Assembly: GCF_017834145.1 (NCBI RefSeq)
Contig: NZ_JAFIDA010000001.1
Location: forward strand, 3,100,001 to 3,164,000
Origin: Leucobacter exalbidus
Lineage (GTDB): Bacteria; Actinomycetota; Actinomycetes; Actinomycetales; Microbacteriaceae
Direction of reading: 5' to 3'
Length of the DNA stretch: 64,000 nt
Shown: in pieces, positions 1 to 64,000 of the stretch
How the letters are laid out: each line of letters opens with the position of its first letter
Numbering within the stretch: position 1 is the stretch's first letter
Notes under the pieces: model-generated
The model's database searches: none
Told to the model about the DNA's origin: nothing
What the model saw: only the letters and a program-made list of their open reading frames with translations
Program-made: the position numbers and the translations under genes

Positions 1-633
1 AACGCTGGCAAGTCGAGCCTGCTGAACCGGCTGATTGATTCGCACGAGCTCGTGCAGAACCAGCTGTTCGCCACGCTCGATACCGCGATTCGTCATGCTG
101 AAACGAACGACGGCCGCACCTTCACCTACGCCGACACCGTCGGATTCGTGCGCAACCTGCCCCACCAGCTGGTCGAGGCGTTCCGCTCAACCTTTGAAGA
201 GGTAGGCGAGGCCGACGTGATTTTGCACGTGGTCGACGGCTCGCACCCCGAGCCCGAGGCACAGCTGGCCACGGTGCGCGCGGTGGTCACCGACGTTGAT
301 GCGCAAAACATTCCCGAGGTCGTTGTCTTCAACAAGTCCGACCTGATCACTGACTCGCAGCGCCTCGTGCTGCACGGCCTCGTCTCTGACGCCGTGTTCG
401 TCTCGGCCCGCACGGGTGAGGGCCTGGAAGAGCTGAAGGCGCGCGTGTATGCGGCGCTGCCGGTGCCGGATCGCGAAGTCACCGTCGTGGTGCCCTACGA
501 CCGCGGCGGGCTGGTCGCTGAAATGCACGAGCGCAACCGCGTCATCTCGACCGATTACGTCGAGGAGGGCACACAGGTACACGCCTATGTGTCAGACGAG
601 ATGTACTCGAAGATCGAGCCGTATCTCGTGTAA
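1..633 (+). CDS. hflX: GTPase HflX, C-terminal part (5' end outside the window)
   Basis: HflX is a ribosome-associated GTPase that splits stalled or stressed ribosomes. The reading frame is already open at base 1 and begins inside the P-loop (NAGKSS, residues 1-6 of the fragment). It continues with the G3 motif DTVGF near residue 45, the G4 motif NKSD near residue 111 and the G5-like SARTGEG near residue 134, and stops at 633. The N-terminal HflX domain lies upstream of the window. A strong hairpin terminator follows at 678-722, so this is the end of its transcription unit. The family call is secure because all downstream G motifs and the typical short C-terminal domain are present. Confidence 0.93.
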   Translation, partial: NAGKSSLLNRLIDSHELVQNQLFATLDTAIRHAETNDGRTFTYADTVGFVRNLPHQLVEAFRSTFEEVGEADVILHVVDGSHPEPEAQLATVRAVVTDVDAQNIPEVVVFNKSDLITDSQRLVLHGLVSDAVFVSARTGEGLEELKARVYAALPVPDREVTVVVPYDRGGLVAEMHERNRVISTDYVEEGTQVHAYVSDEMYSKIEPYLV

Positions 634-677
634 TGCCGCGTGCCCGGTGACCTGAAAAGTCATCAGCGAGAGTCTCC

Positions 678-722
678 ACAGCCCAGTGTATGTCTAATAA
701 CAGACACACACTGGGCTGTTTT
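678..722 (+). terminator. Rho-independent terminator after hflX
   Basis: An 18-base left arm at 678-695 pairs with 702-719 (one mismatch) around a 6-base loop and is followed by a short T run (719-722). It separates hflX from metE. Confidence 0.85.
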
Positions 723-879
723 AGTGGGGGTAGATCTTGGGCGAGTGGCGCGGGCAGCGTGTAACTTGACGTAATTCACACGGCGACATAAAACACCACC
801 GGGTGGCCTGCGCGATTACTTTAGGGAACACCAACGGCGCCCAAACCGGAGCGCTTCCCTCACCGTCGAAGGATCTCGC

Positions 880-3219
880 ATGTCTGCAATCTCTCCGCTG
901 TCTCAGGCCACCATTCTGGGATACCCCCGTATTGGTCGTCGCCGCGAACTCAAGCGCGCGATCGAATCGTTCTGGAAGGGCAACACGACCGAGGCAGAGC
1001 TGCAGGCCACCGCCCGCGAACTGCGCGCCACCACCCGCGCCCGCCTCGTCGAGCTCGGCCTCCCCACCGTGGGCAGCGCGATCCCCGAGAGCTTCAGCTT
1101 CTACGACCAGGTGCTCGACGCCACGCTCGCCCTCGGCGCGATCCCCGGCCGCTTCGCAAGCGTGACCGGCAGCGACCTCGACATCTACTTCTCGCTCGCC
1201 CGTGGCAACGACCAGCTGCAGCCGCTCGAAATGACCAAGTGGTTCGACACGAACTACCACTACAGCGTGCCCGAGATCGACGAGAACACAGGGCTCAAGG
1301 CAAACCCCGCGCAGCTCGTCGCCCAGGTCACCGAGGCACGCGAGCAGGGCATCGAGTCACGCCCCGTCATCGTCGGCCCCGTCACCTACCTGCTGCTGGC
1401 CAAGGCCTCCGATGACGCGGGTGAGGGCTTCGCGCCCATCGACCGCCTCGACGACGTCGTCGCCGTCTACGCCGAACTGCTGGGCGCGCTCGCCGCAGCT
1501 GGCGCCGGCTGGGTGCAGCTCGACGAGCCCGCCCTCGTGTCAGACTCGCTGTCGGTGCCCCGCGCCGAGACGCTCGCCCTGGTTGAGCGTGCCTACGCGG
1601 TGCTCGGTGCAGCGACAAACCGCCCCCAGATTCTGCTCACGGCCCCCTACGGCGACTCGTCGCAGGCGCTTGAGCGCCTCGGCAAGCTTCCCGTTGAAGC
1701 AGTGCAAGCCGACCTTGTGCGCGGCAGCTTGCCTACCGCGGCCCTCGCCTCGGGCGACCTCGCCGCAGCATTCACGGGCACGCAGCTCGTCGCAGGCGTC
1801 GTTGACGGCCGCAACATCTGGCGCACCGATCTGCGCCGCGCATTCTCACAGGCTGAGCAGCTGCAGACCGCGGGCATCAGCACCGTGATCGGCACCTCCA
1901 ACAGCCTGCAGCACGTGCCCCACGATGTGGCAGACGAGCAGCAGCTCAGCGCGCAGCTCAAGGGCTGGCTCGCGTTCGCCGATCAGAAGGTCGGCCAGGT
2001 GGCCACGCTCGCCCGTGGCCTCGTCGAGGGCGCCGCAGCGATCGAGACCGAGCTCGCCGACACCGATGCAGCCCTCGCAGATCGTGCGCAGGCGGCGGGT
2101 GTGCGCGTGGACGGGATCCGGAGCCGCGTTGCAGCCACCGGTCAGCCCGAGCGCGACCGCGTGACCGAACAGGAGCGCCGCGATGCGCAGGCTGACCTGG
2201 GAATTCCGCAGCTCGCGACGACCACAATCGGTTCGTTCCCGCAGACCACCGAGATTCGTAAGGCCCGCGCCGCGTTCACGCGCGGCGAGATCGATCAGGC
2301 GCAGTACGACGGCTTCTTGCGCGAAGAGATTGAGCGCGTTATTCGCCTGCAGGAGGAAATCGGGCTTGACGTGCTCGTGCACGGTGAGGCCGAGCGCAAC
2401 GACATGGTGCAGTACTTCGCCGAGCTGCTCGACGGCTTCGCGGTCACCGAGAACGGTTGGGTGCAGTCGTACGGCACCCGCGCCACGCGCCCGTCGATCC
2501 TGTGGGGCGATGTGTCACGCCCCGCGCCGATGACGGTTGCCTGGTCGGCCTTCGCCCAGTCGCTCACCGAGCGCCCCGTGAAGGGCATGCTCACGGGCCC
2601 CGTCACGATCCTCGCGTGGTCGTTCGTGCGTGATGACCAGCCGCTCGAAGACACCGCCAACCAGGTGGCGCTTGCCCTGCGCGACGAGATCGATGACCTC
2701 GTTTCGGCCGGCATCAAGATCGTGCAGGTCGATGAGCCCGCGCTGCGTGAGCTGCTGCCGCTCGACGCCGATCGCCAGGCCGCCTACCTCGACTGGTCGG
2801 TGGGTTCGTTCCGCCTCGCGACCGGTGGCGCTGGCGCCGACGTGCAGATCCACACGCACCTGTGCTACTCAGAGTTCGGCGAGATCATCGACGCCGTTGA
2901 CGGCCTCGACGCCGACGTCACGAGCATCGAGGCAGCCCGCAGCCGCATGGACGTTGTCGTGCCGCTGGGCGACCACGGCTACTCGCGCGGCATCGGCCCG
3001 GGCGTCTACGACATCCACTCACCCCGCGTGCCCAGCACCGAGGAGCAGGCCGAGCTGATTCGCATCGCGGCCGCCAGCATCCCCGGCCAGCAGCTGTGGG
3101 TCAACCCCGACTGCGGCTTGAAGACGCGCGGCTACGACGAGACGATCGCGAGCCTCACGAACCTGGTGCGTGCGGCGCGCGAGGTGCGCGAGGCCGCGCT
3201 CGCCGGCGTCGCGTCATAG
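880..3219 (+). CDS. metE: Cobalamin-independent methionine synthase MetE
   Basis: Transfers the methyl group of 5-methyltetrahydropteroyl-triglutamate to homocysteine to make methionine, in the cytoplasm. The 779-residue length fits the full two-barrel enzyme. The N-terminal part has the ATILGYPRIGRRRELK opening. The C-terminal barrel carries the zinc ligands His660 and Cys662 (HTHLCYSEFGE) and Cys745 (NPDCGLKTR). GAAGGA lies 7-8 bases before the ATG. It is followed by a second MetE-like gene and metF, so the cluster both makes methyl-tetrahydrofolate and uses it. No cobalamin or SAM riboswitch was recognised in the roughly 245 bases upstream, so its regulation is not visible here. Confidence 0.97.
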   Translation: MSAISPLSQATILGYPRIGRRRELKRAIESFWKGNTTEAELQATARELRATTRARLVELGLPTVGSAIPESFSFYDQVLDATLALGAIPGRFASVTGSDLDIYFSLARGNDQLQPLEMTKWFDTNYHYSVPEIDENTGLKANPAQLVAQVTEAREQGIESRPVIVGPVTYLLLAKASDDAGEGFAPIDRLDDVVAVYAELLGALAAAGAGWVQLDEPALVSDSLSVPRAETLALVERAYAVLGAATNRPQILLTAPYGDSSQALERLGKLPVEAVQADLVRGSLPTAALASGDLAAAFTGTQLVAGVVDGRNIWRTDLRRAFSQAEQLQTAGISTVIGTSNSLQHVPHDVADEQQLSAQLKGWLAFADQKVGQVATLARGLVEGAAAIETELADTDAALADRAQAAGVRVDGIRSRVAATGQPERDRVTEQERRDAQADLGIPQLATTTIGSFPQTTEIRKARAAFTRGEIDQAQYDGFLREEIERVIRLQEEIGLDVLVHGEAERNDMVQYFAELLDGFAVTENGWVQSYGTRATRPSILWGDVSRPAPMTVAWSAFAQSLTERPVKGMLTGPVTILAWSFVRDDQPLEDTANQVALALRDEIDDLVSAGIKIVQVDEPALRELLPLDADRQAAYLDWSVGSFRLATGGAGADVQIHTHLCYSEFGEIIDAVDGLDADVTSIEAARSRMDVVVPLGDHGYSRGIGPGVYDIHSPRVPSTEEQAELIRIAAASIPGQQLWVNPDCGLKTRGYDETIASLTNLVRAAREVREAALAGVAS

Positions 3220-3226
3220 GCGAGCC

Positions 3227-4471
3227 GTGACTGACACTGTTGCTTCCGTGAGTGGCGCCGCTGCCGGCGCCACCGCGGCGTGGCCCGTGGGCGAGCTGCC
3301 GACCGAACCGGTCGGCTCTCTCCCGCGGCCCGCGCGGCTGCAGCGCGCGGTGCTCGACGCCGACACCGGTCTCGCCTTGGCGGCCGAAGTGGCCGCGGAG
3401 GAAGACCGGGCGGTGCGCGAGACGCTCGCCCGCCTCGCCGACACCGGATCGCCCATCGTCACTGACGGTGAGCAGCGTCGGCAGAGCTTTGCGAGCTACC
3501 CGCTGGGTGCGAATCCGGATCGCGGTGAGCCCGGCAAAGACCCCGTGTTTGCCGTGTTCGCCGATGGTCACCACCGCGTGATCCCCGCGCTCACCCGCGC
3601 ACCGTTCGCGTTTCGCGCGTGGGCGGCCGCCGACGTGGCCGCGGCGCGCGCCCTCACCGACTTGCCGCTGAAGCAGGCGGTGGTGTCGCCGTCGATGCTG
3701 TCGCTGATGATGCCGGCCGATGGGCTGCTCGCGGCCCCCGGAGCCCCCGAGGTGCCCATTGATTACTCGCGCGCCGAGTTTCTCGACGATGTCGTGGCGG
3801 GGTGCGCCGAAGATATTCGCCGCTCGTTCGCTGCGGGCGCCTCGCGCGTCACCATCGACTTCACCGAGGGGCGGCTTGCGCTGCGCCGCGACCTGCGCGC
3901 GCCGTGGGCCGGGCCCGCAGCGCTGTCGGGGTTCATCGAGCTCATCAACCGCGTGCTCGACCGCGTGCCGCCCGAGCTGCGCGACGCCGTGGGCGTGCAC
4001 ACCTGCCCGGGCAACGACCACGACAGCGCGCACAGCGCCGACGTCGACTACGCCGAGCTGATCCCCGAGCTGTTTCAGATCGAAGCGGGGTACTTTCTGG
4101 TGCAGGCGGCGGGAGAAGCTGATCCGGATCGCGTGGCCCGGCTCGTTGGCCGCCAGCTGCGCGACCTCGCGAGCGCGGGCAAGCGCGCGCCGCGCGTGCT
4201 CTTCGGGGTGACGAACCCGACGAACCCGAAGCTCGAAACCGAGCAGGAAATCGCCGAGCAGTTGGTGCGGGCCGCGCGCTTCGTGCCGCCCGAGCTCATT
4301 GGATCGACCGATGATTGCGGGTTCTCTCCCTACCTGATCGATGAGAAGCCCAGGCACGGTTCGCCCGACTTTGCCCGCGATGTGGCGTTTGCCAAGATCG
4401 CGGCGCGCGTGCGCGGCACCCGCCGGGCGAGCGCAGAGCTTGCGGGCAGGCCCGCGGAGGTATTGGTATGA
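3227..4471 (+). CDS. MetE C-terminal-domain-like (methionine synthase II family) protein
   Basis: A 414-residue single-barrel protein of the MetE C-terminal family. The start is taken as the GTG at 3227, seven bases after metE ends, because an in-frame upstream start would lie inside metE. It opens with the family motif VGSLPRP, followed by DGEQRR, and keeps zinc-ligand candidates HTCPGN (near residue 263) and TDDCGFSP (near residue 363). Short MetE homologues of this kind are found in many actinobacteria, and some may take methyl groups from donors other than folate. The last four bases (ATGA) overlap the start of metF, so the two are translationally coupled. The exact methyl donor cannot be told from sequence. 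Confidence 0.85.
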   Translation: MTDTVASVSGAAAGATAAWPVGELPTEPVGSLPRPARLQRAVLDADTGLALAAEVAAEEDRAVRETLARLADTGSPIVTDGEQRRQSFASYPLGANPDRGEPGKDPVFAVFADGHHRVIPALTRAPFAFRAWAAADVAAARALTDLPLKQAVVSPSMLSLMMPADGLLAAPGAPEVPIDYSRAEFLDDVVAGCAEDIRRSFAAGASRVTIDFTEGRLALRRDLRAPWAGPAALSGFIELINRVLDRVPPELRDAVGVHTCPGNDHDSAHSADVDYAELIPELFQIEAGYFLVQAAGEADPDRVARLVGRQLRDLASAGKRAPRVLFGVTNPTNPKLETEQEIAEQLVRAARFVPPELIGSTDDCGFSPYLIDEKPRHGSPDFARDVAFAKIAARVRGTRRASAELAGRPAEVLV

Positions 4472-5370
4472 GTGACGTCCTCTTAACCGGCAGCGCTCCG
4501 ACCCGGCCGAGGTTCTCGTTCGAGGTGTTTCCCGCCCGCAGCGGGGCCGCCGCGCTCGCCCTGGGCAATGCGGTGCAGCACCTCGCGGCGGTGGGCCCCG
4601 ACTTCATCTCGGTGACCTACGGCGCCAACGGATCAAACCGTGATGCCTCGCGCGATCTCGTGCGCTACCTGCGCGATCACACGAACGCGCTGCCGCTCGC
4701 ACACCTCACCACGGTGGGGGAGACGCGGCAGGCGATCCTCGAGACCATTCACGCGATTATGGACGCCGGCGTGCACGACTTTCTTGCGCTGCGGGGTGAC
4801 CCGCCGCGCGGGGCGAGCGAAGATGACCCTGCGGTGTCGGGGTCGCTGAGTTCGCTCGAACTCGTCAAGCTCGTGGCGCAGGCGCGTGCAGAACGCCCCG
4901 CGTTCACGAGCGTGGGGCGCACCTCGGTCGCGGCGTACCCCAACGGGCACCCGCTGTCGCGGTCACGATCTGAGGACATTGACTGGCTCGTGGCGAAGCA
5001 GGAAGCCGGGGCGCAGTTCGCGGTTTCGCAGCTGTTCTTCAACGCCGACGAATACCTCAGCTATGTGAGCGACGCGCGAGATGCGGGCCTCACGATGCCG
5101 GTGCTACCGGGGCTGATGCCGGTGGCGACGGCCGCGCAGCTGCGCAAGGTGGCTGAGCTTGCCGGGCGCCCGGCTCCCGCCGAGCTCATGCGTGAGATCG
5201 AGGAGGCCGGGGGATACGCCCCAGAGCTCGGTGTTGAACACTCGGTGGCGCTCGCGAAAGAGCTGCTGGCGGGCGGGGCCCCGTCACTGCACCTCTACAC
5301 CTTTAACCGGCACGAGCGCGTGCTCGCCGTGCTGCGTGAGCTCGAACTGCTGGCACCGGTGGCGGTGTAA
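4468..5370 (+). CDS. metF: 5,10-methylenetetrahydrofolate reductase
   Basis: Reduces 5,10-methylene-THF to 5-methyl-THF, the methyl donor for MetE, using a flavin cofactor. The 300-residue protein has the family opening FSFEVFPAR, followed by SVTYGANGS, the central ALRGDPP motif and the QLFFN motif near residue 190. It overlaps the preceding gene by ATGA and forms a metE / metE-like / metF unit. The unit ends at the hairpin 5405-5444, which it shares with the convergent lexA gene. Confidence 0.95.
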   Translation: MSDVLLTGSAPTRPRFSFEVFPARSGAAALALGNAVQHLAAVGPDFISVTYGANGSNRDASRDLVRYLRDHTNALPLAHLTTVGETRQAILETIHAIMDAGVHDFLALRGDPPRGASEDDPAVSGSLSSLELVKLVAQARAERPAFTSVGRTSVAAYPNGHPLSRSRSEDIDWLVAKQEAGAQFAVSQLFFNADEYLSYVSDARDAGLTMPVLPGLMPVATAAQLRKVAELAGRPAPAELMREIEEAGGYAPELGVEHSVALAKELLAGGAPSLHLYTFNRHERVLAVLRELELLAPVAV

Positions 5371-5404
5371 CGCGGGCTCGTTCTGCGCTTACCTATATAC
5401 AACG

Positions 5405-5444
5405 AACGCGAGCTGCTCATCACTATCGATGAGCAGCTCGCGTT
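5405..5444. terminator. Bidirectional hairpin between metF and lexA
   Basis: A perfect 17-bp stem (5405-5421 with 5428-5444) with a 6-base loop lies between two convergent genes. The downstream T tract is poor on both sides. Confidence 0.75.
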
Positions 5445-5463
5445 ATTTGGTGTGTGGGGCTAG

Positions 5464-6117
5464 TTAGATCGAGCGCAGCACCGCGACGACCTTGCCGAGC
5501 ACCTCGGCGTAGTCGCCCAGGATCGGCTCAAACGCGCTGTTGCGGGGGAGCAGCCAGGTGTGACCGTCGCGCCTGCGAAACACCTTTACGGTGGCTTCGC
5601 CATCGAGCATCGCGGCAACAATATCGCCGTTGTTGGCCTCGCGCTGCTGCCTGATGACGACAAAGTCGCCATCGCAGATGGCCGCATCGATCATCGAGTC
5701 GCCCACGACGCGCAGCATGAAGACCGTGCCGTCGCCCACGAGCTGGCGGGGCAGCGGCATGAGTTCTTCGACCTGCTGCTCTGCGGTGATGGGCACACCG
5801 GCGGCGATCTGGCCCACCAGTGGCACATATGCCGTCTCTTCGGCTTGCACGGGCGGCTCAGCGGGGGCCGCCGGAGCGGTGGGGTCGATGAGTACCTCGA
5901 GTGCGCGCGGGCGGTGCGGGTCGCGGCGAATGCAGCCCGCCAATTCGAGGCGGCTGAGCTGGTGGGTGACACTCGACAGCGACGACAGGCCGACGGCGTC
6001 GCCGATCTCGCGCATGCTCGGCGGGTAGCCGCGGTCTTCCACGGAGCTCGCGATGAACTCAAGAATTGAGCGCTGTTTATCGCTGAGGCGTTCAAGCCGA
6101 CGTGCGATATCGACCAT
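5464..6117 (-). CDS. lexA: LexA SOS repressor
   Basis: Repressor of the SOS DNA-damage regulon; it inactivates itself by cleavage when RecA filaments form. The N-terminal winged helix (residues 1-70) includes [15 protein letters not shown]. The cleavage site is Ala106-Gly107 (QIAAGVP), and the catalytic dyad is Ser141 (GDSMID) and Lys178 (ATVKVF). A longer frame extends to 6171, but the ATG at 6117 is preferred because GAAGGAG lies eight bases before it and the sequence from there matches family N-termini. It is divergent from a LysM gene, and two LexA-box-like sites lie between them, so autoregulation is likely. Confidence 0.97.
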
Positions 6118-6235
6118 GATTGCTGCTCCTTCGATGTGGTGGTGCACTGTCGCCGGGGCTGCTGACTGCAATGTCGGTGGTACCTGCTTGAGTGCTCTCG
6201 TTAGTTCGAAACTCTACCGACTGCCTGATACTTGG

Positions 6236-6251
6236 CCAAACAAGTGTTCGA
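6236..6251. promoter_or_regulatory. Putative LexA (SOS) box 1
   Basis: CCAAACAAGTGTTCGA matches the Gram-positive/actinobacterial SOS box TCGAAC-N4-GTTCGA at 10 of 12 defined positions. It lies between divergent lexA and the LysM gene. Confidence 0.7.
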
Positions 6252-6321
6252 GTGTCGTGGTATTTCGTGCAAAACAACTTCGATTCTGAGGTTGCTCTTT
6301 CGATCTTTCGAAGATATATTC

Positions 6322-6335
6322 GAAACAGATGTTCG
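6322..6335. promoter_or_regulatory. Putative LexA (SOS) box 2
   Basis: GAAACAGATGTTCG has a perfect right half-site and three of five bases in the left half-site of the SOS box CGAAC-N4-GTTCG. It lies 36 bases before the LysM gene start, where it could block that promoter. Confidence 0.5.
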
Positions 6336-6371
6336 CATGACTGCGACAATCCACTTGAAGGGAACTCGACT

Positions 6372-6803
6372 ATGAGTGCAACACTGACGCAGCTGCCTGC
6401 GGCGCGACGCGTTACCGGGCAGTACTCGTCCGCTCGCCAGGCGGCGCAGCCCACGGCAAGCATTCGGCTGACGCGCAGAGGGCGCTTCGTGTTTGGTGCG
6501 CTGGGTGTGTTTGGTGCGGCGGCCTCGCTCGCGCTGATCGCGTCGTTGTCAGCGGCCCCGGCCATCGCCGCCAACGAGGGCAGTGGTGCAACGTTCGGGT
6601 ACGTGGTGGCGGCCCCCGGGGCGTCGCTGTGGCAGCTCGCCACCGAGCTCGACCCGTCGATGGATCCGCGTGACCTCGTCGCCGAGATCGTGCACTTGAA
6701 CCAGTTGCAGGGCTCTGACGTGGTCGTGGGACAGTCCATCGCGGTGCCGCTGCGGTACACCGAAAGCCCCGCGGTGATGTCTGCCGATGAGCTGGGTCTG
6801 TAA
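6372..6803 (+). CDS. Membrane-anchored LysM protein divergent from lexA (SOS cell-division regulator type)
   Basis: A 143-residue protein. The start is the ATG at 6372, preceded by TTGAAGGGA. It has a basic cytoplasmic N-terminus, one membrane segment at about residues 40-63 (LGVFGAAASLALIASL region) and a LysM-like peptidoglycan-binding domain (about 74-122: GYVVAAPGASLWQLATEL to VVGQSIAVP). In mycobacteria and corynebacteria the gene divergent from lexA (Rv2719c/ChiZ, DivS) is an SOS-induced division inhibitor, and in Rv2719c it carries a LysM domain. The position and the SOS boxes suggest the same role here. No hydrolase domain is visible, so an inhibitory or scaffolding role is more likely than an enzymatic one. 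Confidence 0.8.
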   Translation: MSATLTQLPAARRVTGQYSSARQAAQPTASIRLTRRGRFVFGALGVFGAAASLALIASLSAAPAIAANEGSGATFGYVVAAPGASLWQLATELDPSMDPRDLVAEIVHLNQLQGSDVVVGQSIAVPLRYTESPAVMSADELGL

Positions 6804-6857
6804 CGCACCCGCCCGTAACGCAACGCAGTCTGTTTCAGTGAACTACGCAGGAGATCG

Positions 6858-6863
6858 TAGACT
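6858..6863 (+). promoter_or_regulatory. Extended -10-like TAGACT just before hisC (leaderless promoter)
   Basis: TAGACT ends 6 bases before the hisC GTG, so transcription would begin at or next to the start codon. A GGAG at 6850-6853 lies too far upstream to act as a ribosome site for this start. Confidence 0.55.
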
Positions 6864-6869
6864 GAGTGG

Positions 6870-7952
6870 GTGACCAGTCTGAGCGACCTCCCCCTCCGTG
6901 CAAATCTCGTCGGCAAGAGCCCCTACGGTGCCCCGCAAGATCCGGTGCCCGTAAGCCTGAACGTCAACGAGAACACCCATCCCATTCCCGACGAAGTCGT
7001 CGCAGATATTGCGGCAGCGCTCGAACGTGCAGTGCGCACCGCGAACCGCTACCCCGATCGTGACTTTGTTGAGTTGCGTGAAGCGCTCGCCGGGTACCTC
7101 GGGCACGGCCTCACCGCAGAGCAGCTGTGGGCGGCGAACGGTTCAAACGAGGTGCTGCAGCAGGTGCTGCAGGCCTTTGGTGGCCCCGGCCGCACTCTGC
7201 TGAGCTTCAGCCCCACCTACTCCATGTACCCGTTGCTTGCCGACGGCACCGACACCGCCTACATCGACGTGCCACGCCCCACGGGCTACCGGCTCACCCC
7301 CGAGAGTGTGCGCGCGGCGTTGACCGAGCACGCCCCGAGCATCGCGATCTTGTGCGGCCCCAATAACCCGACGGGTACGCCGCTCGACCGCGAAACGATT
7401 CTCGCGGCCTACGACGCATTCGACGGCATGCTGATCGTCGACGAAGCCTACTTCGAGTTCGACAACGAACGCGAGAGCGCGGTGACCCTGCTCGAGGGGC
7501 GCCCCCGCCTGCTCGTATCACGCACCATGAGCAAGGCCTTCGCCTTCGCCGGCGTGCGCCTGGGCTACCTCGCGGCCGACCCCGCGGTCATCGATGCGCT
7601 GCGCCTCGTGCGGCTGCCGTACCACCTGTCGGCGCTGACGCAGGCCGCGGCGACCACCGCAATCAAGCACGCAGCCACGATGCTCGCGACCGTTGATGAC
7701 ATTCGGGTGCAGCGCGACCGGCTGGCCGCGGCACTCACCGAGCTTGGCTACCGCGTGCACGATTCGGGCGCCAACTTCATTCTCGTGGGCGGCTTCCTGG
7801 ATCCCAATGGCATGTTCGAAGAACTGCGTGCGCGGGGCATTTTGATCCGGCACCTGGGGATCGCAGGCCACCTGCGGATCACCGCGGGCACCGAGGCCGA
7901 AACGACCGAGGTTATTCGAGCCATCACCGAGCTCACAACTCTCAGCTCCTAG
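6870..7952 (+). CDS. hisC: Histidinol-phosphate aminotransferase
   Basis: PLP enzyme that transaminates imidazole-acetol phosphate to histidinol phosphate. The 360-residue fold-type I aminotransferase shows LNVNENTHPIPDEV near the N-terminus, GPNNPTG for substrate and PLP contacts, the PLP-phosphate/aspartate region IVDEAY, and the PLP lysine in SKAFAFAGVRLGYLA. It starts the histidine gene group. hisD and the other his genes are not in the window. A thiol-redox pair separates it from hisB. Confidence 0.95.
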   Translation: MTSLSDLPLRANLVGKSPYGAPQDPVPVSLNVNENTHPIPDEVVADIAAALERAVRTANRYPDRDFVELREALAGYLGHGLTAEQLWAANGSNEVLQQVLQAFGGPGRTLLSFSPTYSMYPLLADGTDTAYIDVPRPTGYRLTPESVRAALTEHAPSIAILCGPNNPTGTPLDRETILAAYDAFDGMLIVDEAYFEFDNERESAVTLLEGRPRLLVSRTMSKAFAFAGVRLGYLAADPAVIDALRLVRLPYHLSALTQAAATTAIKHAATMLATVDDIRVQRDRLAAALTELGYRVHDSGANFILVGGFLDPNGMFEELRARGILIRHLGIAGHLRITAGTEAETTEVIRAITELTTLSS

Positions 7953-7980
7953 CCAGAAGCTCTCCCTATAGGGTCGAGGC

Positions 7981-8805
7981 ATGACGTCAGCCCCTGAAGT
8001 TCTGCCCCGTCACATCCTCGAACGCCGGTTGCGCAGCGCGCGCCTGTGGAACGTGATGCTTGCCGTGATCGCGGCACTCGCGTTGGTGTTCGGGGGTGTG
8101 ATGTGGTCGCAGAACTCCTCGGGTAACCAGGCTGCAGTGGCAGTGGCAGTGGCAGTGGCAGACGGCGCCGGTAACGCGGCGCCCGAAGCGACGACCCCCG
8201 AGCTCACCGGCGAGGTCGACGGCGCTGCCGCCGAGCAGCCCGCAACGGGTGCCGCACCGGTGGTTGAACGACGCATCGAGGGCGACCCGATGGCCATCGG
8301 TGACATCGACGCCCCCGTCGTGTTGTCAGAGTGGGTAGACCTGCGCTGCCCCTACTGCGCGGTGTACACCCGCGATACCCTCCCCGACGTCGTCAAGGAG
8401 TACGTCGACTCGGGCAAGGTGCGCATTGAGATGCACGACGTTGCATTCTTCGGCGAGGAGTCGCTGCGTGCCTCAACGGCGGCCCGGGCCGCGGCCGAGC
8501 AGGGTAAGTACTTTGAGTTTCTCGACGCCGTCTACGAGGCAGCCCCAGAATCTGGGCACCCCGAGCTGACGACGAAAGAACTCATCGGTCACGCCCGCAC
8601 CGCTGGCGTCCCCAATATTGAGCTGTTCACGAGCGACATGGAGCGCGAAGACCTGCGCGCCGAGGTCACCCAGATGACGACCGAGGCGAGCGAACTCGGC
8701 GTCACGGGCGTGCCCTTCTTCGCCGTCGACGGGCAGGCGTTTAGCGGCGCCCAGCCCATCGACTACTTCCGCGAGTTCCTCGACTCGATGGTCGCCGAGA
8801 AATAA
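7981..8805 (+). CDS. Membrane-anchored DsbA-family thiol:disulfide oxidoreductase
   Basis: Extracytoplasmic thioredoxin-fold protein of the DsbA/DsbG (thioredoxin_4) type. It has a cytoplasmic N-terminus, a membrane anchor (about residues 23-42) and a low-complexity linker (VAVAVAVAVA at about 51-60, encoded by tandem GCAGTG units). The thioredoxin domain follows from about residue 100, with active site Cys123-Pro-Tyr-Cys126 and the cis-proline region VTGVPFFAVDG. Its stop overlaps the start of the CcdA-like gene (TAATG), which suggests that the latter supplies or removes electrons for it. Confidence 0.9.
   Translation: MTSAPEVLPRHILERRLRSARLWNVMLAVIAALALVFGGVMWSQNSSGNQAAVAVAVAVADGAGNAAPEATTPELTGEVDGAAAEQPATGAAPVVERRIEGDPMAIGDIDAPVVLSEWVDLRCPYCAVYTRDTLPDVVKEYVDSGKVRIEMHDVAFFGEESLRASTAARAAAEQGKYFEFLDAVYEAAPESGHPELTTKELIGHARTAGVPNIELFTSDMEREDLRAEVTQMTTEASELGVTGVPFFAVDGQAFSGAQPIDYFREFLDSMVAEK
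8134..8160 (+). repeat. Hexanucleotide microsatellite (GCAGTG)4 + GCA in the DsbA-like gene
   Basis: Four perfect tandem GCAGTG units plus a partial fifth encode an alternating Ala-Val stretch next to the membrane anchor. Loss or gain of a unit would keep frame and change linker length. Confidence 0.9.
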
Positions 8806-9677
8806 TGAACCTGACGCTGGCGGGAGCGTTTCTCGGCGGCGTGCTCACGCTGCTGAGCCCGTGCTCGGTGATGCTGCTGCCCGCGTTCTTTGCCTACGCA
8901 TTCACGAACACGCGCGCATTGTTTGTGCGCACCGGTGTCTTCTTTCTCGGGCTGGCAAGCGCGCTCGTACCGCTCGGGCTGCTGGCCGGCACGGTCGGCG
9001 CATGGGTGAGTCAATACCGATTTGAACTGGTGACGGTCGCCTCTTGGCTCGTCATTGCCCTGGGAGTGCTGCTGGCCTGCGGCGTCAGGCTTCCCGGCGT
9101 GATGCGCCAGCGCGGCCCAGCGGGCGCCTCGGCACTGGCCGTCTTTGCGCTGGGGGCCGTCTACGGCCTGGCAGGTGTCTGCGCGGGCCCGCTGCTGGGC
9201 GCTGCCCTCACCTTTGCGGCGTTCGGTGCGAACGCTGCCTTCGGTGGGCTGGTGCTGCTGGTATTTGCGGCGGGGATGACGCTGCCGCTCATGGTGCTCG
9301 CGCTGCTCTGGAGCCGCATTCCGGCCATCCGAAAGCTGGTGCGGCCGCGCGAACTGCGCATCGGTGCCTGGCGCAACGCGTGGACAAATGTGATTGGCGG
9401 GGTGCTGACCGCGTTGATTGGCGTGCTGCTGCTCGTCACCCGCGGTACCACGACGATTGGTGGGCTGGTGGGAGCAACCGCGCAGGCGCAGCTGGAGGGA
9501 GACGTGATGCGTCTCACCTCGATGGTGCCTAACTGGGTGATCGCCGTCATCTTTATCGTGTGTGCAGGGGCGTGGGCCGCCGTGGTGGTGGTGCGCGCGA
9601 GCCCGACCTCGCCGCAACCCGCGTGTGCGGCCGCCAGCTCCAGCGCGCTGCACGGGGGAGCCACCGAAGCTGAGTAG
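8805..9677 (+). CDS. CcdA/DsbD-transmembrane-domain family protein
   Basis: A polytopic membrane protein of 290 residues with about six hydrophobic segments. It carries one cysteine in the first (Cys20 in LLSPCSVMLLP) and one in a later segment (Cys126 in LAGVCAGPLLG), the arrangement used by CcdA/DsbD to pass reducing equivalents across the membrane. It overlaps the DsbA-like gene by one base, so the two form a redox module. No cytochrome c maturation gene is nearby, so the partner is probably the DsbA-like protein itself and not a c-type cytochrome pathway. Confidence 0.87.
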   Translation: MNLTLAGAFLGGVLTLLSPCSVMLLPAFFAYAFTNTRALFVRTGVFFLGLASALVPLGLLAGTVGAWVSQYRFELVTVASWLVIALGVLLACGVRLPGVMRQRGPAGASALAVFALGAVYGLAGVCAGPLLGAALTFAAFGANAAFGGLVLLVFAAGMTLPLMVLALLWSRIPAIRKLVRPRELRIGAWRNAWTNVIGGVLTALIGVLLLVTRGTTTIGGLVGATAQAQLEGDVMRLTSMVPNWVIAVIFIVCAGAWAAVVVVRASPTSPQPACAAASSSALHGGATEAE

Positions 9678-9680
9678 ACT
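9675..9680 (+). promoter_or_regulatory. -10-like TAGACT just before hisB (leaderless promoter)
   Basis: The same TAGACT hexamer as at hisC, again ending 6 bases before the start codon and with no Shine-Dalgarno sequence between. It overlaps the stop region of the preceding gene. Confidence 0.55.
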
Positions 9681-9686
9681 GGACAC

Positions 9687-10295
9687 ATGTCCGCAGCATC
9701 ACGAACAGCGTCGCTCGAGCGTGTCACGAGTGAATCGCAGATCAGTCTCTCAGTCAACCTCGACGGCTCAGGCGAGTCAGATATCGAAACGGGCGTGCCC
9801 TTCTTCGATCACATGCTCACCGCTTTTGCCCGCCACTCGCTCACCGATTTGACGGTGCGCGCCACAGGCGACGTGCATATTGATGTACACCACACGGTTG
9901 AAGACACCGGCATCCTGCTGGGGCAGGCCCTGCTGCAGGCCCTCGGCGATAAGAGCGGCATTTCGCGCTACGGCGATGCCCTCGTGCCGTTGGATGAAGC
10001 ACTCGCGCAGGCCGTCGTTGATATTTCTGGCCGCCCCTACCTCGTGCACTCGGGGGAGCCCGCAGGCTTCGAATTCCACCTCATCGGCGGCCACTTCACC
10101 GGCTCCATGGTGCGCCACTTCTTTGAGGCCCTCGTCTTGAATGCTCGCCTCACCGCACACATCAAGCTCGTTGAGGGGCGCGACCCGCACCACATCGCCG
10201 AGGCCGAGTTCAAGGCATTCGCGCGCGCATTCCGCGTCGCCAAGGCACTCGATCCCCTCGTCAAGGGTGTGCCGTCCACCAAGGGCGCTCTGTGA
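9687..10295 (+). CDS. hisB: Imidazoleglycerol-phosphate dehydratase
   Basis: Dehydrates imidazole-glycerol phosphate to imidazole-acetol phosphate with a di-manganese site. The 202 residues correspond to a monofunctional dehydratase without the phosphatase domain. The metal motifs are VHHTVED (near residue 71) and [16 protein letters not shown] (near residue 170), and FFDHM is near the N-terminus. It overlaps hisH by GTGA, consistent with coupled translation of hisB, hisH and hisA. Confidence 0.97.
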
Positions 10296-10924
10296 CCGCG
10301 AAGCAGGTGGTCGTGCTCGACTACGGTTCGGGCAACGTGCACTCTGCAGTGAAGGCGCTCGTCGCCGCCGGCGCCGAGGTGACGCTCACGCGTGACCCCA
10401 AGCTTGTTGCCGAAGCCGATGGCCTGTTCGTGCCAGGCGTGGGCGCGTTCGACGCCGTCATGCAGCAGCTGCGCGATGTGCGCGGCGATGAAATGATCGA
10501 TCGCCGGCTCGCGGGCGGTCGCCCGGTGCTGGGCGTGTGCGTGGGCCAGCAGGTGATGTTCGCGCGTGGTATCGAGCGCGGCGTCGACGTTGAAGGCCTC
10601 GGGCAGTGGCCTGAGACCGTGCACCAGCTGAAGGCTGATGTGCTGCCCCACATGGGCTGGAACACCGTCGACGCTCCCGAAGACTCCACGTTGTTTCACG
10701 GTATTGAGCACGAACGCTTCTACTTTGTGCACAGCTACGCGGCCACCGAATGGTCGATTGAGGGCCGTGGCGCGGCCACTCGCCCCCGCGTGACGTGGGC
10801 CGAGCACGGCGAGCGATTCGTCGCGGCCGTCGAGAACGGGCCGTTGTGCACGACCCAGTTCCACCCCGAGAAGTCGGGCGAGGCCGGTATCCAGCTGCTG
10901 CGCAACTGGATCGCCACGCTCTAA
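10292..10924 (+). CDS. hisH: Imidazole glycerol phosphate synthase, glutaminase subunit HisH
   Basis: Class I glutamine amidotransferase that feeds ammonia to HisF for ring closure in histidine synthesis. The 210-residue protein has the nucleophile Cys83 in GVCVGQQ and the His/Glu pair in [11 protein letters not shown] near the C-terminus. It starts with GTG inside the hisB stop (GTGA). hisF itself is not in the window, so the partner subunit must be encoded elsewhere. Confidence 0.96.
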
Positions 10925-10987
10925 CGCTGTTGCGCCGGCCGCGTTGCCGGCGCCCCATGACACCCCACTGACGAGGAGAGACTCGAG

Positions 10988-11734
10988 ATGACCGAATTCG
11001 CTGTGACCCCGAAACTGCAGCTGCTGCCCGCCATCGACATGGTCGACGGTAAGGCTGTGCGCCTCACCCAGGGCGAGGCCGGCACCGAGACCAACTACGG
11101 CAGCCCCGTAGACGCCGCCATGGACTGGATCGAGCAGGGGGCCGAATGGATTCACCTCGTCGACCTCGATGCCGCATTCGGGCGCGGATCGAACGTGTCA
11201 GTGGCGAAGAAGATCATTAGCCGTGCCGGCAACGTGAACATCGAGTTCTCGGGCGGCATTCGCGATGACGCGAGCCTCGAGGCCGCGCTCGACATGGGCG
11301 CACGCCGTGTCAACCTCGGCACTGCCGCGCTTGAGAACCCCGAGTGGACCCGCTCGGTGATCGCTCGCTTCGGTGACCAGATCGCGGTCGGTCTCGACGT
11401 GCGCGGCGAGGTACTCTCGACGCGCGGCTGGACCGAAGATGCCGGCAACATCTGGGAGGTGCTGGCTCGCCTCGAAGACGCCGGTTGCCCCCGCTACGTC
11501 GTCACCGACGTCACCAAAGACGGCACGATGCGCGGCCCCAACCTCGAGCTGCTGGCCAAGATGTGCGAGCACACCGATCGCCCCGTTGTCGCCTCGGGCG
11601 GCGTCTCAAGCCTCGAAGACCTGGTGGCTCTGCGCGGTCTCGTCCCCAACGGTGTTGAGGGCGCGATCATCGGCAAGGCGCTGTACGACGGCGCGTTCAC
11701 GCTGCCCGCAGCGCTCGATATCGCTTCGCGGTAG
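10988..11734 (+). CDS. hisA: Phosphoribosyl isomerase HisA/PriA
   Basis: Isomerises ProFAR to PRFAR in histidine synthesis. In actinobacteria that lack trpF the same protein (PriA) also makes CdRP for tryptophan; no trpF is seen here, so the dual role is possible but unproven. The 248-residue beta/alpha barrel has [19 protein letters not shown] at the N-terminus, [10 protein letters not shown] (catalytic Asp), EFSGGIRDD and the second catalytic aspartate in [16 protein letters not shown] lies 8-10 bases before the ATG. Confidence 0.96.
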
Positions 11735-11746
11735 GGCGTAAGCATC

Positions 11747-12661
11747 GTGGCGATTAAACGGCTCCCTTCCACCGGTGACGCCCCCCGCGCGACGGGGGTG
11801 CCCGACAGTCTCGTGCCGGGCGGCCCCGCCGACTCCGCAGGGTTTCCCTGGGCCGGGCGCACGTTTGATCACCACGAAACCGCGTTTGAGGGCGACACGG
11901 GCGAGACGCCCGAGCGTCTGCGTCTCGCGGTGCTCAACCTGCGCGCGATCGCTGCAGAAGCGGCGGCGGCCCCCAGCGCGGAAGCGCATTGGGATGCGGT
12001 CGCCAGGCTCGCCGACGCACACGCCGAAGTGATTGCGGCGCTTGGTGAATCCCGCGTGCTCGTGCCCATGGTGGCCGAGGCGGGCGACATCGGGCTCACC
12101 CCCGAGGGCAAGACGGTCGAGAAGACGCAGGAGCTGTCGATCGTCGCGGTGGCAGCCCCCGACGGCCGCACGGTGCTGCCGGTATTCAGCTCGACCGCCG
12201 CCATGACCGCGTGGAACAACACTGCCCGGCCGATTCCGGTGCCGGGGCCACAGGCCGCAGTCGCCGCGGCGCAAGAAGAACACGATCTCATTGTGATTGA
12301 CGCGGGCAGCGCCGATCTCGTGTACGGCGTGCGCCGCCCCGCCATCGCCGCCCTCGCGCTCGGCGAGCGCTACGTGCCGGCCTGGGCCGACGCCGAGGTC
12401 GTGGCCGCCTTCGAGGCCTCGGCCGCCGCCGAGCCCGATGTGGCGCGCGTCTGGATTGCCCCGGCAGATCTCGCGGGGACGCTCGCGGCTCCCGAGGTCG
12501 ATGTCAGGATCCGGATCTCGCGTGCCCTCACCCGCCCCGAGCTTGAGGCGCTGCTCGGCCGGCTCCAGGGGGCGTGGGCAGGGGAGACCGTGATCGCCGA
12601 CCGCGTGGATTCGCTGCGCGTGTTCCCGATGCTGCCCGATAACGCGCGCCCCGCAGCTTAA
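11747..12661 (+). CDS. SseB family protein
   Basis: A 304-residue cytoplasmic protein with an SseB-type domain. The first half contains the conserved LVPMV and PVFSSTAAMTAW motifs, where strands lead into a region ending VIDAGSADLVYG. It starts with GTG 13 bases after hisA and is usually found next to priA/hisA in Microbacteriaceae. The molecular role of actinobacterial SseB-like proteins is not known; the family was first named from an E. coli gene affecting serine sensitivity. It is probably cotranscribed with hisA. Confidence 0.8.
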   Translation: MAIKRLPSTGDAPRATGVPDSLVPGGPADSAGFPWAGRTFDHHETAFEGDTGETPERLRLAVLNLRAIAAEAAAAPSAEAHWDAVARLADAHAEVIAALGESRVLVPMVAEAGDIGLTPEGKTVEKTQELSIVAVAAPDGRTVLPVFSSTAAMTAWNNTARPIPVPGPQAAVAAAQEEHDLIVIDAGSADLVYGVRRPAIAALALGERYVPAWADAEVVAAFEASAAAEPDVARVWIAPADLAGTLAAPEVDVRIRISRALTRPELEALLGRLQGAWAGETVIADRVDSLRVFPMLPDNARPAA

Positions 12662-12680
12662 CCCCGCGAGGCGTCTCAGC

Positions 12681-12686
12681 TAGGCT
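12681..12686 (+). promoter_or_regulatory. -10-like TAGGCT just before the aldo/keto reductase
   Basis: TAGGCT ends 6 bases before the ATG at 12693, the same arrangement as at hisC and hisB, which implies a leaderless transcript. Confidence 0.5.
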
Positions 12687-12692
12687 CAAACC

Positions 12693-13751
12693 ATGAGCCT
12701 CGTTGATGACCCCCGCCCGTACACGCAGCGCACCGAGGTGCGCAGAGTTGGCGAAAGCGGGCTGCACCTGCCGCTTTTGTCGCTCGGCATGTGGCAGAAC
12801 TTTGGTGATGATCGCCCGCGCGAAACCCAGCGCGAACTGATTACCGGCGCGTTTGATCGCGGCATTTTTCACTTCGATCTCGCGAATAATTACGGCCCGC
12901 CCTACGGTTCGGCCGAGCGCAACTTCGGTCAGATTCTTGCGAGCGATCTCGCCGCGCACCGCGATGAGATTCTGATCTCGACGAAGGCGGGCTGGGATAT
13001 GTGGCCCGGGCATCACGGTGCCGGCGCGAGCCGCAAGCACCTGATCACGAGCCTCGACCGCTCACTCGAGCGCATCGGCGTCGACAGCGTTGACGTGTTT
13101 TACACGCACCGGCCAGACCCGCGCGTGCCGCTCGAAGAGACCGCCCGCGCGCTCGATCACATCGTGCGTACTGGCCGTGCCCACTACATCGGCATGTCCT
13201 CCTATGGTGCCGAAGCGAGCCGTGAGCTCGCGACCATGATGCGCGACCTGGGCACCCCGATCACGATTCACCAGCCGTCATACAACATGCTGAACCGGTG
13301 GATCGAAACCGAGGGGCTGCTCGATGTGGCGCGCGAGCAGGGCTTCGGCGTCATCGGATTCACGGCGCTGGCGCAGGGCATGCTGACGAACAAGTACCTG
13401 GACGGGATGCCCGAGGGTGCGCGCGGCGCAGCCCCCAGCTCCTTCAGTAACGAGGCCCTGACCGATGAAGTGCGTGACCGCCTGCGCGGCATCGCCAAGA
13501 TCGCGGCTAGCCGTGGGCAGTCGCTGGCCCAACTGGCGTTGGCCTGGGCGCTGCGCGACACACGGGTGTCGAGCCTCGTGGTGGGCGCAAGCCGGCTGTC
13601 GCAGCTTGACGAGAACTGGCGTGCGCTCGAAAACCTCACCCTGTCGACCGACGAAATCACCCAGATCGACGGGCTGCTTGCTGGCCTCGACGTCAATGTC
13701 GACCTGTGGCGTGACGCTCGCCTCGGCGGAGATGTGCCGGTGCTGGTGTAG
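12693..13751 (+). CDS. Aldo/keto reductase, L-glyceraldehyde-3-phosphate reductase (YghZ) type
   Basis: NADPH-dependent carbonyl reductase of the AKR14/YghZ subgroup, known to reduce L-glyceraldehyde 3-phosphate and methylglyoxal. The catalytic tetrad is Asp62 and Tyr67 (DLANNYGPPYGSAE), Lys98 (ISTKAG) and His139 (YTHRPDP). The cofactor-binding C-terminus includes SLVVGASRLSQL. The length of 352 is typical. A detoxification role is likely, but the natural substrate cannot be read from sequence. Confidence 0.9.
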   Translation: MSLVDDPRPYTQRTEVRRVGESGLHLPLLSLGMWQNFGDDRPRETQRELITGAFDRGIFHFDLANNYGPPYGSAERNFGQILASDLAAHRDEILISTKAGWDMWPGHHGAGASRKHLITSLDRSLERIGVDSVDVFYTHRPDPRVPLEETARALDHIVRTGRAHYIGMSSYGAEASRELATMMRDLGTPITIHQPSYNMLNRWIETEGLLDVAREQGFGVIGFTALAQGMLTNKYLDGMPEGARGAAPSSFSNEALTDEVRDRLRGIAKIAASRGQSLAQLALAWALRDTRVSSLVVGASRLSQLDENWRALENLTLSTDEITQIDGLLAGLDVNVDLWRDARLGGDVPVLV

Positions 13752-13760
13752 CGCTGAAAA

Positions 13761-13790
13761 CGGTGGCCCAGCATTGAGGCTGGGCCACCG
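13761..13790. terminator. Bidirectional hairpin between the AKR gene and azlD
   Basis: A perfect 12-bp stem (13761-13772 with 13779-13790) and a 6-base loop lie between convergent genes, without a strong T tract. Confidence 0.7.
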
Positions 13791-13828
13791 GATCGCTGGG
13801 CGACTGGGAACCCGCGAGGTGGAGCCGG

Positions 13829-14155
13829 TTACAGCAGATTGAGCAGCAGCACGTAGCAGGCCGTGCCCGCCGCGATACTGATGAGCGCGCGTCGTTTCGT
13901 GACGAGGTGCACCAGCACCGTCACCGCTGTTGCGATGAGTACCGGGAAGACGCGGCCGGGCGCCGCCGTAATCTGGTCTCGAAACACGACGATGGCCAAA
14001 ATGATGAGGATGCCCGCGGGCATCCACTGCCCGAGTGCCTGCACAAACTTCGACTTGCGCAGTGGCTTGAGCGCTGCGAAGGGCAGCGCGCGCAGCGCGA
14101 GGGTAATGACGCCCGCGACCGCGACGCCCGCAATGAGATAGCCGGTGCTAGGCAC
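13829..14155 (-). CDS. AzlD-type branched-chain amino acid exporter subunit
   Basis: A small membrane protein with about four membrane segments; it pairs with AzlC to export branched-chain amino acids (BrnE/AzlD family). The sequence runs from PSTGYLIAGVAVAGVITLALR to the C-terminal CYVLLLNLL. Start choice: an ATG at 14161 sits directly against AGGAGG, too close for use, whereas the in-frame GTG at 14155 is spaced six bases from it and is preferred (108 residues). The gene overlaps the end of the AzlC gene by a few bases. Confidence 0.85.
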   Translation of the reverse strand: MPSTGYLIAGVAVAGVITLALRALPFAALKPLRKSKFVQALGQWMPAGILIILAIVVFRDQITAAPGRVFPVLIATAVTVLVHLVTKRRALISIAAGTACYVLLLNLL

Positions 14156-14906
14156 GATCATCCTCCTGCGGTAAATCTGAGTCTGTGGCGGCATCGGGAG
14201 CCGAGGTGCCGCGTCGTTTATTGAGCAAGAACCGCAGCCCGAGCAACACCGTATAGATAATGAGTGCCACAAGCAGGGTGTTCTCGCCGGCCACCAGCAT
14301 CGAAGCTCCCACTGCGAGGCAGGCAAGCACCGCAGAGGGCAGTTCGCGGCGGCCCCTGATGGCATCCATCGCCATCACGACAAACAGGGCGACGAGCGCG
14401 AACTCAAAGCCCTCAATGGGGGCGGGGAGCGCGGCCGCGATCAACGCGCCGAGCAGACTGCCCGATACCCAGTAGGCCTGCATGGCCAGCTGCCCGGTCA
14501 CAATGCGTGCTGAGCTGAGCTTATCGGGCGGCAGCAATACGTAGGTGGCGTAGGCCTCGTCGATCATCGCGTAGACCGAGTATGCGCGGGGGAGCCCCCT
14601 GCGTACCTGGCCCAACGGAAACGAGAACGCATAAAAAACGTGCCGAAAGTTCACCGCAAACACGGTGGCGGCGATGGTGACCAGCGGGGTTGCCGCCGCG
14701 AGCATGCTCACGAGCAACAACTCCACTGATCCGGCAAAGATGCCGATCGAGAGCGCCGGGGCCAGCCAGCCGGGGAGGCCGGCTTGGATGACCAAAATAC
14801 CCAGCGCAATGCCGAGGGGGAAGATGCCCAGGCCGACGCCTAAGGAATCGCGAAGGCCGGCCGCCGCGCCGACGCGGCGCGGCGAACCGTGATCTGTGTG
14901 CTGCAT
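14148..14906 (-). CDS. AzlC-type branched-chain amino acid exporter subunit
   Basis: The large permease subunit of a two-component exporter (AzlC/BrnF family), 252 residues with about six to seven membrane segments. The characteristic early region is GLGIFPLGIALGILVIQAGL, and NFRHVFYAFSF follows near residue 105. The ATG at 14906 is preferred over an upstream in-frame start at 14963 because family proteins begin close to this point. Together with the AzlD-like gene it should relieve excess leucine, isoleucine or valine. Confidence 0.88.
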   Translation of the reverse strand: MQHTDHGSPRRVGAAAGLRDSLGVGLGIFPLGIALGILVIQAGLPGWLAPALSIGIFAGSVELLLVSMLAAATPLVTIAATVFAVNFRHVFYAFSFPLGQVRRGLPRAYSVYAMIDEAYATYVLLPPDKLSSARIVTGQLAMQAYWVSGSLLGALIAAALPAPIEGFEFALVALFVVMAMDAIRGRRELPSAVLACLAVGASMLVAGENTLLVALIIYTVLLGLRFLLNKRRGTSAPDAATDSDLPQEDDRA

Positions 14907-14972
14907 ATTCCGTTCTTGCTTCGGCCGCTGGGGCGCGAGGGAGGGTGCGCGTGTCGCGCGCACAAAACCGCT

Positions 14973-15338
14973 TTAGTTGACGGGTCCGGTGTACTTCTCG
15001 CCCGGGCCCTTGCCGATGGGATCGGGAATGACCGAGGCCTCGCGGAAGGCGAGCTGCACCGAGCGCAGGCCGTCGCGCAGGCTGCGCGCGTGCATGTCGC
15101 TGACTTCGGGTGCCGCTGCGGTGATGAGGCCAGCCAACGAGTTGATGAGCTTACGTGCCTCATCGAGATCGGTCTGAGTCTCGGGGTCATCTGCCAGGCC
15201 GACCTTCACGGCGGCCGCGCTCAGCAGGTGCACGCAGGCGGTCGTGATGACCTCAACGGCTGCAACATCAGCGATGTCGCGGGTGGCCTGCGCCACGTCT
15301 TCGTCGTGCTGGGGGAGGTCTGCGTTCTGCTCGCTCAT
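14973..15338 (-). CDS. DUF1844 domain protein
   Basis: A 121-residue cytoplasmic protein of the DUF1844 family, which often sits divergent from infC in actinobacteria. The conserved core is DVAAVEVITTACVHLLSAAAVKVGL followed in order by a DLDEARKLINSLAGL helix. The ATG at 15338 is chosen because AGGACAGC lies just upstream; the open frame extends to 15434 but without a better start. Its function is unknown. The C-terminal GKGPGEKYTGPVN is a recognisable tail motif. Confidence 0.85.
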   Translation of the reverse strand: MSEQNADLPQHDEDVAQATRDIADVAAVEVITTACVHLLSAAAVKVGLADDPETQTDLDEARKLINSLAGLITAAAPEVSDMHARSLRDGLRSVQLAFREASVIPDPIGKGPGEKYTGPVN

Positions 15339-15573
15339 GCTGTCCTGTTCTTTCGAAGCTGTTTCTGTGCTAAGATTGGTTCGGTTCTCGGCTTGCGCCG
15401 AGATATCGGAAGAGGAGATCCTCCCACCCGGCACCGTATCTAGGTTACCGGGTAGTTGACACCCCGTCGTTCGCGACAGCTTGAGGGTGTGGGAAAGCGC
15501 GTGCGCATTCTTTGGTTACCCTCCTTCCGGTGCTTCAGTCGAAGTCCAATCATCGAGAGTAGAGGAGCCGGCG

Positions 15574-16164
15574 ATCAGCGATCCCCGTACGAATGACAGA
15601 ATCCGCGTCCCCGAGGTGCGACTGGTTGGTCCCAGTGGCGAGCAGATCGGTGTCGTGCCGATTGAGAATGCGCTGCGCCTAGCGGCTGACGCCGATCTCG
15701 ATCTCGTCGAGGTTGCCCCGAACTCTAAGCCCCCCGTGGCGAAGATTATGGACTTCGGCAAGTTCAAGTATGAGGCGGCCCAGAAGCAGAAGGAAGCCCG
15801 TCGCAACCAGGCGAACACGATCCTCAAAGAGGTTCGTTTCCGTCTGAAGATTGACAAGCACGACTACGAGACCAAAACCAAGCGCGCAATGGGCTTCCTG
15901 GCCCAGGGCGACAAGGTGAAGGCAATGATCCTGTTCCGCGGTCGCGAGCAGTCGCGCCCCGAGATGGGTGTGCGCCTCCTGCAGCAGTTCGCAGAGGACA
16001 TCGTCGAGTTCGGCGCAGTGGAATCCACTCCCCGCATTGACGGTCGCAACATGGTGATGGTCATTGCACCGCACAAGAACAAGTCTGAAGCGAAGGCCGA
16101 GCTGAACGCTCGCCGTGCCGAAGAAAAAGCCACCCGCAAGTCTGAAAAGACTCCGGGCGAATAA
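15574..16164 (+). CDS. infC: Translation initiation factor IF-3 with an AUC start codon
   Basis: IF-3 binds the 30S subunit, keeps it free of 50S and checks start-codon pairing. The protein reads [18 protein letters not shown], then the N-domain, the linker [17 protein letters not shown] and the C-domain with [13 protein letters not shown]. The open frame extends back to 15481, but the family N-terminus begins exactly at an ATC codon (15574), preceded by AGAGGAG at a good distance. Use of a non-canonical codon is a conserved trait of infC that allows IF-3 to repress its own translation. It gives 196 residues and is followed by rpmI and rplT. Confidence 0.93.
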
Positions 16165-16230
16165 GCTTCGGCGTTTCTAACGCCGTCTAAGACGCGGCCC
16201 CCGGGCGCGCACACAACCAAGGAGAAATTG

Positions 16231-16425
16231 ATGCCTAAGCAGAAGACCCACTCGGGTGCCAAGAAGCGTTTCAAGCTGACCGGCTCCGGCAAGCTGATGA
16301 AGCAGCGTGCCGGCATGCGCCACAACCTTGAGGTTAAGTCCTCGAAGCGCAAGCGCGCGCTGAACGCTGAGCAGGTGCTCTCGAAGGGCGACGCAAAGGT
16401 CGCCATGAAGCTCCTCGGCCACTAA
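16231..16425 (+). CDS. rpmI: Ribosomal protein bL35
   Basis: A 64-residue basic protein of the large ribosomal subunit. It begins [20 protein letters not shown] and ends KLLGH, as usual for bL35. A TTG codon lies in frame directly before the ATG, but AAGGAG at 16220-16225 fits the ATG at 16231. It lies in the invariant infC-rpmI-rplT operon. Confidence 0.97.
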
Positions 16426-16474
16426 GCCTGAGCTCATCGCTTTCATCTGAGAATTTTCGTAAGGAAGAACTGAA

Positions 16475-16858
16475 ATGGCAAGAGTAAAACGGGCCGTCAA
16501 CGCCCACAAGAAGCGTCGCGTAATCCTTGAGCGCGCCGAGGGCTACCGCGGTCAGCGTTCACGCCTGTACCGTAAGGCCAAGGAGCAGGTCACTCACTCG
16601 CTCGTTTACGCATACAACGACCGTCGTAAGCGTAAGGGTGACTTCCGTCGCCTGTGGATCCAGCGCATCAACGCTGGTGCACGCGCCAACGGCCTGACGT
16701 ACAACCGTCTCATCCAGGGCCTCGCGCTCGCCAATGTTGAGGTTGACCGTCGCATGCTCTCGGAGCTTGCAACCAACGAGCCCGCAACTTTTGCTGCAAT
16801 CGTTGAGATCGCGAAGAAGGCACTGCCCGCTGACACGTCAGCACCCAAGGCAGCGTAA
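16475..16858 (+). CDS. rplT: Ribosomal protein bL20
   Basis: A 127-residue 23S rRNA-binding protein needed for early 50S assembly. It begins [15 protein letters not shown] and contains the [17 protein letters not shown] segment and the [18 protein letters not shown] region. AAGGAAG precedes the ATG. It is the last gene of the infC operon, ending at the strong terminator 16874-16907. No bL20 autoregulatory pseudoknot could be shown from inspection of the infC leader. Confidence 0.97.
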
Positions 16859-16873
16859 TTCACGCTCTTCCTT

Positions 16874-16907
16874 AAATAACCCCGCGCCATTCGGCGCGGG
16901 GTTATTT
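16874..16907 (+). terminator. Terminator of infC-rpmI-rplT
   Basis: A 15-bp perfect stem (16874-16888 with 16893-16907) with an ATTC loop, G+C-rich at the tip and A/T-rich at the base. It ends in ATTT and works in both directions. Confidence 0.9.
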
Positions 16908-16963
16908 GCATATACGGGGGATGCTGTGGCGCTGCAGTGCTGCAGTACCGCTCAGCTGCTCCG

Positions 16964-17518
16964 CTACTCGGGCCGGGTAGGGGAGATCGCTTGCCACATC
17001 CACTCCGCTGCGATCTCGTGAGACGGCAAAGGATCTATGACAAGCCAAGCTTCCACCACGCCAAAGATTGCGCCCGCTGTTCCTGCGGCCTCGATCTCGA
17101 TCGGCGCAGAACGGGTACGCCCCGAACCGACAAGTTCGATTCCCTCGCGTACCAGCTGAACGGTGCGGGCTCGCACTCGGCTGGCTACCCGCGACGACCC
17201 GTGGGGGCCTAGGGCCTGCCGGTACAGGTCTGCGTGATCGGCAAAGTGCTTCGCGAAGCGCACGAGTTCGGTGGGTGGGGCATCAAAATGCGTGAGCGGA
17301 ATCGCTTGACGCAACCTGGTTGCGCTCACCTCGAGCGTTTCAAGTGCGCTCGCGAGCAGCTCTTCACGGTCAGCGAAGTGCTGGTAAAAGCTGCTGCGAT
17401 TCACCCCGGCAAGTGCCACAATCTCGGTCACCGGAATGTCGTTAATCGGCCGATGTGCGGCCAAATCAAGCACCGCCGCGAAGAGGGTGGCCTGGGTGTG
17501 TGCTGCGCGTGGATCCAT
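16964..17518 (-). CDS. TetR/AcrR family regulator divergent from the SDR gene
   Basis: A 184-residue repressor with a helix-turn-helix at about residues 13-55 (DIPVTEIVALAGVNRSSFYQHF) and a ligand-binding C-domain ending WMWQAISPTRPE. The ATG at 17518 is preferred because the frame upstream has no family sequence. It is divergent from a short-chain dehydrogenase, and an 18-bp palindrome (17566-17583) lies in the shared promoter region, the usual layout for a repressor controlling the adjacent enzyme. The ligand is unknown. Confidence 0.85.
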   Translation of the reverse strand: MDPRAAHTQATLFAAVLDLAAHRPINDIPVTEIVALAGVNRSSFYQHFADREELLASALETLEVSATRLRQAIPLTHFDAPPTELVRFAKHFADHADLYRQALGPHGSSRVASRVRARTVQLVREGIELVGSGRTRSAPIEIEAAGTAGAIFGVVEAWLVIDPLPSHEIAAEWMWQAISPTRPE

Positions 17519-17565
17519 GCCTTGATTCTGCCAGTTCGCTGATGGCAGAGCGGTCCATCTAGTTT

Positions 17566-17583
17566 CTCCAACAGGTGTCGGAG
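17566..17583. promoter_or_regulatory. Putative TetR operator
   Basis: CTCCAACAGGTGTCGGAG is palindromic except for one base pair and lies between divergent tetR and the SDR gene. Confidence 0.55.
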
Positions 17584-17640
17584 TAGGGTAAAGGTGTACG
17601 GCATCGTGACCGCTCGATGCGCCGAGACTGAGGAGACACC

Positions 17641-18645
17641 GTGGCAACACTCACCGCAAACAGCACCATTGGCGACTGGCTTGATGACGAACGCGGCAGC
17701 GCTGCAGTGAAGGGGCTGCTTGCAGCCTCGGGCGCGTCTGAAGAATCTCTCGCACCGGTGCGAGGCCTGCCGCTGCAGCAGATGGTTGCCCTCAGTCAGG
17801 GCAAGATGCCGCAGTCGGTCATCGATGATCTCGTGCGTTCAGTAAACGGCGGCGAGATCCCCGAGGACGACGTCGTCACCGGCTGGCAGGAGAAGGTGAC
17901 GCATGGTCGCTTCTCGGGCCAGACCATCGTGGTGACGGGTGCGGCTGGCGGCATCGGCCAGGCCACCGCTTCACGCATCGTGCGCGAGGGTGGGCGTGTT
18001 ATTGCCGTCGATATTTCGGCTGAGAAGCTCGAAGCATTCGCCCAGCAGGTACCCGCAGGTTCGGTTGTCGCAGTGGCTGCTGACGTCACGAAGCAGGAAG
18101 ACATCGATCGCGTGGTCGCCGCGGCCGAGGGTAAGATCGATGGCCTCGCCAACGTCGCCGGTATCAACGACGACTTCTCGCCGATTCACGAGACGAGTGA
18201 CCAGATCTGGGATCGCGTCATTGGCATCAACCTGACGGGTGTGTTCAAGCTCACTCGCGCCGTGGTACCGGTAATGCTCGAAGCCGGTAAGGGCTCGGTC
18301 GTCAACGTCACCTCTGAAGCCGGTATTCGTGGCAACGCCTCGGGCAACGCCTACACCGTGTCGAAGCACGGCGTGGTGGGCCTGACGCGCAGCGCGGCAT
18401 TCATGTACGCCAAGCAGGGCATTCGCGTCAACGCGGTGGCCCCGGGCGGTGTGGCAACGGGCATCCCGTTCCCCGCGCACGTCTCAGAGGTCGGCAGCGC
18501 ACGCCTGCAGCCGTTCCAGTCGGCGATCCCGTCGCTGGCAACGGCTGAGCAGCTCGCCGCATCTATTACCTTCTTGCTGAGTGATGACGGCGTGAACATT
18601 AACGGTGCTATCCTGCCCTCTGATGGCGGCTGGTCGGTGCAGTAA
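17641..18645 (+). CDS. Short-chain dehydrogenase/reductase with an extra N-terminal domain
   Basis: An NAD(P)-dependent oxidoreductase of 334 residues, longer than the usual 250. Residues 1-85 form an additional small helical domain (TIGDWLDDERGSAAVKGLL, then PVRGLPLQQMVALSQG) also seen attached to other actinobacterial enzymes. The Rossmann domain starts near residue 90 with TGAAGGIG (99-106), then the NAG-like NVAGI at 171-175, and the catalytic Ser225, Tyr238 and Lys242 (AYTVSK). The start is a GTG preceded by GAGGAGACACC. Likely controlled by the divergent TetR. Substrate unknown. Confidence 0.88.
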   Translation: MATLTANSTIGDWLDDERGSAAVKGLLAASGASEESLAPVRGLPLQQMVALSQGKMPQSVIDDLVRSVNGGEIPEDDVVTGWQEKVTHGRFSGQTIVVTGAAGGIGQATASRIVREGGRVIAVDISAEKLEAFAQQVPAGSVVAVAADVTKQEDIDRVVAAAEGKIDGLANVAGINDDFSPIHETSDQIWDRVIGINLTGVFKLTRAVVPVMLEAGKGSVVNVTSEAGIRGNASGNAYTVSKHGVVGLTRSAAFMYAKQGIRVNAVAPGGVATGIPFPAHVSEVGSARLQPFQSAIPSLATAEQLAASITFLLSDDGVNINGAILPSDGGWSVQ

Positions 18646-18727
18646 CCGGAGCATCTTGAAGCGGGGGTTGAAGGATCCCCGAGCGTGACGGGCGTGAACT
18701 CAGCTTCTGCCTGGCGTGGATTTGCCT

Positions 18728-18770
18728 TTTACCGATCGGTACAGCAGGATTGGCTGTACCGATCGGTAAA
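18728..18770. promoter_or_regulatory. Duplicated palindromic operator before the NTF2-like/TetR pair
   Basis: Two identical perfect 12-bp palindromes TACCGATCGGTA (18730-18741 and 18757-18768), 27 bp centre to centre, lie inside a larger inverted repeat whose 18-bp arms are 18728-18745 and 18753-18770. Position and symmetry fit a TetR dimer-of-dimers site for the repressor at 19275. Confidence 0.8.
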
Positions 18771-18802
18771 GCACTGCTCGGTGTTTCGAAAGGAATTCAG
18801 GC

Positions 18803-19270
18803 ATGGAACCTCGTCCTCCGCTTCCGCCGTTCACTAACGTCACCGCAGTGCAGAAAGCGCGTGCTGCTGAAGACGCATGGAACACGCAAGACCCATACCG
18901 CGTATCGCTTGCCTATACGCCTGAAAGTGAATGGCGCAATCGGAACAAATTCATTGCGGGCAGAGAACAGATTGTCGAGTTCTTGACACAGAAATGGGCA
19001 CGCGAAACGGAATATCGCCTCATCAAAGAGGTGTGGGCACACACTGATAACCGAATTGCAGTTCGGTTTGTGTACGAGTGGAGAGACGTCGAGGGGCAGT
19101 GGTTTCGCTCCTTTGGCAACGAGAATTGGGAATTCGATACATTCGGGCTCATGCAACGCCGGCTTGCAGCGATCAATGATGTCGCAATTGCTGATGCCGA
19201 CCGGTTATTCCACTGGCCGATGGGGCCGAGGCCTGTGGCGCACCCCGGCTTGACTGAGTTGGGTATCTAA
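18803..19270 (+). CDS. DUF1348 / NTF2-like protein
   Basis: A 155-residue cytoplasmic protein of the DUF1348 group in the NTF2/SnoaL-like fold. Conserved stretches are [31 protein letters not shown] and [18 protein letters not shown], then NENWEFD. GAAAGGAATTCAGGC precedes the ATG. Proteins of this family are often regulated by TetR repressors and are of unknown chemistry. It lies 4 bases before a tetR gene and directly after a duplicated operator. Codons ending in A/T are more frequent here than in the flanking genes, which may mark recent acquisition. Confidence 0.85.
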
Positions 19271-19274
19271 GCGC

Positions 19275-19841
19275 ATGGTCAAACCATCGACTACCCGTGC
19301 TGCAGTGATCCCTGCGCTGGCGGAGGCCTTCAGAACCCACGGATTTGAAGGTGCCAGCATGGCAGTCTTGCAAGACGCCACCGGTCTGGGACGCGGGAGT
19401 CTCTACAATTTCTTTCCCGGTGGTAAGGACGAGATGGCGCAAGCCGTACTTGAAGACATTGATGACTGGTTTCAGCTCAACGTCTTTGGCTCGCTGCGTG
19501 CCGCGAGTGGTGGCAATACTGCTGAAGCACGCACCTCAGTGGCTGCAATGTTTACCACTGTGGACAACTACTTTCAATCGGGGCAACGAGTGTGTCTGCC
19601 AGGCGCGTTTGCCGTGGGGCGTGAACGGGATCGCTTCGCCATCGCAGTGTCTGCATACTTCGTTGAATGGATCGAAGTGCTGACTGCCGCGCTCGTCGCT
19701 ATGGGTCATGCCGATGCCAGGGCCATCGCGTTGCGTACCATTGCGGCGGTGCAGGGCGGTATCGTGCTGGCGCGAGCGTTGTCAGACAATACCGCATTCA
19801 CTTCCGTGCTGAGCGCTGCCAGGGCTGAAGCTATTTTGTGA
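19275..19841 (+). CDS. TetR/AcrR family regulator, autoregulated candidate
   Basis: A 188-residue repressor with a helix-turn-helix at residues 8-50 (FRTHGFEGASMAVLQDATGL, then GRGSLYNFF) and a C-domain typical of the YxaF/LmrA-like group (ARTSVAAMFTTVDNYF, CLPGAF). It is cotranscribed with the NTF2-like gene and probably binds the pair of palindromes at 18730-18768, so it would control its own operon. Inducer unknown; the CLPGAF cysteine is common in this subgroup. Confidence 0.88.
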   Translation: MVKPSTTRAAVIPALAEAFRTHGFEGASMAVLQDATGLGRGSLYNFFPGGKDEMAQAVLEDIDDWFQLNVFGSLRAASGGNTAEARTSVAAMFTTVDNYFQSGQRVCLPGAFAVGRERDRFAIAVSAYFVEWIEVLTAALVAMGHADARAIALRTIAAVQGGIVLARALSDNTAFTSVLSAARAEAIL

Positions 19842-19874
19842 CCCAATTACTGAGTCGCTTACATCTGTTGCGGC

Positions 19875-19880
19875 TAGTCT
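19875..19880 (+). promoter_or_regulatory. -10-like TAGTCT just before the rRNA methyltransferase
   Basis: TAGTCT ends 6 bases before the GTG at 19887, which implies a leaderless mRNA. No convincing ribosome site lies between. Confidence 0.5.
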
Positions 19881-19886
19881 TATGGG

Positions 19887-20696
19887 GTGTACGACGAGAT
19901 CCTGAGTAACCCCAAATCCACCCGAGTGAAGCGTGTCGCAGCACTCTCACGTAAGAAAGAGCGCGTCGAACAGGGCCGCTTTCTGGTCGAGGGCCCGCAA
20001 GCTGTGCGCGAGCTCCTCACCCACCGCGCAGACCTCGCCGAGGTCGTATTCGCGACGCAGGGCGATGAGCCGTGGCAGGCAGAGCTGAAGACGCTCGCAG
20101 AGCAGGCCGGGGTATACCTCGATTATGTCTCCGACAGCGTGCTCGCCGCGATGTCTGAGACCGTCAACCCGCAGGGTATCGTCGCGGTTGCGACCACGTG
20201 GGAGGGCAACCTCACCGAGGCCCTTAAAGACGCACGCCTCGTCGTGATCATGCACGAGGTGCGCGACCCGGGTAACGCCGGTGCCGTGCTGCGCGCCGCC
20301 GATGCCGCTGGCGCCGACGTCGTTATTTTTGCGGGCGAGAGCATCGACCCGTTCCACCCCAAGGTGGTGCGCTCGACGACCGGATCCATGTTCCACCTGC
20401 CGGTAGAGGTCACCTTGTCGCTCGAGGAAGCCGTCACCGCGGTGCGCGAAGCCGGGCTCACCTCGCTCGCCGCCGACGTGCGCGGCAGCGATGTGCTCGA
20501 GGCACGCGCCGATGGTGTGCTCGCCGGTCGCGTGGCCTGGGTCTTCGGTAACGAAGCTCGCGGTCTCAGCGAAGCCGAGCGCGCGCTCGTTGACCGTTCG
20601 CTGAAGCTGCCCATCTACGGCGCCGCCGAGTCGCTCAACCTCGCGACCGCCGCGAGCGTACTGATCTACGAAACCGCGTTCGCACAGCGGGCATAA
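19887..20696 (+). CDS. SpoU/TrmH-family RNA 2'-O-methyltransferase
   Basis: A 269-residue SPOUT enzyme that methylates ribose in rRNA or tRNA using SAM. The N-terminal substrate-binding domain has FLVEGPQAVRELL. The three SPOUT motifs are EVRDPGNAGAVLRAADAAG (motif 1), VFGNEARGLS (motif 2) and LPIYGAAESLNLATAASVL (motif 3), the last two forming the trefoil-knot SAM pocket. In actinobacteria this gene commonly lies between rplT and pheS, and it does here once the inserted accessory genes are discounted. The modified nucleotide cannot be assigned. Confidence 0.93.
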   Translation: MYDEILSNPKSTRVKRVAALSRKKERVEQGRFLVEGPQAVRELLTHRADLAEVVFATQGDEPWQAELKTLAEQAGVYLDYVSDSVLAAMSETVNPQGIVAVATTWEGNLTEALKDARLVVIMHEVRDPGNAGAVLRAADAAGADVVIFAGESIDPFHPKVVRSTTGSMFHLPVEVTLSLEEAVTAVREAGLTSLAADVRGSDVLEARADGVLAGRVAWVFGNEARGLSEAERALVDRSLKLPIYGAAESLNLATAASVLIYETAFAQRA

Positions 20697-20709
20697 TCGC
20701 CGCTTCACG

Positions 20710-20771
20710 GTCAATACAACGGTGCCGTGTGCCGCTGCAATTGCAGTGGCACACGGCACCGTTGTATTGAC
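20710..20771. terminator. 62-bp near-perfect palindrome between convergent genes
   Basis: The two 31-base halves are complementary except for one G-T position (20734/20747), so the transcript could fold into a hairpin with almost no loop. It separates the rRNA methyltransferase and the convergent DyP peroxidase. There is no T tract. It probably ends transcription in both directions. Confidence 0.75.
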
Positions 20772-20777
20772 ACGGAG

Positions 20778-22022
20778 CTATTTCAGGAGCGAAGCTCCGA
20801 GAAGCTCCCCGGGGCGAAAGCCCGGCAGCATCGCGAACACGGCAGAGCCCACGTGCGTGACCCACTCATTGAGCAGGTCAAGCTCGTCAAGCCGCTGCTG
20901 AATCGGCACGAACTGACGCAGCGGGTCGCGCTGATAACACCCAAACAGCAGCCCCGATTCGGTGCCATCATCGTAGTTCACCGCGCGCCGAAAAATGCGC
21001 TCGGTGGGATCCTCAGAGTGCGCCCGCCGCACGTGAGCGAAGCTCGCAATCACCGGCAACCCGGCCGCCGTTTTCGCATCAAAGTCGACGGGGGTGTGCT
21101 CGGTGCCGCCGGTGAGCGGCGCCCCGTCTGCGAGCGTGCGCCCGATCGTCTGCTCGCGCCCGGGGCGATCGACCATGTCCCAGGTGTCGAGCTCCATGCG
21201 AATGCGCCGCAGCACGAGGGCCGAACCGCCTGCGAGCCACCCCGCCTCATCGCCCAGCCACACGAGCTGCGCAAAATCGTTATCTGCGGGAGCAGGGTTC
21301 ACCGTACCGTCGACCTGCCCCATGAGATTACGCATGGTGGAGCCGGCCTGCTCGGCGCCGCGGGCCTGCCGAAACCCCTGCTGCACCCAGGCGCGTTCGG
21401 CGAACGACGCGAGATCGCGATCGAGCATGCGGCAGGCGTGAGCGAGTGCGAGCGGATCATCCGATTGCACAAGCACCACGAGATCTCCGCCGTCATACCC
21501 CGCACCTAACTGGTCGCGCGCGAACGCGGGCAGCGGCGCGAGCCACGCGGGCCGCAGCCCGGCATCGACGCGCTCGACGAGTACCGGCCCCACGCCCACC
21601 GTGATGGTGAGGCGCGCGGGCCGCTCGGCAAGCTCGGGCTCGGGGTCAGCGAGCGGCGCGACCCCCTGCGTGAGCGCCTCGATGTCTCCCGTGAGAATAC
21701 GAAACATGCGCACGAGAGCGGCCCGGTCGGTCGCCTTCCTGAGCGAGTACGCCACATACCGCGCGTGCGCGGCAGGCGCAGACACGATGCCCGCCTGATG
21801 TGGGCCATGACAGGCCAGGGCCTCGCCGCCAAAGGGAGCTGGGGTGGCTGATGCGGGATCCGGATCCCCGGCGAACGCCCGCGACCCGAGCGTGGCCGCG
21901 AGCGTCGCGCCCACGCCCAGCGCCGCGCCGGTCGCGCCCCCGGTGAGGAGGGCGCGGCGGCTGACGCTGGGGGAGGACGCGGGGTGCTGCGGGTTAGTGC
22001 TCGGTTTCGTGCGCATCGGCAT
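20778..22022 (-). CDS. Tat-exported DyP-type heme peroxidase
   Basis: A secreted heme peroxidase of about 414 residues. A twin-arginine signal (SVSRRALLTGGATG, about residues 20-33) is followed by a hydrophobic stretch. The DyP motif GQVDGT lies mid-protein (Asp as acid-base catalyst), and the heme region includes ASFAHVRRAHSEDP and RIFRRAVNYDDGTESGLLF. The start is uncertain (ATG at 22022 or 22016); both overlap the end of the preceding chaperone gene, so translation is coupled. Placement with PCu(A)C and CopC resembles the Streptomyces DtpA copper-trafficking cluster more than an EfeUOB iron system, as no efeU or efeO is present. Confidence 0.93.
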   Translation of the reverse strand: MPMRTKPSTNPQHPASSPSVSRRALLTGGATGAALGVGATLAATLGSRAFAGDPDPASATPAPFGGEALACHGPHQAGIVSAPAAHARYVAYSLRKATDRAALVRMFRILTGDIEALTQGVAPLADPEPELAERPARLTITVGVGPVLVERVDAGLRPAWLAPLPAFARDQLGAGYDGGDLVVLVQSDDPLALAHACRMLDRDLASFAERAWVQQGFRQARGAEQAGSTMRNLMGQVDGTVNPAPADNDFAQLVWLGDEAGWLAGGSALVLRRIRMELDTWDMVDRPGREQTIGRTLADGAPLTGGTEHTPVDFDAKTAAGLPVIASFAHVRRAHSEDPTERIFRRAVNYDDGTESGLLFGCYQRDPLRQFVPIQQRLDELDLLNEWVTHVGSAVFAMLPGFRPGELLGASLLK

Positions 22023-22560
22023 CGCCGGCGTAGTTTTCTTGTGCGCCGCCGAAATCCTTCGCCAGCACCGTGGCGTCGAGGGTGCTGCCGTCGTCGAACG
22101 TGAGCGTGACGGGCACCTCATCGCCGGCGAGCAGCGGGGCCTGAAGCTCCATCAGCATGATGTGATTGCCGCCGGGAGCGAGTTCGAAGCTGCCGCCAGC
22201 CGGCACTGAAAAGCCGCCTTCGACCTCGCGCATGGTGGTGCTCGACCCCGAGGTGATCGATTCGTGCAGCTCGACGATATCGGCCACGCTGCTCGTCGCT
22301 GAGACGAGGGTGAGGTCAGTATCGCCGGCGTTATGCAGCGTGCCGAACACGCCGCTCATGCCGTCGGCGGCTTTGGCCCAGCCGCCGTCGAGCGTCACCG
22401 CGCCGTCGGGGTTCGTTGCAGCCAGGGCTCCCTGAGACGTGGCTTCAGCAGAGACGGCACCGGTGGACGACTCGCCAGCATCAGCTTCTGAGCAGCCCAC
22501 GAGCGCCAGCGCCGCCACAATGGCGGCTGACGCGAGCGAGAGCGGAATAGCGCGGCGCAT
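21994..22560 (-). CDS. PCu(A)C-type periplasmic copper chaperone, lipoprotein
   Basis: A 188-residue extracytoplasmic copper(I) chaperone. It has a lipoprotein signal with lipobox LVGC (Cys about residue 23) and a PCu(A)C domain with the copper ligands in ELHESI (His), STTMREVEGGF (Met) and GGNHIMLMEL (His and Met), the HX10MX21HXM-type pattern. The C-terminal tail is rich in acidic residues and His (DADAHETEH). It overlaps copC by one base (TGATG) and the DyP gene by 20-30 bases, so the three genes are one coupled operon. It probably loads copper onto an oxidase or supports DyP-dependent maturation. Confidence 0.92.
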   Translation of the reverse strand: MRRAIPLSLASAAIVAALALVGCSEADAGESSTGAVSAEATSQGALAATNPDGAVTLDGGWAKAADGMSGVFGTLHNAGDTDLTLVSATSSVADIVELHESITSGSSTTMREVEGGFSVPAGGSFELAPGGNHIMLMELQAPLLAGDEVPVTLTFDDGSTLDATVLAKDFGGAQENYAGDADAHETEH

Positions 22561-23261
22561 CAGTTGTTCTTCCCGTCAGTCTGGTCTGCGTCGCGCTGCA
22601 TCTGAGCCAGCCGGCGTGAACGGGCCACAAACGCGGCGATCACCACGGCGATGACGAGCACGCCACCAATACCCAAGAAGACGTACAGGCTGGTGGGCGC
22701 GGGCGGCAGATCGGTGCCCGCGGCGGGGAGGTTGGGGTTGACCGGGGTCGCCTGCTCGGCGTCATGGTCGCCCGCTGCAGCAGGGTCGAGCAGCTCAGCA
22801 GAACCATCGGCCGCCACGCTCAGCGTGAACGCGCCATCGATGGGGTGGCCATCGCTCGACACGACGCGCCAGGCCCCGGCGTAGTCGCCGGCCTCAAGGT
22901 CGGCGGCGAGGGGCTGGGTGACATTGGGGCCCGAAACCTCGGGGGCGCCCGCGGTCGCGTCGGTGCCCGTGGCGTCGGTGATGACGAACTCGGTGCCGAG
23001 CTCAATGATGCTGTTGCTGAAGCTCAACTGAATCGCCTCGACCGCACCGTCGGGGGCCGTCACGACCTCTGAGCTGACGAGCTCATCGTGGGCGAGGGCT
23101 GGGCTCGCCGGCCCCATGGCGAGACCCGCGAGCGCGAGGGCGGCCACCGCGGTGAGGGCGGCGCCCCAGCGGGTGACTGATGCGCGCCGCGGTGTCGCGG
23201 GCTGTGCCTCGCTGATCGAAGCTGAAGTGATGGAACGGATAGCGGGGGAGTGCTGAGACAT
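22560..23261 (-). CDS. CopC-domain copper-binding protein with a C-terminal membrane anchor
   Basis: A 233-residue exported protein. A signal peptide ends at PALAHDEL, leaving a histidine at or near the mature N-terminus, which in CopC proteins is a Cu(II) ligand. A second histidine is in SSDGHPIDGAF. The CopC beta-domain is followed by a Pro/Ala-rich linker and one membrane segment (LYVFLGIGGVLVIAVVIAAF) with a basic tail. The ATG at 23261 is preferred over the longer frame because GGAG is positioned before it. It is the first gene of the copC / PCu(A)C / DyP unit. Confidence 0.9.
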   Translation of the reverse strand: MSQHSPAIRSITSASISEAQPATPRRASVTRWGAALTAVAALALAGLAMGPASPALAHDELVSSEVVTAPDGAVEAIQLSFSNSIIELGTEFVITDATGTDATAGAPEVSGPNVTQPLAADLEAGDYAGAWRVVSSDGHPIDGAFTLSVAADGSAELLDPAAAGDHDAEQATPVNPNLPAAGTDLPPAPTSLYVFLGIGGVLVIAVVIAAFVARSRRLAQMQRDADQTDGKNN

Positions 23262-23440
23262 GTGGTCTCCAAATTTCTCGGTAGTACCGGATGGTGCGCG
23301 AACGCGAGCAACAGCGTGGGCGCGCTGACAGCATGAGGGTGTCAAAGCGGGTACGCCGCACAAAGGTTGGTGCGTGGCCGCCGCGTGCATGAGCGACGGG
23401 CGCGGTGAGTGCGCAGAATGCGCGAGGAACAAGCTGGTGG
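23262..23440. other. Intergenic region upstream of copC
   Basis: 179 bases with no supportable gene. It should hold the promoter of the copC operon, but no clear CsoR-type or other copper operator was recognised. Confidence 0.4.
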
Positions 23441-24076
23441 TTATGCCGCGCGCGGTGGCCCGCGATGCGAGATTACCGAGAACAGTGCGGGCCGCGGGCG
23501 GCACCACGCAAAAGCGGGGGCAGGCACGCGAGACACCCGCAGCGCGGTGACGGTGACCGCGCGCGAGAATGGAACCACGCGTCGCACGAGTCGTGCGATG
23601 GCGCGCAGCGCGCGATCGCCGCTGTGCAGCAGCGCGATGGTGACGGCGGCGGCCACAGTGTGGCCCAGCAGCATCGCAAGCCCCGCGGTCGTGGCGGTCG
23701 CGTTGGCTGGTAGATCGGGCACGAACCCCTGCAGCTGCGCGAGGTGCGCGGCGTGGAGCGAAGCGGGGGTGGTGCCAGCTCCTTCAAGCGGGAACGATCC
23801 GAGCCCGGCAAAACTCCAGTGATACACAAACTGGGCGGCGCCCACGGCGAGCGCGAGCCGCCACAGCGCAAACTTACGCCCCGCGAGCGCGGTGCTCAAC
23901 GGCAGCGCGAGCAGCGTCGTTGCGAGCACCGACAGCCAGGTGACCTGACCGCCCGCGAGGGCGTGCGAAGCTGCCGCCGTGAGCGAGGCCGCCGAAGCGA
24001 TCGCGGTGCCACGCACCACGCGCTCACCGCGACTGATCGCGGGAGCGGCGTGGGGCCGCGGCACGGGGCTCTGCAT
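23441..24076 (-). CDS. Integral membrane protein upstream of the copper operon, function unknown
   Basis: A 211-residue protein with about four to five membrane segments (for example ATTLLALPLSTALAG and TTAGLAMLLGHTVAAAVTIA). Histidines lie in or near the membrane (SHALAGG, VYHWSF, HAAHLAQL, LLGHTV), which could suit metal contact. The C-terminal 40 residues are basic. It is encoded on the same strand as copC, 179 bases upstream, and homologues tend to sit near copper genes in actinobacteria; a role in copper handling is an inference. A leaderless-type -10 precedes the ATG. Confidence 0.75.
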   Translation of the reverse strand: MQSPVPRPHAAPAISRGERVVRGTAIASAASLTAAASHALAGGQVTWLSVLATTLLALPLSTALAGRKFALWRLALAVGAAQFVYHWSFAGLGSFPLEGAGTTPASLHAAHLAQLQGFVPDLPANATATTAGLAMLLGHTVAAAVTIALLHSGDRALRAIARLVRRVVPFSRAVTVTALRVSRVPAPAFAWCRPRPALFSVISHRGPPRAA

Positions 24077-24083
24077 AGCGTTT

Positions 24084-24089
24084 AGTCTA
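24084..24089 (-). promoter_or_regulatory. -10-like TAGACT (minus strand) before the membrane protein gene
   Basis: The reverse complement reads TAGACT, seven bases before the ATG at 24076, the same hexamer as at hisC and hisB. Confidence 0.5.
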
Positions 24090-24135
24090 CTGGCGCACCG
24101 CCTGGGTATTTACGCCGCATCGCAGAGAATTGCTT

Positions 24136-24771
24136 TCACTTCAGTGGCGCGATGCCGTTCCAAATAATGTCGACCGCGGCACGGCACCGCAGCATCGTTT
24201 CGGGATCAGTGAGCTCGGCTCCACGCGCGACCAGCTGGTAATAGAAGACGCCCGAGAGCAGGTCTAAGGTCGCATCGAGGTCGACGCCTGCGCGCACCTC
24301 GCCCCGGTCTTGAGCGCGTTGCAAGAACGCGAGCAGCGGCACTCGCCGTTGCGAGACGTGCCGATTCCAGTACTCGTGCTGTAGATCGGGGTCAGCTAGG
24401 GCAAGCAGCAACCGCTGCCGAACGCGGCTCTCGGGATAGCTTTCGAGCACGGGCCGGTCGGGCCCTGGGTACGCAGACAGAATCGCTTCGCGCGCGGTCA
24501 TCTCGTCGGGTGGGTACACCACTTCACGGCTCACATCGAGGGCATCAGAGATGAGCACATCGAGGGTGCTCCAGCGCCGATAGATGGCCGCGCGGCTCAC
24601 CCCGCTGCGTGCTACCACCTCTTTCACGGTGACGGTGATGCCCGCATCGATGAGGTCGACCACGGTCTGCAGCACCTGTGACTCGAGCGCGGCATCACGG
24701 GGCCGACCGGGGCGGCGCTGGGCCACTCCGGTCGGCTCGCTCTGTGGCTGTGGCAAGTTAGACGCCGGCAC
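24136..24771 (-). CDS. TetR/AcrR family regulator in the phosphonate-type operon
   Basis: A 211-residue repressor. A basic N-terminal region (RRPGRPRD) leads into the helix-turn-helix (ITVTVKEVVARSGVSRAAIYRRW, in part, at about residues 44-67), followed by a TetR_C-type ligand domain. The gene overlaps the upstream phosphatase gene by 14 bases and lacks its own ribosome site, so it is the last gene of the phnD-phnC-phnE operon. It is a good candidate to regulate that operon and perhaps the divergent one. The precise start is uncertain. Confidence 0.85.
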   Translation of the reverse strand: MPASNLPQPQSEPTGVAQRRPGRPRDAALESQVLQTVVDLIDAGITVTVKEVVARSGVSRAAIYRRWSTLDVLISDALDVSREVVYPPDEMTAREAILSAYPGPDRPVLESYPESRVRQRLLLALADPDLQHEYWNRHVSQRRVPLLAFLQRAQDRGEVRAGVDLDATLDLLSGVFYYQLVARGAELTDPETMLRCRAAVDIIWNGIAPLK

Positions 24772-25525
24772 GCTCGTGCAACTGCCCGATCAAGCTGTCG
24801 CTCAGCCCCGCAGATTTCAGCGGTGCGAGCGGGTCGCCGTACTGCGCGCGCAGCGTGGTGAGCGTCACACGCATGGCATCGTCGGCACCGGGCTGCTGCG
24901 TGGCGAGCTTCGCAGCAGCGTCGAGGTCAAAGCCCGCCGCGAGCATCACCCGGCGCAGGTTCGGCCGGGTGCGCTCCATGATGGCCTCGGTATTGGGGTG
25001 TGTGCGCTCGTAGTCGGTGATGATGGCTTCATCTTCGGCGCCGAGAGCGAGCAGCAGCGCGGCCGCCAAGACGCCAGTGCGGTCACGCCCGGCGGCGCAG
25101 TGGAACGCCACCGTTCCCTGGGCGTGCGCCAAGACAGCGAGGGCGGCAACAATCTGCGGGGCAGCTGAAGTGAACAGCGCCGGGTAGAACGCGGTCATAT
25201 TGGGCATGGTGCCGGGTTTCGACTGCGGCGCCTTATTCGAGGAAAGATCTGTCACAAACGGAATGTGATGATAGGTCACCGCATGCTGCTGCAGTGCACC
25301 GCGGCCGGTGGCCTCCACCTCGCCGCGTGAACGCAGGTCGATGACCGCGGTGAGCCCGGCGTCTACCAACTCTTGCGCTGAGGCTGCGGGGATCGTGGTG
25401 AGGTCATCTGCGCGAATCGCAAAACCGTGTGCCACGGTGCCACCGGCGACGGGAATGCCGCCGAGGTCACGCAGGTTGACGGGGGCGCTGAGCTGAATCT
25501 CGTCGGGGGAAAGAGTGATGGTCAT
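24758..25525 (-). CDS. Tyrosine-phosphatase-like (PF13350 type) phosphatase
   Basis: A 255-residue enzyme of the bacterial tyrosine/lipid phosphatase family. The opening APVNLRDLGGIPVAGG and FAIRADDLTTI are family hallmarks. The signature CX5R loop is HCAAGRDRTG with Cys143 and Arg149, and the general-acid region precedes it. It overlaps phnE by four bases (ATGA-type junction) and sits in the transporter operon, so its natural substrate may be an imported organophosphate ester. Related enzymes act on phosphotyrosine or phosphoinositides; which applies here is not visible. Confidence 0.87.
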   Translation of the reverse strand: MTITLSPDEIQLSAPVNLRDLGGIPVAGGTVAHGFAIRADDLTTIPAASAQELVDAGLTAVIDLRSRGEVEATGRGALQQHAVTYHHIPFVTDLSSNKAPQSKPGTMPNMTAFYPALFTSAAPQIVAALAVLAHAQGTVAFHCAAGRDRTGVLAAALLLALGAEDEAIITDYERTHPNTEAIMERTRPNLRRVMLAAGFDLDAAAKLATQQPGADDAMRVTLTTLRAQYGDPLAPLKSAGLSDSLIGQLHERAGV

Positions 25526-26433
25526 GTGATTCTCCGTCTAATAAAGGCGCTTGCCTGGTCAATCACCGTCACGACGACGATGATGCAGATGATGATGGCG
25601 CTCAAGTGGCCGTAGTCGTACATGCGCATAGCTGTGGTGAGTTCGAGGCCGATGCCGCCGGCCCCCACAAGCCCCAGCATGGTGGCGCCGCGCACGCTGC
25701 CTTCGAACAGCAGCAGTGTGTACGACACCAGCAGTGGTGCCGCCTGCGGCAGCACGCCGTACTGGATTGTTTGGCGGTGGGATGCTCCCACCGATTTCAT
25801 GGCGATGATCGGGCCGTCATCTACCGATTCCATGGCCTCTGCGTAGATCTTGCCGATGGAACCTAAGGAGCCCAAGGTCATGGCGAGGATGCCGGCGAAG
25901 GGCCCCAGGCCCACCGCTGACACAAACATCAGCGCGAAGACCAGGTCGGGCACCGCGCGAATCACGTTCATGATCCAGCGGGCCGGGTAATACACCCACT
26001 TCGGGGCGAGGTTTGACGCTGCGGCCATGGCCACAAAGAGTGAGAGCACCGACCCGAGCACGGTGGAGACGATTGCCATCTGCACGGTTTCAACGAGCAG
26101 GCTGACAATCAATCCCAGTTTCGAGAAATCAGGTGGGAAGAGGCGCGACAGGAAGTCGGCCATATTGATGGTGCCCTCGCCGAGCTTCTGGAAGTTGAAT
26201 CCCACGCCCTGAAACGACCACAGCAGAAAGATGACCGCGGCCACGGCGCCCACGAGAAATCTCGTGCGCGGCACCGACACCGCACGTTCGAGCCGTGCGC
26301 GCTCGATGGGGTCGAGCTGTTTCTTCTTGCGGTTCTTCTTCGCGGCCAGGTGTGCGGCCTTGCCCTTCTTCTTTTTCTTCTTTTTGGGCTCGTCGGCTTC
26401 GCTGTGGGCGGGGTGATCAGTGGTCAGTGTCAT
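25522..26433 (-). CDS. phnE: Phosphonate/phosphite-type ABC transporter permease PhnE
   Basis: A 303-residue inner membrane permease with about six membrane segments. The cytoplasmic N-terminus is unusually basic: two lysine-rich clusters (KKKKKKKGKAAHLAAKK, then RKKKQ) within residues 17-40. The permease loop has SIGKIYAEAMESVDDGPIIA, then SVGASHRQTIQYGVLPQAAPL, the EAA-like region that contacts PhnC. The start at 26433 (GGAGAGGAGAACGGCG before ATG) overlaps the end of phnC. Substrate could be a phosphonate, phosphite or phosphate ester. Confidence 0.9.
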   Translation of the reverse strand: MTLTTDHPAHSEADEPKKKKKKKGKAAHLAAKKNRKKKQLDPIERARLERAVSVPRTRFLVGAVAAVIFLLWSFQGVGFNFQKLGEGTINMADFLSRLFPPDFSKLGLIVSLLVETVQMAIVSTVLGSVLSLFVAMAAASNLAPKWVYYPARWIMNVIRAVPDLVFALMFVSAVGLGPFAGILAMTLGSLGSIGKIYAEAMESVDDGPIIAMKSVGASHRQTIQYGVLPQAAPLLVSYTLLLFEGSVRGATMLGLVGAGGIGLELTTAMRMYDYGHLSAIIICIIVVVTVIDQASAFIRRRIT

Positions 26434-27232
26434 CGCCGTTCTCCTCTCCGTCGTACAGCACTTCAAGTTGCGCCGCATCGAGTGTGTTGGTGGGCGCAGA
26501 GACCAGCATTTTGCCGTGTTTCAGACCGACAATGCGGTCGCTGTGGCGCAGCGCCAAGGGCAGCACATGCAAGCTCACGAGCACCGGGATGCCGTCTTCA
26601 TGAGCGATGCTGCGCAGCAGCTCGAGCACCGAATCAGACAGCTTCGGATCGAGCGAGGCCACGGGCTCATCGGCGAGGATGAGCTGCGGGTCTTGCATCA
26701 GCGCCCGCGCGATGGCCACGCGCTGCTGCTGACCGCCGCTCAAGGAGCGCGCCTGATCATTCGCTTTGTGCGCGATGCCCACCCGGTCGAGCAGCTCGAG
26801 CGCGCGTTTGCGCTGAGCCGTGGTGAAGCCGCCCAAGATGTTGAACGGCCCCGAGGAGTGCAGCCCGCCGGTGAGCACATTGGTGAGCACGCTCAGCCGC
26901 CCGATGAGGTTGAACTGCTGAAACACCTGGCCGGTGCGTGCGCGCAGATCTCGAATCTCGCCGCGTTTGAGATTGGTGACGTCGTACCCTGCGACCCGCA
27001 CCGAGCCCTCGGTGATCGGAGCGAATCCGGTGAGGCTCTTCATCAGGGTTGATTTGCCTGACCCCGATGACCCAAGCAACGCCACCATCTCGCCGGGATA
27101 CAGGTCGAGGTTGACACCGTCAAGCACGAGGCCGTCGGTGTCGTTGTACTCCACCGCAAGGCCCTGCACCTGCACTTTGGGAAGCGCCAACCGTAATTCT
27201 TGTGTGGAGGGCGCAATCATGTGGGTCGTCAT
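26417..27232 (-). CDS. phnC: Phosphonate-type ABC transporter ATP-binding protein PhnC
   Basis: The 271-residue ATPase of the importer. Walker A is GSSGSGKST (about residues 53-61), the Q-loop is FQQFNLIGRL, the signature is LSGGQQQRVAIARALMQ and Walker B is LILADEPVASLDP, followed by the H-loop SLHVLPLAL. VFQQFNLIGRLSVLTNVL is typical of PhnC. Its start overlaps the phnD stop by one base (TAATG), and it overlaps phnE at the other end, so the whole transporter is translated in a coupled manner. Confidence 0.93.
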   Translation of the reverse strand: MTTHMIAPSTQELRLALPKVQVQGLAVEYNDTDGLVLDGVNLDLYPGEMVALLGSSGSGKSTLMKSLTGFAPITEGSVRVAGYDVTNLKRGEIRDLRARTGQVFQQFNLIGRLSVLTNVLTGGLHSSGPFNILGGFTTAQRKRALELLDRVGIAHKANDQARSLSGGQQQRVAIARALMQDPQLILADEPVASLDPKLSDSVLELLRSIAHEDGIPVLVSLHVLPLALRHSDRIVGLKHGKMLVSAPTNTLDAAQLEVLYDGEENGDDTDH

Positions 27233-28143
27233 TACTTCAGATCCGAGATATCGACGCCGGCGACGGCGGCAACCTTAACGAGCGAATCAAAGGCATCAGC
27301 ACCCGGCTCAAGAGTGGGCTCGTTGCTCAACATTCCGGTCTCAGCGTAGACTCCCAGCTGGTCAGCGTTGTCTTCGGAGAAGACCTGGGGGAGTGCGTCG
27401 AGCAGTGCGGCGCGTTTCGCGCTGCTGATCTCTTGGCTGGCGATCACGGCCATGCTGACGTCCATGGGGATGCTCTCTCCGATGAACCGTACGTCGCCCT
27501 CTTCGAACGGGAAGTAGTCAGAACCCCACATTGTGGTCAGCATGGTCGCCGTGCAGGCGGCGTCGATCTGCTTTTCTTTCACGGCGACCGCGCTGCGATC
27601 GTGGCCGCCGGTGAACATGGTCTCGTAATCGACGTCACGTTCAAGGCCGACGCTGTCGAGCAGGTGAACGGGCATGAAAAATCCCGAGCTTGACCCGGGG
27701 TCGGCGAACCCGATGGTCTTGCCCTTGAGGTCTTCGACCGACTGAATCGGTGAGTCAGCCAAGACGTAGCACTTGGAGACGGGGTCGGAGGATCCGGGCC
27801 AGGTCATCAGGGCATCGACCTCGCCGGTGTTGACCGCGAGCGCGCTGGGGAACGCGCTCATCAGGGCCATGTCGACGTGGTCGGAGCGCACTGCCTCGAC
27901 GACGCCTAGGTAGTCGGGCGCATCGGTGATCTCCACCTCCATGCCCGTCTTGGCGGTGATGAGCTTGCCGAGTGCCTCGATGGGGTTGACCGCCATCGGA
28001 TCGTCACCCGTGGGGAGGGTCGCAATACGAATCACGTCGTTCTCTGGGCTGTCGGCCTCGGCCGTGCCGCTTGCGCAGCCGGTGAGCGCGATGACGCTGA
28101 CGAGCGAGAGCGCGCTCAGGCTGAGGAGGGTGCGTGTCTTCAT
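27232..28143 (-). CDS. phnD: Phosphonate-type substrate-binding lipoprotein PhnD (system 1)
   Basis: A 303-residue solute-binding lipoprotein that captures the substrate outside the membrane. The lipobox is LTGCAS (Cys about residue 22). Family motifs include APDYLGVVEAVRSDHVDMA, the phosphonate/phosphate loop region KGKTIGFADPGSSSGFFMP and TGGHDRSAVAVKEKQIDAA. The start is the ATG at 28143 or a TTG six bases earlier; GAAAGG spacing does not decide. It is the first gene of the left operon. It differs clearly from the PhnD of the right operon, so the two systems may take different ligands. Confidence 0.92.
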   Translation of the reverse strand: MKTRTLLSLSALSLVSVIALTGCASGTAEADSPENDVIRIATLPTGDDPMAVNPIEALGKLITAKTGMEVEITDAPDYLGVVEAVRSDHVDMALMSAFPSALAVNTGEVDALMTWPGSSDPVSKCYVLADSPIQSVEDLKGKTIGFADPGSSSGFFMPVHLLDSVGLERDVDYETMFTGGHDRSAVAVKEKQIDAACTATMLTTMWGSDYFPFEEGDVRFIGESIPMDVSMAVIASQEISSAKRAALLDALPQVFSEDNADQLGVYAETGMLSNEPTLEPGADAFDSLVKVAAVAGVDISDLK

Positions 28144-28455
28144 GAGCAAGTGTGCCTTTCACAGGTGGGAAACCATTCGTGTATGAGTTAAACCGGCGAA
28201 TGTGTCATCGAATTACGAGAACGTGAGACTCGTATTGAACGGTGTATGAACAGCAGGTGGACCGGGCCGATTGGGGTGCACAGCGTCACTAGGTTTAAAG
28301 ACATAGCGCCAAGGGTTCCGAGGTGTCACCGAGGTGACTCTGTCTGGTCCGAGCCGCGCCGCGCTGGCCTCGGTAGGCCCGCGTCATTCGCCAGGAGAAA
28401 AGCCTGGGGGAGCGCCGCTCGCCGCATCCGAGACCGGTGAGCTGAAGGTCGAGTC
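28144..28455. promoter_or_regulatory. Divergent promoter region between the two phosphonate-type operons
   Basis: About 310 bases without a gene. It must hold both promoters. It contains the inverted repeat TACGAG-N9-CTCGTA (28214-28234), lying between two copies of GTGTATGA (28181-28188 and 28242-28249). No Pho box was recognised with confidence. The lower G+C content near 28170-28250 suits a promoter/operator zone. Confidence 0.5.
28214..28234. promoter_or_regulatory. Putative operator (inverted repeat) for the TetR of the left operon
   Basis: TACGAG and CTCGTA are separated by 9 bases, in the divergent region close to phnD. The dyad length is suitable for a TetR dimer, but the assignment is an inference. 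Confidence 0.4.
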
Positions 28456-29343
28456 ATGTCAACGACAGCATTTGTGCTGGTCTTTGCTGCCGCATTCGCG
28501 CACGCCGCGTGGAACATCATCGCCCACGGGTCGAGCCGCACCGGGTTGCCATTTCTGTGGTGGGGGTCGCTCATCAGCATGCTGATGTGGGTGGGCGTGA
28601 TTCCGTTCACCGGCGGTTTTGGCGCGGCCGACCTGCGGGGGTTTCTCGCCGGCGCGGGGGTCTCTGCGGTGTTGCACGTCGCATACATGTTGGTGCTGCA
28701 GCGCGGCTACACCGTCGGCGACCTCTCGACCGTGTACGCCACCGCGCGCGGTACCGGGCCGATGCTGACCGTGCTGATCGCAGTGTTGTTTCTGGGGGAG
28801 CGGCCGGCACCGCTCGCGCTGCTGGGCGTGGCGGTGCTCGTGTGCGGAATCGTCGCCATCGGATTCATCGGCCGCCCCCTCCACACCGATATGCGCACCC
28901 CCACACGCAAGATCCTCGGCATGGATCCGGGCCTCTTCTATGGGCTCGTGACGGGCGTCGCCATCGCGACCTACACAATCTGGGATACCCATGCGCTGCG
29001 CGAGTGGGGCGCCACCCCGGTGGCCTTCATGGTCGGCTGCCTGGCGCTCGAGATTCCCATCTACACGCTGGTGATCTGGAAGCGTCGCGGCGAACTCATG
29101 CCCACGCTGCGTGAGCAGTGGAAGCGACTCATCGCGTTTGGGTTCTTCTCGCCGCTGTCATACATCTTGGTGCTCACCGCCGTCACGATTGCGCCCGTCT
29201 CGCTCGTGGCCCCCGTGCGCGAGGTGAGCGTGGTGCTCGTGAGCCTGTTTGGGGCGATCGTGTTCAAAGAGCACCGCCCGGTGGCCCGGGTCGCGGCCTC
29301 AGTCGTGGTGGTCGGCGGCGTCGTGCTGCTCAGCATTGGGTGA
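28456..29343 (+). CDS. EamA/DMT-superfamily transporter
   Basis: A 295-residue membrane protein with ten predicted membrane segments in two EamA repeats, the second starting near MDPGLFYGLVTGVAIATYTI. It lacks a signal peptide. DMT proteins usually export amino acids, purines or other metabolites. It is the first gene on the right side of the divergent promoter region, 161 bases ahead of the second phnD, so it may remove a breakdown product such as an amine or act as a second importer. Cotranscription with phnD is possible but not shown. Confidence 0.85.
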   Translation: MSTTAFVLVFAAAFAHAAWNIIAHGSSRTGLPFLWWGSLISMLMWVGVIPFTGGFGAADLRGFLAGAGVSAVLHVAYMLVLQRGYTVGDLSTVYATARGTGPMLTVLIAVLFLGERPAPLALLGVAVLVCGIVAIGFIGRPLHTDMRTPTRKILGMDPGLFYGLVTGVAIATYTIWDTHALREWGATPVAFMVGCLALEIPIYTLVIWKRRGELMPTLREQWKRLIAFGFFSPLSYILVLTAVTIAPVSLVAPVREVSVVLVSLFGAIVFKEHRPVARVAASVVVVGGVVLLSIG

Positions 29344-29504
29344 GCGATGCAGACAACACTCCGGTGATCGCGACACCCACTGTTCAGATAGTTAAGAACC
29401 GGGTGAATAGGCGTTGAACAGCCAACAAAAACGCGACTTTTCGCCCTTTTTGAGTGCAACAGTTGAGCCGGTTCGAAAACCTCCACCCCCTCCGAAAGGA
29501 CATC

Positions 29505-30434
29505 ATGAAGCTCCGTGCACTCAAGACGACCGCAGCTCTCGCGGGCGTCGCACTCCTCGGCCTCGGCCTCGCATCATGCTCAGCCAGCGCAGCAGCAGAT
29601 GGCTCAGCCACTGCGGGCGATGCCGCGGGTTACGCGGTCGATGCAGAAACGCTCGTCTTTGGCGTGGTGCCCGACTCCGTCGACACCGAGACCAACTACC
29701 AGCCGCTGATGGACTACATCGAGCAGGAGTCGGGTAAGACGGTCGAGTACCACGAGTCCACCGACTACGCGGCACTCATCGAGGCTGCGATCGCCGGCAA
29801 GATCGACGTGGCCTCCTTCTCAGGCTTCACGTACGTCACCGCAATGAACAACGGTGCGGCGCTCACCCCGATCTCGTCGATCATGAACGGCCCCGACCAG
29901 GAGCCCGGCTACTACTCAGAAGCCATCGTGCCGGTTGACAGCAAGGTGACGTCGCTCGAAGAGTTCAAGGACCTGAAGGTCTGCTTCGTTGATCCGTCAT
30001 CGACCTCGGGTTACCTGTTCCCGAGCTACAACCTGCTTGAGGCAGGCCTCGACCCCGAGACCGACGTCACCCCGGTGTTCGCCGGTAAGCACGACGTGAG
30101 CGTGCAGAAGGTCGGCGAGGGCGTCGAGTGCGAGGCTGGCTTCGCAGAGGACAGCGAAGTGCTGAAGTCCGACAAGGTGAAGTCGATCCAGCAGACGATG
30201 GTGCCCGGTGCACCCATTGTGATGTCTGACACGCTCCCCGCAGATGTGCAGGAGACGCTCGTGGCCGCCCTCGAAGAGGTCACCATCGACGAAATGATCG
30301 AGTCGGGCATCGACAGCGCCGACAGCGACGCCTTCCGCGCAACGTTCTACGCCACCGAGCCCGTTGACGACGCATACTACGACACCGTGCGCGACATCTG
30401 CGAGAAGACCAACGCTGAGCAGTGCAAGGCGTAA
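29505..30434 (+). CDS. phnD: Phosphonate-type substrate-binding lipoprotein PhnD (system 2)
   Basis: A 309-residue lipoprotein with signal LGLGLASCSAS (lipobox Cys near residue 25). It carries the PhnD fold motifs SVDTETNYQPLMDYIEQE, AAIAGKIDVASFSGFTYV and VCFVDPSSTSGYLFPSYNL, which line the phosphonate pocket. GAAAGGACATC precedes the ATG at 29505. It contains three extra cysteines (for example VGEGVECEAGF and RDICEKTNAEQCKA). It supplies the fused PhnE permease; the downstream oxidase suggests that the ligand is an aminophosphonate. Confidence 0.93.
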   Translation: MKLRALKTTAALAGVALLGLGLASCSASAAADGSATAGDAAGYAVDAETLVFGVVPDSVDTETNYQPLMDYIEQESGKTVEYHESTDYAALIEAAIAGKIDVASFSGFTYVTAMNNGAALTPISSIMNGPDQEPGYYSEAIVPVDSKVTSLEEFKDLKVCFVDPSSTSGYLFPSYNLLEAGLDPETDVTPVFAGKHDVSVQKVGEGVECEAGFAEDSEVLKSDKVKSIQQTMVPGAPIVMSDTLPADVQETLVAALEEVTIDEMIESGIDSADSDAFRATFYATEPVDDAYYDTVRDICEKTNAEQCKA

Positions 30435-30537
30435 CGCAGCACCGCACTCGCGCAGTACCCGCAACATCTGCTGTAACACAGCACCCGCAGTAACGCATTA
30501 AGAAATCTGATTGTCTGGAACCCGAGAGGCCCACATC

Positions 30538-31371
30538 GTGACTCACTCAAATACCGTTCTCCGCGTTGACGGACTAACGAAGCAGTTCGGTGACACCACC
30601 GCGCTCAGCGATGTCTCGCTCAGCGTCGGCACCGGCGAGATCGTGGTGTTGCTGGGACTCTCGGGTTCTGGAAAATCGACCCTGCTGCGCCACATCAATG
30701 GCCTTGAGGAGCCGACCGCTGGTGCGGTTGAGGTACTCGGCCAGGCTGTGCCGCAGTTGTCAGGCCGCAAGCTGCGCGAACTGCGCGGCCGCATCGGCTT
30801 TATTTTTCAGCAGTTCGAGCTCGTGGGCCCGCTCAGCGTGCTCGAAAACGTGCTGAGCGGTTCGCTCGGCACCCTGCGCGGGCCCCGCCTGGGCCTGTTC
30901 AGCTACCCTCGTGACTACAAGCGCCGGGCGCTTGAAAAGCTCGAGCGCGTGGGGCTGCTCGACCGCGCCTACCAGCGCGCCGACACCCTCTCGGGCGGCC
31001 AGCAGCAGCGCGTCGCGATTGCGCGCGCGCTGATGCAGAACCCCGAGGTGCTGCTGGCCGATGAGCCAGTCGCCTCGCTCGACCCCGAGTCAAGCACGCA
31101 GGTGATGTCGCTGATCCGTGAGATCGCGGCCGACGACGGCCTCACCGTCGTGTGCAGCCTGCACCAGGTCGATCTGGCGATCTCGTGGGCCGACCGCATC
31201 GTTGGCCTGCGCCACGGCGAGCTCGTGCTCGACATGCCCGCCGCGGGCCTCAGCAAGGCCGAGGTCATGGAGATCTACGGCCGCGTTGCCACGTCGACCG
31301 CCGAGCTTTCTGCGGTCGAGAACGAGCTGCGCGGCGCGCGGGGCCTCGACATGGCCGAGCTCGTCTCGTGA
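30538..31371 (+). CDS. phnC: Phosphonate-type ABC transporter ATP-binding protein PhnC (system 2)
   Basis: A 277-residue ATPase. Walker A is GLSGSGKSTLLRHINGL, the Q-loop FQQFELVGPLSVLENVL, the signature LSGGQQQRVAIARALMQ and Walker B VLLADEPVASLDP. GTG at 30538 is chosen over a TTG 27 bases upstream because CGAGAGG lies 8 bases before it. The last four bases (GTGA) start the permease gene. The ATPase resembles the PhnC of the left operon but is not a recent duplicate, as sequence between motifs differs throughout. Confidence 0.93.
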   Translation: MTHSNTVLRVDGLTKQFGDTTALSDVSLSVGTGEIVVLLGLSGSGKSTLLRHINGLEEPTAGAVEVLGQAVPQLSGRKLRELRGRIGFIFQQFELVGPLSVLENVLSGSLGTLRGPRLGLFSYPRDYKRRALEKLERVGLLDRAYQRADTLSGGQQQRVAIARALMQNPEVLLADEPVASLDPESSTQVMSLIREIAADDGLTVVCSLHQVDLAISWADRIVGLRHGELVLDMPAAGLSKAEVMEIYGRVATSTAELSAVENELRGARGLDMAELVS

Positions 31372-33068
31372 CGCTGACCGCGGTACCCACCCCGCCCATC
31401 ACCGATCGCGCGCCCAAACGCCAGCGCGACCCGCAGCGCATCGCCGCGGGCATCTCCCTGGGCGTGCTCGTGATCCTCGCGATCGTGGCTTTGATCCGGA
31501 TCGATATCTCCTTCACCAGCATGCTGCAGAGCGGTGAGAACGCGCAGCGATTCTTTGCGCGCGTTGGGGGCCTCGAGTTCCCCGAGCCGATGAAGCTGCT
31601 CGAACTCACCGTGCTCACCGTCGGCCTCGTGCTCACGGGCACCGTGCTCGCGGCCGTGCTGTCGGTGCCCGTCGCATACCTCGCGGCGGCCAACACCTCG
31701 CCCAGCTCGACCTGGCGCGGCATCGCCCGTTTCATCGGCGTCTTCACCCGCGCAGTGCCCGACGTCGTACTCGCGATGGTGTTCGTGCTGCTGTTCTCGC
31801 TCGGCGCGCTGCCCGGTATTCTCGCCATCGGTATCCACTCCATCGGCATGATCTCGAAGATGTTTGCCGACGCGATCGAGCAGATCGACGAGGGCCCCCG
31901 CCTCGCCATTCGCGCCAGCGGCGGGTCAAAAATGCAGGAATTCACGGTCGGCATTCTGCCGCAGGTCGCCCCCTCGTGGGTCGCCACCGTGCTGCACCGC
32001 AACGACATCAACCTGCGAGGATCAGTAATTCTCGGCTACGTCGGCGTCGCAGGCCTCGGCCTCGAAATGTCGTACGCATTCAAGTCGCTGAACTACGGCC
32101 TCGGCCTCGGGATCGCCGTCGTGATCTTCGCGCTGTGCGTGATCATGGAGGTCATCTCGAGCGCGGTGCGCGTGAGCATGCTCGGCGATCAGGCCGGCAA
32201 GGGCGTCTTCGTGAAGCTGTTCTCACGTAACGGTGCCCGCAAGACCGTAGCCCCCGGCACCGCCGTGTACGCCTCGGTTGACGCGGCCATGCACCGGCCG
32301 TGGACCCCGACCCGGGTGCGCAACCTCGGCGCCGCCTGGCTCGCCGTCGCCGCCATTGTGGCGGGCGTCGTGGTGAGCAACATCACCTGGAGCGACTTCT
32401 TCACCTTCTGGGCGAAGGTGCCGCCCGTCGCCGCATCATTCTGGCCGCCGAACTTTGGCAACTACGGCTTCGAAACCATCTTCATCGCGATGGTCGAAAC
32501 CATTGAGATCGCGCTCGCCGCCACCCTCATCACCTTTATCCTGTCGATCGTGATCGGGTCGCTCGCGGCCCGCAACGTGGCCCCGAACGCGGGCACACGC
32601 GGCGGTTTCAGGTTCTTGCTCGTGATCATTCGCGGTATTCCTGAGCTGATCCTCGCGATCGTGCTCATCGTCATCACGGGCCTCGGCGCGCAGGCCGGCA
32701 CCATCGCCCTCGCCATTGGCGGGATCGGGCTGCTGGGCAAGCTCATCGCCGACTCCCTCGAAGAGGTGCCGCGCGGCCCCGAGCGGGCGCTGTCTGCCGC
32801 AGGCGCGAGCCGCATGCAGAAGTTCGCGGGCTCCACTCTGCCGCAGGGCACCCCCGCCCTCGTCGGTCACACCTTCTACATGCTCGACACCAATGTGCGT
32901 GCGGCGACCCTGCTGGGCATCGTTGGCGGCGGCGGCGTCGGCTACTACCTGCTCAACGCAGGCCAGGGATCGAACTACCAGCTGGTGGGCTCGATCGTGA
33001 TCATGATTCTTATCACGGTGCTGCTCGTCGAAGCCCTGTCACTGTGGATGCGAAAGGTACTGCGATGA
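31368..33068 (+). CDS. phnE: Double-domain PhnE permease (two PhnE units in one polypeptide)
   Basis: A 566-residue permease. Two PhnE-type units are joined end to end: the first at about residues 20-270 and the second at about 310-560. Each has about six membrane segments and its own EAA-type loop (SIGMISKMFADAIEQIDEGP and GIGLLGKLIADSLEEVPRGP). Each also has the ILPQVAP / TLPQGTP coupling segment. Most PhnE proteins form homodimers, so the fusion would supply both halves of the channel. GTG start inside the phnC stop; the end overlaps the FAD oxidase start by ATGA. Confidence 0.92.
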   Translation: MTLTAVPTPPITDRAPKRQRDPQRIAAGISLGVLVILAIVALIRIDISFTSMLQSGENAQRFFARVGGLEFPEPMKLLELTVLTVGLVLTGTVLAAVLSVPVAYLAAANTSPSSTWRGIARFIGVFTRAVPDVVLAMVFVLLFSLGALPGILAIGIHSIGMISKMFADAIEQIDEGPRLAIRASGGSKMQEFTVGILPQVAPSWVATVLHRNDINLRGSVILGYVGVAGLGLEMSYAFKSLNYGLGLGIAVVIFALCVIMEVISSAVRVSMLGDQAGKGVFVKLFSRNGARKTVAPGTAVYASVDAAMHRPWTPTRVRNLGAAWLAVAAIVAGVVVSNITWSDFFTFWAKVPPVAASFWPPNFGNYGFETIFIAMVETIEIALAATLITFILSIVIGSLAARNVAPNAGTRGGFRFLLVIIRGIPELILAIVLIVITGLGAQAGTIALAIGGIGLLGKLIADSLEEVPRGPERALSAAGASRMQKFAGSTLPQGTPALVGHTFYMLDTNVRAATLLGIVGGGGVGYYLLNAGQGSNYQLVGSIVIMILITVLLVEALSLWMRKVLR

Positions 33069-34171
33069 GCGCGACAACCTATGACCTCGTAGTAGTGGGC
33101 GGCGGCATCGTCGGCCTGGGCGCAGCATACGCCGCGGTGAAGCGCGGGCAGCGAGTGCTCGTCATCGAGCGCGGTGCTTCTGCCACCGGCGCCAGCATTC
33201 GCAACTTCGGTCACCTGTGCAGCGGCGTACACTCGGGCGACGCCCGCGAGTACGCGCTCGTGGCCCGCGAACTGTGGCTGCAGCTGTCTCGCGACGCCGA
33301 CTTCTGGGTGCGCGAGAGCGGCACCCTGATCGTCGCGCGGCATGCAGACGAACTCGCGCTGCTCGAAGCGGCCGCGAACGAGAGCAGCATCAAGCTGCTT
33401 GACCGTGCCGAAGTGGAGGCCACGTCGCCGGTAGCACCGGGCGTCTCGGTCGGCGGCGGCATCGTTGACCGGGCGCTGCAAACCAACCCGCGCACCGCGC
33501 TGTATGCGATCACGAACCACCTCGCCGCCCTCGGCGTCGAGTTTCAGTTTCGCACCGCCGTCACCCGCGTGCAGACGGGGCTCGTCGAAACCACCCGCGG
33601 CAAGGTATCAACCGCGCAGGTTGTAGTTGCCGTCAACCACGACCTCGACCACCTGTACCCCGAGCTGGCCGAAGAAGCCGGCGTCGAGCGGTGCGCCCTC
33701 GACATGATGCGGGTGCAGGCGACGCTGCGCCACCCGATGAACAACCCCATTCTGACGGGCTGGTCGATGCTGCGCTACCACAGCTTCGCGAAGCGCGACG
33801 AAGCGAAAGCGGTGCGTGAGCGGCTGCACAGCGAACGCCCCGACCTCGCCGCCATCGACATCAACCAGATGTACACGCAGCTGCCCGATGGCAGCCTGCT
33901 CGTGGGCGACACCCACACCCGCGACCTCGTCGCCTCACCGTTTCAGTCGGAGGATGCCCAGCAGGTCATGCTCGACGAAGCACAGGCACTGTTTGGTATC
34001 GAGGCGCCCCGCGTCATCGAACGCTGGCAGGGCGTCTACGCCAGCGCGGGTGGCTCAGGCTTCCTGTCACGCGAGATCGAACCCGGCGTGCGGGCCCTCA
34101 TCGTGACGAGCGGCAACGGTATGACCTGCGGGCTCGGCTTCGCCGAACGAGAACTCCAGCCCATCTTTTAG
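33065..34171 (+). CDS. FAD-dependent amine oxidoreductase of the phosphonate-associated type (TIGR03364-like)
   Basis: A 368-residue DAO-superfamily flavoenzyme. The FAD-binding motif is GGGIVG at residues 12-17, with IERGASATGASIRNFG close behind and the C-terminal FAD segment GNGMTCGLGFAE. The combination RNFGHLCSGVHSGDAREYA is typical of the family that sits next to PhnX-like hydrolases. It probably oxidatively deaminates an imported aminophosphonate to the matching phosphonoaldehyde, releasing ammonia and hydrogen peroxide. Start at ATG 33065, overlapping the permease. The substrate (for example 2-aminoethylphosphonate, an N-methyl derivative or 1-hydroxy-2-aminoethylphosphonate) is inferred from family context. 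Confidence 0.87.
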   Translation: MSATTYDLVVVGGGIVGLGAAYAAVKRGQRVLVIERGASATGASIRNFGHLCSGVHSGDAREYALVARELWLQLSRDADFWVRESGTLIVARHADELALLEAAANESSIKLLDRAEVEATSPVAPGVSVGGGIVDRALQTNPRTALYAITNHLAALGVEFQFRTAVTRVQTGLVETTRGKVSTAQVVVAVNHDLDHLYPELAEEAGVERCALDMMRVQATLRHPMNNPILTGWSMLRYHSFAKRDEAKAVRERLHSERPDLAAIDINQMYTQLPDGSLLVGDTHTRDLVASPFQSEDAQQVMLDEAQALFGIEAPRVIERWQGVYASAGGSGFLSREIEPGVRALIVTSGNGMTCGLGFAERELQPIF

Positions 34172-34177
34172 GCCTTG

Positions 34178-34206
34178 ATCGGGCCCGCCCAGCTGGCGGG
34201 CCCGAT
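34178..34206 (+). terminator. Intra-operon hairpin after the FAD oxidase
   Basis: A 12-bp perfect G+C-rich stem (34178-34189 with 34195-34206) with a CAGCT loop. It lies between the oxidase and the HAD gene, so it may lower or separate expression of the last two genes. No T tract follows. Confidence 0.65.
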
Positions 34207-34271
34207 TCACAGCCGCGTGTGACCGCAACACCCACGATTTTCATACTTTCTTTCGCAGATTAGGACCCCTG

Positions 34272-34997
34272 ATGACCCAGGCATTCGTCTCTCCCATTGA
34301 ACTCGTCGTCTTCGATATGGCCGGCACCACCGTGCTCGATGACGGCATCGTCGAGCAGGCATTCCAGCGCGCCGCCGAGCGCACCGGCGTCGCCGACCGC
34401 ATGCCGTGGGACGAAGCGCTCGGGTATGTGCGCGAAACCATGGGGCGCTCAAAGATTGACGTTTTCACCCACCTCTCGGGCGGCGACGTCGACAAAGCCA
34501 CCGCAGCCAGCCTCGCGTTCGAAGCGGCCTACGCCGAGATCGTGGCCGAGAGCGGCGCCGAAGAAATTCCCGGTGCGGCTGACCTCATCTCAGACCTGCG
34601 CGACTCGGGCCGCAAGGTCGTGCTCACGACCGGGTTCGCCCCGCCCACCCGTGACGCGATCATCGCGTCCCTCGGCTGGGGATCGCTCGTCGACCTCGCC
34701 CTGTCACCCGTTGACGCCGGTCGCGGCCGCCCCGCCCCCGACCTCGTGCTCACCGCACTGCTGCGCACCCAGACCCACTCGGTCGAGCGCGTCGCCGTGT
34801 TCGGCGACACCACGAGCGATGTCGCCTCGGGCCGTCGCGCCGGCGCAGGCCTCGTGGCGGGCGTGCTCACCGGAGCCCACACAGGCGAAGCCCTGATGGA
34901 GGCCGGGGCAGACACCGTGCTCACGAGCATCACCGCCCTGCGCGGCCTGCCCGAGTTCACAGGGCTGCGCGCCGCCCCGGCACTGCAGGCGAGCTAG
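34272..34997 (+). CDS. Phosphonatase-like HAD hydrolase (PhnX-like, TIGR03351 type)
   Basis: A 241-residue HAD enzyme expected to cleave the C-P bond of a phosphonoaldehyde. The nucleophile Asp15 lies in FDMAGTT, where alanine replaces the usual second aspartate, as in phosphonatase. The cap-domain lysine that forms the Schiff base is present (Lys61 in MGRSKID), and motif III has arginine in place of lysine (Arg153 in GRGRPAPD), also as in PhnX. GDTTSDV supplies the metal aspartates. No PhnW transaminase is present; the aldehyde would come from the FAD oxidase. Confidence 0.9.
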   Translation: MTQAFVSPIELVVFDMAGTTVLDDGIVEQAFQRAAERTGVADRMPWDEALGYVRETMGRSKIDVFTHLSGGDVDKATAASLAFEAAYAEIVAESGAEEIPGAADLISDLRDSGRKVVLTTGFAPPTRDAIIASLGWGSLVDLALSPVDAGRGRPAPDLVLTALLRTQTHSVERVAVFGDTTSDVASGRRAGAGLVAGVLTGAHTGEALMEAGADTVLTSITALRGLPEFTGLRAAPALQAS

Positions 34998-35000
34998 ACC

Positions 35001-36362
35001 ATGACCGCCGCTGACCGCGCCGCCACACAGGTCGCCACCGGGCCCGTCACCGTCGCGCCCGGTGACGAGCCGAGCGCCGCCGCAACGCGCACGCCGTGGT
35101 GGCGGCGGCGTGGCCGCGCGGCCAGCGATGCGCCCACCGGGCCCGAAGGCGCGGTCGGCGAAGAAACTGCTGGCACCACCCCGAACGGCGCAGGTGTTGA
35201 ACCCGGCGCCGAGGGCGGCCCTCAGGCGACCGTGATGACGAACCCCGAGGCCGTGTCGATGCTCTTCATGGGCGAGGGAGCACCCCACGAACCCGGCGCC
35301 GTACCCCACGTGGGGCTGCGCGCAGGCGAAGTGCTCGTGCGCATCGAACTCGCCACAGTGTGCGGCTCAGACGTGCACACCGTACTCGGGCACCGCACCG
35401 AACCCACCCCGCTCGTGCTCGGCCACGAAGCCGTTGGCCACGTCGTCACCGTGGGCGGCGGGGGAGCCCGCTACACCGACGGTGGCGCCGTCACCGCGGG
35501 CGACCGCGTGGTGTGGTCGGTGGCCGTGCACTGCGGCAACTGTGACCGCTGCCTGCGCGGAATCCCGCAGAAGTGCCAGACGCTCAAAAAATACGGCCAC
35601 GAACGCATCGAACACGGGTGGGAACTCAGCGGCGGCTTTGCCAGCCACATCCACCTGCTCGCCGGCACCCCGCTCGTGCGGGTCGATGAGCGTGTACCGG
35701 CCCAGGTGCTCGCCCCGGCCGGGTGCGGCATCGCGACCGCGTGGGCAGCGCTCGCCGCGGCCGAACGCACCGTGCCGGTGCACGGCGCACGCGTGCTCAT
35801 CACCGGTGGTGGCCTGATCGGGCTCGCGGCCGCAGCGATGGCGGCCGAGCGCGGGGCACACGTCACCCTCTCAGACCTCGACGCCGAAAGGCGATCGCTG
35901 GCCTACGAGTTTGGGGCGGCGCAGGCACATGATCCGGCGGGAGAGGCCGAGCTCGCCGAAGAGTTCGACATTGCGATCGATGCTTCGGGCGCCCCAGCGG
36001 CGGTCGCCTCGGGGCTCGAAGCCCTGAGCATCGGCGGGGTCGCCGTGTGGGTGGGCAGCGTGTTTCCCACCAAGCCCATCAAGATCGTGCCCGAGCGCGT
36101 CGTGCGCGGCCTGATTACCGTCACCGGGGTGCACAATTACACGCCGGTCGACCTTGAGGGTGCCGTCGCGTTTCTGCACGAACAGTGGCAGCGCTATCCC
36201 TTTGCGGGCCTCGTCGGTGAGACGCTCCCGCTGCACCACCTCGACCTCGCACTCGAGCGCGCGGCCCAGCACCTCGAAGTGCGGGTCGGCATCGACACCC
36301 AGGCGCCCGCCCCGCGCGACCCCGCGCTCGGCACGGCAACCTCGCCCATTCAGACGGCGTAA
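35001..36362 (+). CDS. Zinc-dependent alcohol dehydrogenase of the phosphonate-associated type (TIGR03366-like)
   Basis: A medium-chain dehydrogenase of 453 residues, about 80 longer than usual because of a Gly/Ala/Pro-rich N-terminal region (1-78) that includes WWRRRGR. If translation starts at the ATG of residue 79 (35235) the enzyme has normal length. Catalytic zinc ligands are Cys121 (VCGSD) and His142-Glu143 (GHE); structural zinc cysteines are 178, 181, 184 and 192. The NAD(P) motif is GGGLIGLA. It follows the HAD gene by 3 bases. It may reduce or oxidise the aldehyde released after C-P cleavage. Confidence 0.88.
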   Translation: MTAADRAATQVATGPVTVAPGDEPSAAATRTPWWRRRGRAASDAPTGPEGAVGEETAGTTPNGAGVEPGAEGGPQATVMTNPEAVSMLFMGEGAPHEPGAVPHVGLRAGEVLVRIELATVCGSDVHTVLGHRTEPTPLVLGHEAVGHVVTVGGGGARYTDGGAVTAGDRVVWSVAVHCGNCDRCLRGIPQKCQTLKKYGHERIEHGWELSGGFASHIHLLAGTPLVRVDERVPAQVLAPAGCGIATAWAALAAAERTVPVHGARVLITGGGLIGLAAAAMAAERGAHVTLSDLDAERRSLAYEFGAAQAHDPAGEAELAEEFDIAIDASGAPAAVASGLEALSIGGVAVWVGSVFPTKPIKIVPERVVRGLITVTGVHNYTPVDLEGAVAFLHEQWQRYPFAGLVGETLPLHHLDLALERAAQHLEVRVGIDTQAPAPRDPALGTATSPIQTA

Positions 36363-36388
36363 GCTCCGCGCGACCCCGCGCACCACAG

Positions 36389-36418
36389 CGGCCGGTTCAC
36401 TCAGGTGAGCCGGCCGCG
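36389..36418. terminator. Hairpin between the dehydrogenase and the convergent DUF6498 gene
   Basis: A 13-bp stem (36389-36401 with 36406-36418, one G-T pair) and a 4-base loop. It overlaps the last codons of the minus-strand gene. Confidence 0.65.
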
Positions 36419-37089
36419 GTGGTGGTGCGCGTAGCCGGCGGGCGAGACGGTTGACCCGCACGCTTCGCCGTGAGCAGCTGCCCCACGTCAACACCAAACT
36501 GGAGCGCGACGAGCAGCAGCGCCGCGACGGGTGGCCAGCCGAAGTAGTTGATTAACCAGACCCCCAGCAAAATCGTCACGTGCAACACGAAGATGCGCGG
36601 GTAGGGCGCCCAAAACAGTTGCATCACCGGCGGCAGATTCGCCCGCGGTGTGAAACAGCCGATCACGAGCTGCACCAGCGAAGCGAGCGCCCAGTACAGC
36701 ACAATGCCGCGCAGATCGAAGGCGCCCTGCGGCGCCGCGCCCCCGGGCCCCGCGAACAGCGACGAGAACACCCCCAACACGATGAGCATCACAAAGACGC
36801 CGTGCACGAGCGTGAATAAGCCATAGTGCACCGCAAAGAATAGCATCGCGAAGGGCTTGGGCATCGCGCCTGACGACTGCCGGCCGTTCACCGTAAACGT
36901 GACCCCGCCCGCCACACTCGCCGCGGGCTGGGTCTTCGTGCGAAACATGTCGAGCTCGGCACGCGCGCCCGCCGTGATGTTCTGCAACCAATACAGCACC
37001 AGCACCGAACGCCAATCCCAGTCGAAGAACACAATGCCCACCACCGGGATCAGCAGATACACCACAGCGGACAGCGCGCGTTCAATCAC
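36397..37089 (-). CDS. DUF6498-type integral membrane protein
   Basis: A membrane protein of about 230 residues with about six hydrophobic segments. Recognisable parts are VVGIVFFDWDWRSVLVLYWLQN, in which WDW/YWLQN is typical, then FFAVHYGLFTLVHGVFV and the C-terminal LLVALQFGVDV. The open frame continues to 37194; the start at GTG 37089 fits the beginning of the conserved region but has no strong ribosome site. Function unknown. It is divergent from pheS, and the upstream part of the longer frame would overlap the pheS promoter, which argues for the shorter form. Confidence 0.75.
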   Translation of the reverse strand: MIERALSAVVYLLIPVVGIVFFDWDWRSVLVLYWLQNITAGARAELDMFRTKTQPAASVAGGVTFTVNGRQSSGAMPKPFAMLFFAVHYGLFTLVHGVFVMLIVLGVFSSLFAGPGGAAPQGAFDLRGIVLYWALASLVQLVIGCFTPRANLPPVMQLFWAPYPRIFVLHVTILLGVWLINYFGWPPVAALLLVALQFGVDVGQLLTAKRAGQPSRPPATRTTTAAGSPE

Positions 37090-37198
37090 CTCACCATCGT
37101 AGGTGCCACACGCCGCCCAGCACGCGCTTTCTTTCGTGCCGACACGCAGCAGCTGCACCCTGCGCACCAGATCGCCGCCGCGGCTCAGCCACACAGAG

Positions 37199-37204
37199 TA
37201 AGAT
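37199..37204 (+). promoter_or_regulatory. -10-like TAAGAT just before pheS
   Basis: TAAGAT ends 8 bases before the pheS GTG, so the leader is at most a few bases. No T-box or attenuator was seen. Confidence 0.5.
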
Positions 37205-37212
37205 GGAGCCTC

Positions 37213-38277
37213 GTGTCAGAGAGCGAATCGAATAGGCCAGCGGAGTCGAATCCGATCACCCAGGAAGCAGTCGATGTAGCGGTTGAAGCGGCGCTCGCCG
37301 CCTTCGCCGCGGCAGCCACTGTCGCCGACCTGAAAGTAGCGCGTGCACAGCACTCGGGCGAGGGCTCAGCCATCGCCCAGCTGAACGCGCAGATGCGTCA
37401 GGTTCCCAAGTCAGAAAAGGCCGCGACCGGCAAGATCATGGGCCAGGCCCGTGGCCGCGTCGAAGGTGCCTACAAGGGCCGCGAGGCTGAGGTTGCCGCT
37501 GCAGAGGCCGCAGCGCAGCTCGTCGCCGAGACCGTTGACGTCACGAGCGCGCCCGTGCGCCGCCGTGCTGGGAACCGTCACCCCCTCGCGCAGCTGCAGG
37601 ACGAAGCCGCCGATGTGTTCATCGGTATGGGCTGGGAGATCGCAGAGGGCCCCGAGCTCGAGCACGAGTGGTTCAACTTTGATGCGCTCGGCTTTGATCC
37701 GGATCACCCCGCGCGCGCCATGCAAGATACCTTCTTCGTGGAGCCCGCCGATCGTCACCTGCTGATGCGCACGCACACGTCGCCCGTGCAGATTCGGTCG
37801 CTGCTGGGCCGCGAACTGCCCGTGTACGTGGTGGCCCCGGGCCGCACGTTCCGCACCGATGAGCTTGACGCGACGCACACGCCCGTGTTCAGCCAGATCG
37901 AGGGCATCGCGATCGATCGCGGCCTCACGATGGCGCACCTGCGCGGCACGCTCGAGCACTTCGCACGCCAGATGTTTGGCGAAGAAGCGAAGATTCGCCT
38001 GCGCCCCAACTTCTTCCCGTTCACCGAGCCCTCGGCCGAGATGGACGTCTGGCAGCCCCACGCAAAGGGTGGCGCGCGCTGGGTCGAGTGGGGTGGCTGC
38101 GGCATGGTCGACCCCAAGGTGCTGGCCGCCGCGGGCATCGACCCCGAGGAGTTTCAGGGCTTCGCGTTCGGCATGGGCATCGAACGCACCCTGCAGTTCC
38201 GCCACGACATTAACGATATGAGAGACATGGTTGAGGGCGACGTTCGCTTCAACCGTCAGTTCGGAGGACTGGTCTAA
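37213..38277 (+). CDS. pheS: Phenylalanyl-tRNA synthetase alpha subunit
   Basis: Catalytic subunit that charges tRNA-Phe together with PheT. The 354 residues comprise an N-terminal coiled-coil arm (about 15-110, Ala/Glu/Lys-rich) that binds tRNA and a class II core. Class II motifs include HPLAQLQDEAADVFIGMGW, the motif 2 region GRTFRTDELDATHTP and motif 3 GFAFGMGIERTLQFRH. The start is GTG at 37213. The final base of its stop codon is the first base of the pheT ATG. Confidence 0.97.
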   Translation: MSESESNRPAESNPITQEAVDVAVEAALAAFAAAATVADLKVARAQHSGEGSAIAQLNAQMRQVPKSEKAATGKIMGQARGRVEGAYKGREAEVAAAEAAAQLVAETVDVTSAPVRRRAGNRHPLAQLQDEAADVFIGMGWEIAEGPELEHEWFNFDALGFDPDHPARAMQDTFFVEPADRHLLMRTHTSPVQIRSLLGRELPVYVVAPGRTFRTDELDATHTPVFSQIEGIAIDRGLTMAHLRGTLEHFARQMFGEEAKIRLRPNFFPFTEPSAEMDVWQPHAKGGARWVEWGGCGMVDPKVLAAAGIDPEEFQGFAFGMGIERTLQFRHDINDMRDMVEGDVRFNRQFGGLV

Positions 38278-40907
38278 TGCGCGTACCACTGAGCTGGTTG
38301 GGCGAGTTCGTTTCGCTCCCCGAGGGGACCACCCCTGAGCAGGTGCACGCCGATCTCGTGCGCGTGGGCTTCGAAGAAGAATCGATTCGTGGCTTTGACG
38401 TCACTGGCCCCGTTGTGGTCGGCGAGGTGCTGTCGCGCGAGCCCGAGGAGCACTCCAACGGCAAGACCGTCAACTGGTGCCAGGTGCGCGTTGCCGCCCC
38501 CGGTGCCCAGGCTGCTGACGGCGGCGAAGACGTGCGCGGCATCGTGTGTGGCGCTCACAACTTCGAGCCCGGCGATAAGGTCGTCGTCTCGCTGCCTGGC
38601 GCTGTGCTGCCCGGCGGCTTCGAGATCACCCCCCGCAAGACCTACGGCCACGTCTCTGACGGCATGATCGCTTCGGCGCGCGAGCTGTCGCTGGGCGAAG
38701 ACCACGACGGCATCATCGTGCTCTCGCGCCTCGGCCTCGATCCCGAGGTGGGCGAAGACGCGAAGGTGCTGCTGGGCCTGTCTGACAAGGCTGTTGAGAT
38801 CAACGTGACTCCGGATCGCGGCTACGCGTTCTCGGTGCGCGGTGTGGCCCGCGAGTGGGCACACTCAACGGGTGCAGATTTCGTTGATCCGGCGCTTGCC
38901 GGGTCGATTGCTGAGGCATCGGGCTTCGCAGTCACGCTCGCCGATGCGGCCCCGATTCGCGGCCGCGAGGGAGCCACCGGCTTCATCACCCGCGTCGTGC
39001 GCGGCATCGACGCGACGCGCCCCACCCCCGTGTGGATGTCGTCGCGCCTGCAGCTCGCCGGTGTGCGTGCCCTGTCGCTGCCCGTTGACATCTCGAACTA
39101 CGTGATGCTTGAGCTCGGCCAGCCCCTGCACGCCTACGACCTCGCGAAGGTGACCGGCGGCCTCACGGTGCGCCGTGCCGCCGCGGGCGAAACGCTCGTC
39201 ACGCTCGACGAGCAGGAGCGCACGCTGCACGCCGAAGACCTCGTGATCGCTGATGAGTCGGGGGTGATTGGCCTCGCCGGCGTGATGGGCGGCCAGTCGA
39301 CCAAGACCTCAGACGACACCGTCGACGTCTTGGTTGAGGCCGCGACGTTCGACCCCGTGTCGATCGCCCGCAGCTCGCGCCGTCACAAGCTGCCCAGCGA
39401 GGCATCGAAGCGCTTCGAGCGCGGCGTTGACCCGCTGGTGGCTCGCGCGGCCGCGCAGCGCATGGTCGACCTGCTCGTTGAGCTCGCCGGTGGCACCGTT
39501 GACGCCCTCGGCGGCGACATCGTGGCACCGTGGGAGCCCGCGGCCGTCACGTTGCCGCTCGCTCGCGTCAACGGCCTGATGGGCGCTGACTACACCGATG
39601 CTGAGTCGCGCAGCGCACTCGAGATGATCGGTTGCACCGTCGTTGATGGCACAGGCGATCGCGAGCTCGTGGTGACGGCGCCGAGCTGGCGCTCAGACCT
39701 CACCCGCCCCGCTGACCTGATTGAGGAAATCGCCCGCATTGTGGGCTATGACCGCATTCCGTCGGTGCTGCCCATCGCCCCCGCTGGCCGTGGCCTGACC
39801 CGCGAGCAGCGCCTGCGCCGCCGCGCGGCGAACACGATCACCGCGGCTGGCCTCGACGAGGTGCAGAGCTACCCGTTCGTATCACGTGCACAGCTCGACG
39901 CCTTTGGCGCCGGCGCTGAGGCTGCCGGTGCAGTCGAGGCCGCCGTGATGGCCGACCCCGCAGCCCCGGCCCCCACCCCCGCGGGTGAGGCCAAGGTTGA
40001 GGCGATTCGCCTGGCGAACCCGCTCGATGGCCAGTCGCCGTTCTTGCGCCGCTCGCTGCTGCCCGGTCTCGTGACCGCGGCCCAGCGCAGCGTCTCGCGC
40101 GGTGTTACTGACCTCGCGCTCGTCGAGTTCGGTTCGGTCTTCGAGCCCGCCGCCGATGGCGCGCAGCTCGGCACCGAGGAGGTGCCGCCGCTGGGCGAGC
40201 GCCCCTCTGAGGAGACGCTGGCCGTGCTGAACGCCTCGATTCCGGTGCAGCCGCGCCGTGCCGCAGGCCTGCTGCTGGGTGACGTTGTCGCCAAGCAGGC
40301 CGGCGAGCCCGCCCGCGAGTACGACTGGGCAGACGCGCTTGACGCGGCTCGCACGGTCGCCGCTGCGGTGTCGGCTGAGCTCGTCGTGACGCAGGGTGCA
40401 CACCGCGCGTTCCACCCCGGCCGCACGGCCGAGCTGGCCGTGCGCGTGGGCACCGACGCCGATGGCGAAGACGGTGGCCTCGAGGTCGTGGGTGTTGCCG
40501 GTGAGCTGCTGCCCGCGCTCGTCGCCGATCACCACCTGCCCGGTCGTGCCGTGGCGTTCGAGCTGAACCTTGAGCGCATCATCGAGCTCGCCCCGCGCGG
40601 GCCCGAGACCGCACAGCTCTCGACCTACCCGGCAGCGACGCAGGATCTCACCCTCGTGGTGGAAGCCGACGTTGCCGCGGGCGACTTGCTCGCTGTGGTG
40701 AAGGCCGGCGCGGGCGAGCTGCTCGAAGACGCTCACATCGTCGACGACTACCGCGGCAGCGGCATCGAAGACGGCCAGAAGGCGATCACGTTTGCGCTGC
40801 GGTTCCGCGCCAACGACCGCACGCTGAAGGCCGAAGAGGCCAGCGAGGCGAAGCTGGCCGGCGTTGCCGCCGCTGAGCTCGCGTTTGGTGCGCACCTGCG
40901 CGACTAA
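38277..40907 (+). CDS. pheT: Phenylalanyl-tRNA synthetase beta subunit
   Basis: The 876-residue structural, tRNA-binding and editing subunit. It contains an N-terminal tRNA-binding (EMAP-like) domain (about 40-160, with VCGAHNFEPGDKV), B3/B4 editing domains (from about 220), a B5 domain (VTLPLARVNGLMG near 420), a class II-like core and the C-terminal ferredoxin-fold anticodon-binding domain (STYPAATQDLTLVVEADV near 780 onward, ending in FALRFRANDRTL). Slightly longer than typical because of Ala/Pro-rich insertions near residues 545-575. Followed by a clear terminator. Confidence 0.97.
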   Translation: MRVPLSWLGEFVSLPEGTTPEQVHADLVRVGFEEESIRGFDVTGPVVVGEVLSREPEEHSNGKTVNWCQVRVAAPGAQAADGGEDVRGIVCGAHNFEPGDKVVVSLPGAVLPGGFEITPRKTYGHVSDGMIASARELSLGEDHDGIIVLSRLGLDPEVGEDAKVLLGLSDKAVEINVTPDRGYAFSVRGVAREWAHSTGADFVDPALAGSIAEASGFAVTLADAAPIRGREGATGFITRVVRGIDATRPTPVWMSSRLQLAGVRALSLPVDISNYVMLELGQPLHAYDLAKVTGGLTVRRAAAGETLVTLDEQERTLHAEDLVIADESGVIGLAGVMGGQSTKTSDDTVDVLVEAATFDPVSIARSSRRHKLPSEASKRFERGVDPLVARAAAQRMVDLLVELAGGTVDALGGDIVAPWEPAAVTLPLARVNGLMGADYTDAESRSALEMIGCTVVDGTGDRELVVTAPSWRSDLTRPADLIEEIARIVGYDRIPSVLPIAPAGRGLTREQRLRRRAANTITAAGLDEVQSYPFVSRAQLDAFGAGAEAAGAVEAAVMADPAAPAPTPAGEAKVEAIRLANPLDGQSPFLRRSLLPGLVTAAQRSVSRGVTDLALVEFGSVFEPAADGAQLGTEEVPPLGERPSEETLAVLNASIPVQPRRAAGLLLGDVVAKQAGEPAREYDWADALDAARTVAAAVSAELVVTQGAHRAFHPGRTAELAVRVGTDADGEDGGLEVVGVAGELLPALVADHHLPGRAVAFELNLERIIELAPRGPETAQLSTYPAATQDLTLVVEADVAAGDLLAVVKAGAGELLEDAHIVDDYRGSGIEDGQKAITFALRFRANDRTLKAEEASEAKLAGVAAAELAFGAHLRD

Positions 40908-40920
40908 GCTGCATGCATTG

Positions 40921-40959
40921 AGCGCCCCTCACCAGTTCACCCTGGTGAGGGGCGCTTTT
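40921..40959 (+). terminator. Terminator of pheST
   Basis: A 15-bp perfect stem (40921-40935 with 40942-40956), a 6-base loop and four T residues. Confidence 0.92.
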
Positions 40960-41011
40960 GCGTTTGTGGGGGCTGGATTGGGGGAGCGTGTGCGCTAACT
41001 CAGGAGCTTTG

Positions 41012-41071
41012 AGTAACTCCGGAGGTTTGGGGCGGTATTGATCCGGAATTAGAAAATCCTCCGGAGTTACT
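41012..41071. repeat. 14-bp inverted repeat pair after pheT
   Basis: AGTAACTCCGGAGG (41012-41025) is repeated in exact reverse complement at 41058-41071 with a 32-base A/T-richer spacer. A degenerate third copy (TAACTCAGGAGC) lies at 40996-41007. It lies in a 258-base intergenic region with no gene. Function unknown. Confidence 0.85.
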
Positions 41072-41136
41072 GCCGCCGCGGGGCTCGATGGGTGCGGGCT
41101 GTGAGGCCGGTCACCGGCATCTCACCTTGCACGCGG

Positions 41137-41150
41137 CCTTGCATGCAAGG
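41137..41150. promoter_or_regulatory. Putative operator of the GntR regulator
   Basis: CCTTGCATGCAAGG is a perfect 14-bp palindrome located just upstream of the likely -10 (41154-41159) of the GntR gene, suitable for autorepression. Confidence 0.65.
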
Positions 41151-41153
41151 GTG

Positions 41154-41159
41154 TATTCT
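41154..41159 (+). promoter_or_regulatory. -10-like TATTCT just before the GntR gene
   Basis: TATTCT ends 6 bases before the ATG at 41166, consistent with a leaderless transcript, and abuts the palindrome at 41137-41150. Confidence 0.5.
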
Positions 41160-41165
41160 TGACGC

Positions 41166-41831
41166 ATGGCAATACAACCCGGCACAGCATCAACGCTGGT
41201 GGGAAGCGCAGAGCGCGCCTATCAGCACACCAAACAGGCCATCATTCACGGTGACCTGGCGCCCGGGGCAATGATCAGCGAGGGGCAAATTGCCGAGGAG
41301 CTCGGCATCTCGAGAACCCCCGTGCACGAGGCGTTCTTGCGGCTCGACGTTGAAGAATTACTCACCCTGGCCTCGCGCAAGGGAGCGGTGGTGCGCCCCA
41401 TGGCCCCGCACGAAGCGGCCGATGTGCTGGAAATGCGCGAGGCGATCGAGGCAGCGGCAGCGTCTCGGGTGATCTCGGCGGGTTTCGCTACCGCGCTGAC
41501 ACCCGCGCTTGACGCGCTGCTCGCGACGCAGGCCGAGGCTATTGAGAACGCCGACTTCGACGCGTTCGTTGAAGCAGACGACGCGTTTCACACCGCCGTG
41601 GTGACCGCCTCGCGTAACCCTATTGCGCTGACCTTTACGCGCCAGCTGTGGGACCGGCAGCAGCGGCTGCGCCACCAGCTGTTTCGCGAAGCGCCCCAAG
41701 ACATGAAGACCGTGTTCGAACAGCACGGTGAACTCGCCCAGGCAGTGAAGAACGGCGGCGAAGCACACTACCGGCGGGTGCTCGCGGCCCACGTTTCGCT
41801 GCATCGCCACCAGCACGGAGTTGAACTATGA
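41166..41831 (+). CDS. GntR family (FadR/FCD subfamily) regulator
   Basis: A 221-residue regulator. The winged-helix domain (about residues 15-80) includes GAMISEGQIAEELGISRTPVHEAFLRL. The FCD effector domain follows, with metal-binding candidates in EADDAFHTAVV and VSLHRHQHG near the C-terminus. It overlaps the downstream MFS gene by ATGA, so the regulator and transporter are cotranscribed; FCD regulators usually respond to small carboxylates, which suggests the class of transported compound. Confidence 0.9.
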   Translation: MAIQPGTASTLVGSAERAYQHTKQAIIHGDLAPGAMISEGQIAEELGISRTPVHEAFLRLDVEELLTLASRKGAVVRPMAPHEAADVLEMREAIEAAAASRVISAGFATALTPALDALLATQAEAIENADFDAFVEADDAFHTAVVTASRNPIALTFTRQLWDRQQRLRHQLFREAPQDMKTVFEQHGELAQAVKNGGEAHYRRVLAAHVSLHRHQHGVEL

Positions 41832-43168
41832 GCCTCGACACTGCGACGGTGGCGCTGCCCGCCAGCACCGATGTGGAGGAAGACCCAGCTGCTCCGGGCG
41901 CCGGCAGCGCTGCTCCGAGCGCCGTAGGCGCCGAACTAGGTGCCGCGGGCACCGTACGGCCCGCAACCGCGGCGCGATCCGGAGTATGGATCGGGGTGTG
42001 GTGCGTCGTGTTCGTCTGCTCGTGGGCGGGCAACCAATTCAGCCCGCTGCTGCTGATGTATCAGGAGCGCGAGCACTACTCCTCGGTGATGGTCACCGCG
42101 TTTTTGGGCGTGTACGTGCTGGGGCTCGCCCCCGCCCTGCTCATCGCGGGCACGCTGTCTGACCGCTACGGCAGAAAGCCCCTGATGCTCGCCGGTGTCG
42201 GTGCGGCAGTGGTGGGCAGCGCGTTGCTCGCCCTGGGCGAGTTTGGGCCCGTGTGGTTGAGCGTCGGGCGGCTGTTCTCAGGCATCGCGGTGGGCGTCGC
42301 GATGGCCGTGGGCAACAGCTGGGTGAAGGAGCTGTCGCAGGCCCCGTACGACACCAAGGCCGATGGTGGATCGGGGGCCCGCCGTGCTGCCCTCGCCTTC
42401 ACGCTCGGCTCAGCGGTGGGCGCGGTCGTCGCAGGCCTGCTCGCGCAGTGGGGCCCGTTCCCAGAAGAGCTCCCCTTCATCGTGCACATCGTGGTGGCCG
42501 TGCCCCTGGCCATTGCAGTGCTGCGGGCCCCCGAGACCAGAACCCGCCACGACAGTACAGCGGGGGTGTGGTGGCGTGAGCTCGGCATTCCCAGCGCGCG
42601 CGACCGCCGCTTCGTGCGCGTGGTGCTGCTCGCCGCCCCCTGGCTATTTGGCGCGGCCGCCATCGGGTACGGGTACCTGCCAACACAGCTGACCGGAGTC
42701 ACCGGATCATGGGGCCTCGTGTTCGCGACCGCCACGACCGCCGTGGCCCTTGGGGTGTCGAGCGCGGTGCAGCCGTTCGCGAAGTACCTGCACTCACCGC
42801 ACTCAGCGCGGGGGCTCTACACGGGCGTCTTTTTGCTGGTCTTGGGCATCGCCATTGCCGGGGTCTCGATCATGCAGCAGTCGATCTGGGTGGGGCTGGT
42901 CTCGAATGTCGTGATCGGTATGGGGCTTGGTCTGTCGCTCGTATCGGGTCTGCTTGAGGTGCAGCGCATCGCGAGCCCCAACGACCTCGCCGGGCTGACC
43001 GGGGTGTTCTACGCGGTGGCATACGCGGGGTTCTTGGCGCCCGCGGTGATCGCCGCAATCGCGGTCTATGTTCCGGTGCTGTGGATCCTCGGCGGCATCG
43101 TGGTGCTGGGCGTGTTCAGTGGGGTGCTGATGGTCGCAATCTCGAAGCGGTACTTGGTGCAGGAGTAG
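41828..43168 (+). CDS. MFS transporter
   Basis: A 446-residue major facilitator with twelve predicted membrane segments after a 50-residue Ala/Pro/Glu-rich cytoplasmic N-terminus. Motif A is GTLSDRYGRKP between segments 2 and 3. The ligand is not apparent. Translational coupling to the FCD-type GntR regulator suggests inducible uptake or export of a carboxylate or drug-like compound. Confidence 0.9.
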   Translation: MSLDTATVALPASTDVEEDPAAPGAGSAAPSAVGAELGAAGTVRPATAARSGVWIGVWCVVFVCSWAGNQFSPLLLMYQEREHYSSVMVTAFLGVYVLGLAPALLIAGTLSDRYGRKPLMLAGVGAAVVGSALLALGEFGPVWLSVGRLFSGIAVGVAMAVGNSWVKELSQAPYDTKADGGSGARRAALAFTLGSAVGAVVAGLLAQWGPFPEELPFIVHIVVAVPLAIAVLRAPETRTRHDSTAGVWWRELGIPSARDRRFVRVVLLAAPWLFGAAAIGYGYLPTQLTGVTGSWGLVFATATTAVALGVSSAVQPFAKYLHSPHSARGLYTGVFLLVLGIAIAGVSIMQQSIWVGLVSNVVIGMGLGLSLVSGLLEVQRIASPNDLAGLTGVFYAVAYAGFLAPAVIAAIAVYVPVLWILGGIVVLGVFSGVLMVAISKRYLVQE

Positions 43169-43333
43169 CTGAAAGGGCGCCGGATCCGGGCCGCTGCAAG
43201 GCTCCTGGGCATCGCGCACCGCGGGTGTGAAACCCATTCCCCTGGGGCCCACACCGGAGTATCCTGACTGCGAGAACGGGGGCGGTCTCACCTCCGTAAC
43301 GCAACCGCTTTGGCGGGGAGAGCAGGAGAAATC
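43169..43333. other. Intergenic region between the MFS and VOC genes
   Basis: 165 bases without a gene. A possible hairpin is formed by GGTGTG and CACACC near 43225-43256. The likely promoter of the downstream VOC gene cannot be defined. Confidence 0.4.
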
Positions 43334-44248
43334 ATGCAAAAGATCGTTCCCAATATTTGGTGCTCGAGAAATGCTGAGGAGGCGGGCTCGTTCTACGCCG
43401 AGGTATTTGCTGGCGCCACATCAACTGTTGAATCCAGGTACCCCGAGACCGGCCTCCCCGAGTTTCAGCGCGGCTTCGAAGGGGCACCGCTCACCGTGGC
43501 CGTCGAGATCCCGGGTGCCGGTGGCCCCGCCGCTCGGCTCGTGCTCATCAACGCTGGCGACGAGTTTCGCCCCAACCACGCGCTCTCGTTTGTGCTCAAT
43601 TTCGATCCCGCGGTGTTCGGGGGAGAAGACGCTGCTCGAGCCCGGATCGACGAGGTGTGGAGCGGTCTCTCGGCGGGCGGCACCGAGATGATGCCGCTGG
43701 GGGAGTATCCGTTTAGCGGTAGGTACGGCTGGGTGGCCGACCGCTTCGGCGTGAACTGGCAGCTGATGCTCACGCAGCCCGAGGGTGACCCTCGACCGTT
43801 CGTCATCCCGTCGCTGATGTTTGGGGCGGGCGTGCAGAACCGGGCGGCCGAAGCGATCGCGTTCTACACCTCGGTGTTTGACGACGCGGCCCCCGGCAAC
43901 ACGTTCCCATACGGCGAAGCGACGGGGCCCGCCACCGCCGGCGCCCTAATGTTTGGTGAGTTTCGTATCGGCGAGCAATGGTTCGCGGTCATGGACTCGG
44001 CGGTCGAGCAAACCGAAAGCTTCACCTGCGGGGTATCGCTCGAGGTGGGCTGCGATGGTCAGGCCGAGATCGACCGGTTGTGGGGTGCGCTGTCAGCGGT
44101 TCCTGAAGCCGAACAGTGCGGGTGGCTCGCCGACCAGTTTGGGGTGAGCTGGCAGATCGTGCCCGCCAACATGGGTGAGCTGATGGAGAAGCCAGGGGCG
44201 TTTGACGCGCTCATGGGCATGCACAAGATCGTGATCGACGAGTTCTGA
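43334..44248 (+). CDS. Double-domain PhnB-like VOC superfamily protein
   Basis: A 304-residue protein built from two glyoxalase/VOC-type units of the PhnB / 3-demethylubiquinone-methyltransferase-like family (PF06983 type). Unit 1 (about 1-145) opens with KIVPNIWCSRNAEEAGSFYA and ends with DRFGVNWQL. Unit 2 (about 155-300) has NRAAEAIAFYTSVFDD and ends with DQFGVSWQIVPA. CAGGAGAAATC precedes the ATG at 43334. Despite the PhnB name, members are not known to act on phosphonates. Function unknown. Confidence 0.88.
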   Translation: MQKIVPNIWCSRNAEEAGSFYAEVFAGATSTVESRYPETGLPEFQRGFEGAPLTVAVEIPGAGGPAARLVLINAGDEFRPNHALSFVLNFDPAVFGGEDAARARIDEVWSGLSAGGTEMMPLGEYPFSGRYGWVADRFGVNWQLMLTQPEGDPRPFVIPSLMFGAGVQNRAAEAIAFYTSVFDDAAPGNTFPYGEATGPATAGALMFGEFRIGEQWFAVMDSAVEQTESFTCGVSLEVGCDGQAEIDRLWGALSAVPEAEQCGWLADQFGVSWQIVPANMGELMEKPGAFDALMGMHKIVIDEF

Positions 44249-44259
44249 CCCGCGCACCC

Positions 44260-45453
44260 CTACGCGATGCGTGATCCCTTTGGCAGCCGAGTCGCGGGCG
44301 TGTGCAGGCGACGGTAGCCGCCCCACAGCACGCCCGCGGCGATGATGATCTGCAAGCCCAGACCGATCCACCACACCGGAACGGTGCCCTCGAGTTCGTC
44401 ACTGATGTTCGTGGAGTCATCGTATTGCCAGGAGGAATTGGGGCCGCACTCATGCCAGATATTGGAGTCAGCAGGCGTGGGTTTTTGGGCGATGCGCACC
44501 AGATAGGAGATGCTGCCGAAGAGGTCATCGGTGGTGCCCAGATCGGCGCGCACCGACACCATATCGCCCACGATGACGTAGGGGTTGAGGGCGAGTAGCC
44601 ACCAGAAGCGCTCTGCGTGCACCACGCTCATCGTGGTCGTCTCAGTGACACATTCAGTCGGAAGTTTCTGCTCGCACGCCGCAGACTCCTTCGTGGCTTC
44701 GCCCGTTTCTGGGACGCGAAGAGCGTCGCAGTTCGCAAGCCCCGCATGGAACTCCTTTGAGTACGCCTGGTACTCCACCTTGACGTACTCGGTGGTCGAG
44801 CCCACCGCGAGGGCGAACGCGATCAGGGTGCCCAGCGACAGCGCCGCTACGGTCAAATAGGCGATCACGATGGAGAACAGCGGCGACGAGATCATCGCTG
44901 AAAGCCCCACGCCGATGATGGTGAACAGGCCGATCTGCAGGATGAGCGCGAGGATCGCGGTGAGCAGCTGCAACGGTTCTGCACGGGCCAGCGCGAGGCT
45001 CAAGATCACAAACGGGGCCGCGACGATAAGAAAAGCGATGCCCGTGGCCCACGCGGCCACAGCCTTGCCGATCAGAATCGACCAGGTGCTGATGAGGGTT
45101 ACCTGCGTGGTGGCGAGGGTACCGCCGATGCGCTCAGAGCTGATTGATCCGGCAGAAATAGCGGGGGCCACGAGCGTGCCAAACAACAGCACAAAGTAGA
45201 CAATCAGTGAGAAGAGCGGGTACGCGTCGAAGCTTGCGGAGTAGGCGGATGCGCCGGCCGACAATATGAACCAGGTGATGCCGGTGACAACGCCAATGAT
45301 GACAAACCAGATCGCGGCGAGGATCCACAGCGTGCGCGAGCGGCGGCGCTGCTGTAGCTCGAGGCCGGCGATCACGCCCACCCCGCGCCAGAATCCGGGG
45401 GCCTGGGGAAGCTGCGCCGGGCTCGATGCAGCAAGGGTCTGCGAGGTGCTCAT
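44260..45453 (-). CDS. ABC-2 type transporter permease
   Basis: A 397-residue membrane protein with about six membrane segments and a large extracytoplasmic loop (about residues 215-350) containing four cysteines (NCDALRVPE, SAACEQKLPTEC and HECGPN). The N-terminal hydrophobic region SRTLWILAAIWFVIIGVVTG is typical of ABC-2 permeases. It overlaps the ATPase gene by ATGA. The substrate is unknown; the Cys-bearing external loop is a distinctive trait, possibly stabilised by disulfides. Confidence 0.87.
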   Translation of the reverse strand: MSTSQTLAASSPAQLPQAPGFWRGVGVIAGLELQQRRRSRTLWILAAIWFVIIGVVTGITWFILSAGASAYSASFDAYPLFSLIVYFVLLFGTLVAPAISAGSISSERIGGTLATTQVTLISTWSILIGKAVAAWATGIAFLIVAAPFVILSLALARAEPLQLLTAILALILQIGLFTIIGVGLSAMISSPLFSIVIAYLTVAALSLGTLIAFALAVGSTTEYVKVEYQAYSKEFHAGLANCDALRVPETGEATKESAACEQKLPTECVTETTTMSVVHAERFWWLLALNPYVIVGDMVSVRADLGTTDDLFGSISYLVRIAQKPTPADSNIWHECGPNSSWQYDDSTNISDELEGTVPVWWIGLGLQIIIAAGVLWGGYRRLHTPATRLPKGSRIA

Positions 45454-46409
45454 GACTTCGCCTCCGAATCGTTCAACTGTACGAATGCCTGCTCGAGCGA
45501 ACCCGATGCGGCGGTAAATTCGAGCACATCCACTCCCGCGGTCACAAGCCCGCGCAACAGCGCAACTGCCTCGGCCTCACTTACGACATCGACGAGGTAA
45601 TTCACTCCGGTGAGCCCGCTGCGCACACGCCAGGGCACGTGCTGCGCGGTGAGGGCGGCCTCGAGCGGTGCCGCATCAAGTGCGCGAATGCGCCACTCTG
45701 ATGTGTGCTGCAGCGCTGCAGAAACGGCGCCAGCGTCTTGGGTGTGACCATCGCGTAAAAACACCACGCGGGTGGCGAACTGCTCGAGTTCGTCGAGTAC
45801 GTGGCTCGTGACGAGAATAGCGACGCCCTGCGCGGCAAGCTCCAACAGCAGGCGGCGCTGAGCCAGACGGGCCTCGGGGTCGAGACCCGAAGCCGGTTCG
45901 TCAAGGAGCAGCACGCGCGGGTGATGCACGAGCGCGCGAGCCAGGCTGAGGCGCTGCTTCTGCCCACGAGACAGCGTGTGGGTGCGCTGCGACGAGAGGG
46001 GAGCGAGCGCCGTGCGCTCGAGCAGTTCATCGACGCGGGCGGTCGCGACCTGGCCGCGCAAGCCATACATGGCACACACGGCCGCGAGCGTTTCGCGCAC
46101 CGTGAGATCGCCCCACGCGCCCAACGTATCGGGCATCCAGCCCAGCGAGGCCCGCGCGGGCCCCGTTGCTGAGGTGGCATTATGACCGCAAATCTTGATG
46201 GAGCCAGTGTCGGGCCGCAACAGCGTCGCGAGCATCAACATCAGCGTGGTCTTGCCGCTGCCATTGGGGCCGACGAGCGCGGTAATCTCGCCGGCGTGTA
46301 CCTGCAGGGAGACGCTGCGCACCACAGGGACGCCATGAAAGGAGCGGGAAACTTGATCAACCTCGATCAGGGGAGTGCCCGGGTCTACATGCTGTTGGAG
46401 GAGAGCCAT
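45450..46409 (-). CDS. ABC transporter ATP-binding protein (ABC-2 partner)
   Basis: A 319-residue ATPase. Walker A is GPNGSGKTT (about residues 47-55), followed by QLoop-region SLGWMPDTLGAWGDL, signature LSRGQKQRLSLARALVH, Walker B VLLLDEPASGLDPEAR and the H-loop VTSHVLDEL. The C-terminal 90 residues form an extra domain common in exporters of this class. It belongs with the permease downstream. The start at 46409 lacks a clear ribosome site and may be leaderless or slightly downstream. Confidence 0.9.
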   Translation of the reverse strand: MALLQQHVDPGTPLIEVDQVSRSFHGVPVVRSVSLQVHAGEITALVGPNGSGKTTLMLMLATLLRPDTGSIKICGHNATSATGPARASLGWMPDTLGAWGDLTVRETLAAVCAMYGLRGQVATARVDELLERTALAPLSSQRTHTLSRGQKQRLSLARALVHHPRVLLLDEPASGLDPEARLAQRRLLLELAAQGVAILVTSHVLDELEQFATRVVFLRDGHTQDAGAVSAALQHTSEWRIRALDAAPLEAALTAQHVPWRVRSGLTGVNYLVDVVSEAEAVALLRGLVTAGVDVLEFTAASGSLEQAFVQLNDSEAKS

Positions 46410-46654
46410 GATTGCAGCCTACAGAGGTGGCGCGCGCGATTGGGGGCTTGCTTGGAAGAGCCGGAGACAGAGCAGAGAGGACCAGGAGAGATGAACAATG
46501 CCTAAACGTGCGGACCAAGTGAGGGTTTCGGCTTGCCCTTTGCATCGAAGTTCCTCAATATAGATACATATCGATGCAACACTGAGGTGGGCATCGCGGG
46601 CGAGAACTCCCCGCACGAATGAGCGACACCGAGAAAGAGTGAGGATCCACTCGT
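46410..46654. other. Divergent region between the ABC genes and the Acr3 gene
   Basis: 245 bases without a convincing gene. It contains an ArsR-type operator at 46540-46579 nearer to the Acr3 gene. No other signal is clear. Confidence 0.5.
46540..46579. promoter_or_regulatory. Putative ArsR operator of arsenic locus 1
   Basis: TTGCATCGA (46540-46548) and its exact reverse complement TCGATGCAA (46571-46579) flank 22 A/T-rich bases. The left half continues as CATCGAAGTTCCTCAATATA, which matches the half-site of the operator in locus 2 at 15 of 20 positions. Confidence 0.7.
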
Positions 46655-47740
46655 ATGACCATCACCGCCCAAGCTGCCCCCAAGCACATGTCCACCCTCG
46701 ACAAATGGTTGGCCGTGTGGATCGGGCTCGCGATGATCGCTGGGCTGTTGCTCGGCCGGTTTATTCCGGGGCTGTCTGAATTGCTCACCAAGCTCGAGGT
46801 GGGCGGCATCTCGGCCCCCATCGCGCTCGGTCTGCTGGTCATGATGTACCCCGTGCTGGCGAAGGTGCGCTACGACAAGGTGGCCGCGGTTACCGGTGAC
46901 AAGAAGCTGTTGGTGTCATCGCTGCTGTTGAACTGGCTCGTCGGACCGGCCTTGATGTTTACGCTCGCCTGGATCCTCCTTCCCGATCTGCCTGAGTATC
47001 GCACCGGCGTCATCATCGTGGGGCTCGCCCGGTGTATCGCTATGGTCGTGATCTGGAACGACCTCGCGTGCGGCGACGGCGATGCCACGGCCGTGCTCAT
47101 CGCCATAAACTCCGTGTTTCAGGTCATCATGTTCTCGGTGCTCGGATGGTTCTACCTGTCGGTGCTACCCGGCTGGCTCGGCCTCGACTCGCAGGGACTT
47201 GACGTCTCAATGTGGGCGATCGCGCTCAACGTGATCGTGTTTTTGGGTGTGCCGCTGCTCGCGGGGTTTGCTTCACGCTGGATCGGTGAGAAGCGTCGCG
47301 GGCGCGAATGGTACGAGGGAACATTCCTGCCCAAGATTGGCCCCTGGGCGCTCTACGGCCTGCTCTTCACAATCGTGCTGCTGTTCGCCTTCCAGGGTGA
47401 AGCGATCACCAGTAACCCTCTCGACGTGGCCCGCATCGCCGTGCCGCTTCTCGCGTACTTCGCCATCATGTGGTTCGTCGGAATGTTCGTCGGCAAATCC
47501 ATCGGGCTGGGCTATCAGCGATCGGCCTCGCTCGCATTCACAGCGGCGGGTAACAACTTCGAGCTCGCCATCGCGGTGGCCATCGGCACCTTCGGCGCGA
47601 CCTCAGGGCAGGCACTCGCCGGCGTCGTTGGGCCGCTCATCGAAGTGCCAGTGCTCGTCGGGCTCGTCTATGTCTCCCTGCGCCTGGCCCGCACCTGGTT
47701 TCACACCGACCCGTACGCGCCCGAATCGAGGACAGCATGA
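46655..47740 (+). CDS. Acr3-type arsenite efflux permease
   Basis: Exports As(III) as arsenite using the proton gradient. The 361-residue protein has ten predicted membrane segments, with the Acr3 motifs GLARCIAMVVIWNDLACGD (conserved Cys) and SLAFTAAGNNFELAIAVAIGTFG. It heads a three-gene unit with an ArsR-ArsC fusion and ArsC, overlapping the fusion gene by ATGA. The annotation arsB is often used for these proteins, but this one belongs to the Acr3/BASS family and not to the ArsB family. Confidence 0.95.
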   Translation: MTITAQAAPKHMSTLDKWLAVWIGLAMIAGLLLGRFIPGLSELLTKLEVGGISAPIALGLLVMMYPVLAKVRYDKVAAVTGDKKLLVSSLLLNWLVGPALMFTLAWILLPDLPEYRTGVIIVGLARCIAMVVIWNDLACGDGDATAVLIAINSVFQVIMFSVLGWFYLSVLPGWLGLDSQGLDVSMWAIALNVIVFLGVPLLAGFASRWIGEKRRGREWYEGTFLPKIGPWALYGLLFTIVLLFAFQGEAITSNPLDVARIAVPLLAYFAIMWFVGMFVGKSIGLGYQRSASLAFTAAGNNFELAIAVAIGTFGATSGQALAGVVGPLIEVPVLVGLVYVSLRLARTWFHTDPYAPESRTA

Positions 47741-48738
47741 CCACTACGCCAGCGGTAATTGACGCCGAGACGTGCACGCCGAGCGTGGATTACGCCATCG
47801 GGCCCGAAGCTGCGACCCAGGTTGCCGCAACCCTGAAGGCGCTCGCCGAGCCGCTCAGGCTGCGTATGCTCTCGGCGATTGCGACCGACCCGCGGGGTGA
47901 GTCGTGCGTGTGCGACCTGGCCGAACTCACCGACGTCTCGCAGCCCACCGTCTCACACCACCTCAAAGTGATGAAGGATGCGGGTCTGCTCGCATCAGAA
48001 CGGCGCGGCACCTGGGTGTGGTACCGCATCGTCTCAGCGCGAAAGACCGCGGTCACCGCGCTGCTGGATTCGTTCGCCCCAGCGTCTCTCCTCGCAATCA
48101 GCGAAACAGAACAGGGGAGAGCCGAAGCACTGCGCACGATGGATGCGCGAGTGGGTCGCCTCGCGAGTGAGTTGGCAGACGAACTGAGCGACATGAACCG
48201 CGACCTGGTGGTCGCGATCGTGCGTGAATCGTACGCCGGGTTGGTGCGCAGTGCGAAACTCACGCAGCACATGATTCCGCTCGCCGAGCGCTTTGCCCGG
48301 CAGCGCCTCGCTGACCTGTCGCGCACCAAAGGCACCGCGGTGCCGCAGGTGCTGTTCGTCTGCGTGGCAAACGCGGGGCGGTCGCAGCTCGCGGCGGCCC
48401 TCGTGAATCAACTCTCGGACGGCACAATCATCGCGAGATCGGCGGGTTCGACACCGGCCGCCGATGTGCACCCCCGTGTGCGCACGCTGCTCGCCGACAT
48501 CGAAACCCCCGAGGTTGCCGAGAAGGCCTTCCCAAAACCCCTCACCGACGACGCCGTGCGCGCCGCAGACGTGGTCATCACGATGGGCTGCGGTGACGTG
48601 TGCCCCATCATTCCCGGTGTGCGCTACGAGGACTGGCCCGTGGGTGACCCCGCCCTCGCCTCAGACCTCGGGGTAGCCGCGATTCGTGACGACATCGCCA
48701 CCCGCGTGCACACACTCATCGCAACGCTCAAGAACTAG
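47737..48738 (+). CDS. ArsR repressor fused to an arsenate reductase (ArsC) domain
   Basis: A 333-residue two-part protein. Residues 25-115 form an ArsR winged helix with the As(III)-site motif ESCVCDL (Cys57, Cys59) and recognition helix SQPTVSHHLKVM. Residues 130-200 are a helical linker like that found before LMW-phosphatase-type reductases. Residues 203-333 form an ArsC domain with the CX5R loop CVANAGRS (Cys209, Arg215) and two further cysteines in MGCGDVCP (Cys285, Cys289). It therefore combines sensing of arsenite and reduction of arsenate in one chain. It is coupled to the Acr3 gene. Confidence 0.93.
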   Translation: MTTTPAVIDAETCTPSVDYAIGPEAATQVAATLKALAEPLRLRMLSAIATDPRGESCVCDLAELTDVSQPTVSHHLKVMKDAGLLASERRGTWVWYRIVSARKTAVTALLDSFAPASLLAISETEQGRAEALRTMDARVGRLASELADELSDMNRDLVVAIVRESYAGLVRSAKLTQHMIPLAERFARQRLADLSRTKGTAVPQVLFVCVANAGRSQLAAALVNQLSDGTIIARSAGSTPAADVHPRVRTLLADIETPEVAEKAFPKPLTDDAVRAADVVITMGCGDVCPIIPGVRYEDWPVGDPALASDLGVAAIRDDIATRVHTLIATLKN

Positions 48739-48753
48739 AGAAAGACTCGCATC

Positions 48754-49167
48754 ATGACTGAAACCACACCAGCCGTTCTGTTCGTCTGTGTACACAACGC
48801 TGGCCGCTCACAGATGGCGGCGGGCTACCTGCGGCATCTTGCCGGCGACCAGATCGAGGTGCGCTCGGCGGGCTCCATGCCAGCAGACCAGATCAATCCC
48901 ACCGCGGTGGCCGCGATGCTCGAAGAAGGCATCGACATCACTGCCGAGCAGCCGAAGGTGCTCACCACCGAGGCCGTGCAAGACTCCGACGTGGTGATCA
49001 CGATGGGCTGCGGCGACGCCTGCCCCTACTTCCCGGGCAAGCGCTACGAAGACTGGGTGCTCGAAGACCCCGCTGGGCAGGGGATTGATGCGGTGCGCCC
49101 CATTCGCGACGAGATCAAGGCCCGCATCGAGGATCTCATCTCGTCACTGATTGGTGACCGCTCCTAG
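48754..49167 (+). CDS. arsC: Arsenate reductase, LMW-phosphatase type with redox cysteines
   Basis: A 137-residue enzyme that reduces As(V) to As(III) for export. The CX5R loop is CVHNAGRS (Cys12, Arg18), and two extra cysteines (Cys86, Cys90 in MGCGDACP) allow an intramolecular disulfide cascade recycled by thioredoxin or mycoredoxin. It strongly resembles the ArsC half of the preceding fusion, so the fusion may have arisen by joining such a gene to arsR. 15 bases separate it from the fusion gene. Confidence 0.95.
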   Translation: MTETTPAVLFVCVHNAGRSQMAAGYLRHLAGDQIEVRSAGSMPADQINPTAVAAMLEEGIDITAEQPKVLTTEAVQDSDVVITMGCGDACPYFPGKRYEDWVLEDPAGQGIDAVRPIRDEIKARIEDLISSLIGDRS

Positions 49168-49230
49168 CGTTCACAGGGCCCTCTATTTGTGCAAAGTAGC
49201 CAATAATGCGGGCCCGCCAGCGCCGCGAAA

Positions 49231-49290
49231 CGTATACAGTAGTCGCGTTTTGGCGACACGCATTGCAATTAAATACGCTTTATGTATACG
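49231..49290. promoter_or_regulatory. Paired operator and promoter before the prp GntR gene
   Basis: CGTATACA (49231-49238) and its reverse complement TGTATACG (49283-49290) each contain the palindrome GTATAC, a core typical of GntR/FCD sites. The second copy overlaps a possible -10 (TATACG, 49285-49290) with TTGCAA (49263-49268) as -35. Confidence 0.65.
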
Positions 49291-49315
49291 CTAGGGGTGT
49301 CGAAGGGGAACCCAC

Positions 49316-49969
49316 ATGCGAGCTAGTGACCGTGCATATGCCACGTTGCTTGACGAGATCCAGCGTGGTGATCTCGCGCCCAACGCGGTGGTCGCTGAGG
49401 TTGAACAGGCCGCTCGTCTCGGAGTCAGCCGCACCCCCATGCGCGAGGCTATTTCGCGGCTCGTCGCCGATGGGCTCGTGCGGCAGCAGTCGCCGCGCGT
49501 GCTCGTGGTGGCCGGGTTCGACGCGCACGACATTCGCAACCTGTTCGAGGCCCGACGGGCACTCGAAGAAGCGGCTGTGCGGGCCGCCGCGCAGCGCGGC
49601 AATGCCGAGGTGTTCGCGCAGCTCGCAGCTCAGTTTCAGGCGGCCAAGCCCGAGACCGGCGACGCGGGGGCCGACGATTACTACGCCCTCATCGCCCGGT
49701 TCGATGCCGAGGTCGATGCCGCGGTCAATAACACCTATCTCGCGCAGGCCCTGCGCACCGTGCGCACCCACCTGGTGCGCTCGCGCCGGCTCGCTCGCGA
49801 CAACCGGGCCCGGCTGAGCGCCTCCGTGCAAGAGCACGCGCTCATCGCCTCCTCGATCGCCGCGGGCAACGCCGAGCTGGCCGCCCACGCCACACACGTA
49901 CACCTACATAACGCACTCGACGCGATCTTGCGCTCGATTGACGACTCATCACCGGAAGGACTGAAATGA
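49316..49969 (+). CDS. GntR family (FCD) regulator of the methylcitrate operon
   Basis: A 217-residue regulator with a winged helix at about 5-70 ([27 protein letters not shown]) and an FCD domain (about 80-210). It overlaps prpD by ATGA and lies first in the operon, so it is most likely the propionate or methylcitrate sensor. Actinobacterial methylcitrate operons elsewhere often use a different regulator type (PrpR), so the GntR choice is worth noting. Confidence 0.88.
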
Positions 49970-51501
49970 CTATTTCACACCACGTTCGCGTATATAAGAG
50001 CGAAGAGACGCTCGCGAAGCAGGATCAGCTCGCTTGGAAGATCGCCGAGGTCGCCGCTGACCCCGTCGCCGTCGACGCCGACGTCACCGACATGATCATC
50101 AACCGCATCATCGACAACGCCTCGGTTGCCGCGGCGTCACTGACGCGCGGCCCGATCGTCGCCTCGCGTGCCCAGGCACTGCAGCACCCCATTTCGCGCG
50201 GGGGATCCGGATCATCAGTATTCGGCCTCGCCGCAGATAACGACGCGAACCGCACCAGCCCCGAGTGGGCTGCCTGGACCAACGGCGTGGCCGTGCGCGA
50301 GCTCGACTACCACGACACGTTCTTGGCCGCAGAGTACTCGCACCCGGGCGACAACATCCCCCCGATTCTCGCCGTGGCCCAGCACGTGGGTGCCGATGGC
50401 AGCGCCCTCCTGCGCGGCATTGCGACCGGCTACGAGATTCAGATGAACCTCGTGCGCTCGATCTGCCTGCACAAGCACAAGATTGACCACATTGCGCACA
50501 TCGGCGCCTCAGCCTCGGCCGGCATCGGCACGCTGCTCGGCCTCGACGCCGAAACCATTTACCAGGCCGTCGGCCAGGGCCTGCACACCACCACCGCGAC
50601 CCGCCAGAGCCGCAAGGGCGAGATCTCGACATGGAAGGCGCACGCTCCCGCATTCGCCGGCAAGATGGCTGTCGAAGCGGTTGACCGCGCGATGCGTGGC
50701 CAGACCTCGCCGAGCCCCATCTACGAAGGCGAAGACGGCGTCATCTCGTGGCTGCTCGACGGCCCCGACGCGTCATACAACGTGCCGCTGCCCGCAGCGG
50801 GCGAGGCCAAGCGCGCCATCCTCGATTCGTACACGAAGGAGCACTCGGCCGAGTACCAGGCGCAGGCCTGGATCGACCTCGCCCGCAAGCTGAACGGTGA
50901 GCGCCCCGAGCTGGCCGACCCCGCAAACATTGACAGCATCGTGCTGCACACGAGCCACCACACGCACTACGTGATCGGCTCGGGCGCCAACGACCCGCAG
51001 AAGTACGACCCGACGTCGACGCGCGAGACGCTCGACCACTCGATTCCGTACATCTTTGCGGTCGCTCTGCAGGATGGCGGCTGGCACCACGTCGATTCGT
51101 ACACCCCTGAGCGTGCGGGCCGCGCCGACACCGTGTCGCTGTGGCACAAGATCACCACGGCAGAGGACGCCGAGTGGACGCGCCGCTACCACTCAGAAGA
51201 CCCTGACGAGAAGGCCTTCGGCGGTCGCGTCGAGATCAAGCTCACCGACGGCTCCACCGTCGTAGAAGAGATCGCAGTGGCCGACGCGCACCCGCTGGGC
51301 GCCCGCCCGTTCGCTCGCGACAACTACATCGCCAAGTTCCGCCTGCTCGCCGAGCCCGTGCTCGAGCCCGCAGAGATCGAGCGCTTCCTCGAGCTCGTGC
51401 AGCGCCTGCCCGAGCTCACCGTTGACGAGGTGCGCGAGCTCAACATCGTCGCCCGCGACGGCGTCATCGAGCTCGCCGCAGCACCGAAGGGACTGTTCTA
51501 A
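49966..51501 (+). CDS. prpD: 2-Methylcitrate dehydratase PrpD
   Basis: Dehydrates 2-methylcitrate to 2-methyl-cis-aconitate. The 511-residue MmgE/PrpD protein shows the family segments [33 protein letters not shown]-like ([19 protein letters not shown] region), [19 protein letters not shown] and [19 protein letters not shown]. Its stop overlaps the prpB ATG by one base. Position in a GntR-prpD-prpB-prpC operon supports propionyl-CoA disposal. Confidence 0.95.
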
Positions 51502-52412
51502 TGCTGTACGCACAGACCACCGCTGAGGCGAAGCGTCGCCTCTTCCGCGAGCGCCTCGCCACTGGCGAGCTGCTGCGGTTCCCGGGCGCATTCAACCCGC
51601 TGTCTGCCCGCTTGATCGAGCAGAAGGGCTTCGAGGGCGTCTACATCTCGGGCGCCGTGCTGTCGGCCGACCTGGGCCTGCCCGACATTGGGCTCACCAC
51701 CCTCACCGAGGTTGCCGGCCGTGGCAAGCAGATCGCTCGCATGACCGATCTGCCCGCGATCATCGACGCCGACACCGGCTTCGGTGAGCCGATGAACGTG
51801 GCGCGCACCATTCAGGAGCTCGAAGATGCGGGCCTCGCCGGCGCGCACATCGAAGACCAGGTGAACCCCAAGCGTTGCGGCCACCTCGACGGCAAATCGG
51901 TCGTTGACGAAGCGACTGCGCTGAAGCGTATTCGCGCAGGTGTTGACGCACGTCGTGACTCGAACTTCTTGATCATGGCGCGCACCGACATTCGTGCCAC
52001 CGAGCCTGGCGACTCGGGCCTCGCCCTCGCGGCAGACCGCGCGAAGGCACTGGTTGACGCCGGTGCCGACGCGATCTTCCCCGAGGCGATGCGCACGCTT
52101 GAGGAGTTCGAAGCGATTCGCAAAGCCGTTGACGTGCCGATCCTCGCGAACATGACCGAGTTTGGCAAGAGCGAGCTCTTCTCGAGCGAGCAGCTGGCCA
52201 GCGTCGGTGTGAACATCGTGATCTGGCCCGTGTCGATGCTGCGTATCTCGATGGGCGCCACTGGTCGCGCACTCGACGAGCTCAACAATGTGGGGCACCT
52301 CACGGGCAAGCTGGGGGAGATGCAGCACCGCGCTGACCTCTACGAGCTGCTCGACTACGAGTCCTACAACAGCTTCGACACGAACGTGTTTAATTTCGAG
52401 GTGGAGCGCTAA
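51501..52412 (+). CDS. prpB: 2-Methylisocitrate lyase PrpB
   Basis: Cleaves 2-methylisocitrate to pyruvate and succinate with Mg2+. The 303 residues include the metal and substrate-site segments VYISGAVLSADLGLPD and IDADTGFGEPMN, and the catalytic cysteine motif NPKRCGHLDGK. It overlaps prpD by one base and is followed by a hairpin (52431-52473) before prpC. Confidence 0.96.
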   Translation: MLYAQTTAEAKRRLFRERLATGELLRFPGAFNPLSARLIEQKGFEGVYISGAVLSADLGLPDIGLTTLTEVAGRGKQIARMTDLPAIIDADTGFGEPMNVARTIQELEDAGLAGAHIEDQVNPKRCGHLDGKSVVDEATALKRIRAGVDARRDSNFLIMARTDIRATEPGDSGLALAADRAKALVDAGADAIFPEAMRTLEEFEAIRKAVDVPILANMTEFGKSELFSSEQLASVGVNIVIWPVSMLRISMGATGRALDELNNVGHLTGKLGEMQHRADLYELLDYESYNSFDTNVFNFEVER

Positions 52413-52430
52413 GCCACCCGAGCAAGACCC

Positions 52431-52473
52431 GATGTTTCGGCCCAACCAATGTCCACGGGCGGGCCGAAACATC
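52431..52473 (+). terminator. Intercistronic hairpin between prpB and prpC
   Basis: A 13-bp perfect stem (52431-52443 with 52461-52473) with a 17-base loop and no T tract. It may protect the prpDB mRNA end or reduce prpC expression and not fully terminate. Confidence 0.6.
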
Positions 52474-52505
52474 GCACCATCGCAGCCGCATGCAAAGGAG
52501 CAATC

Positions 52506-53636
52506 ATGGCAGAGCAAGACATTAAGAAGGGCCTGGCGGGCGTCGTTGTCGACTACACCGCCGTTTCAAAGGTTAACCCCGAGACCAACAGCCTGCTGTA
52601 CCGCGGGTATCCCGTGCAGGAGCTGGCTGCAACGCAGCCGTTCGAGGCCGTCGCCTACCTGCTGTGGCACGGCGAACTGCCGACGCCCGCGCAGCTGGCC
52701 GAGTTCGAACAGCAGGAGCGTGCGCTGCGCCCCCTCGATGAGCGCACCAAGGCGCTGCTCGAAACGATGCCCGTGTCTGCGCACCCCATGGATTTGGTGC
52801 GCACCGCGGTCAGCCAGCTCGGCACATTCGACGAAACGCTGGGGCAGCCCGGCGGCTGGACCGACGCGAACCTCGACCTGGGCCGTTCAATCTACCTCTT
52901 CGCGCAGCTGCCCACCATTGTGGCTGCGGTGCAGCGCCGCCGCCGCGGGCTCGAGCCCATTGAGCCCCGCGACGACCTTGACTACTCGGCAAACTTCCTC
53001 TGGATGACGTTTGGTGAGCTGCCGTCGAAGGCCGCGATCGACGTGTTCCGCGTATCGATGGTGCTCTACGCAGAGCACTCCTTCAACGCATCAACGTTCA
53101 CGGCCCGCGTGATCGCCTCGACCACCTCCGACCTCTACTCGGCGGTCGTTGGCGGCATCGGCGCACTCAAGGGCCCGCTGCACGGCGGCGCAAACGAGGC
53201 CGTGATGCACATCATGACCGAGATCGGTACCGCAGAAAACGTTACCCCGTGGCTCGACAAGGCACTCGCCGAGAAGCGCAAGATCATGGGCTTTGGCCAC
53301 CGCGTCTACAAGCAGGGCGACTCGCGCGTGCCCACGATGAAGGCCGCGCTCGACGTGCTGCTGGCCGAGTCGGGTCGCCCCGATCTCGCCGAGCTGTACG
53401 CCGAACTCGAGCGTGACTTTGTGGCGCGCAAGGGGATCTACCCCAACCTCGACTACCCGTCGGGCCCCGCCTACCACCTGCTCGGTTTCGACACCGAGAT
53501 CTTCACCCCGCTGTTCATCGCGGCGCGCGTGACGGGTTGGACGGCGCACATCATGGAGCAGGCGGCGGCGAATGCGCTGATCCGGCCCCTGTCTGCATAC
53601 AACGGAGTCGACGAGCGGCACGTCGCCGGGGCGTAA
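52506..53636 (+). CDS. prpC: 2-Methylcitrate synthase PrpC
   Basis: Condenses propionyl-CoA with oxaloacetate to make 2-methylcitrate. The 376-residue citrate-synthase-fold enzyme has catalytic histidines in GPLHGGANEAV and GFGHRVYK and the CoA/substrate region ITGW-like ARVTGWTAHIMEQ. AAAGGAGCAATC precedes the ATG at 52506. Its place beside prpD and prpB distinguishes it from the housekeeping citrate synthase. Confidence 0.95.
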   Translation: MAEQDIKKGLAGVVVDYTAVSKVNPETNSLLYRGYPVQELAATQPFEAVAYLLWHGELPTPAQLAEFEQQERALRPLDERTKALLETMPVSAHPMDLVRTAVSQLGTFDETLGQPGGWTDANLDLGRSIYLFAQLPTIVAAVQRRRRGLEPIEPRDDLDYSANFLWMTFGELPSKAAIDVFRVSMVLYAEHSFNASTFTARVIASTTSDLYSAVVGGIGALKGPLHGGANEAVMHIMTEIGTAENVTPWLDKALAEKRKIMGFGHRVYKQGDSRVPTMKAALDVLLAESGRPDLAELYAELERDFVARKGIYPNLDYPSGPAYHLLGFDTEIFTPLFIAARVTGWTAHIMEQAAANALIRPLSAYNGVDERHVAGA

Positions 53637-53653
53637 CGCCCCGCGGTGCCGCG

Positions 53654-53704
53654 GCGTCACAGGCAGTACCCGCGGCACCTGCCCGCGGGTACTGCCTGTG
53701 ACGC
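53654..53704. terminator. Long hairpin after prpC
   Basis: A 22-bp perfect stem (53654-53675 with 53683-53704) and a 7-base loop, no T tract. Confidence 0.8.
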
Positions 53705-53757
53705 CTCCCGCACGGTAGCGTTAAGATTCACGGATCTTGAGAGCAAAGAGGATCGAC

Positions 53758-54534
53758 ATGACCGAGTACACCAGCATCATCACCGACGTGAGCGACCGCG
53801 TCGCGACCATCACCCTCAACCGGCCCGAAGCCCTCAACGCGCTCAACGGTGCGCTGGTGGCCGAGCTGATCGAGGCCGCTGTGGGGTTCGATGCCGACCC
53901 CGGCATCGGTGCGATTGTGATCACCGGATCGGAGCGGGCCTTCGCAGCCGGCGCCGATATCAAGGAGATGGCTGAACTCGGGTACGCCGAGATGTACCTG
54001 GGCGGCCCGTTTCCGAGCTGGGACGGGTTCGTGCAGATGCGCACCCCCGTGATCGCGGCGGTGGCCGGGTTTGCGCTCGGCGGTGGCTGCGAACTCGCGA
54101 TGATGTGCGACATTATTCTCGCGGCAGACACCGCAAAGTTTGGGCAGCCCGAGATCAACCTCGGGGTGCTGCCTGGCTTTGGCGGATCGCAGCGCCTGCC
54201 CCGCGCGATCGGCAAGTACAAGGCCGCCGAAATGGTGCTCACCGGGCGCATGATGGGCGCCGAAGAAGCCGAGCGGTCGGGCCTCGTGTCACGCGTGGTG
54301 CCCGCGGCCGAGCTGCGCGACGAAGCACACAAAGTCGCCAAGACGATCGCGTCGAAGTCGCTGCCCGCCGTGTACGCAGCGAAAGACGCGCTGCAGGCCT
54401 CGCAAGAGATGCCGTTGAGCGAGGGGCTGCGGTTCGAGCGCCACGCGTTTGCGGCGTCGTTCGCCACCGACGACCAGAAGGAAGGCATGCGCGCGTTCCA
54501 AGAGAAGCGCGCGGCGAACTTCACGCACCGCTAG
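53758..54534 (+). CDS. Enoyl-CoA hydratase
   Basis: A 258-residue crotonase that hydrates trans-2-enoyl-CoA in beta-oxidation. It has the oxyanion-hole segments [10 protein letters not shown] (near residue 62) and [17 protein letters not shown] (near residue 100), and the two catalytic glutamates in GGGCELAM and [27 protein letters not shown] precedes the ATG at 53758. Probably of the short-chain type; it lies just after the methylcitrate operon but behind a terminator, so it has its own transcription unit. Confidence 0.93.
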
Positions 54535-54623
54535 CTCGCTGGGGCCGTTGAGACATGCGCCGCGGCCCGCGATTTGTCTACGGTCAGAGATTTGACTGAG
54601 GGCAGACGAAACTTAGGGTTTCG

Positions 54624-54654
54624 ATCTGTTTCTAGGCGAAAATCTGTTTCTGGG
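54624..54654. repeat. Short direct repeat in the ECH-YgiN intergenic region
   Basis: ATCTGTTTCTAGG (54624-54636) is repeated at 54642-54654 with one change, period 18 bp. No gene lies in 54535-54746; function unknown. Confidence 0.7.
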
Positions 54655-54690
54655 TCAACCAGCACGACATGTGCGCACGCAGGCACAAAA

Positions 54691-54734
54691 CGGCAAAGGC
54701 CGCGCCCCTCACGCGAGGGGCGCGGCCTTTGCCG
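54691..54734. terminator. Terminator of the YgiN-like gene
   Basis: A perfect 20-bp stem (54691-54710 with 54715-54734) with loop ACGC. It stands just beyond the stop of the minus-strand gene. Confidence 0.85.
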
Positions 54735-54746
54735 TAGCGGTCGAAC

Positions 54747-55067
54747 TTAGTCGATGGCGAGCTCGCCCATGGCGTCCCAGCCCTCGCCGTCAACCTGACG
54801 CGACACGATCTTGGGGGTTGACAGCAGGTGCGGGCGCATCGCGTCGAGACCAGCAGCGAAGTGTGCGCTGTTGACGTGGGGGCCTGCGCCATCTTCGGTG
54901 AACGCCTCAACGAGTACGAACTCGTTGGGGGTCTCGAGGCTGCGTGACCAGTCGAACCAGAGGTTGCCGGCTTCGGCGCGGGTGGCCTCGGTGAACGGGC
55001 GCACGATCTCGGCCCAGTTCTCGACGCTCTCGGGCTTGACGGTGAACTTAACAACGATGAAATACAT
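54747..55067 (-). CDS. YgiN-like putative quinol monooxygenase (ABM domain)
   Basis: A 106-residue small dimeric monooxygenase of the antibiotic-biosynthesis-monooxygenase family. The typical pattern is VVKFTVKPESVENWAEIVRP, then WFDWSRSLETPNEFVLVEAF and HVNSAHFAAGLDAM. GAGGAACCTCAAA lies before the ATG. Members need no cofactor and may oxidise quinols or aromatic metabolites; the physiological substrate is unknown. Confidence 0.87.
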   Translation of the reverse strand: MYFIVVKFTVKPESVENWAEIVRPFTEATRAEAGNLWFDWSRSLETPNEFVLVEAFTEDGAGPHVNSAHFAAGLDAMRPHLLSTPKIVSRQVDGEGWDAMGELAID

Positions 55068-55226
55068 TTTGAGGTTCCTCTTGATTCAGGGCCGAAACGG
55101 CCAATAATGAGTGACTCGGCACCGTTGCAGCAGTCGTGAGTTCTAGCCTAATGGCGTGAAGGTGCCAGAATAGTGAAAGTTGCGTGTGCGGATGCCTGAT
55201 CGGCTCCGAGAATGGAGAAGCCGTCG

Positions 55227-56294
55227 ATGACTTACAGCGTTGCAGTTGCGGGAGCCTCAGGTTATGCGGGAGGCGAGCTGCTGAGGCTGCTTGCTGGGCA
55301 CCCCGAGTTCGAGGTGCGCACGGTGACGGGGCACTCGAGCGCGGGCCGACCGCTGATCGAATCGCAGCCGCACCTGCGCTCACTCGCGCATTTGACGCTG
55401 CAGGCGACCACACCTGAGGTGCTCGACGGACACGACATCGTGTTCTTCGCGCTGCCTCACGGCGCATCGGGGGAGCTCACCGCGCAGCTCACCAATGTGC
55501 GCCTCGCCGTTGACTGCGGCGCCGATCACCGCCTCACGAGCAGCGCCGACTGGGCGAAGTTCTACGGCGGTGAGCACCACGAAGCCTGGACCTACGGCGT
55601 CCCCGAGCTGATCGTGGCCGCGAACGGCGCTGCGTCGTCACTGACCAAGCAGCGCGACGCGCTTATTGGAGCGACCCGGATCGCAGCCCCCGGCTGCAAC
55701 GCATCGACGGTGGCCATGTCACTGGCCCCCGGCATCGCCGCTGGCGTGATCGAAGCGACCGACATCGTGTCGGTGCTCGCCGTGGGCCCCAGCGGTGCTG
55801 GGAAAGCCGCGAAGACGCACCTGCTCGGGGCTGAACTCATGGGCACGGCGAACCCGTACGCCGTGGGCGGCACCCACCGTCACATCCCCGAGATTCAGCA
55901 GGCACTACGCGGCGCTGGTGCGAGCGAGGAGCCGACCATCAGTTTCACGCCCGTGCTCGTACCGATGAGCCGTGGCATTCTGGCCACCTCGACGGCCAAG
56001 CTCGTGCCCGGCACCACGGCGGCCGAGGTGCGCGCCGCTTGGGAGGCCGCATACGCCGACGAAGCGTTTGTGCACGTGCTGCCCGAGGGCGTGTTCCCCC
56101 GTACGGCAGACACGCTCGGCGCCAACACCTGCCTGATCGGCATCGCTGTTGATGAGGCGGTGGGCCGCGTGATCGTGGTGGCCGCCCTCGATAACCTTGC
56201 CAAGGGCACCGCGGGCGCCGCGATCCAGTCGGCCAACATTGCGCTGGGCCTGCCCGAGATCACCGGCCTCAGCGTCGACGGCGTCGCACCGTAA
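55227..56294 (+). CDS. argC: N-acetyl-gamma-glutamyl-phosphate reductase
   Basis: NADPH-dependent third step of arginine synthesis. The 355-residue protein has the Rossmann motif [17 protein letters not shown] and the active-site cysteine in APGCNAST, then [11 protein letters not shown]. The ATG at 55227 is preferred, with GGAG nine bases upstream; an in-frame ATG 15 bases earlier lacks such a site. It begins argC-argJ-argB. No ARG box was recognised upstream. Confidence 0.96.
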
Positions 56295-56372
56295 CCCGCG
56301 GCTCCGGCACAGCCACCGGCACCGGCACCGCAACAGCCCCCACAATCTGCACCACCCAAAGAAAGAAGCATC

Positions 56373-57530
56373 GTGACTGTCACCACCCCGCAGGGTTTTC
56401 GCTCAGCAGGCATCGCCGTCGGGCTCAAGAGCACCGGCAAGCCTGACCTGGCACTCGTCGTGAATGATGGGCCCGCGCCCGCAAGCGCCGTCGTGTTTAC
56501 CACGAACCGTGCCCAGGCCAACCCCATTCTGTGGAGCCGCAAGGTGGCGCAGAACGGGCCAGTGCGCGCGGTGATTTTGAACTCGGGCGGGGCGAACTGC
56601 TTCACCGGAGACTTTGGGTACGAGACGACGAAGCTCACCGCTGAGGCCGTTGCACGCGAGCTGCAGGATCCCACTGCCGACCATGTGCTCGTGTGCTCGA
56701 CCGGCCTCATTGGCACGGGCGACCAGACGTTCCGCGACAAGATCGTCAACAACGTGCCGCAGCTGACCGCGGCGCTGAGCAGCGATGACACGACGGCCCC
56801 CGCCGCGATCCTCACCACCGACTCGGTCGAAAAGACCGAGGTGCACGAGGGCGCGGGCTGGACGATCGGCGCAATGGCCAAGGGCGCCGGCATGCTGGCC
56901 CCCGGCCTCGCGACCATGCTCGTCGTCATCACGACCGACGCGCTGCTCGACGGCGATGCCCTCGACCGTGCCCTGCGCGTGGCGACCGGTGCCAGCTTCG
57001 ATCGCCTCGATTCAGACGGCTGCATGTCCACCAACGACCAGGTGACGCTGCTCGCCAGCGGTGCCAGCGGGGTCACCCCCGACGAGGCCGAGTTCGCTGC
57101 CGCCCTGGCCGGGGTCTGCGACAGCCTCGCGAGCCAGCTGCAGGCTGATGCTGAGGGTGCCAGCCACGACATCGACATCGAGGTGCGCGGCGCCGCCAGC
57201 ATCGAAGATGGCATGGAGGTGGGCCGCTCGATCGCCCGCAACAACCTGTTCAAGGCCGCCATCTTCGGTAACGACCCCAACTGGGGTCGCGTGCTCGCTG
57301 CGATCGGCACTACCGAGGCCGCCTTCGACCCCTACCAGGTCGATGTTTCATTCAACGGTGTGCGCCTGTGCCACGCTGGCGCCCCCGATCGCCCCGTCGA
57401 AGACTGCGACCTGACCCCGCGTCGCACCCACGTGATGCTCGACCTGTTCTCGGGCGAGCACACCGTCACGATTCGCACGAACGACCTCACGCACGACTAC
57501 GTGCATGAGAACAGCGCGTACTCGAGCTAA
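56373..57530 (+). CDS. argJ: Bifunctional ornithine/glutamate N-acetyltransferase ArgJ
   Basis: Recycles the acetyl group from N-acetylornithine to glutamate, making the arginine pathway cyclic. The 385-residue precursor self-cleaves at the KGAGMLAPGLATMLV motif, the Thr after Ala becoming the nucleophile. Other family parts are LNSGGANCFTG and SDGCMSTNDQV. The start is a GTG with AAAGAAAG before it. It lies 78 bases after argC and 61 before argB. Confidence 0.96.
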   Translation: MTVTTPQGFRSAGIAVGLKSTGKPDLALVVNDGPAPASAVVFTTNRAQANPILWSRKVAQNGPVRAVILNSGGANCFTGDFGYETTKLTAEAVARELQDPTADHVLVCSTGLIGTGDQTFRDKIVNNVPQLTAALSSDDTTAPAAILTTDSVEKTEVHEGAGWTIGAMAKGAGMLAPGLATMLVVITTDALLDGDALDRALRVATGASFDRLDSDGCMSTNDQVTLLASGASGVTPDEAEFAAALAGVCDSLASQLQADAEGASHDIDIEVRGAASIEDGMEVGRSIARNNLFKAAIFGNDPNWGRVLAAIGTTEAAFDPYQVDVSFNGVRLCHAGAPDRPVEDCDLTPRRTHVMLDLFSGEHTVTIRTNDLTHDYVHENSAYSS

Positions 57531-57591
57531 CGCTCGTCACCCCACGCACACCGATCGGGCCTGAACGCCCGGGAAAACACGGAAGACGACG

Positions 57592-58494
57592 ATGAGCACC
57601 ACCACCCACACCCTCGATCACACCCAGGCTAAGGCTAAGGCGCAGGTGCTCATCGAGTCTTTGCCGTGGCTGAAGAAGTTTCGTGATCGCATTATGGTGA
57701 TCAAATTCGGCGGCAACGCGATGGTCGACGAGGCGCTGCTGAAGGCGTTCGCCGAGGACGTGGTGTACCTGCGTCACACGGGCATTCGCCCGGTCGTGGT
57801 GCACGGCGGCGGCCCGCAGATCAACGCGATGCTCGCAAGGCTCGGCATCGAGAGCGAGTTCAAGGGCGGCTACCGCGTGACGACGCCCGAGACGATGGAC
57901 GTGGTGCGCATGGTGCTCACCGGCAAGGTGAACCCCGAGCTGATCGACGAGATCAACGCGCACGGTCCGCTCGCCGCGGGCACAACGGGAGAGGACGCTG
58001 GCTTGTTCGTGGGCCGCCGCCGCGATCCCATAGAGGTCGACGGCGAAATGGTCGATCTGGGCCTCGTGGGTGACGTCGTCGATGTGCGTGTGGCCCCCGT
58101 GCTCGCGCTGCTTGACGCGGGCCTGATTCCCGTGGTGTCGTCGATCGCCCCCGACCGCGATCGCCCCGGCGACTCGCTGAACGTGAACGCCGATGCCGCA
58201 GCTGGCGCCCTCGCGACCGCGCTCGGCGCCGAAAAACTCGTCATTCTCACCGACGTTGCCGGGCTCTACGCCAACTGGCCCGACCGCGATTCGCTCGTCT
58301 CGTCACTCTCCGCCGCCGAGCTCGAGCAGATGCTGCCGAGCCTCGAATCGGGCATGATCCCCAAGATGCGCGCCTGCCTCGACGCGGTGCAGGGCGGCGT
58401 CTCAAAGGCCGCGATCATCGACGGCCGCGAACCCCACTCCGTGCTGCTCGAAATCTTCACCGAAGACGGCATTGGTACGGAGATCACGCCCTAA
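57592..58494 (+). CDS. argB: Acetylglutamate kinase
   Basis: Phosphorylates N-acetylglutamate. The 300-residue amino-acid kinase fold has [15 protein letters not shown] at the phosphate site, [13 protein letters not shown] for substrate and the arginine-insensitive or -sensitive C-terminal region [32 protein letters not shown] precedes the ATG. Unlike most actinobacterial arg clusters, argD, argF and argR do not follow; a prepilin peptidase gene overlaps its end. Confidence 0.96.
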
Positions 58495-59263
58495 CGCGGG
58501 CAACTCCCGTCGATCTGGGCCTGACTTCGGGCCCGGATCAGGCCGCTTCGCGGCCGAATTCGCGCGGCTCCCGCGCGCCGCGCCAGCTTGGCTCGCGGTC
58601 GGCGGGGTGCTGGGCGCAGTGCTGGCTGGGCTGCTGGGCGCGCTGGCTACCTGGGCGGAGGTGTCTCACCGCACGGCGGCAGAGGCGAGCGGGCTTGCTG
58701 GTGGCACCTTCGGCGGCGCCAGCACCACGGCGTGGCTCGAGGCGCCGGCGGGCCTCGCCATCGTGGTGCTGAGCTTCGCCCTGTTTGGAGTGGGCACGGC
58801 CTGGCTGATCGTCGCCGATGTGCGCGAGCGGCGGCTGCCCAACACGGTGGTGCTGTGGGCGACGGCGGCGCTCGTCGTGCCGCTCAGCGCCGTGTCGCTG
58901 CTGTGGGGGATCCCGGGCGAACTCGCGCTGAGCTGGGCCGCCGCGCTCACATTCGCGGCCGTTGCGCTGGGCGCCTGGCTACTGTGGCCCGCGCACGTGG
59001 GGGCGGGAGACGTGAAGCTGACACCCGCCACCGCGTTTCTGCCGGCCTGGATGCAGCCCGAGGCGGTCTGGTTCCTGCTGCCTGTGTGGCTCATGGGCGC
59101 ACTCACCGTGGCCGGAGTGATCGCGCTGCTGCGCCGGTCACGAGACCTTGCCTTTGGCCCCGTGCTGCTCGTGGCGAGCTGGGGTGCAGCCCTTACGAGC
59201 CCGATGCTTGCTGGTCCGCTGCTTACCGGCCCCTTGCTCGCCGGTCCGCTGATTTCGGGCTAA
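58472..59263 (+). CDS. A24-family prepilin peptidase-like membrane protein
   Basis: A 263-residue membrane aspartic protease with about six to seven membrane segments. The catalytic aspartates are in DVRERRLPN and HVGAGDVKL (GxGD type). Such enzymes process and often methylate type IV pilin-like signals. The only in-frame early start is TTG at 58472, which overlaps argB by 23 bases; a later start near the first membrane segment is possible. The C-terminus ends with repeated GPLL units ([19 protein letters not shown]). No pilin genes are nearby. Confidence 0.83.
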
Positions 59264-59295
59264 GCGTTCACCGACGAAGCAGCGAGAGCTATCGC

Positions 59296-59721
59296 CTATC
59301 CGAGTAGTCGGGCCTTGAGCGCACGCACCCGGGCGTGAATGTCGTCGCGTACGAGTTCCATCCGCTCGCGTCCCTCGATGCCGCGCAGGCTCGGCTCATC
59401 GGTCTCCCACACCTCAACCTGCACACCCTCGACCTCGGGTACCTGGGCCTCGGTGCCCAGCACCACCACGAGCCCCGCCGCTCGCATGTTTGCTTCGGTG
59501 AGCGGCTTGGGTACCTGCTCGCTGATATCGACTCCGAGGTCGAGCAGCACCTCCGCAGACAGTGCATTGATGGCGTCACCAGGCTTGGTGCCGGCCGAGG
59601 TTATGGTGATGTCGTCGCCGGCCTCGAGTGTCATGAGACCCGCGGCCATTTGTGATTTGCCGCCGTTCTTGGCACAGACAAACAACACGGCGGGGCGAGA
59701 AGTCGTGGCAGAAGCGTTCAT
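59296..59721 (-). CDS. Arsenate-mycothiol transferase type ArsC (single-cysteine, CX5K)
   Basis: A 141-residue protein related to corynebacterial ArsC1/ArsC2. Where the classic loop ends in Arg, it reads CAKNGGKSQ with Cys16 and Lys22, and it has no other cysteine for an internal disulfide. Shared family segments are SAGTKPGDAINALS and VVVLGTEAQV, with the C-terminal GRERMELVRDDIHARV. In Corynebacterium these enzymes join arsenate to mycothiol, and mycoredoxin releases arsenite. ATG at 59721 overlaps the arsR stop by ATGA. Confidence 0.92.
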   Translation of the reverse strand: MNASATTSRPAVLFVCAKNGGKSQMAAGLMTLEAGDDITITSAGTKPGDAINALSAEVLLDLGVDISEQVPKPLTEANMRAAGLVVVLGTEAQVPEVEGVQVEVWETDEPSLRGIEGRERMELVRDDIHARVRALKARLLG

Positions 59722-60068
59722 GATGATGCCTTCGGGGTCAGTGTTGCGGCCAGTGAATCTAGTGCACCTGGAACGATTGAATAATACGCCCAAACACCCC
59801 GCTTTTCGCGGGAAAGCAGGCCCGCGTCCACCAAGATTTTCAGGTGGTGCGAGACCGTGGGTTGCCCGAGCTCCAGCGGCTCAGCAAGGTCGCAGACGCA
59901 GGTTTCGGCTTCGGTGCTGCTGGACACCAGCGACAGGATGCGCAAGCGACTGGGATCAGATAGTGCTTTGAACCGTGCGGCGAGAGCTTCGGCATCAGGT
60001 ACCTGCAGGGAGCCCTGGCCTGGTGCAGGAACACAACAGGGGGCAGCGGTGGCAGCGTACGAGGTCAC
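59718..60068 (-). CDS. arsR: ArsR arsenite-responsive repressor
   Basis: A 116-residue winged-helix repressor. An adjacent cysteine pair (Cys11-Cys12, APCCVP) and Cys57/Cys59 (ETCVCDL) provide As(III) ligands, resembling a mix of corynebacterial-type and E. coli-type sites. The recognition helix is GQPTVSHHLKIL. GTG at 60068 (after GAGGTGAGG) is preferred over ATG at 60131, because the latter falls between the two operator half-sites. It is divergent from the flavoprotein gene. Confidence 0.92.
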   Translation of the reverse strand: MTSYAATAAPCCVPAPGQGSLQVPDAEALAARFKALSDPSRLRILSLVSSSTEAETCVCDLAEPLELGQPTVSHHLKILVDAGLLSREKRGVWAYYSIVPGALDSLAATLTPKASS

Positions 60069-60101
60069 GCGCCTCACCTCACTTATTCTGGCCGATCCGG
60101 C

Positions 60102-60158
60102 ATATTGACAAACTTCGATGTCTTCAATCATACTGAACGCATCGAAGGTTGTCGATAT
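60102..60158. promoter_or_regulatory. Inverted pair of ArsR sites in arsenic locus 2
   Basis: ATATTGACAAACTTCGATG (60102-60120) and CATCGAAGGTTGTCGATAT (60140-60158) are inverted copies matching at 17 of 19 positions, 19 bases apart, between divergent arsR and the flavoprotein gene. Confidence 0.82.
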
Positions 60159-60183
60159 TTAGTAATCCGAGGAGCTTTTCATC

Positions 60184-61602
60184 GTGAGCGATACCCACCC
60201 CGTCATCATTATTGGCGCAGGTCCCGTCGGCCTCGCCGCCGCCGCACACCTGCTTGAGCGGGGCCAAGAGGTGCGCGTACTTGAAGCGGGTGCAGGCGTA
60301 GGCGCGGCCGTGCAATCGTGGGGCCACATCAAACTCTTCTCGACCTGGCAGTACAACATCGATGCCGCGGCACGCAGGTTGCTCGAAACGCAGGTGCCGG
60401 GGTACAGCGCCCAGTGGCAGGCGCCGCGAGCGACTCGTCTCCCCACGGGGGCCGAGCTGGTGAGCGAGTACCTGGCGCCGTTGGCGGCGCATCCCGCATT
60501 GTCTACGCACATCAGCTATGGCCACCGGGTGACCGGCATCAGCCGAGTGCAGCCCGATGGCAGCGGGGTCGATAAAACCCGGTCAGTCGGCCGCGATGAA
60601 TCACTCTTTCTCGTACGCACTGAAACAGAATCGGGCGTGACTGACCTCGTCGCCCGTGCAGTGATTGACGCTTCAGGAACCTGGGGCCAGCCCAACCCGG
60701 TGGGCCGTTCGGGGCTTCCTGCTCTGGGCGAAGCCACGGCGCGAGAGTTGGGGCGCATCACCTCGCCCCTGCCTGACCCGCTGGGGAGCGACACCGTGGC
60801 ATTCGCCGGTAAAACGGTGCTCGTGCTGGGGGCCGGGCACTCGGCAGCGAATACCCTCATCAGCCTGGGCCGGTTGCGCCAGCGTGATCCCGACACCACC
60901 GTGCTCTGGGGGCTGCGCGCGAAGGCAAACCCCGTGCGGCTCTACGGCGGCGGAAACGCCGATGAACTCCCCGCGCGCGGCCAACTCGGCATCAGCCTGC
61001 GCCGCTTCGTCGAAAACGGCGACATCACCATCGTGGAAGATGCCTCGGTGGTCTCGCTTACCGCGGGGGAGCAGGTGACGGTGTCGCTCGCTGACGGCCG
61101 ACACCTTGCAGTCGACCTCGTGGTCCCAGCGACCGGGTTTCGGCCTGACCTCTCGCTGCTGTCAGAGCTGCGGCTCGACATAGACGAGATCGTCGAAGCG
61201 CCACGAGAACTGGGCCCGCTTATTGACCCGCAGTTCCACAGCTGTGGCACGGTGACGGCCCACGGCGAACGCGTGCTCTCGCACCCCGAGCCGAATTTTT
61301 ACATTGTGGGCATGAAGAGTTACGGCCGTGCTCCCACGTTCCTCATGGCCACCGGCTACGAACAGGTCCGCTCGATCGCGGCATTCCTTGCGGGGGATCG
61401 CGCCGCAGCAGACCAAGTTGAGCTCGAGCTCCCCGAAACCGGGGTGTGTTCCACCGACCTTGGGGGTTCCTGCGATCTCCCGGTAGTAACCGAAGCCGCC
61501 GAAAGCTGCTGCGCAGCCCCGCCAGCACCCATCACCATCGGATTTGCCACGGGCACCCTGCACGGGCATGCCGAGTTGGTGGCTGAAGAGCAGCAAAACT
61601 AG
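60184..61602 (+). CDS. Arsenic-locus FAD/NAD(P)-binding flavoprotein with a Cys-rich C-terminus (ArsO-like)
   Basis: A 472-residue two-dinucleotide-fold flavoprotein. FAD motif GAGPVG at residues 11-16, second GAGHSA motif near residue 220, and C-terminal ATGF/ATGYEQVRSIAAFLAGD region. The final 55 residues contain Cys422, Cys430 and the pair Cys442-Cys443. It resembles flavin monooxygenases and putative flavoproteins in actinobacterial ars operons (such as ArsO in Streptomyces). Likely role: oxidation or sequestration of arsenic species; the tail could bind As(III). It is controlled from the shared ArsR sites. Confidence 0.87.
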   Translation: MSDTHPVIIIGAGPVGLAAAAHLLERGQEVRVLEAGAGVGAAVQSWGHIKLFSTWQYNIDAAARRLLETQVPGYSAQWQAPRATRLPTGAELVSEYLAPLAAHPALSTHISYGHRVTGISRVQPDGSGVDKTRSVGRDESLFLVRTETESGVTDLVARAVIDASGTWGQPNPVGRSGLPALGEATARELGRITSPLPDPLGSDTVAFAGKTVLVLGAGHSAANTLISLGRLRQRDPDTTVLWGLRAKANPVRLYGGGNADELPARGQLGISLRRFVENGDITIVEDASVVSLTAGEQVTVSLADGRHLAVDLVVPATGFRPDLSLLSELRLDIDEIVEAPRELGPLIDPQFHSCGTVTAHGERVLSHPEPNFYIVGMKSYGRAPTFLMATGYEQVRSIAAFLAGDRAAADQVELELPETGVCSTDLGGSCDLPVVTEAAESCCAAPPAPITIGFATGTLHGHAELVAEEQQN

Positions 61603-61635
61603 CGCCCTACCGCATCGGATCGGGCGATACAAGTC

Positions 61636-61665
61636 TTGCTAGCCGCATTCGAAAGGGCGTAGCCT
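61636..61665 (+). promoter_or_regulatory. Promoter of the HAD-GH65 operon
   Basis: TTGCTA (61636-61641) and TAGCCT (61660-61665) with an 18-base spacer. A strong AGGAGG follows at 61683-61688 before the GTG at 61696. Confidence 0.6.
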
Positions 61666-61695
61666 CACGAGTAGTGACCTATAGGAGGACCGCCC

Positions 61696-62400
61696 GTGAT
61701 CAACGGATTTGATGCCCACCTGTTCGATCTCGACGGGGTGATTACCCCCACGGTAATACTGCATCGCCGCGCTTGGCGCGAAACATTCGATGAACTTTTC
61801 ACGCAGCTGGGGCTCGCCCCCTACCGCGAAGAAGAATACTTCTCGTACCTCGACGGTCTGCCACGGTTTGCTGGGGTGGCCACGCTGTGCGCGGCCCGCG
61901 GCATCGAACTCCCCGATGGGGCGTCGGGCGACGTGGGGCTCAGCAGCATCGCCGGGGTCGGCAATCTGAAAAACCAGCGCTTCGCCGAGTTGCTCGAACG
62001 CGATGGCATCGAAGCGTACCCCGGCTCGCTGCAGCTGATGCATCAGCTCACGGTGGCCCATAAGCCCATGGCCATCGTGTCGAGCTCGCGCAACGCCGAT
62101 GCGGTGCTGCGCGCGGCCGGTATTCTCGCACGGTTTGACGCCATTGTCGATGGTGAACGGGCGGCCCAAGAAGGGTTGCCCGGCAAGCCCGCGCCCGATA
62201 CGTTTGTGCGAGGTGCCGAACTCTTAGGGCTCGCGCCCGCGAACATCGTGGTGTACGAAGACGCAGAATCAGGGGTGGCCGCGGCCCGCGCAGGTGGGTT
62301 CGGTTTGGTGGTGGGCGTCGACCGGGGGGCCGGGCGCGCAGCGCTCGAACGCGCCGGCGCACATCACGTAGTGGCAGATCTAGGGGAGCTGGTGGGATGA
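61696..62400 (+). CDS. HAD-IA phosphatase of the beta-phosphoglucomutase type
   Basis: A 234-residue HAD enzyme. Motif I is FDLDGVITP (nucleophile Asp and acid-base Asp), motif II is VSSSRNADAVL, motif III lies in GLPGKPAPDTF, and motif IV is YEDAESGVAAARAGG. The actinobacterial subgroup with this order of cap residues (FSYLDGLPRFAG) is usually beta-phosphoglucomutase, converting beta-glucose 1-phosphate to glucose 6-phosphate. It overlaps the GH65 gene by ATGA, and GH65 phosphorylases yield beta-glucose 1-phosphate, so the pair makes sense as one pathway. Confidence 0.9.
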   Translation: MINGFDAHLFDLDGVITPTVILHRRAWRETFDELFTQLGLAPYREEEYFSYLDGLPRFAGVATLCAARGIELPDGASGDVGLSSIAGVGNLKNQRFAELLERDGIEAYPGSLQLMHQLTVAHKPMAIVSSSRNADAVLRAAGILARFDAIVDGERAAQEGLPGKPAPDTFVRGAELLGLAPANIVVYEDAESGVAAARAGGFGLVVGVDRGAGRAALERAGAHHVVADLGELVG

Positions 62401-64000
62401 GTAGTGACGCCTTTGGGGGGCCGATCAACGAACTGAAACGTGACTTCGGCGACGATCCATGGAGGCTGGTGTCGCACGGCATTGATCCGGATCTCGCAGG
62501 CCAAGATGAGACGCTGTTCTCGCTCGGCAACGGTTATTTGGGGCTGCGTGGCAATCACGAAGAGGGGCTGCCGCTGGGCAGCCACGGCACCTTTATCAAC
62601 GGGTTTCACGAAACCTGGCGCATTCAGCACGCCGAGAACGCGTACGGTTTCGCCGAGCAAGGCCAAACCATCGTCAATGTTCCCGATGCAAAAACCATCC
62701 GGATCTACGTCGATGACGAACGGCTCAACCTGAGCTCGGCAGACATTCTCGATGTCACCCGCATCCTCGACATGCGCGCGGGCACGCTCACGAGATCGCT
62801 GCTGTGGCTGACGCCGACTGGCAAGCGCGTGCGCGTGGAAACGCGGCGCATGGTGTCATTCAGTGCGCGGCACCTCGTGACGATCGAGATGCGGGTGACC
62901 GTGCTTGATGCCGATGCTGAGGTCACGATCTCGAGCCTGCTGCTCAACCGGCAAGACCTGGGGCGGGTGAGCACTGAACAGCCCGCGCCGGCCGACGGCC
63001 TCGCCGACCCGCGCAAGAGTGAGCAGCTCACCGAACGTATTTTGCAGCCGGGGCCGGCCGAACACGTCGGCGGCCGCAGCATCTTGAGCTATCGAGTGAC
63101 GAACTCGGGCATGACGCTGGGGGTGGGCGTTGACCACGATTTCGATGCGGGCGACGCCCCGGCAACCGAGGCCTGGCGACGCAGCACCGAGCGTGCTCCC
63201 GACCGCGTACGGCACGTGTTTCAGGGTGTGGCGCAGGCAGGTGTGACGGTGAAGCTGGTGAAGACGGTGGCCTATCACTCGTCGACCACGGCGGCGCTGC
63301 CCGAGCTGGTCGACCGCTGCGCGCACACGCTGTCGCAGGCGCGCGCCGAGCCCGCTGAGCAGCGCTGGGACATTCAGCGCGCATTTCTTGACAGCTTTTG
63401 GAGCCGCAGTGACGTGAAGGTCGATGCCGAGCCCGGGGTGCAACAGTCGGTGCGGTGGAATCTGCTGCAGCTTGCGCAGGCGTCGGCGCGCGCCGACGGC
63501 CGCGGGATCCCGGCCAAGGGACTGAGTGGTTCGGGGTACAGCGGCCACTATTTCTGGGATTCAGAGATTTATGTGCTGCCGTTTCTGACCTATACGACAC
63601 CGCTGTGGGCGCGCAACGCGCTGCGTGCGCGCGAACGCATGCTGCCGCACGCACGCAAACGCGCGGCCAAACTCAACGAAGACGGGGCGCTGTTTCCCTG
63701 GCGCACCATCAACGGTGAGGAAGCGAGTGCCTACTACGCCGCGGGCACCGCGCAGTATCACCTGAACGCCGACGTCACCTATGCGCTCGCGCGCTACGTT
63801 GCCGCATCAGGCGATTTTGAATACCTCGCCACGGGAGCCAGTGACATCGCCATCGAGACCGCCCGGCTGTGGCACTCGCTGGGATTCTGGCGACGAGATG
63901 CGGGCGGCGTCGACACCTTCCACATTCACGGCGTCACCGGGCCCGATGAGTACACCACCGTGGTGAACGACAATCTGTACACGAACACGATGGCACGGTT
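62397..64000 (+). CDS. Glycoside hydrolase family 65 protein (3' end outside the window)
   Basis: The first 534 residues of a disaccharide phosphorylase or hydrolase (maltose, trehalose or kojibiose type). The N-terminal beta-sandwich includes DETLFSLGNGYLGLRGNHEEG, and the catalytic barrel begins near residue 355 with AKGLSGSGYSGHYFWDSEIY. The general acid Glu is in GVTGPDEYTTVVND, near the end of the window. The frame is open to base 64000, so the C-terminus is missing. Start ATG overlaps the HAD stop. Substrate cannot be fixed without the rest. Confidence 0.93.
   Translation, partial: MSSDAFGGPINELKRDFGDDPWRLVSHGIDPDLAGQDETLFSLGNGYLGLRGNHEEGLPLGSHGTFINGFHETWRIQHAENAYGFAEQGQTIVNVPDAKTIRIYVDDERLNLSSADILDVTRILDMRAGTLTRSLLWLTPTGKRVRVETRRMVSFSARHLVTIEMRVTVLDADAEVTISSLLLNRQDLGRVSTEQPAPADGLADPRKSEQLTERILQPGPAEHVGGRSILSYRVTNSGMTLGVGVDHDFDAGDAPATEAWRRSTERAPDRVRHVFQGVAQAGVTVKLVKTVAYHSSTTAALPELVDRCAHTLSQARAEPAEQRWDIQRAFLDSFWSRSDVKVDAEPGVQQSVRWNLLQLAQASARADGRGIPAKGLSGSGYSGHYFWDSEIYVLPFLTYTTPLWARNALRARERMLPHARKRAAKLNEDGALFPWRTINGEEASAYYAAGTAQYHLNADVTYALARYVAASGDFEYLATGASDIAIETARLWHSLGFWRRDAGGVDTFHIHGVTGPDEYTTVVNDNLYTNTMAR

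Follow-up and report, generated by a model that had tools for sequence, protein, structure and literature searches.

The right operon of a phosphonate locus in Leucobacter exalbidus likely encodes an oxidative route for using aminoethylphosphonates that lacks PhnW and is controlled by phosphate starvation, and the left operon a separate phosphorus-uptake module; the two would have predicted PhoP control in common, but no pathway. The gene set probably takes phosphate from aminoethylphosphonates by oxidation followed by C–P cleavage. In the proposed scheme, the phosphonate would be imported by the right PhnD-C-EE system, and the PbfD-type FAD enzyme would convert N-methyl-aminoethylphosphonate (N-methyl-AEP) and/or AEP with O2 into phosphonoacetaldehyde, H2O2, and methylamine or ammonia. 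The TIGR03351 HAD hydrolase would then split phosphonoacetaldehyde into acetaldehyde and phosphate, doing the job of PhnX without being PhnX, with Asp15 as the predicted nucleophile and Lys61 as the predicted Schiff-base residue; the Zn dehydrogenase would contribute an optional accessory step.

Organization and distribution of the gene set

The locus occupies positions 24136-36362 of the window, the whole 64,000-nucleotide stretch of contig NZ_JAFIDA010000001.1 that was analyzed, and all genes named in the preliminary description are present (Table 1). Families were called from curated-family profile matches compared with the cut-off of each family. The right operon runs in the order EamA, PhnD, PhnC, fused PhnE-PhnE, FAD oxidase (TIGR03364), HAD (TIGR03351), and Zn dehydrogenase (TIGR03366), and the left operon comprises PhnD-C-E, a phosphatase, and TetR. 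Two PhnD-C-E importers had been described as diverging from one 310-bp region. Both importers exist, with both PhnC and both PhnE proteins over cut-off and a PhnD-type binding protein; however, the gap next to the left phnD (28150-28455) leads to the EamA gene, and the right phnD starts at 29505, behind a second gap (29344-29504). By its profile match, the EamA protein is a distant relative of the phosphonate-associated family TIGR03340. The two PhnD-type proteins scored 110.9 and 138.6 bits against the stricter PhnD equivalog TIGR03431, below its cut-off of 261.1; the closest solved relatives are PtxB and PhnD for the left protein (by sequence) and PtxB for the right one. The FAD gene starts with the ATG at 33065, which overlaps the phnE-E stop as ATGA, and the conserved part of the dehydrogenase begins at approximately 35235.

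Table 1. Features of the two operons, with positions in the window and profile scores
Feature	Position	Strand	Support
TetR-type regulator, last gene of left module	24136..24771	-	PF16859 55.2 bits, PF00440 24.5
Y_phosphatase3 (DSP/PTP type), left module	24758..25525	-	PF13350 155.6 bits
PhnE permease, left module	25522..26478	-	TIGR01097 282.5 bits, cut-off 216.7
PhnC ATPase, left module	26417..27232	-	TIGR02315 272.9 bits, cut-off 266.1
PhnD-type binding lipoprotein, left module	27232..28149	-	TIGR01098 142.3 bits, cut-off 112.05
PHO-box-like 11-nt direct repeats upstream of left module	28234..28262	-	GTCCACC-N4-GTTCATA-N4-GTTCAAT
EamA/DMT membrane protein	28456..29343	+	PF00892; TIGR03340 110.2 bits, cut-off 288.15 not reached
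PHO-box-like direct repeats upstream of right phnD	29402..29419	-	GTTCAAC-N4-ATTCACC
PhnD-type binding lipoprotein, right operon	29505..30434	+	TIGR01098 156.4 bits, cut-off 112.05
PhnC ATPase, right operon	30538..31371 (start 30511 or 30538)	+	TIGR02315 300.7 bits, cut-off 266.1
Fused PhnE-PhnE permease, right operon	31368..33068	+	TIGR01097 417.4 bits, two stretches, cut-off 216.7
FAD-dependent oxidase, TIGR03364/PbfD type	33065..34171	+	370.5 bits, cut-off 285.1
Phosphonatase-like HAD hydrolase, TIGR03351	34272..34997	+	223.4 bits, cut-off 218.9
Zn-dependent alcohol dehydrogenase, TIGR03366	35001..36362	+	387.3 bits, cut-off 328.1

The FAD amine oxidase, PhnX-like HAD, and Zn dehydrogenase ascribed earlier to the right operon all exceed their family cut-offs, and this operon by itself holds the complete import and catabolism set that had been claimed, with the three enzyme families named before. 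The reported lack of PhnW and C–P lyase also holds across the whole genome, in which the best PhnW match reached 31.5 bits (cut-off 400.8) and PhnJ gave zero matches while the E. coli control was detected. No PhnX or PhnA over cut-off was found in the genome.

The comparison of gene neighborhoods that had been suggested showed that the right operon recurs among Microbacteriaceae. The TIGR03364 oxidase occurs in 69 of 249 sampled genomes of this family; in 68 of them TIGR03351 is matched as well, at 113 bits or more, and in the remaining one (G106) a partial match of 65 bits is located between the oxidase and dehydrogenase genes. With G106 counted, a hydrolase is no more than 10 kb away at 64/72 oxidase places, and the window-type cassette is present in 31 of the 80 hydrolase loci. 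A 2021 review that judged by C–P lyase genes reports, in the portion of its text available, whole phosphonate-degradation sets in no more than three species of Arthrobacter and a small number of Streptomyces (PMC7866108). The frequency of the oxidase and its near-constant TIGR03351 companion therefore suggest that a route other than C–P lyase may be common in Microbacteriaceae.

Substrate and enzymes of the right operon

The substrate had been called unsettled, a statement that is outdated at the family level: PbfD1, a TIGR03364 member assayed in 2023, and likewise PbfD2 oxidize N-methyl-AEP and AEP to phosphonoacetaldehyde, according to the available text of PMC10590968. Because PbfD1 was shown to make this product, a route from AEP or N-methyl-AEP through phosphonoacetaldehyde to acetaldehyde and phosphate is likely here. 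The oxidase alignment (14 relatives, an A. baumannii one among them) contains 30 invariant columns; identity between the window oxidase and the A. baumannii protein, a candidate PbfD1, is only ~24%, which counts against our reading. The PbfD authors noted homologs, mostly cyanobacterial, outside phnWX/phnWYA clusters (PMC10590968). The window oxidase gene is linked to TIGR03351, a PhnX-like HAD, rather than to PhnX, and a neighbor of this type would account for some of those homologs. A literature search found no published assay of TIGR03351 or TIGR03366, or of any enzyme of the branch present here.

Against the PhnX family TIGR01422, the window HAD scored 70.5 and 62 bits, below the cut-off of 220. 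Its Asp15 and Lys61 align with the nucleophile Asp12 and Schiff-base Lys53 of PhnX, which are kept in 110/110 and 109/110 TIGR03351 partners, respectively. The His56 position, occupied by His in 8/9 PhnX rows including the B. cereus reference, is Val in the window HAD and Ala or Val in 108/110 partners, so a related aldehyde is conceivable as the substrate; the Tyr128 position is mostly Phe (86/110). The AlphaFold2 model (pLDDT 93.8) has a fold that does not discriminate, since the AlnB phosphatase gave a higher Z score (26.7) than PhnX (23.4). Four partners checked from outside Actinobacteria scored 151 to 211 bits, under the curated TIGR03351 cut-off.

These pocket differences would suit 1-hydroxy-2-aminoethylphosphonate (HAEP), or its N-methyl form, as the substrate: the oxidase would yield hydroxy-phosphonoacetaldehyde, the HAD would release glycolaldehyde, and the dehydrogenase would reduce or oxidize it, a glycolaldehyde step that we assume from the family description. 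The operon does include a dehydrogenase, and HAEP is proposed in the TIGR03364 description as quoted in the available text of PMC10590968. We nevertheless consider this substrate quite improbable, as the PbfD enzymes assayed act on N-methyl-AEP and AEP. The dehydrogenase is missing from all 26 PhnSTU-type oxidase loci, of which the 23 from Microbacteriaceae carry a TIGR03351 hydrolase, and in two Planctomycetes a member of its family is found ~3 kb away from a canonical PhnX gene. Furthermore, the oxidase tree, with 80 rows having a TIGR03351 partner and 8 having PhnX, requires a minimum of four partner changes, which are hard to square with differing products and therefore suggest that oxidases with either partner make one common product. 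HAEP is thus not favored by the evidence gathered.

The dehydrogenase model (AlphaFold2 pLDDT 90.1) matched 1vj0 best among solved structures (Z 46.5). Conserved residues C43, H64, E65, C100, C103, C106, and C114 are, we assume, its zinc ligands. Arg54 and His300 are invariant at positions that presumably line the substrate pocket, suggesting an anionic substrate. This speaks against a role in removing the acetaldehyde that the hydrolase would produce, as does the absence of the enzyme at the PhnSTU-type loci, where the same acetaldehyde would form. In M. houstonense, it belongs to an importer operon ~1.4 Mb away from the oxidase–hydrolase pair, and 10 of the 53 dehydrogenase places in the family survey are in genomes without the oxidase. 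On the other side, the gene follows the hydrolase and closes the operon; at 38 of the 53 places a TIGR03351 gene is no more than 10 kb away, and one S. avicenniae operon holds both a hydrolase and the dehydrogenase. Acetaldehyde disposal is, on this evidence, doubtful. The dehydrogenase accompanies PhnCDE-type importers in 30/40 instances and sometimes stands alone, and PHO-box-like repeats were found upstream of it in 0/35; it is an optional accessory of the pathway.

A broader proposal, which we regard as unlikely, is that TIGR03351 forms a second widespread phosphonoacetaldehyde hydrolase family, serving an aminophosphonate pathway independent of PhnW and C–P lyase in Actinobacteria, Cyanobacteria, and Bacteroidota, and that TIGR03366 provides a second entrance by oxidizing an imported hydroxyphosphonate, such as 2-hydroxyethylphosphonate, to phosphonoacetaldehyde. 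If so, an oxidase-less Streptomyces operon (hydrolase, importer, and dehydrogenase) would represent the second route alone.

The left module and predicted phosphate control

Both operons bear PHO-box-like repeats upstream, so that the two 11-nt direct repeats expected of a Pho (PhoP) regulon member are present. Scored against a PHO-box consensus whose letters we assumed, those ahead of the right phnD reach 12/14, as do 0.1% of random window stretches of equal length. A score of at least 11 was reached in 28/32 right and 12/15 left upstream regions (the window counted in both), compared with 5.8% and 7.3% of shuffles, respectively. Less favorably, a loose form of the pattern occurs at 3 sites in the window versus 1.42 expected, a count matched by 16 of 100 shuffles. 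The repeats point to common predicted phosphate control rather than to one pathway.

The preliminary description had suggested that both importers and all the enzymes may form one self-contained pathway; the left importer would then bring in a second substrate. The importers are indeed adjacent and divergent, and both have the repeats; however, the neighborhood comparison makes this highly improbable. PhnD-C-E and the phosphatase occur together in 14/14 related left-module loci fetched, with TetR at the same position in 13/14 and neither oxidase nor hydrolase beside any of the 14. The modules stand apart in three genomes that have both (on different contigs in G096 and G164, and ~2.5 Mb apart by coordinates in G106). 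The left set is absent from all 80 hydrolase loci; another PhnDCE, its PhnD 27% identical, is present in L059, L073, and L074, and L109 has a phosphatase 34% identical. The left operon seems to be a separate conserved module, found alone elsewhere and apparently independent of the right operon.

High-affinity scavenging of phosphate or phosphate esters, with Y_phosphatase3 freeing phosphate, is a real possibility for this module, somewhat short of an even chance. It agrees with the constant phosphatase, the missing oxidase and hydrolase, and the PHO-box-like repeats; moreover, the PhnDCE system of M. smegmatis takes up phosphate rather than phosphonate, as described in the available text of PMC7866108, a finding that also counts against the aminophosphonate reading of the locus. 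Against phosphate scavenging, the left binding protein most resembles, in sequence, phosphite/phosphonate binders, and the phosphatase, which carries an HCAAGRDRT signature, has no signal peptide, both as read by eye. The C–P lyase gene search also covered the genome of the window only.

Comparison with known systems

The right operon resembles PbfD2-PhnX of Mariniblastus fucicola, in which an oxidase replaces PhnW, phosphonoacetaldehyde is made, and a HAD frees phosphate (PMC10590968, available text); here, in contrast, the hydrolase is TIGR03351 without His56, and it is accompanied by an importer of the PhnDCEE type and by a Zn dehydrogenase. In the Achromobacter HpnW-PhnX-PhnSTU operon, a TIGR03364 oxidase likewise stands for PhnW beside a C–P hydrolase and an importer, but the hydrolase is canonical PhnX, the importer PhnSTU, and the regulator LysR, with induction on glyphosate and a putative oxidase (PMC11203657, available text). 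The cassette on Tsukamurella plasmid NZ_LR134449.1 shares the oxidase and hydrolase families and has a GntR regulator; unlike the window, it carries a 2-AEP-type importer instead of PhnDCE, in a stretch without the Zn dehydrogenase. M. smegmatis phnFDCE likewise encodes a PhnDCE importer from an actinobacterium and responds when phosphate is limiting, but it transports phosphate and is closer to the left module than to the right operon (PMC7866108, available text). The NCBIfam set of TIGR03364, TIGR03351, and TIGR03366 is present here in full, over cut-off and adjacent, although the substrate proposed there for TIGR03364 is not the one favored here. Most of this chemistry has been described in other bacteria; the version in this operon would use a putative cutting enzyme and a putative dehydrogenase.

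Layout of the two modules and their putative control

The host genome (3.18 Mb, one contig, 99.93% complete, Microbacteriaceae) carries two PhnD-PhnC-PhnE modules next to each other in the window. The preliminary description had both importers diverging from one 310-bp region; the left phnD does start there, but the gene opposite is EamA, and the right importer has a separate upstream gap of 161 bp. The enzymes of the right operon matched the families named for them, TIGR03364, TIGR03351 and TIGR03366, which are tied to phosphonates by name. Profile searches of the whole genome found no PhnW, PhnJ, PhnX or PhnA over cut-off, and with PhnW and PhnJ below their cut-offs genome-wide, the claim that PhnW and C-P lyase genes are missing holds. 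An isocitrate lyase/PEP mutase superfamily protein encoded at 51546-52280 (plus strand) scored 121.1 bits to TIGR02320, far under the cut-off of 319.55; its gene is probably not one of phosphonate biosynthesis.

Features of the two modules and the adjoining gene (window positions)
Feature	Position	Strand	Content or context	Evidence
Left operon	leftwards from 28149	-	PhnD, PhnC, PhnE, Y_phosphatase3, TetR	ORF list and family matches
EamA	28456-29343	+		ORF list and family match
Right-operon PhnD	start 29505	+	followed by PhnC and fused PhnE-PhnE	
FAD oxidase	start 33065	+	ATGA overlap with permease gene	
HAD hydrolase, then Zn dehydrogenase	end of run 36362	+	after FAD oxidase	
DUF6498 membrane protein	36397-37194	-	between dehydrogenase and pheS	

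The left PhnD was used to search 248 genomes, and the 14 best other loci were studied. Their PhnD proteins were 36% (locus L243) to about 80% identical to that of the window. All 14 loci had PhnD, PhnC, PhnE and the phosphatase in the same order, and 13 had TetR, which was not seen in L230. Neither oxidase nor hydrolase was seen in any of the 14, and in three genomes (G096, G164 and G106) the left and right modules were both present but apart. The proposal that both importers belong to one self-contained pathway is therefore not supported: the window holds two independent modules side by side, and its two-importer aspect is a juxtaposition. The right operon recurs in window-type form (fused-PhnE importer with oxidase) in 31 of 80 hydrolase loci. 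The sequences of the binding proteins were considered as a guide to ligands and set aside as uninformative, because the nearest solved relatives of both PhnDs are PtxB, PhnD and other oxyanion binders. A literature search by title or abstract found no paper on a phnDCE-phosphatase-TetR operon. Three left loci (L230, L231 and L233) have an upstream zinc dehydrogenase of about 31% identity, taken to be an unrelated family member.

For control, upstream regions were scored on a pair of GTTCACC-type units at a spacing of 11 nt (maximum score 14), the unit letters being those of the PHO-box consensus. Scores of at least 11 were found upstream of the right phnD in 28 of 32 regions, compared with 5.8% of dinucleotide shuffles, and upstream of the left phnD in 12 of 15, compared with 7.3%. 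Scores of at least 12 occurred in 22/32 and 6/15 regions, respectively, versus about 1% of shuffles. Elsewhere, scores of at least 11 were found upstream of the dehydrogenase in 0/35 regions, EamA in 5/14, the oxidase in 30/61 and the hydrolase in 32/80; the repeats upstream of the last two are read as putative promoters of divergent cassettes. The repeat strand was mixed in the right set and identical in all 15 left regions. Over the whole window, the plain pattern gave three sites against 1.42 expected, a number that is not significant (equalled by 16 of 100 shuffles), and all three lie inside the two promoter regions. PMC7866108 describes direct repeats of 11 nt for the PHO box. In the nearest same-genus cassettes (L079 and L090), a GntR gene lies beside phnD, and 14 of the 31 window-type loci have a GntR match. 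A GntR repressor was considered as regulator of the right operon and is not supported: the window has no GntR match, and outside it the closest relative in the genome reaches 40% identity.

The oxidase and its hydrolase partners

The function of TIGR03364 is no longer hypothetical, since PMC10590968 reports oxidation of N-methyl-AEP and 2-aminoethylphosphonate (AEP) to phosphonoacetaldehyde by PbfD1, which is annotated TIGR03364, and by PbfD2; the same paper argues that PbfD2 replaces PhnW. When the window oxidase was aligned to 13 relatives, 30 columns proved invariant. One of these relatives, an A. baumannii protein that may be PbfD1, is 24% identical to the window oxidase. Five Proteobacterial oxidase loci (L136, L138, L140, L141 and L156) had no PhnX or TIGR03351 match within 7-kb flanks.

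To compare the TIGR03351 hydrolases with PhnX, 110 partners were numbered by the B. cereus PhnX reference. Asp12 was retained in all 110, Lys53 in 109 (the exception being L125), and Arg160 and Asp186 in 109 each; the position of PhnX His56 was Ala or Val in 108. An oxidase tree of 100 rows was also built from the window, 30 of 61 Microbacteriaceae oxidases and 69 other loci from named genomes (best 80 of the 95 matches listed) and plasmids (5 of 28 plasmid matches), with L109 excluded at under 300 bits. The hydrolase beside these oxidases was TIGR03351 in 80 cases and PhnX in 8, and none was found in the stretch covered in 12. Partners were classed by custom profiles, which separated PhnX from TIGR03351 by a wide margin, and NCBIfam agreed for the five partners examined, four of which (two cyanobacteria, Dyadobacter and Stenotrophomonas) fall under the TIGR03351 cut-off. 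At fewest, the partner changed between PhnX and TIGR03351 four times on this quick tree, which has SH-aLRT support only and one row, L116, on a very long branch. Because the partner changes in this way, we infer that TIGR03351 and PhnX take the same oxidase product. Residues and partner exchange together suggest that the TIGR03351 HAD probably does the job of PhnX. The window hydrolase was predicted with a pLDDT of 93.8, but the predicted fold was rejected as proof of phosphonatase function, as it is also similar to several HAD phosphatases and the AlnB phosphatase outscores PhnX. Among the papers listed by literature searches, none was found to assay a TIGR03351 or TIGR03366 enzyme. Three TIGR03351 paralogues in Microbacteriaceae genus g57 (L082, L098 and L101), with no oxidase nearby, have Ala at the catalytic Asp (ALAGT), and their reading frames are intact in three species; judged by this motif, they are possible pseudoenzymes.

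The dehydrogenase and a possible hydroxyphosphonate route

The TIGR03366 dehydrogenase is predicted to have the usual structure of zinc alcohol dehydrogenases, and T. maritima TM0436 is its closest match (1vj0; Z 46.5, rmsd 1.6 over 350). Arg54 and His300 are invariant in the family alignment, and Arg54 aligns with the Trp of the 'HGDW' loop in solved alcohol dehydrogenases, a position that presumably lines the substrate pocket.

The dehydrogenase was present in 30 of 40 oxidase loci with a PhnCDE-type importer versus 0 of 26 with a PhnSTU-type importer, an association for which the Fisher p is only indicative, as the genomes are related and kinship was ignored. In 63 loci no importer of either type was found, and 8 of these have the dehydrogenase. 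We rejected a constant partnership of dehydrogenase and hydrolase, because 15 of 53 Microbacteriaceae dehydrogenase places lie more than 10 kb from both oxidase and hydrolase, 10 of them in genomes without an oxidase. Among the 43 places over cut-off, 29 are near an oxidase and 9 near neither gene. Ten of the 15 lone loci (L267-L276) were inspected: PurL, PurQ or PurC is nearby in six, the neighbours noted at L272 are limited to an esterase and an MFS gene, and none of these genes was seen near L269, L270 or L275. The dehydrogenase also lies about 3 kb from a canonical PhnX in two Planctomycetes. In Mycolicibacterium houstonense (L122, L262), a GntR-PhnD-PhnC-PhnE-E-dehydrogenase run is about 1.4 Mb from the oxidase-hydrolase pair of the same genome.

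Streptomyces avicenniae bears on the reading in which TIGR03366 oxidises an imported hydroxyphosphonate to phosphonoacetaldehyde, with TIGR03351 as a second phosphonoacetaldehyde hydrolase family. At 6958-12921 of its locus L263, a single strand encodes a TIGR03351 hydrolase that has the nucleophile and lysine motifs and exceeds the cut-off at 224.5 bits, followed by PhnD, PhnC, a fused PhnE and the dehydrogenase, with no oxidase within the run; a PhnM-like protein lies past an opposite-strand GntR gene after the dehydrogenase. About 9 kb away begins a cassette in which an oxidase is accompanied by PhnDCE and a separate hydrolase. The run holds the parts that this route would need, and it is also compatible with aldehyde disposal. 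For the sole reason that a hydrolase is included, in one operon of one genome, we raise the reading slightly, from improbable to still rather unlikely. Oxidation of 2-hydroxyethylphosphonate to phosphonoacetaldehyde was considered for PbfF and not borne out, according to PMC12366243, and PbfC and PbfD did not oxidise 2-hydroxyethylphosphonate in PMC10590968.

Recurrence of the right operon in Microbacteriaceae

The right operon is real and recurs in related genomes, as a probable variant of the oxidative AEP route. Profile searches of 249 Microbacteriaceae genomes placed TIGR03351 over cut-off in at least 55, TIGR03364 in 68 (69 at E 1e-60) and TIGR03366 in 41 (51 at E 1e-60). TIGR03351 was matched with 113 bits or more in 68 of the 69 oxidase-bearing genomes; the remaining one, G106, has a partial 65-bit match between its oxidase and dehydrogenase genes. 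A hydrolase lay within 10 kb of 64 of 72 oxidase places, a count in which the G106 match was added by hand to 83 hydrolase places of at least 113 bits, and genome G210 enters twice (two contigs, identical places).

The 80 hydrolase loci were taken from among the TIGR03351 matches listed, down to 96 bits, omitting G176:C395 because its contig is short, the copies on G210:C16 and second fragments of the same gene. Besides those of the window type, 28 were other oxidase loci, 2 had oxidase and dehydrogenase without a fused-PhnE importer, and 19 had no oxidase nearby. Fourteen of the 31 window-type loci also carry EamA. The importers of 60 oxidase loci in the family were of the PhnCDE type in 33, the PhnSTU type in 23 and neither in 4, and most loci not of the window type had a PhnSTU-type importer. 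The annotated Tsukamurella plasmid carries an importer like that of these PhnSTU-type loci, unlike the PhnCDE type of the window.
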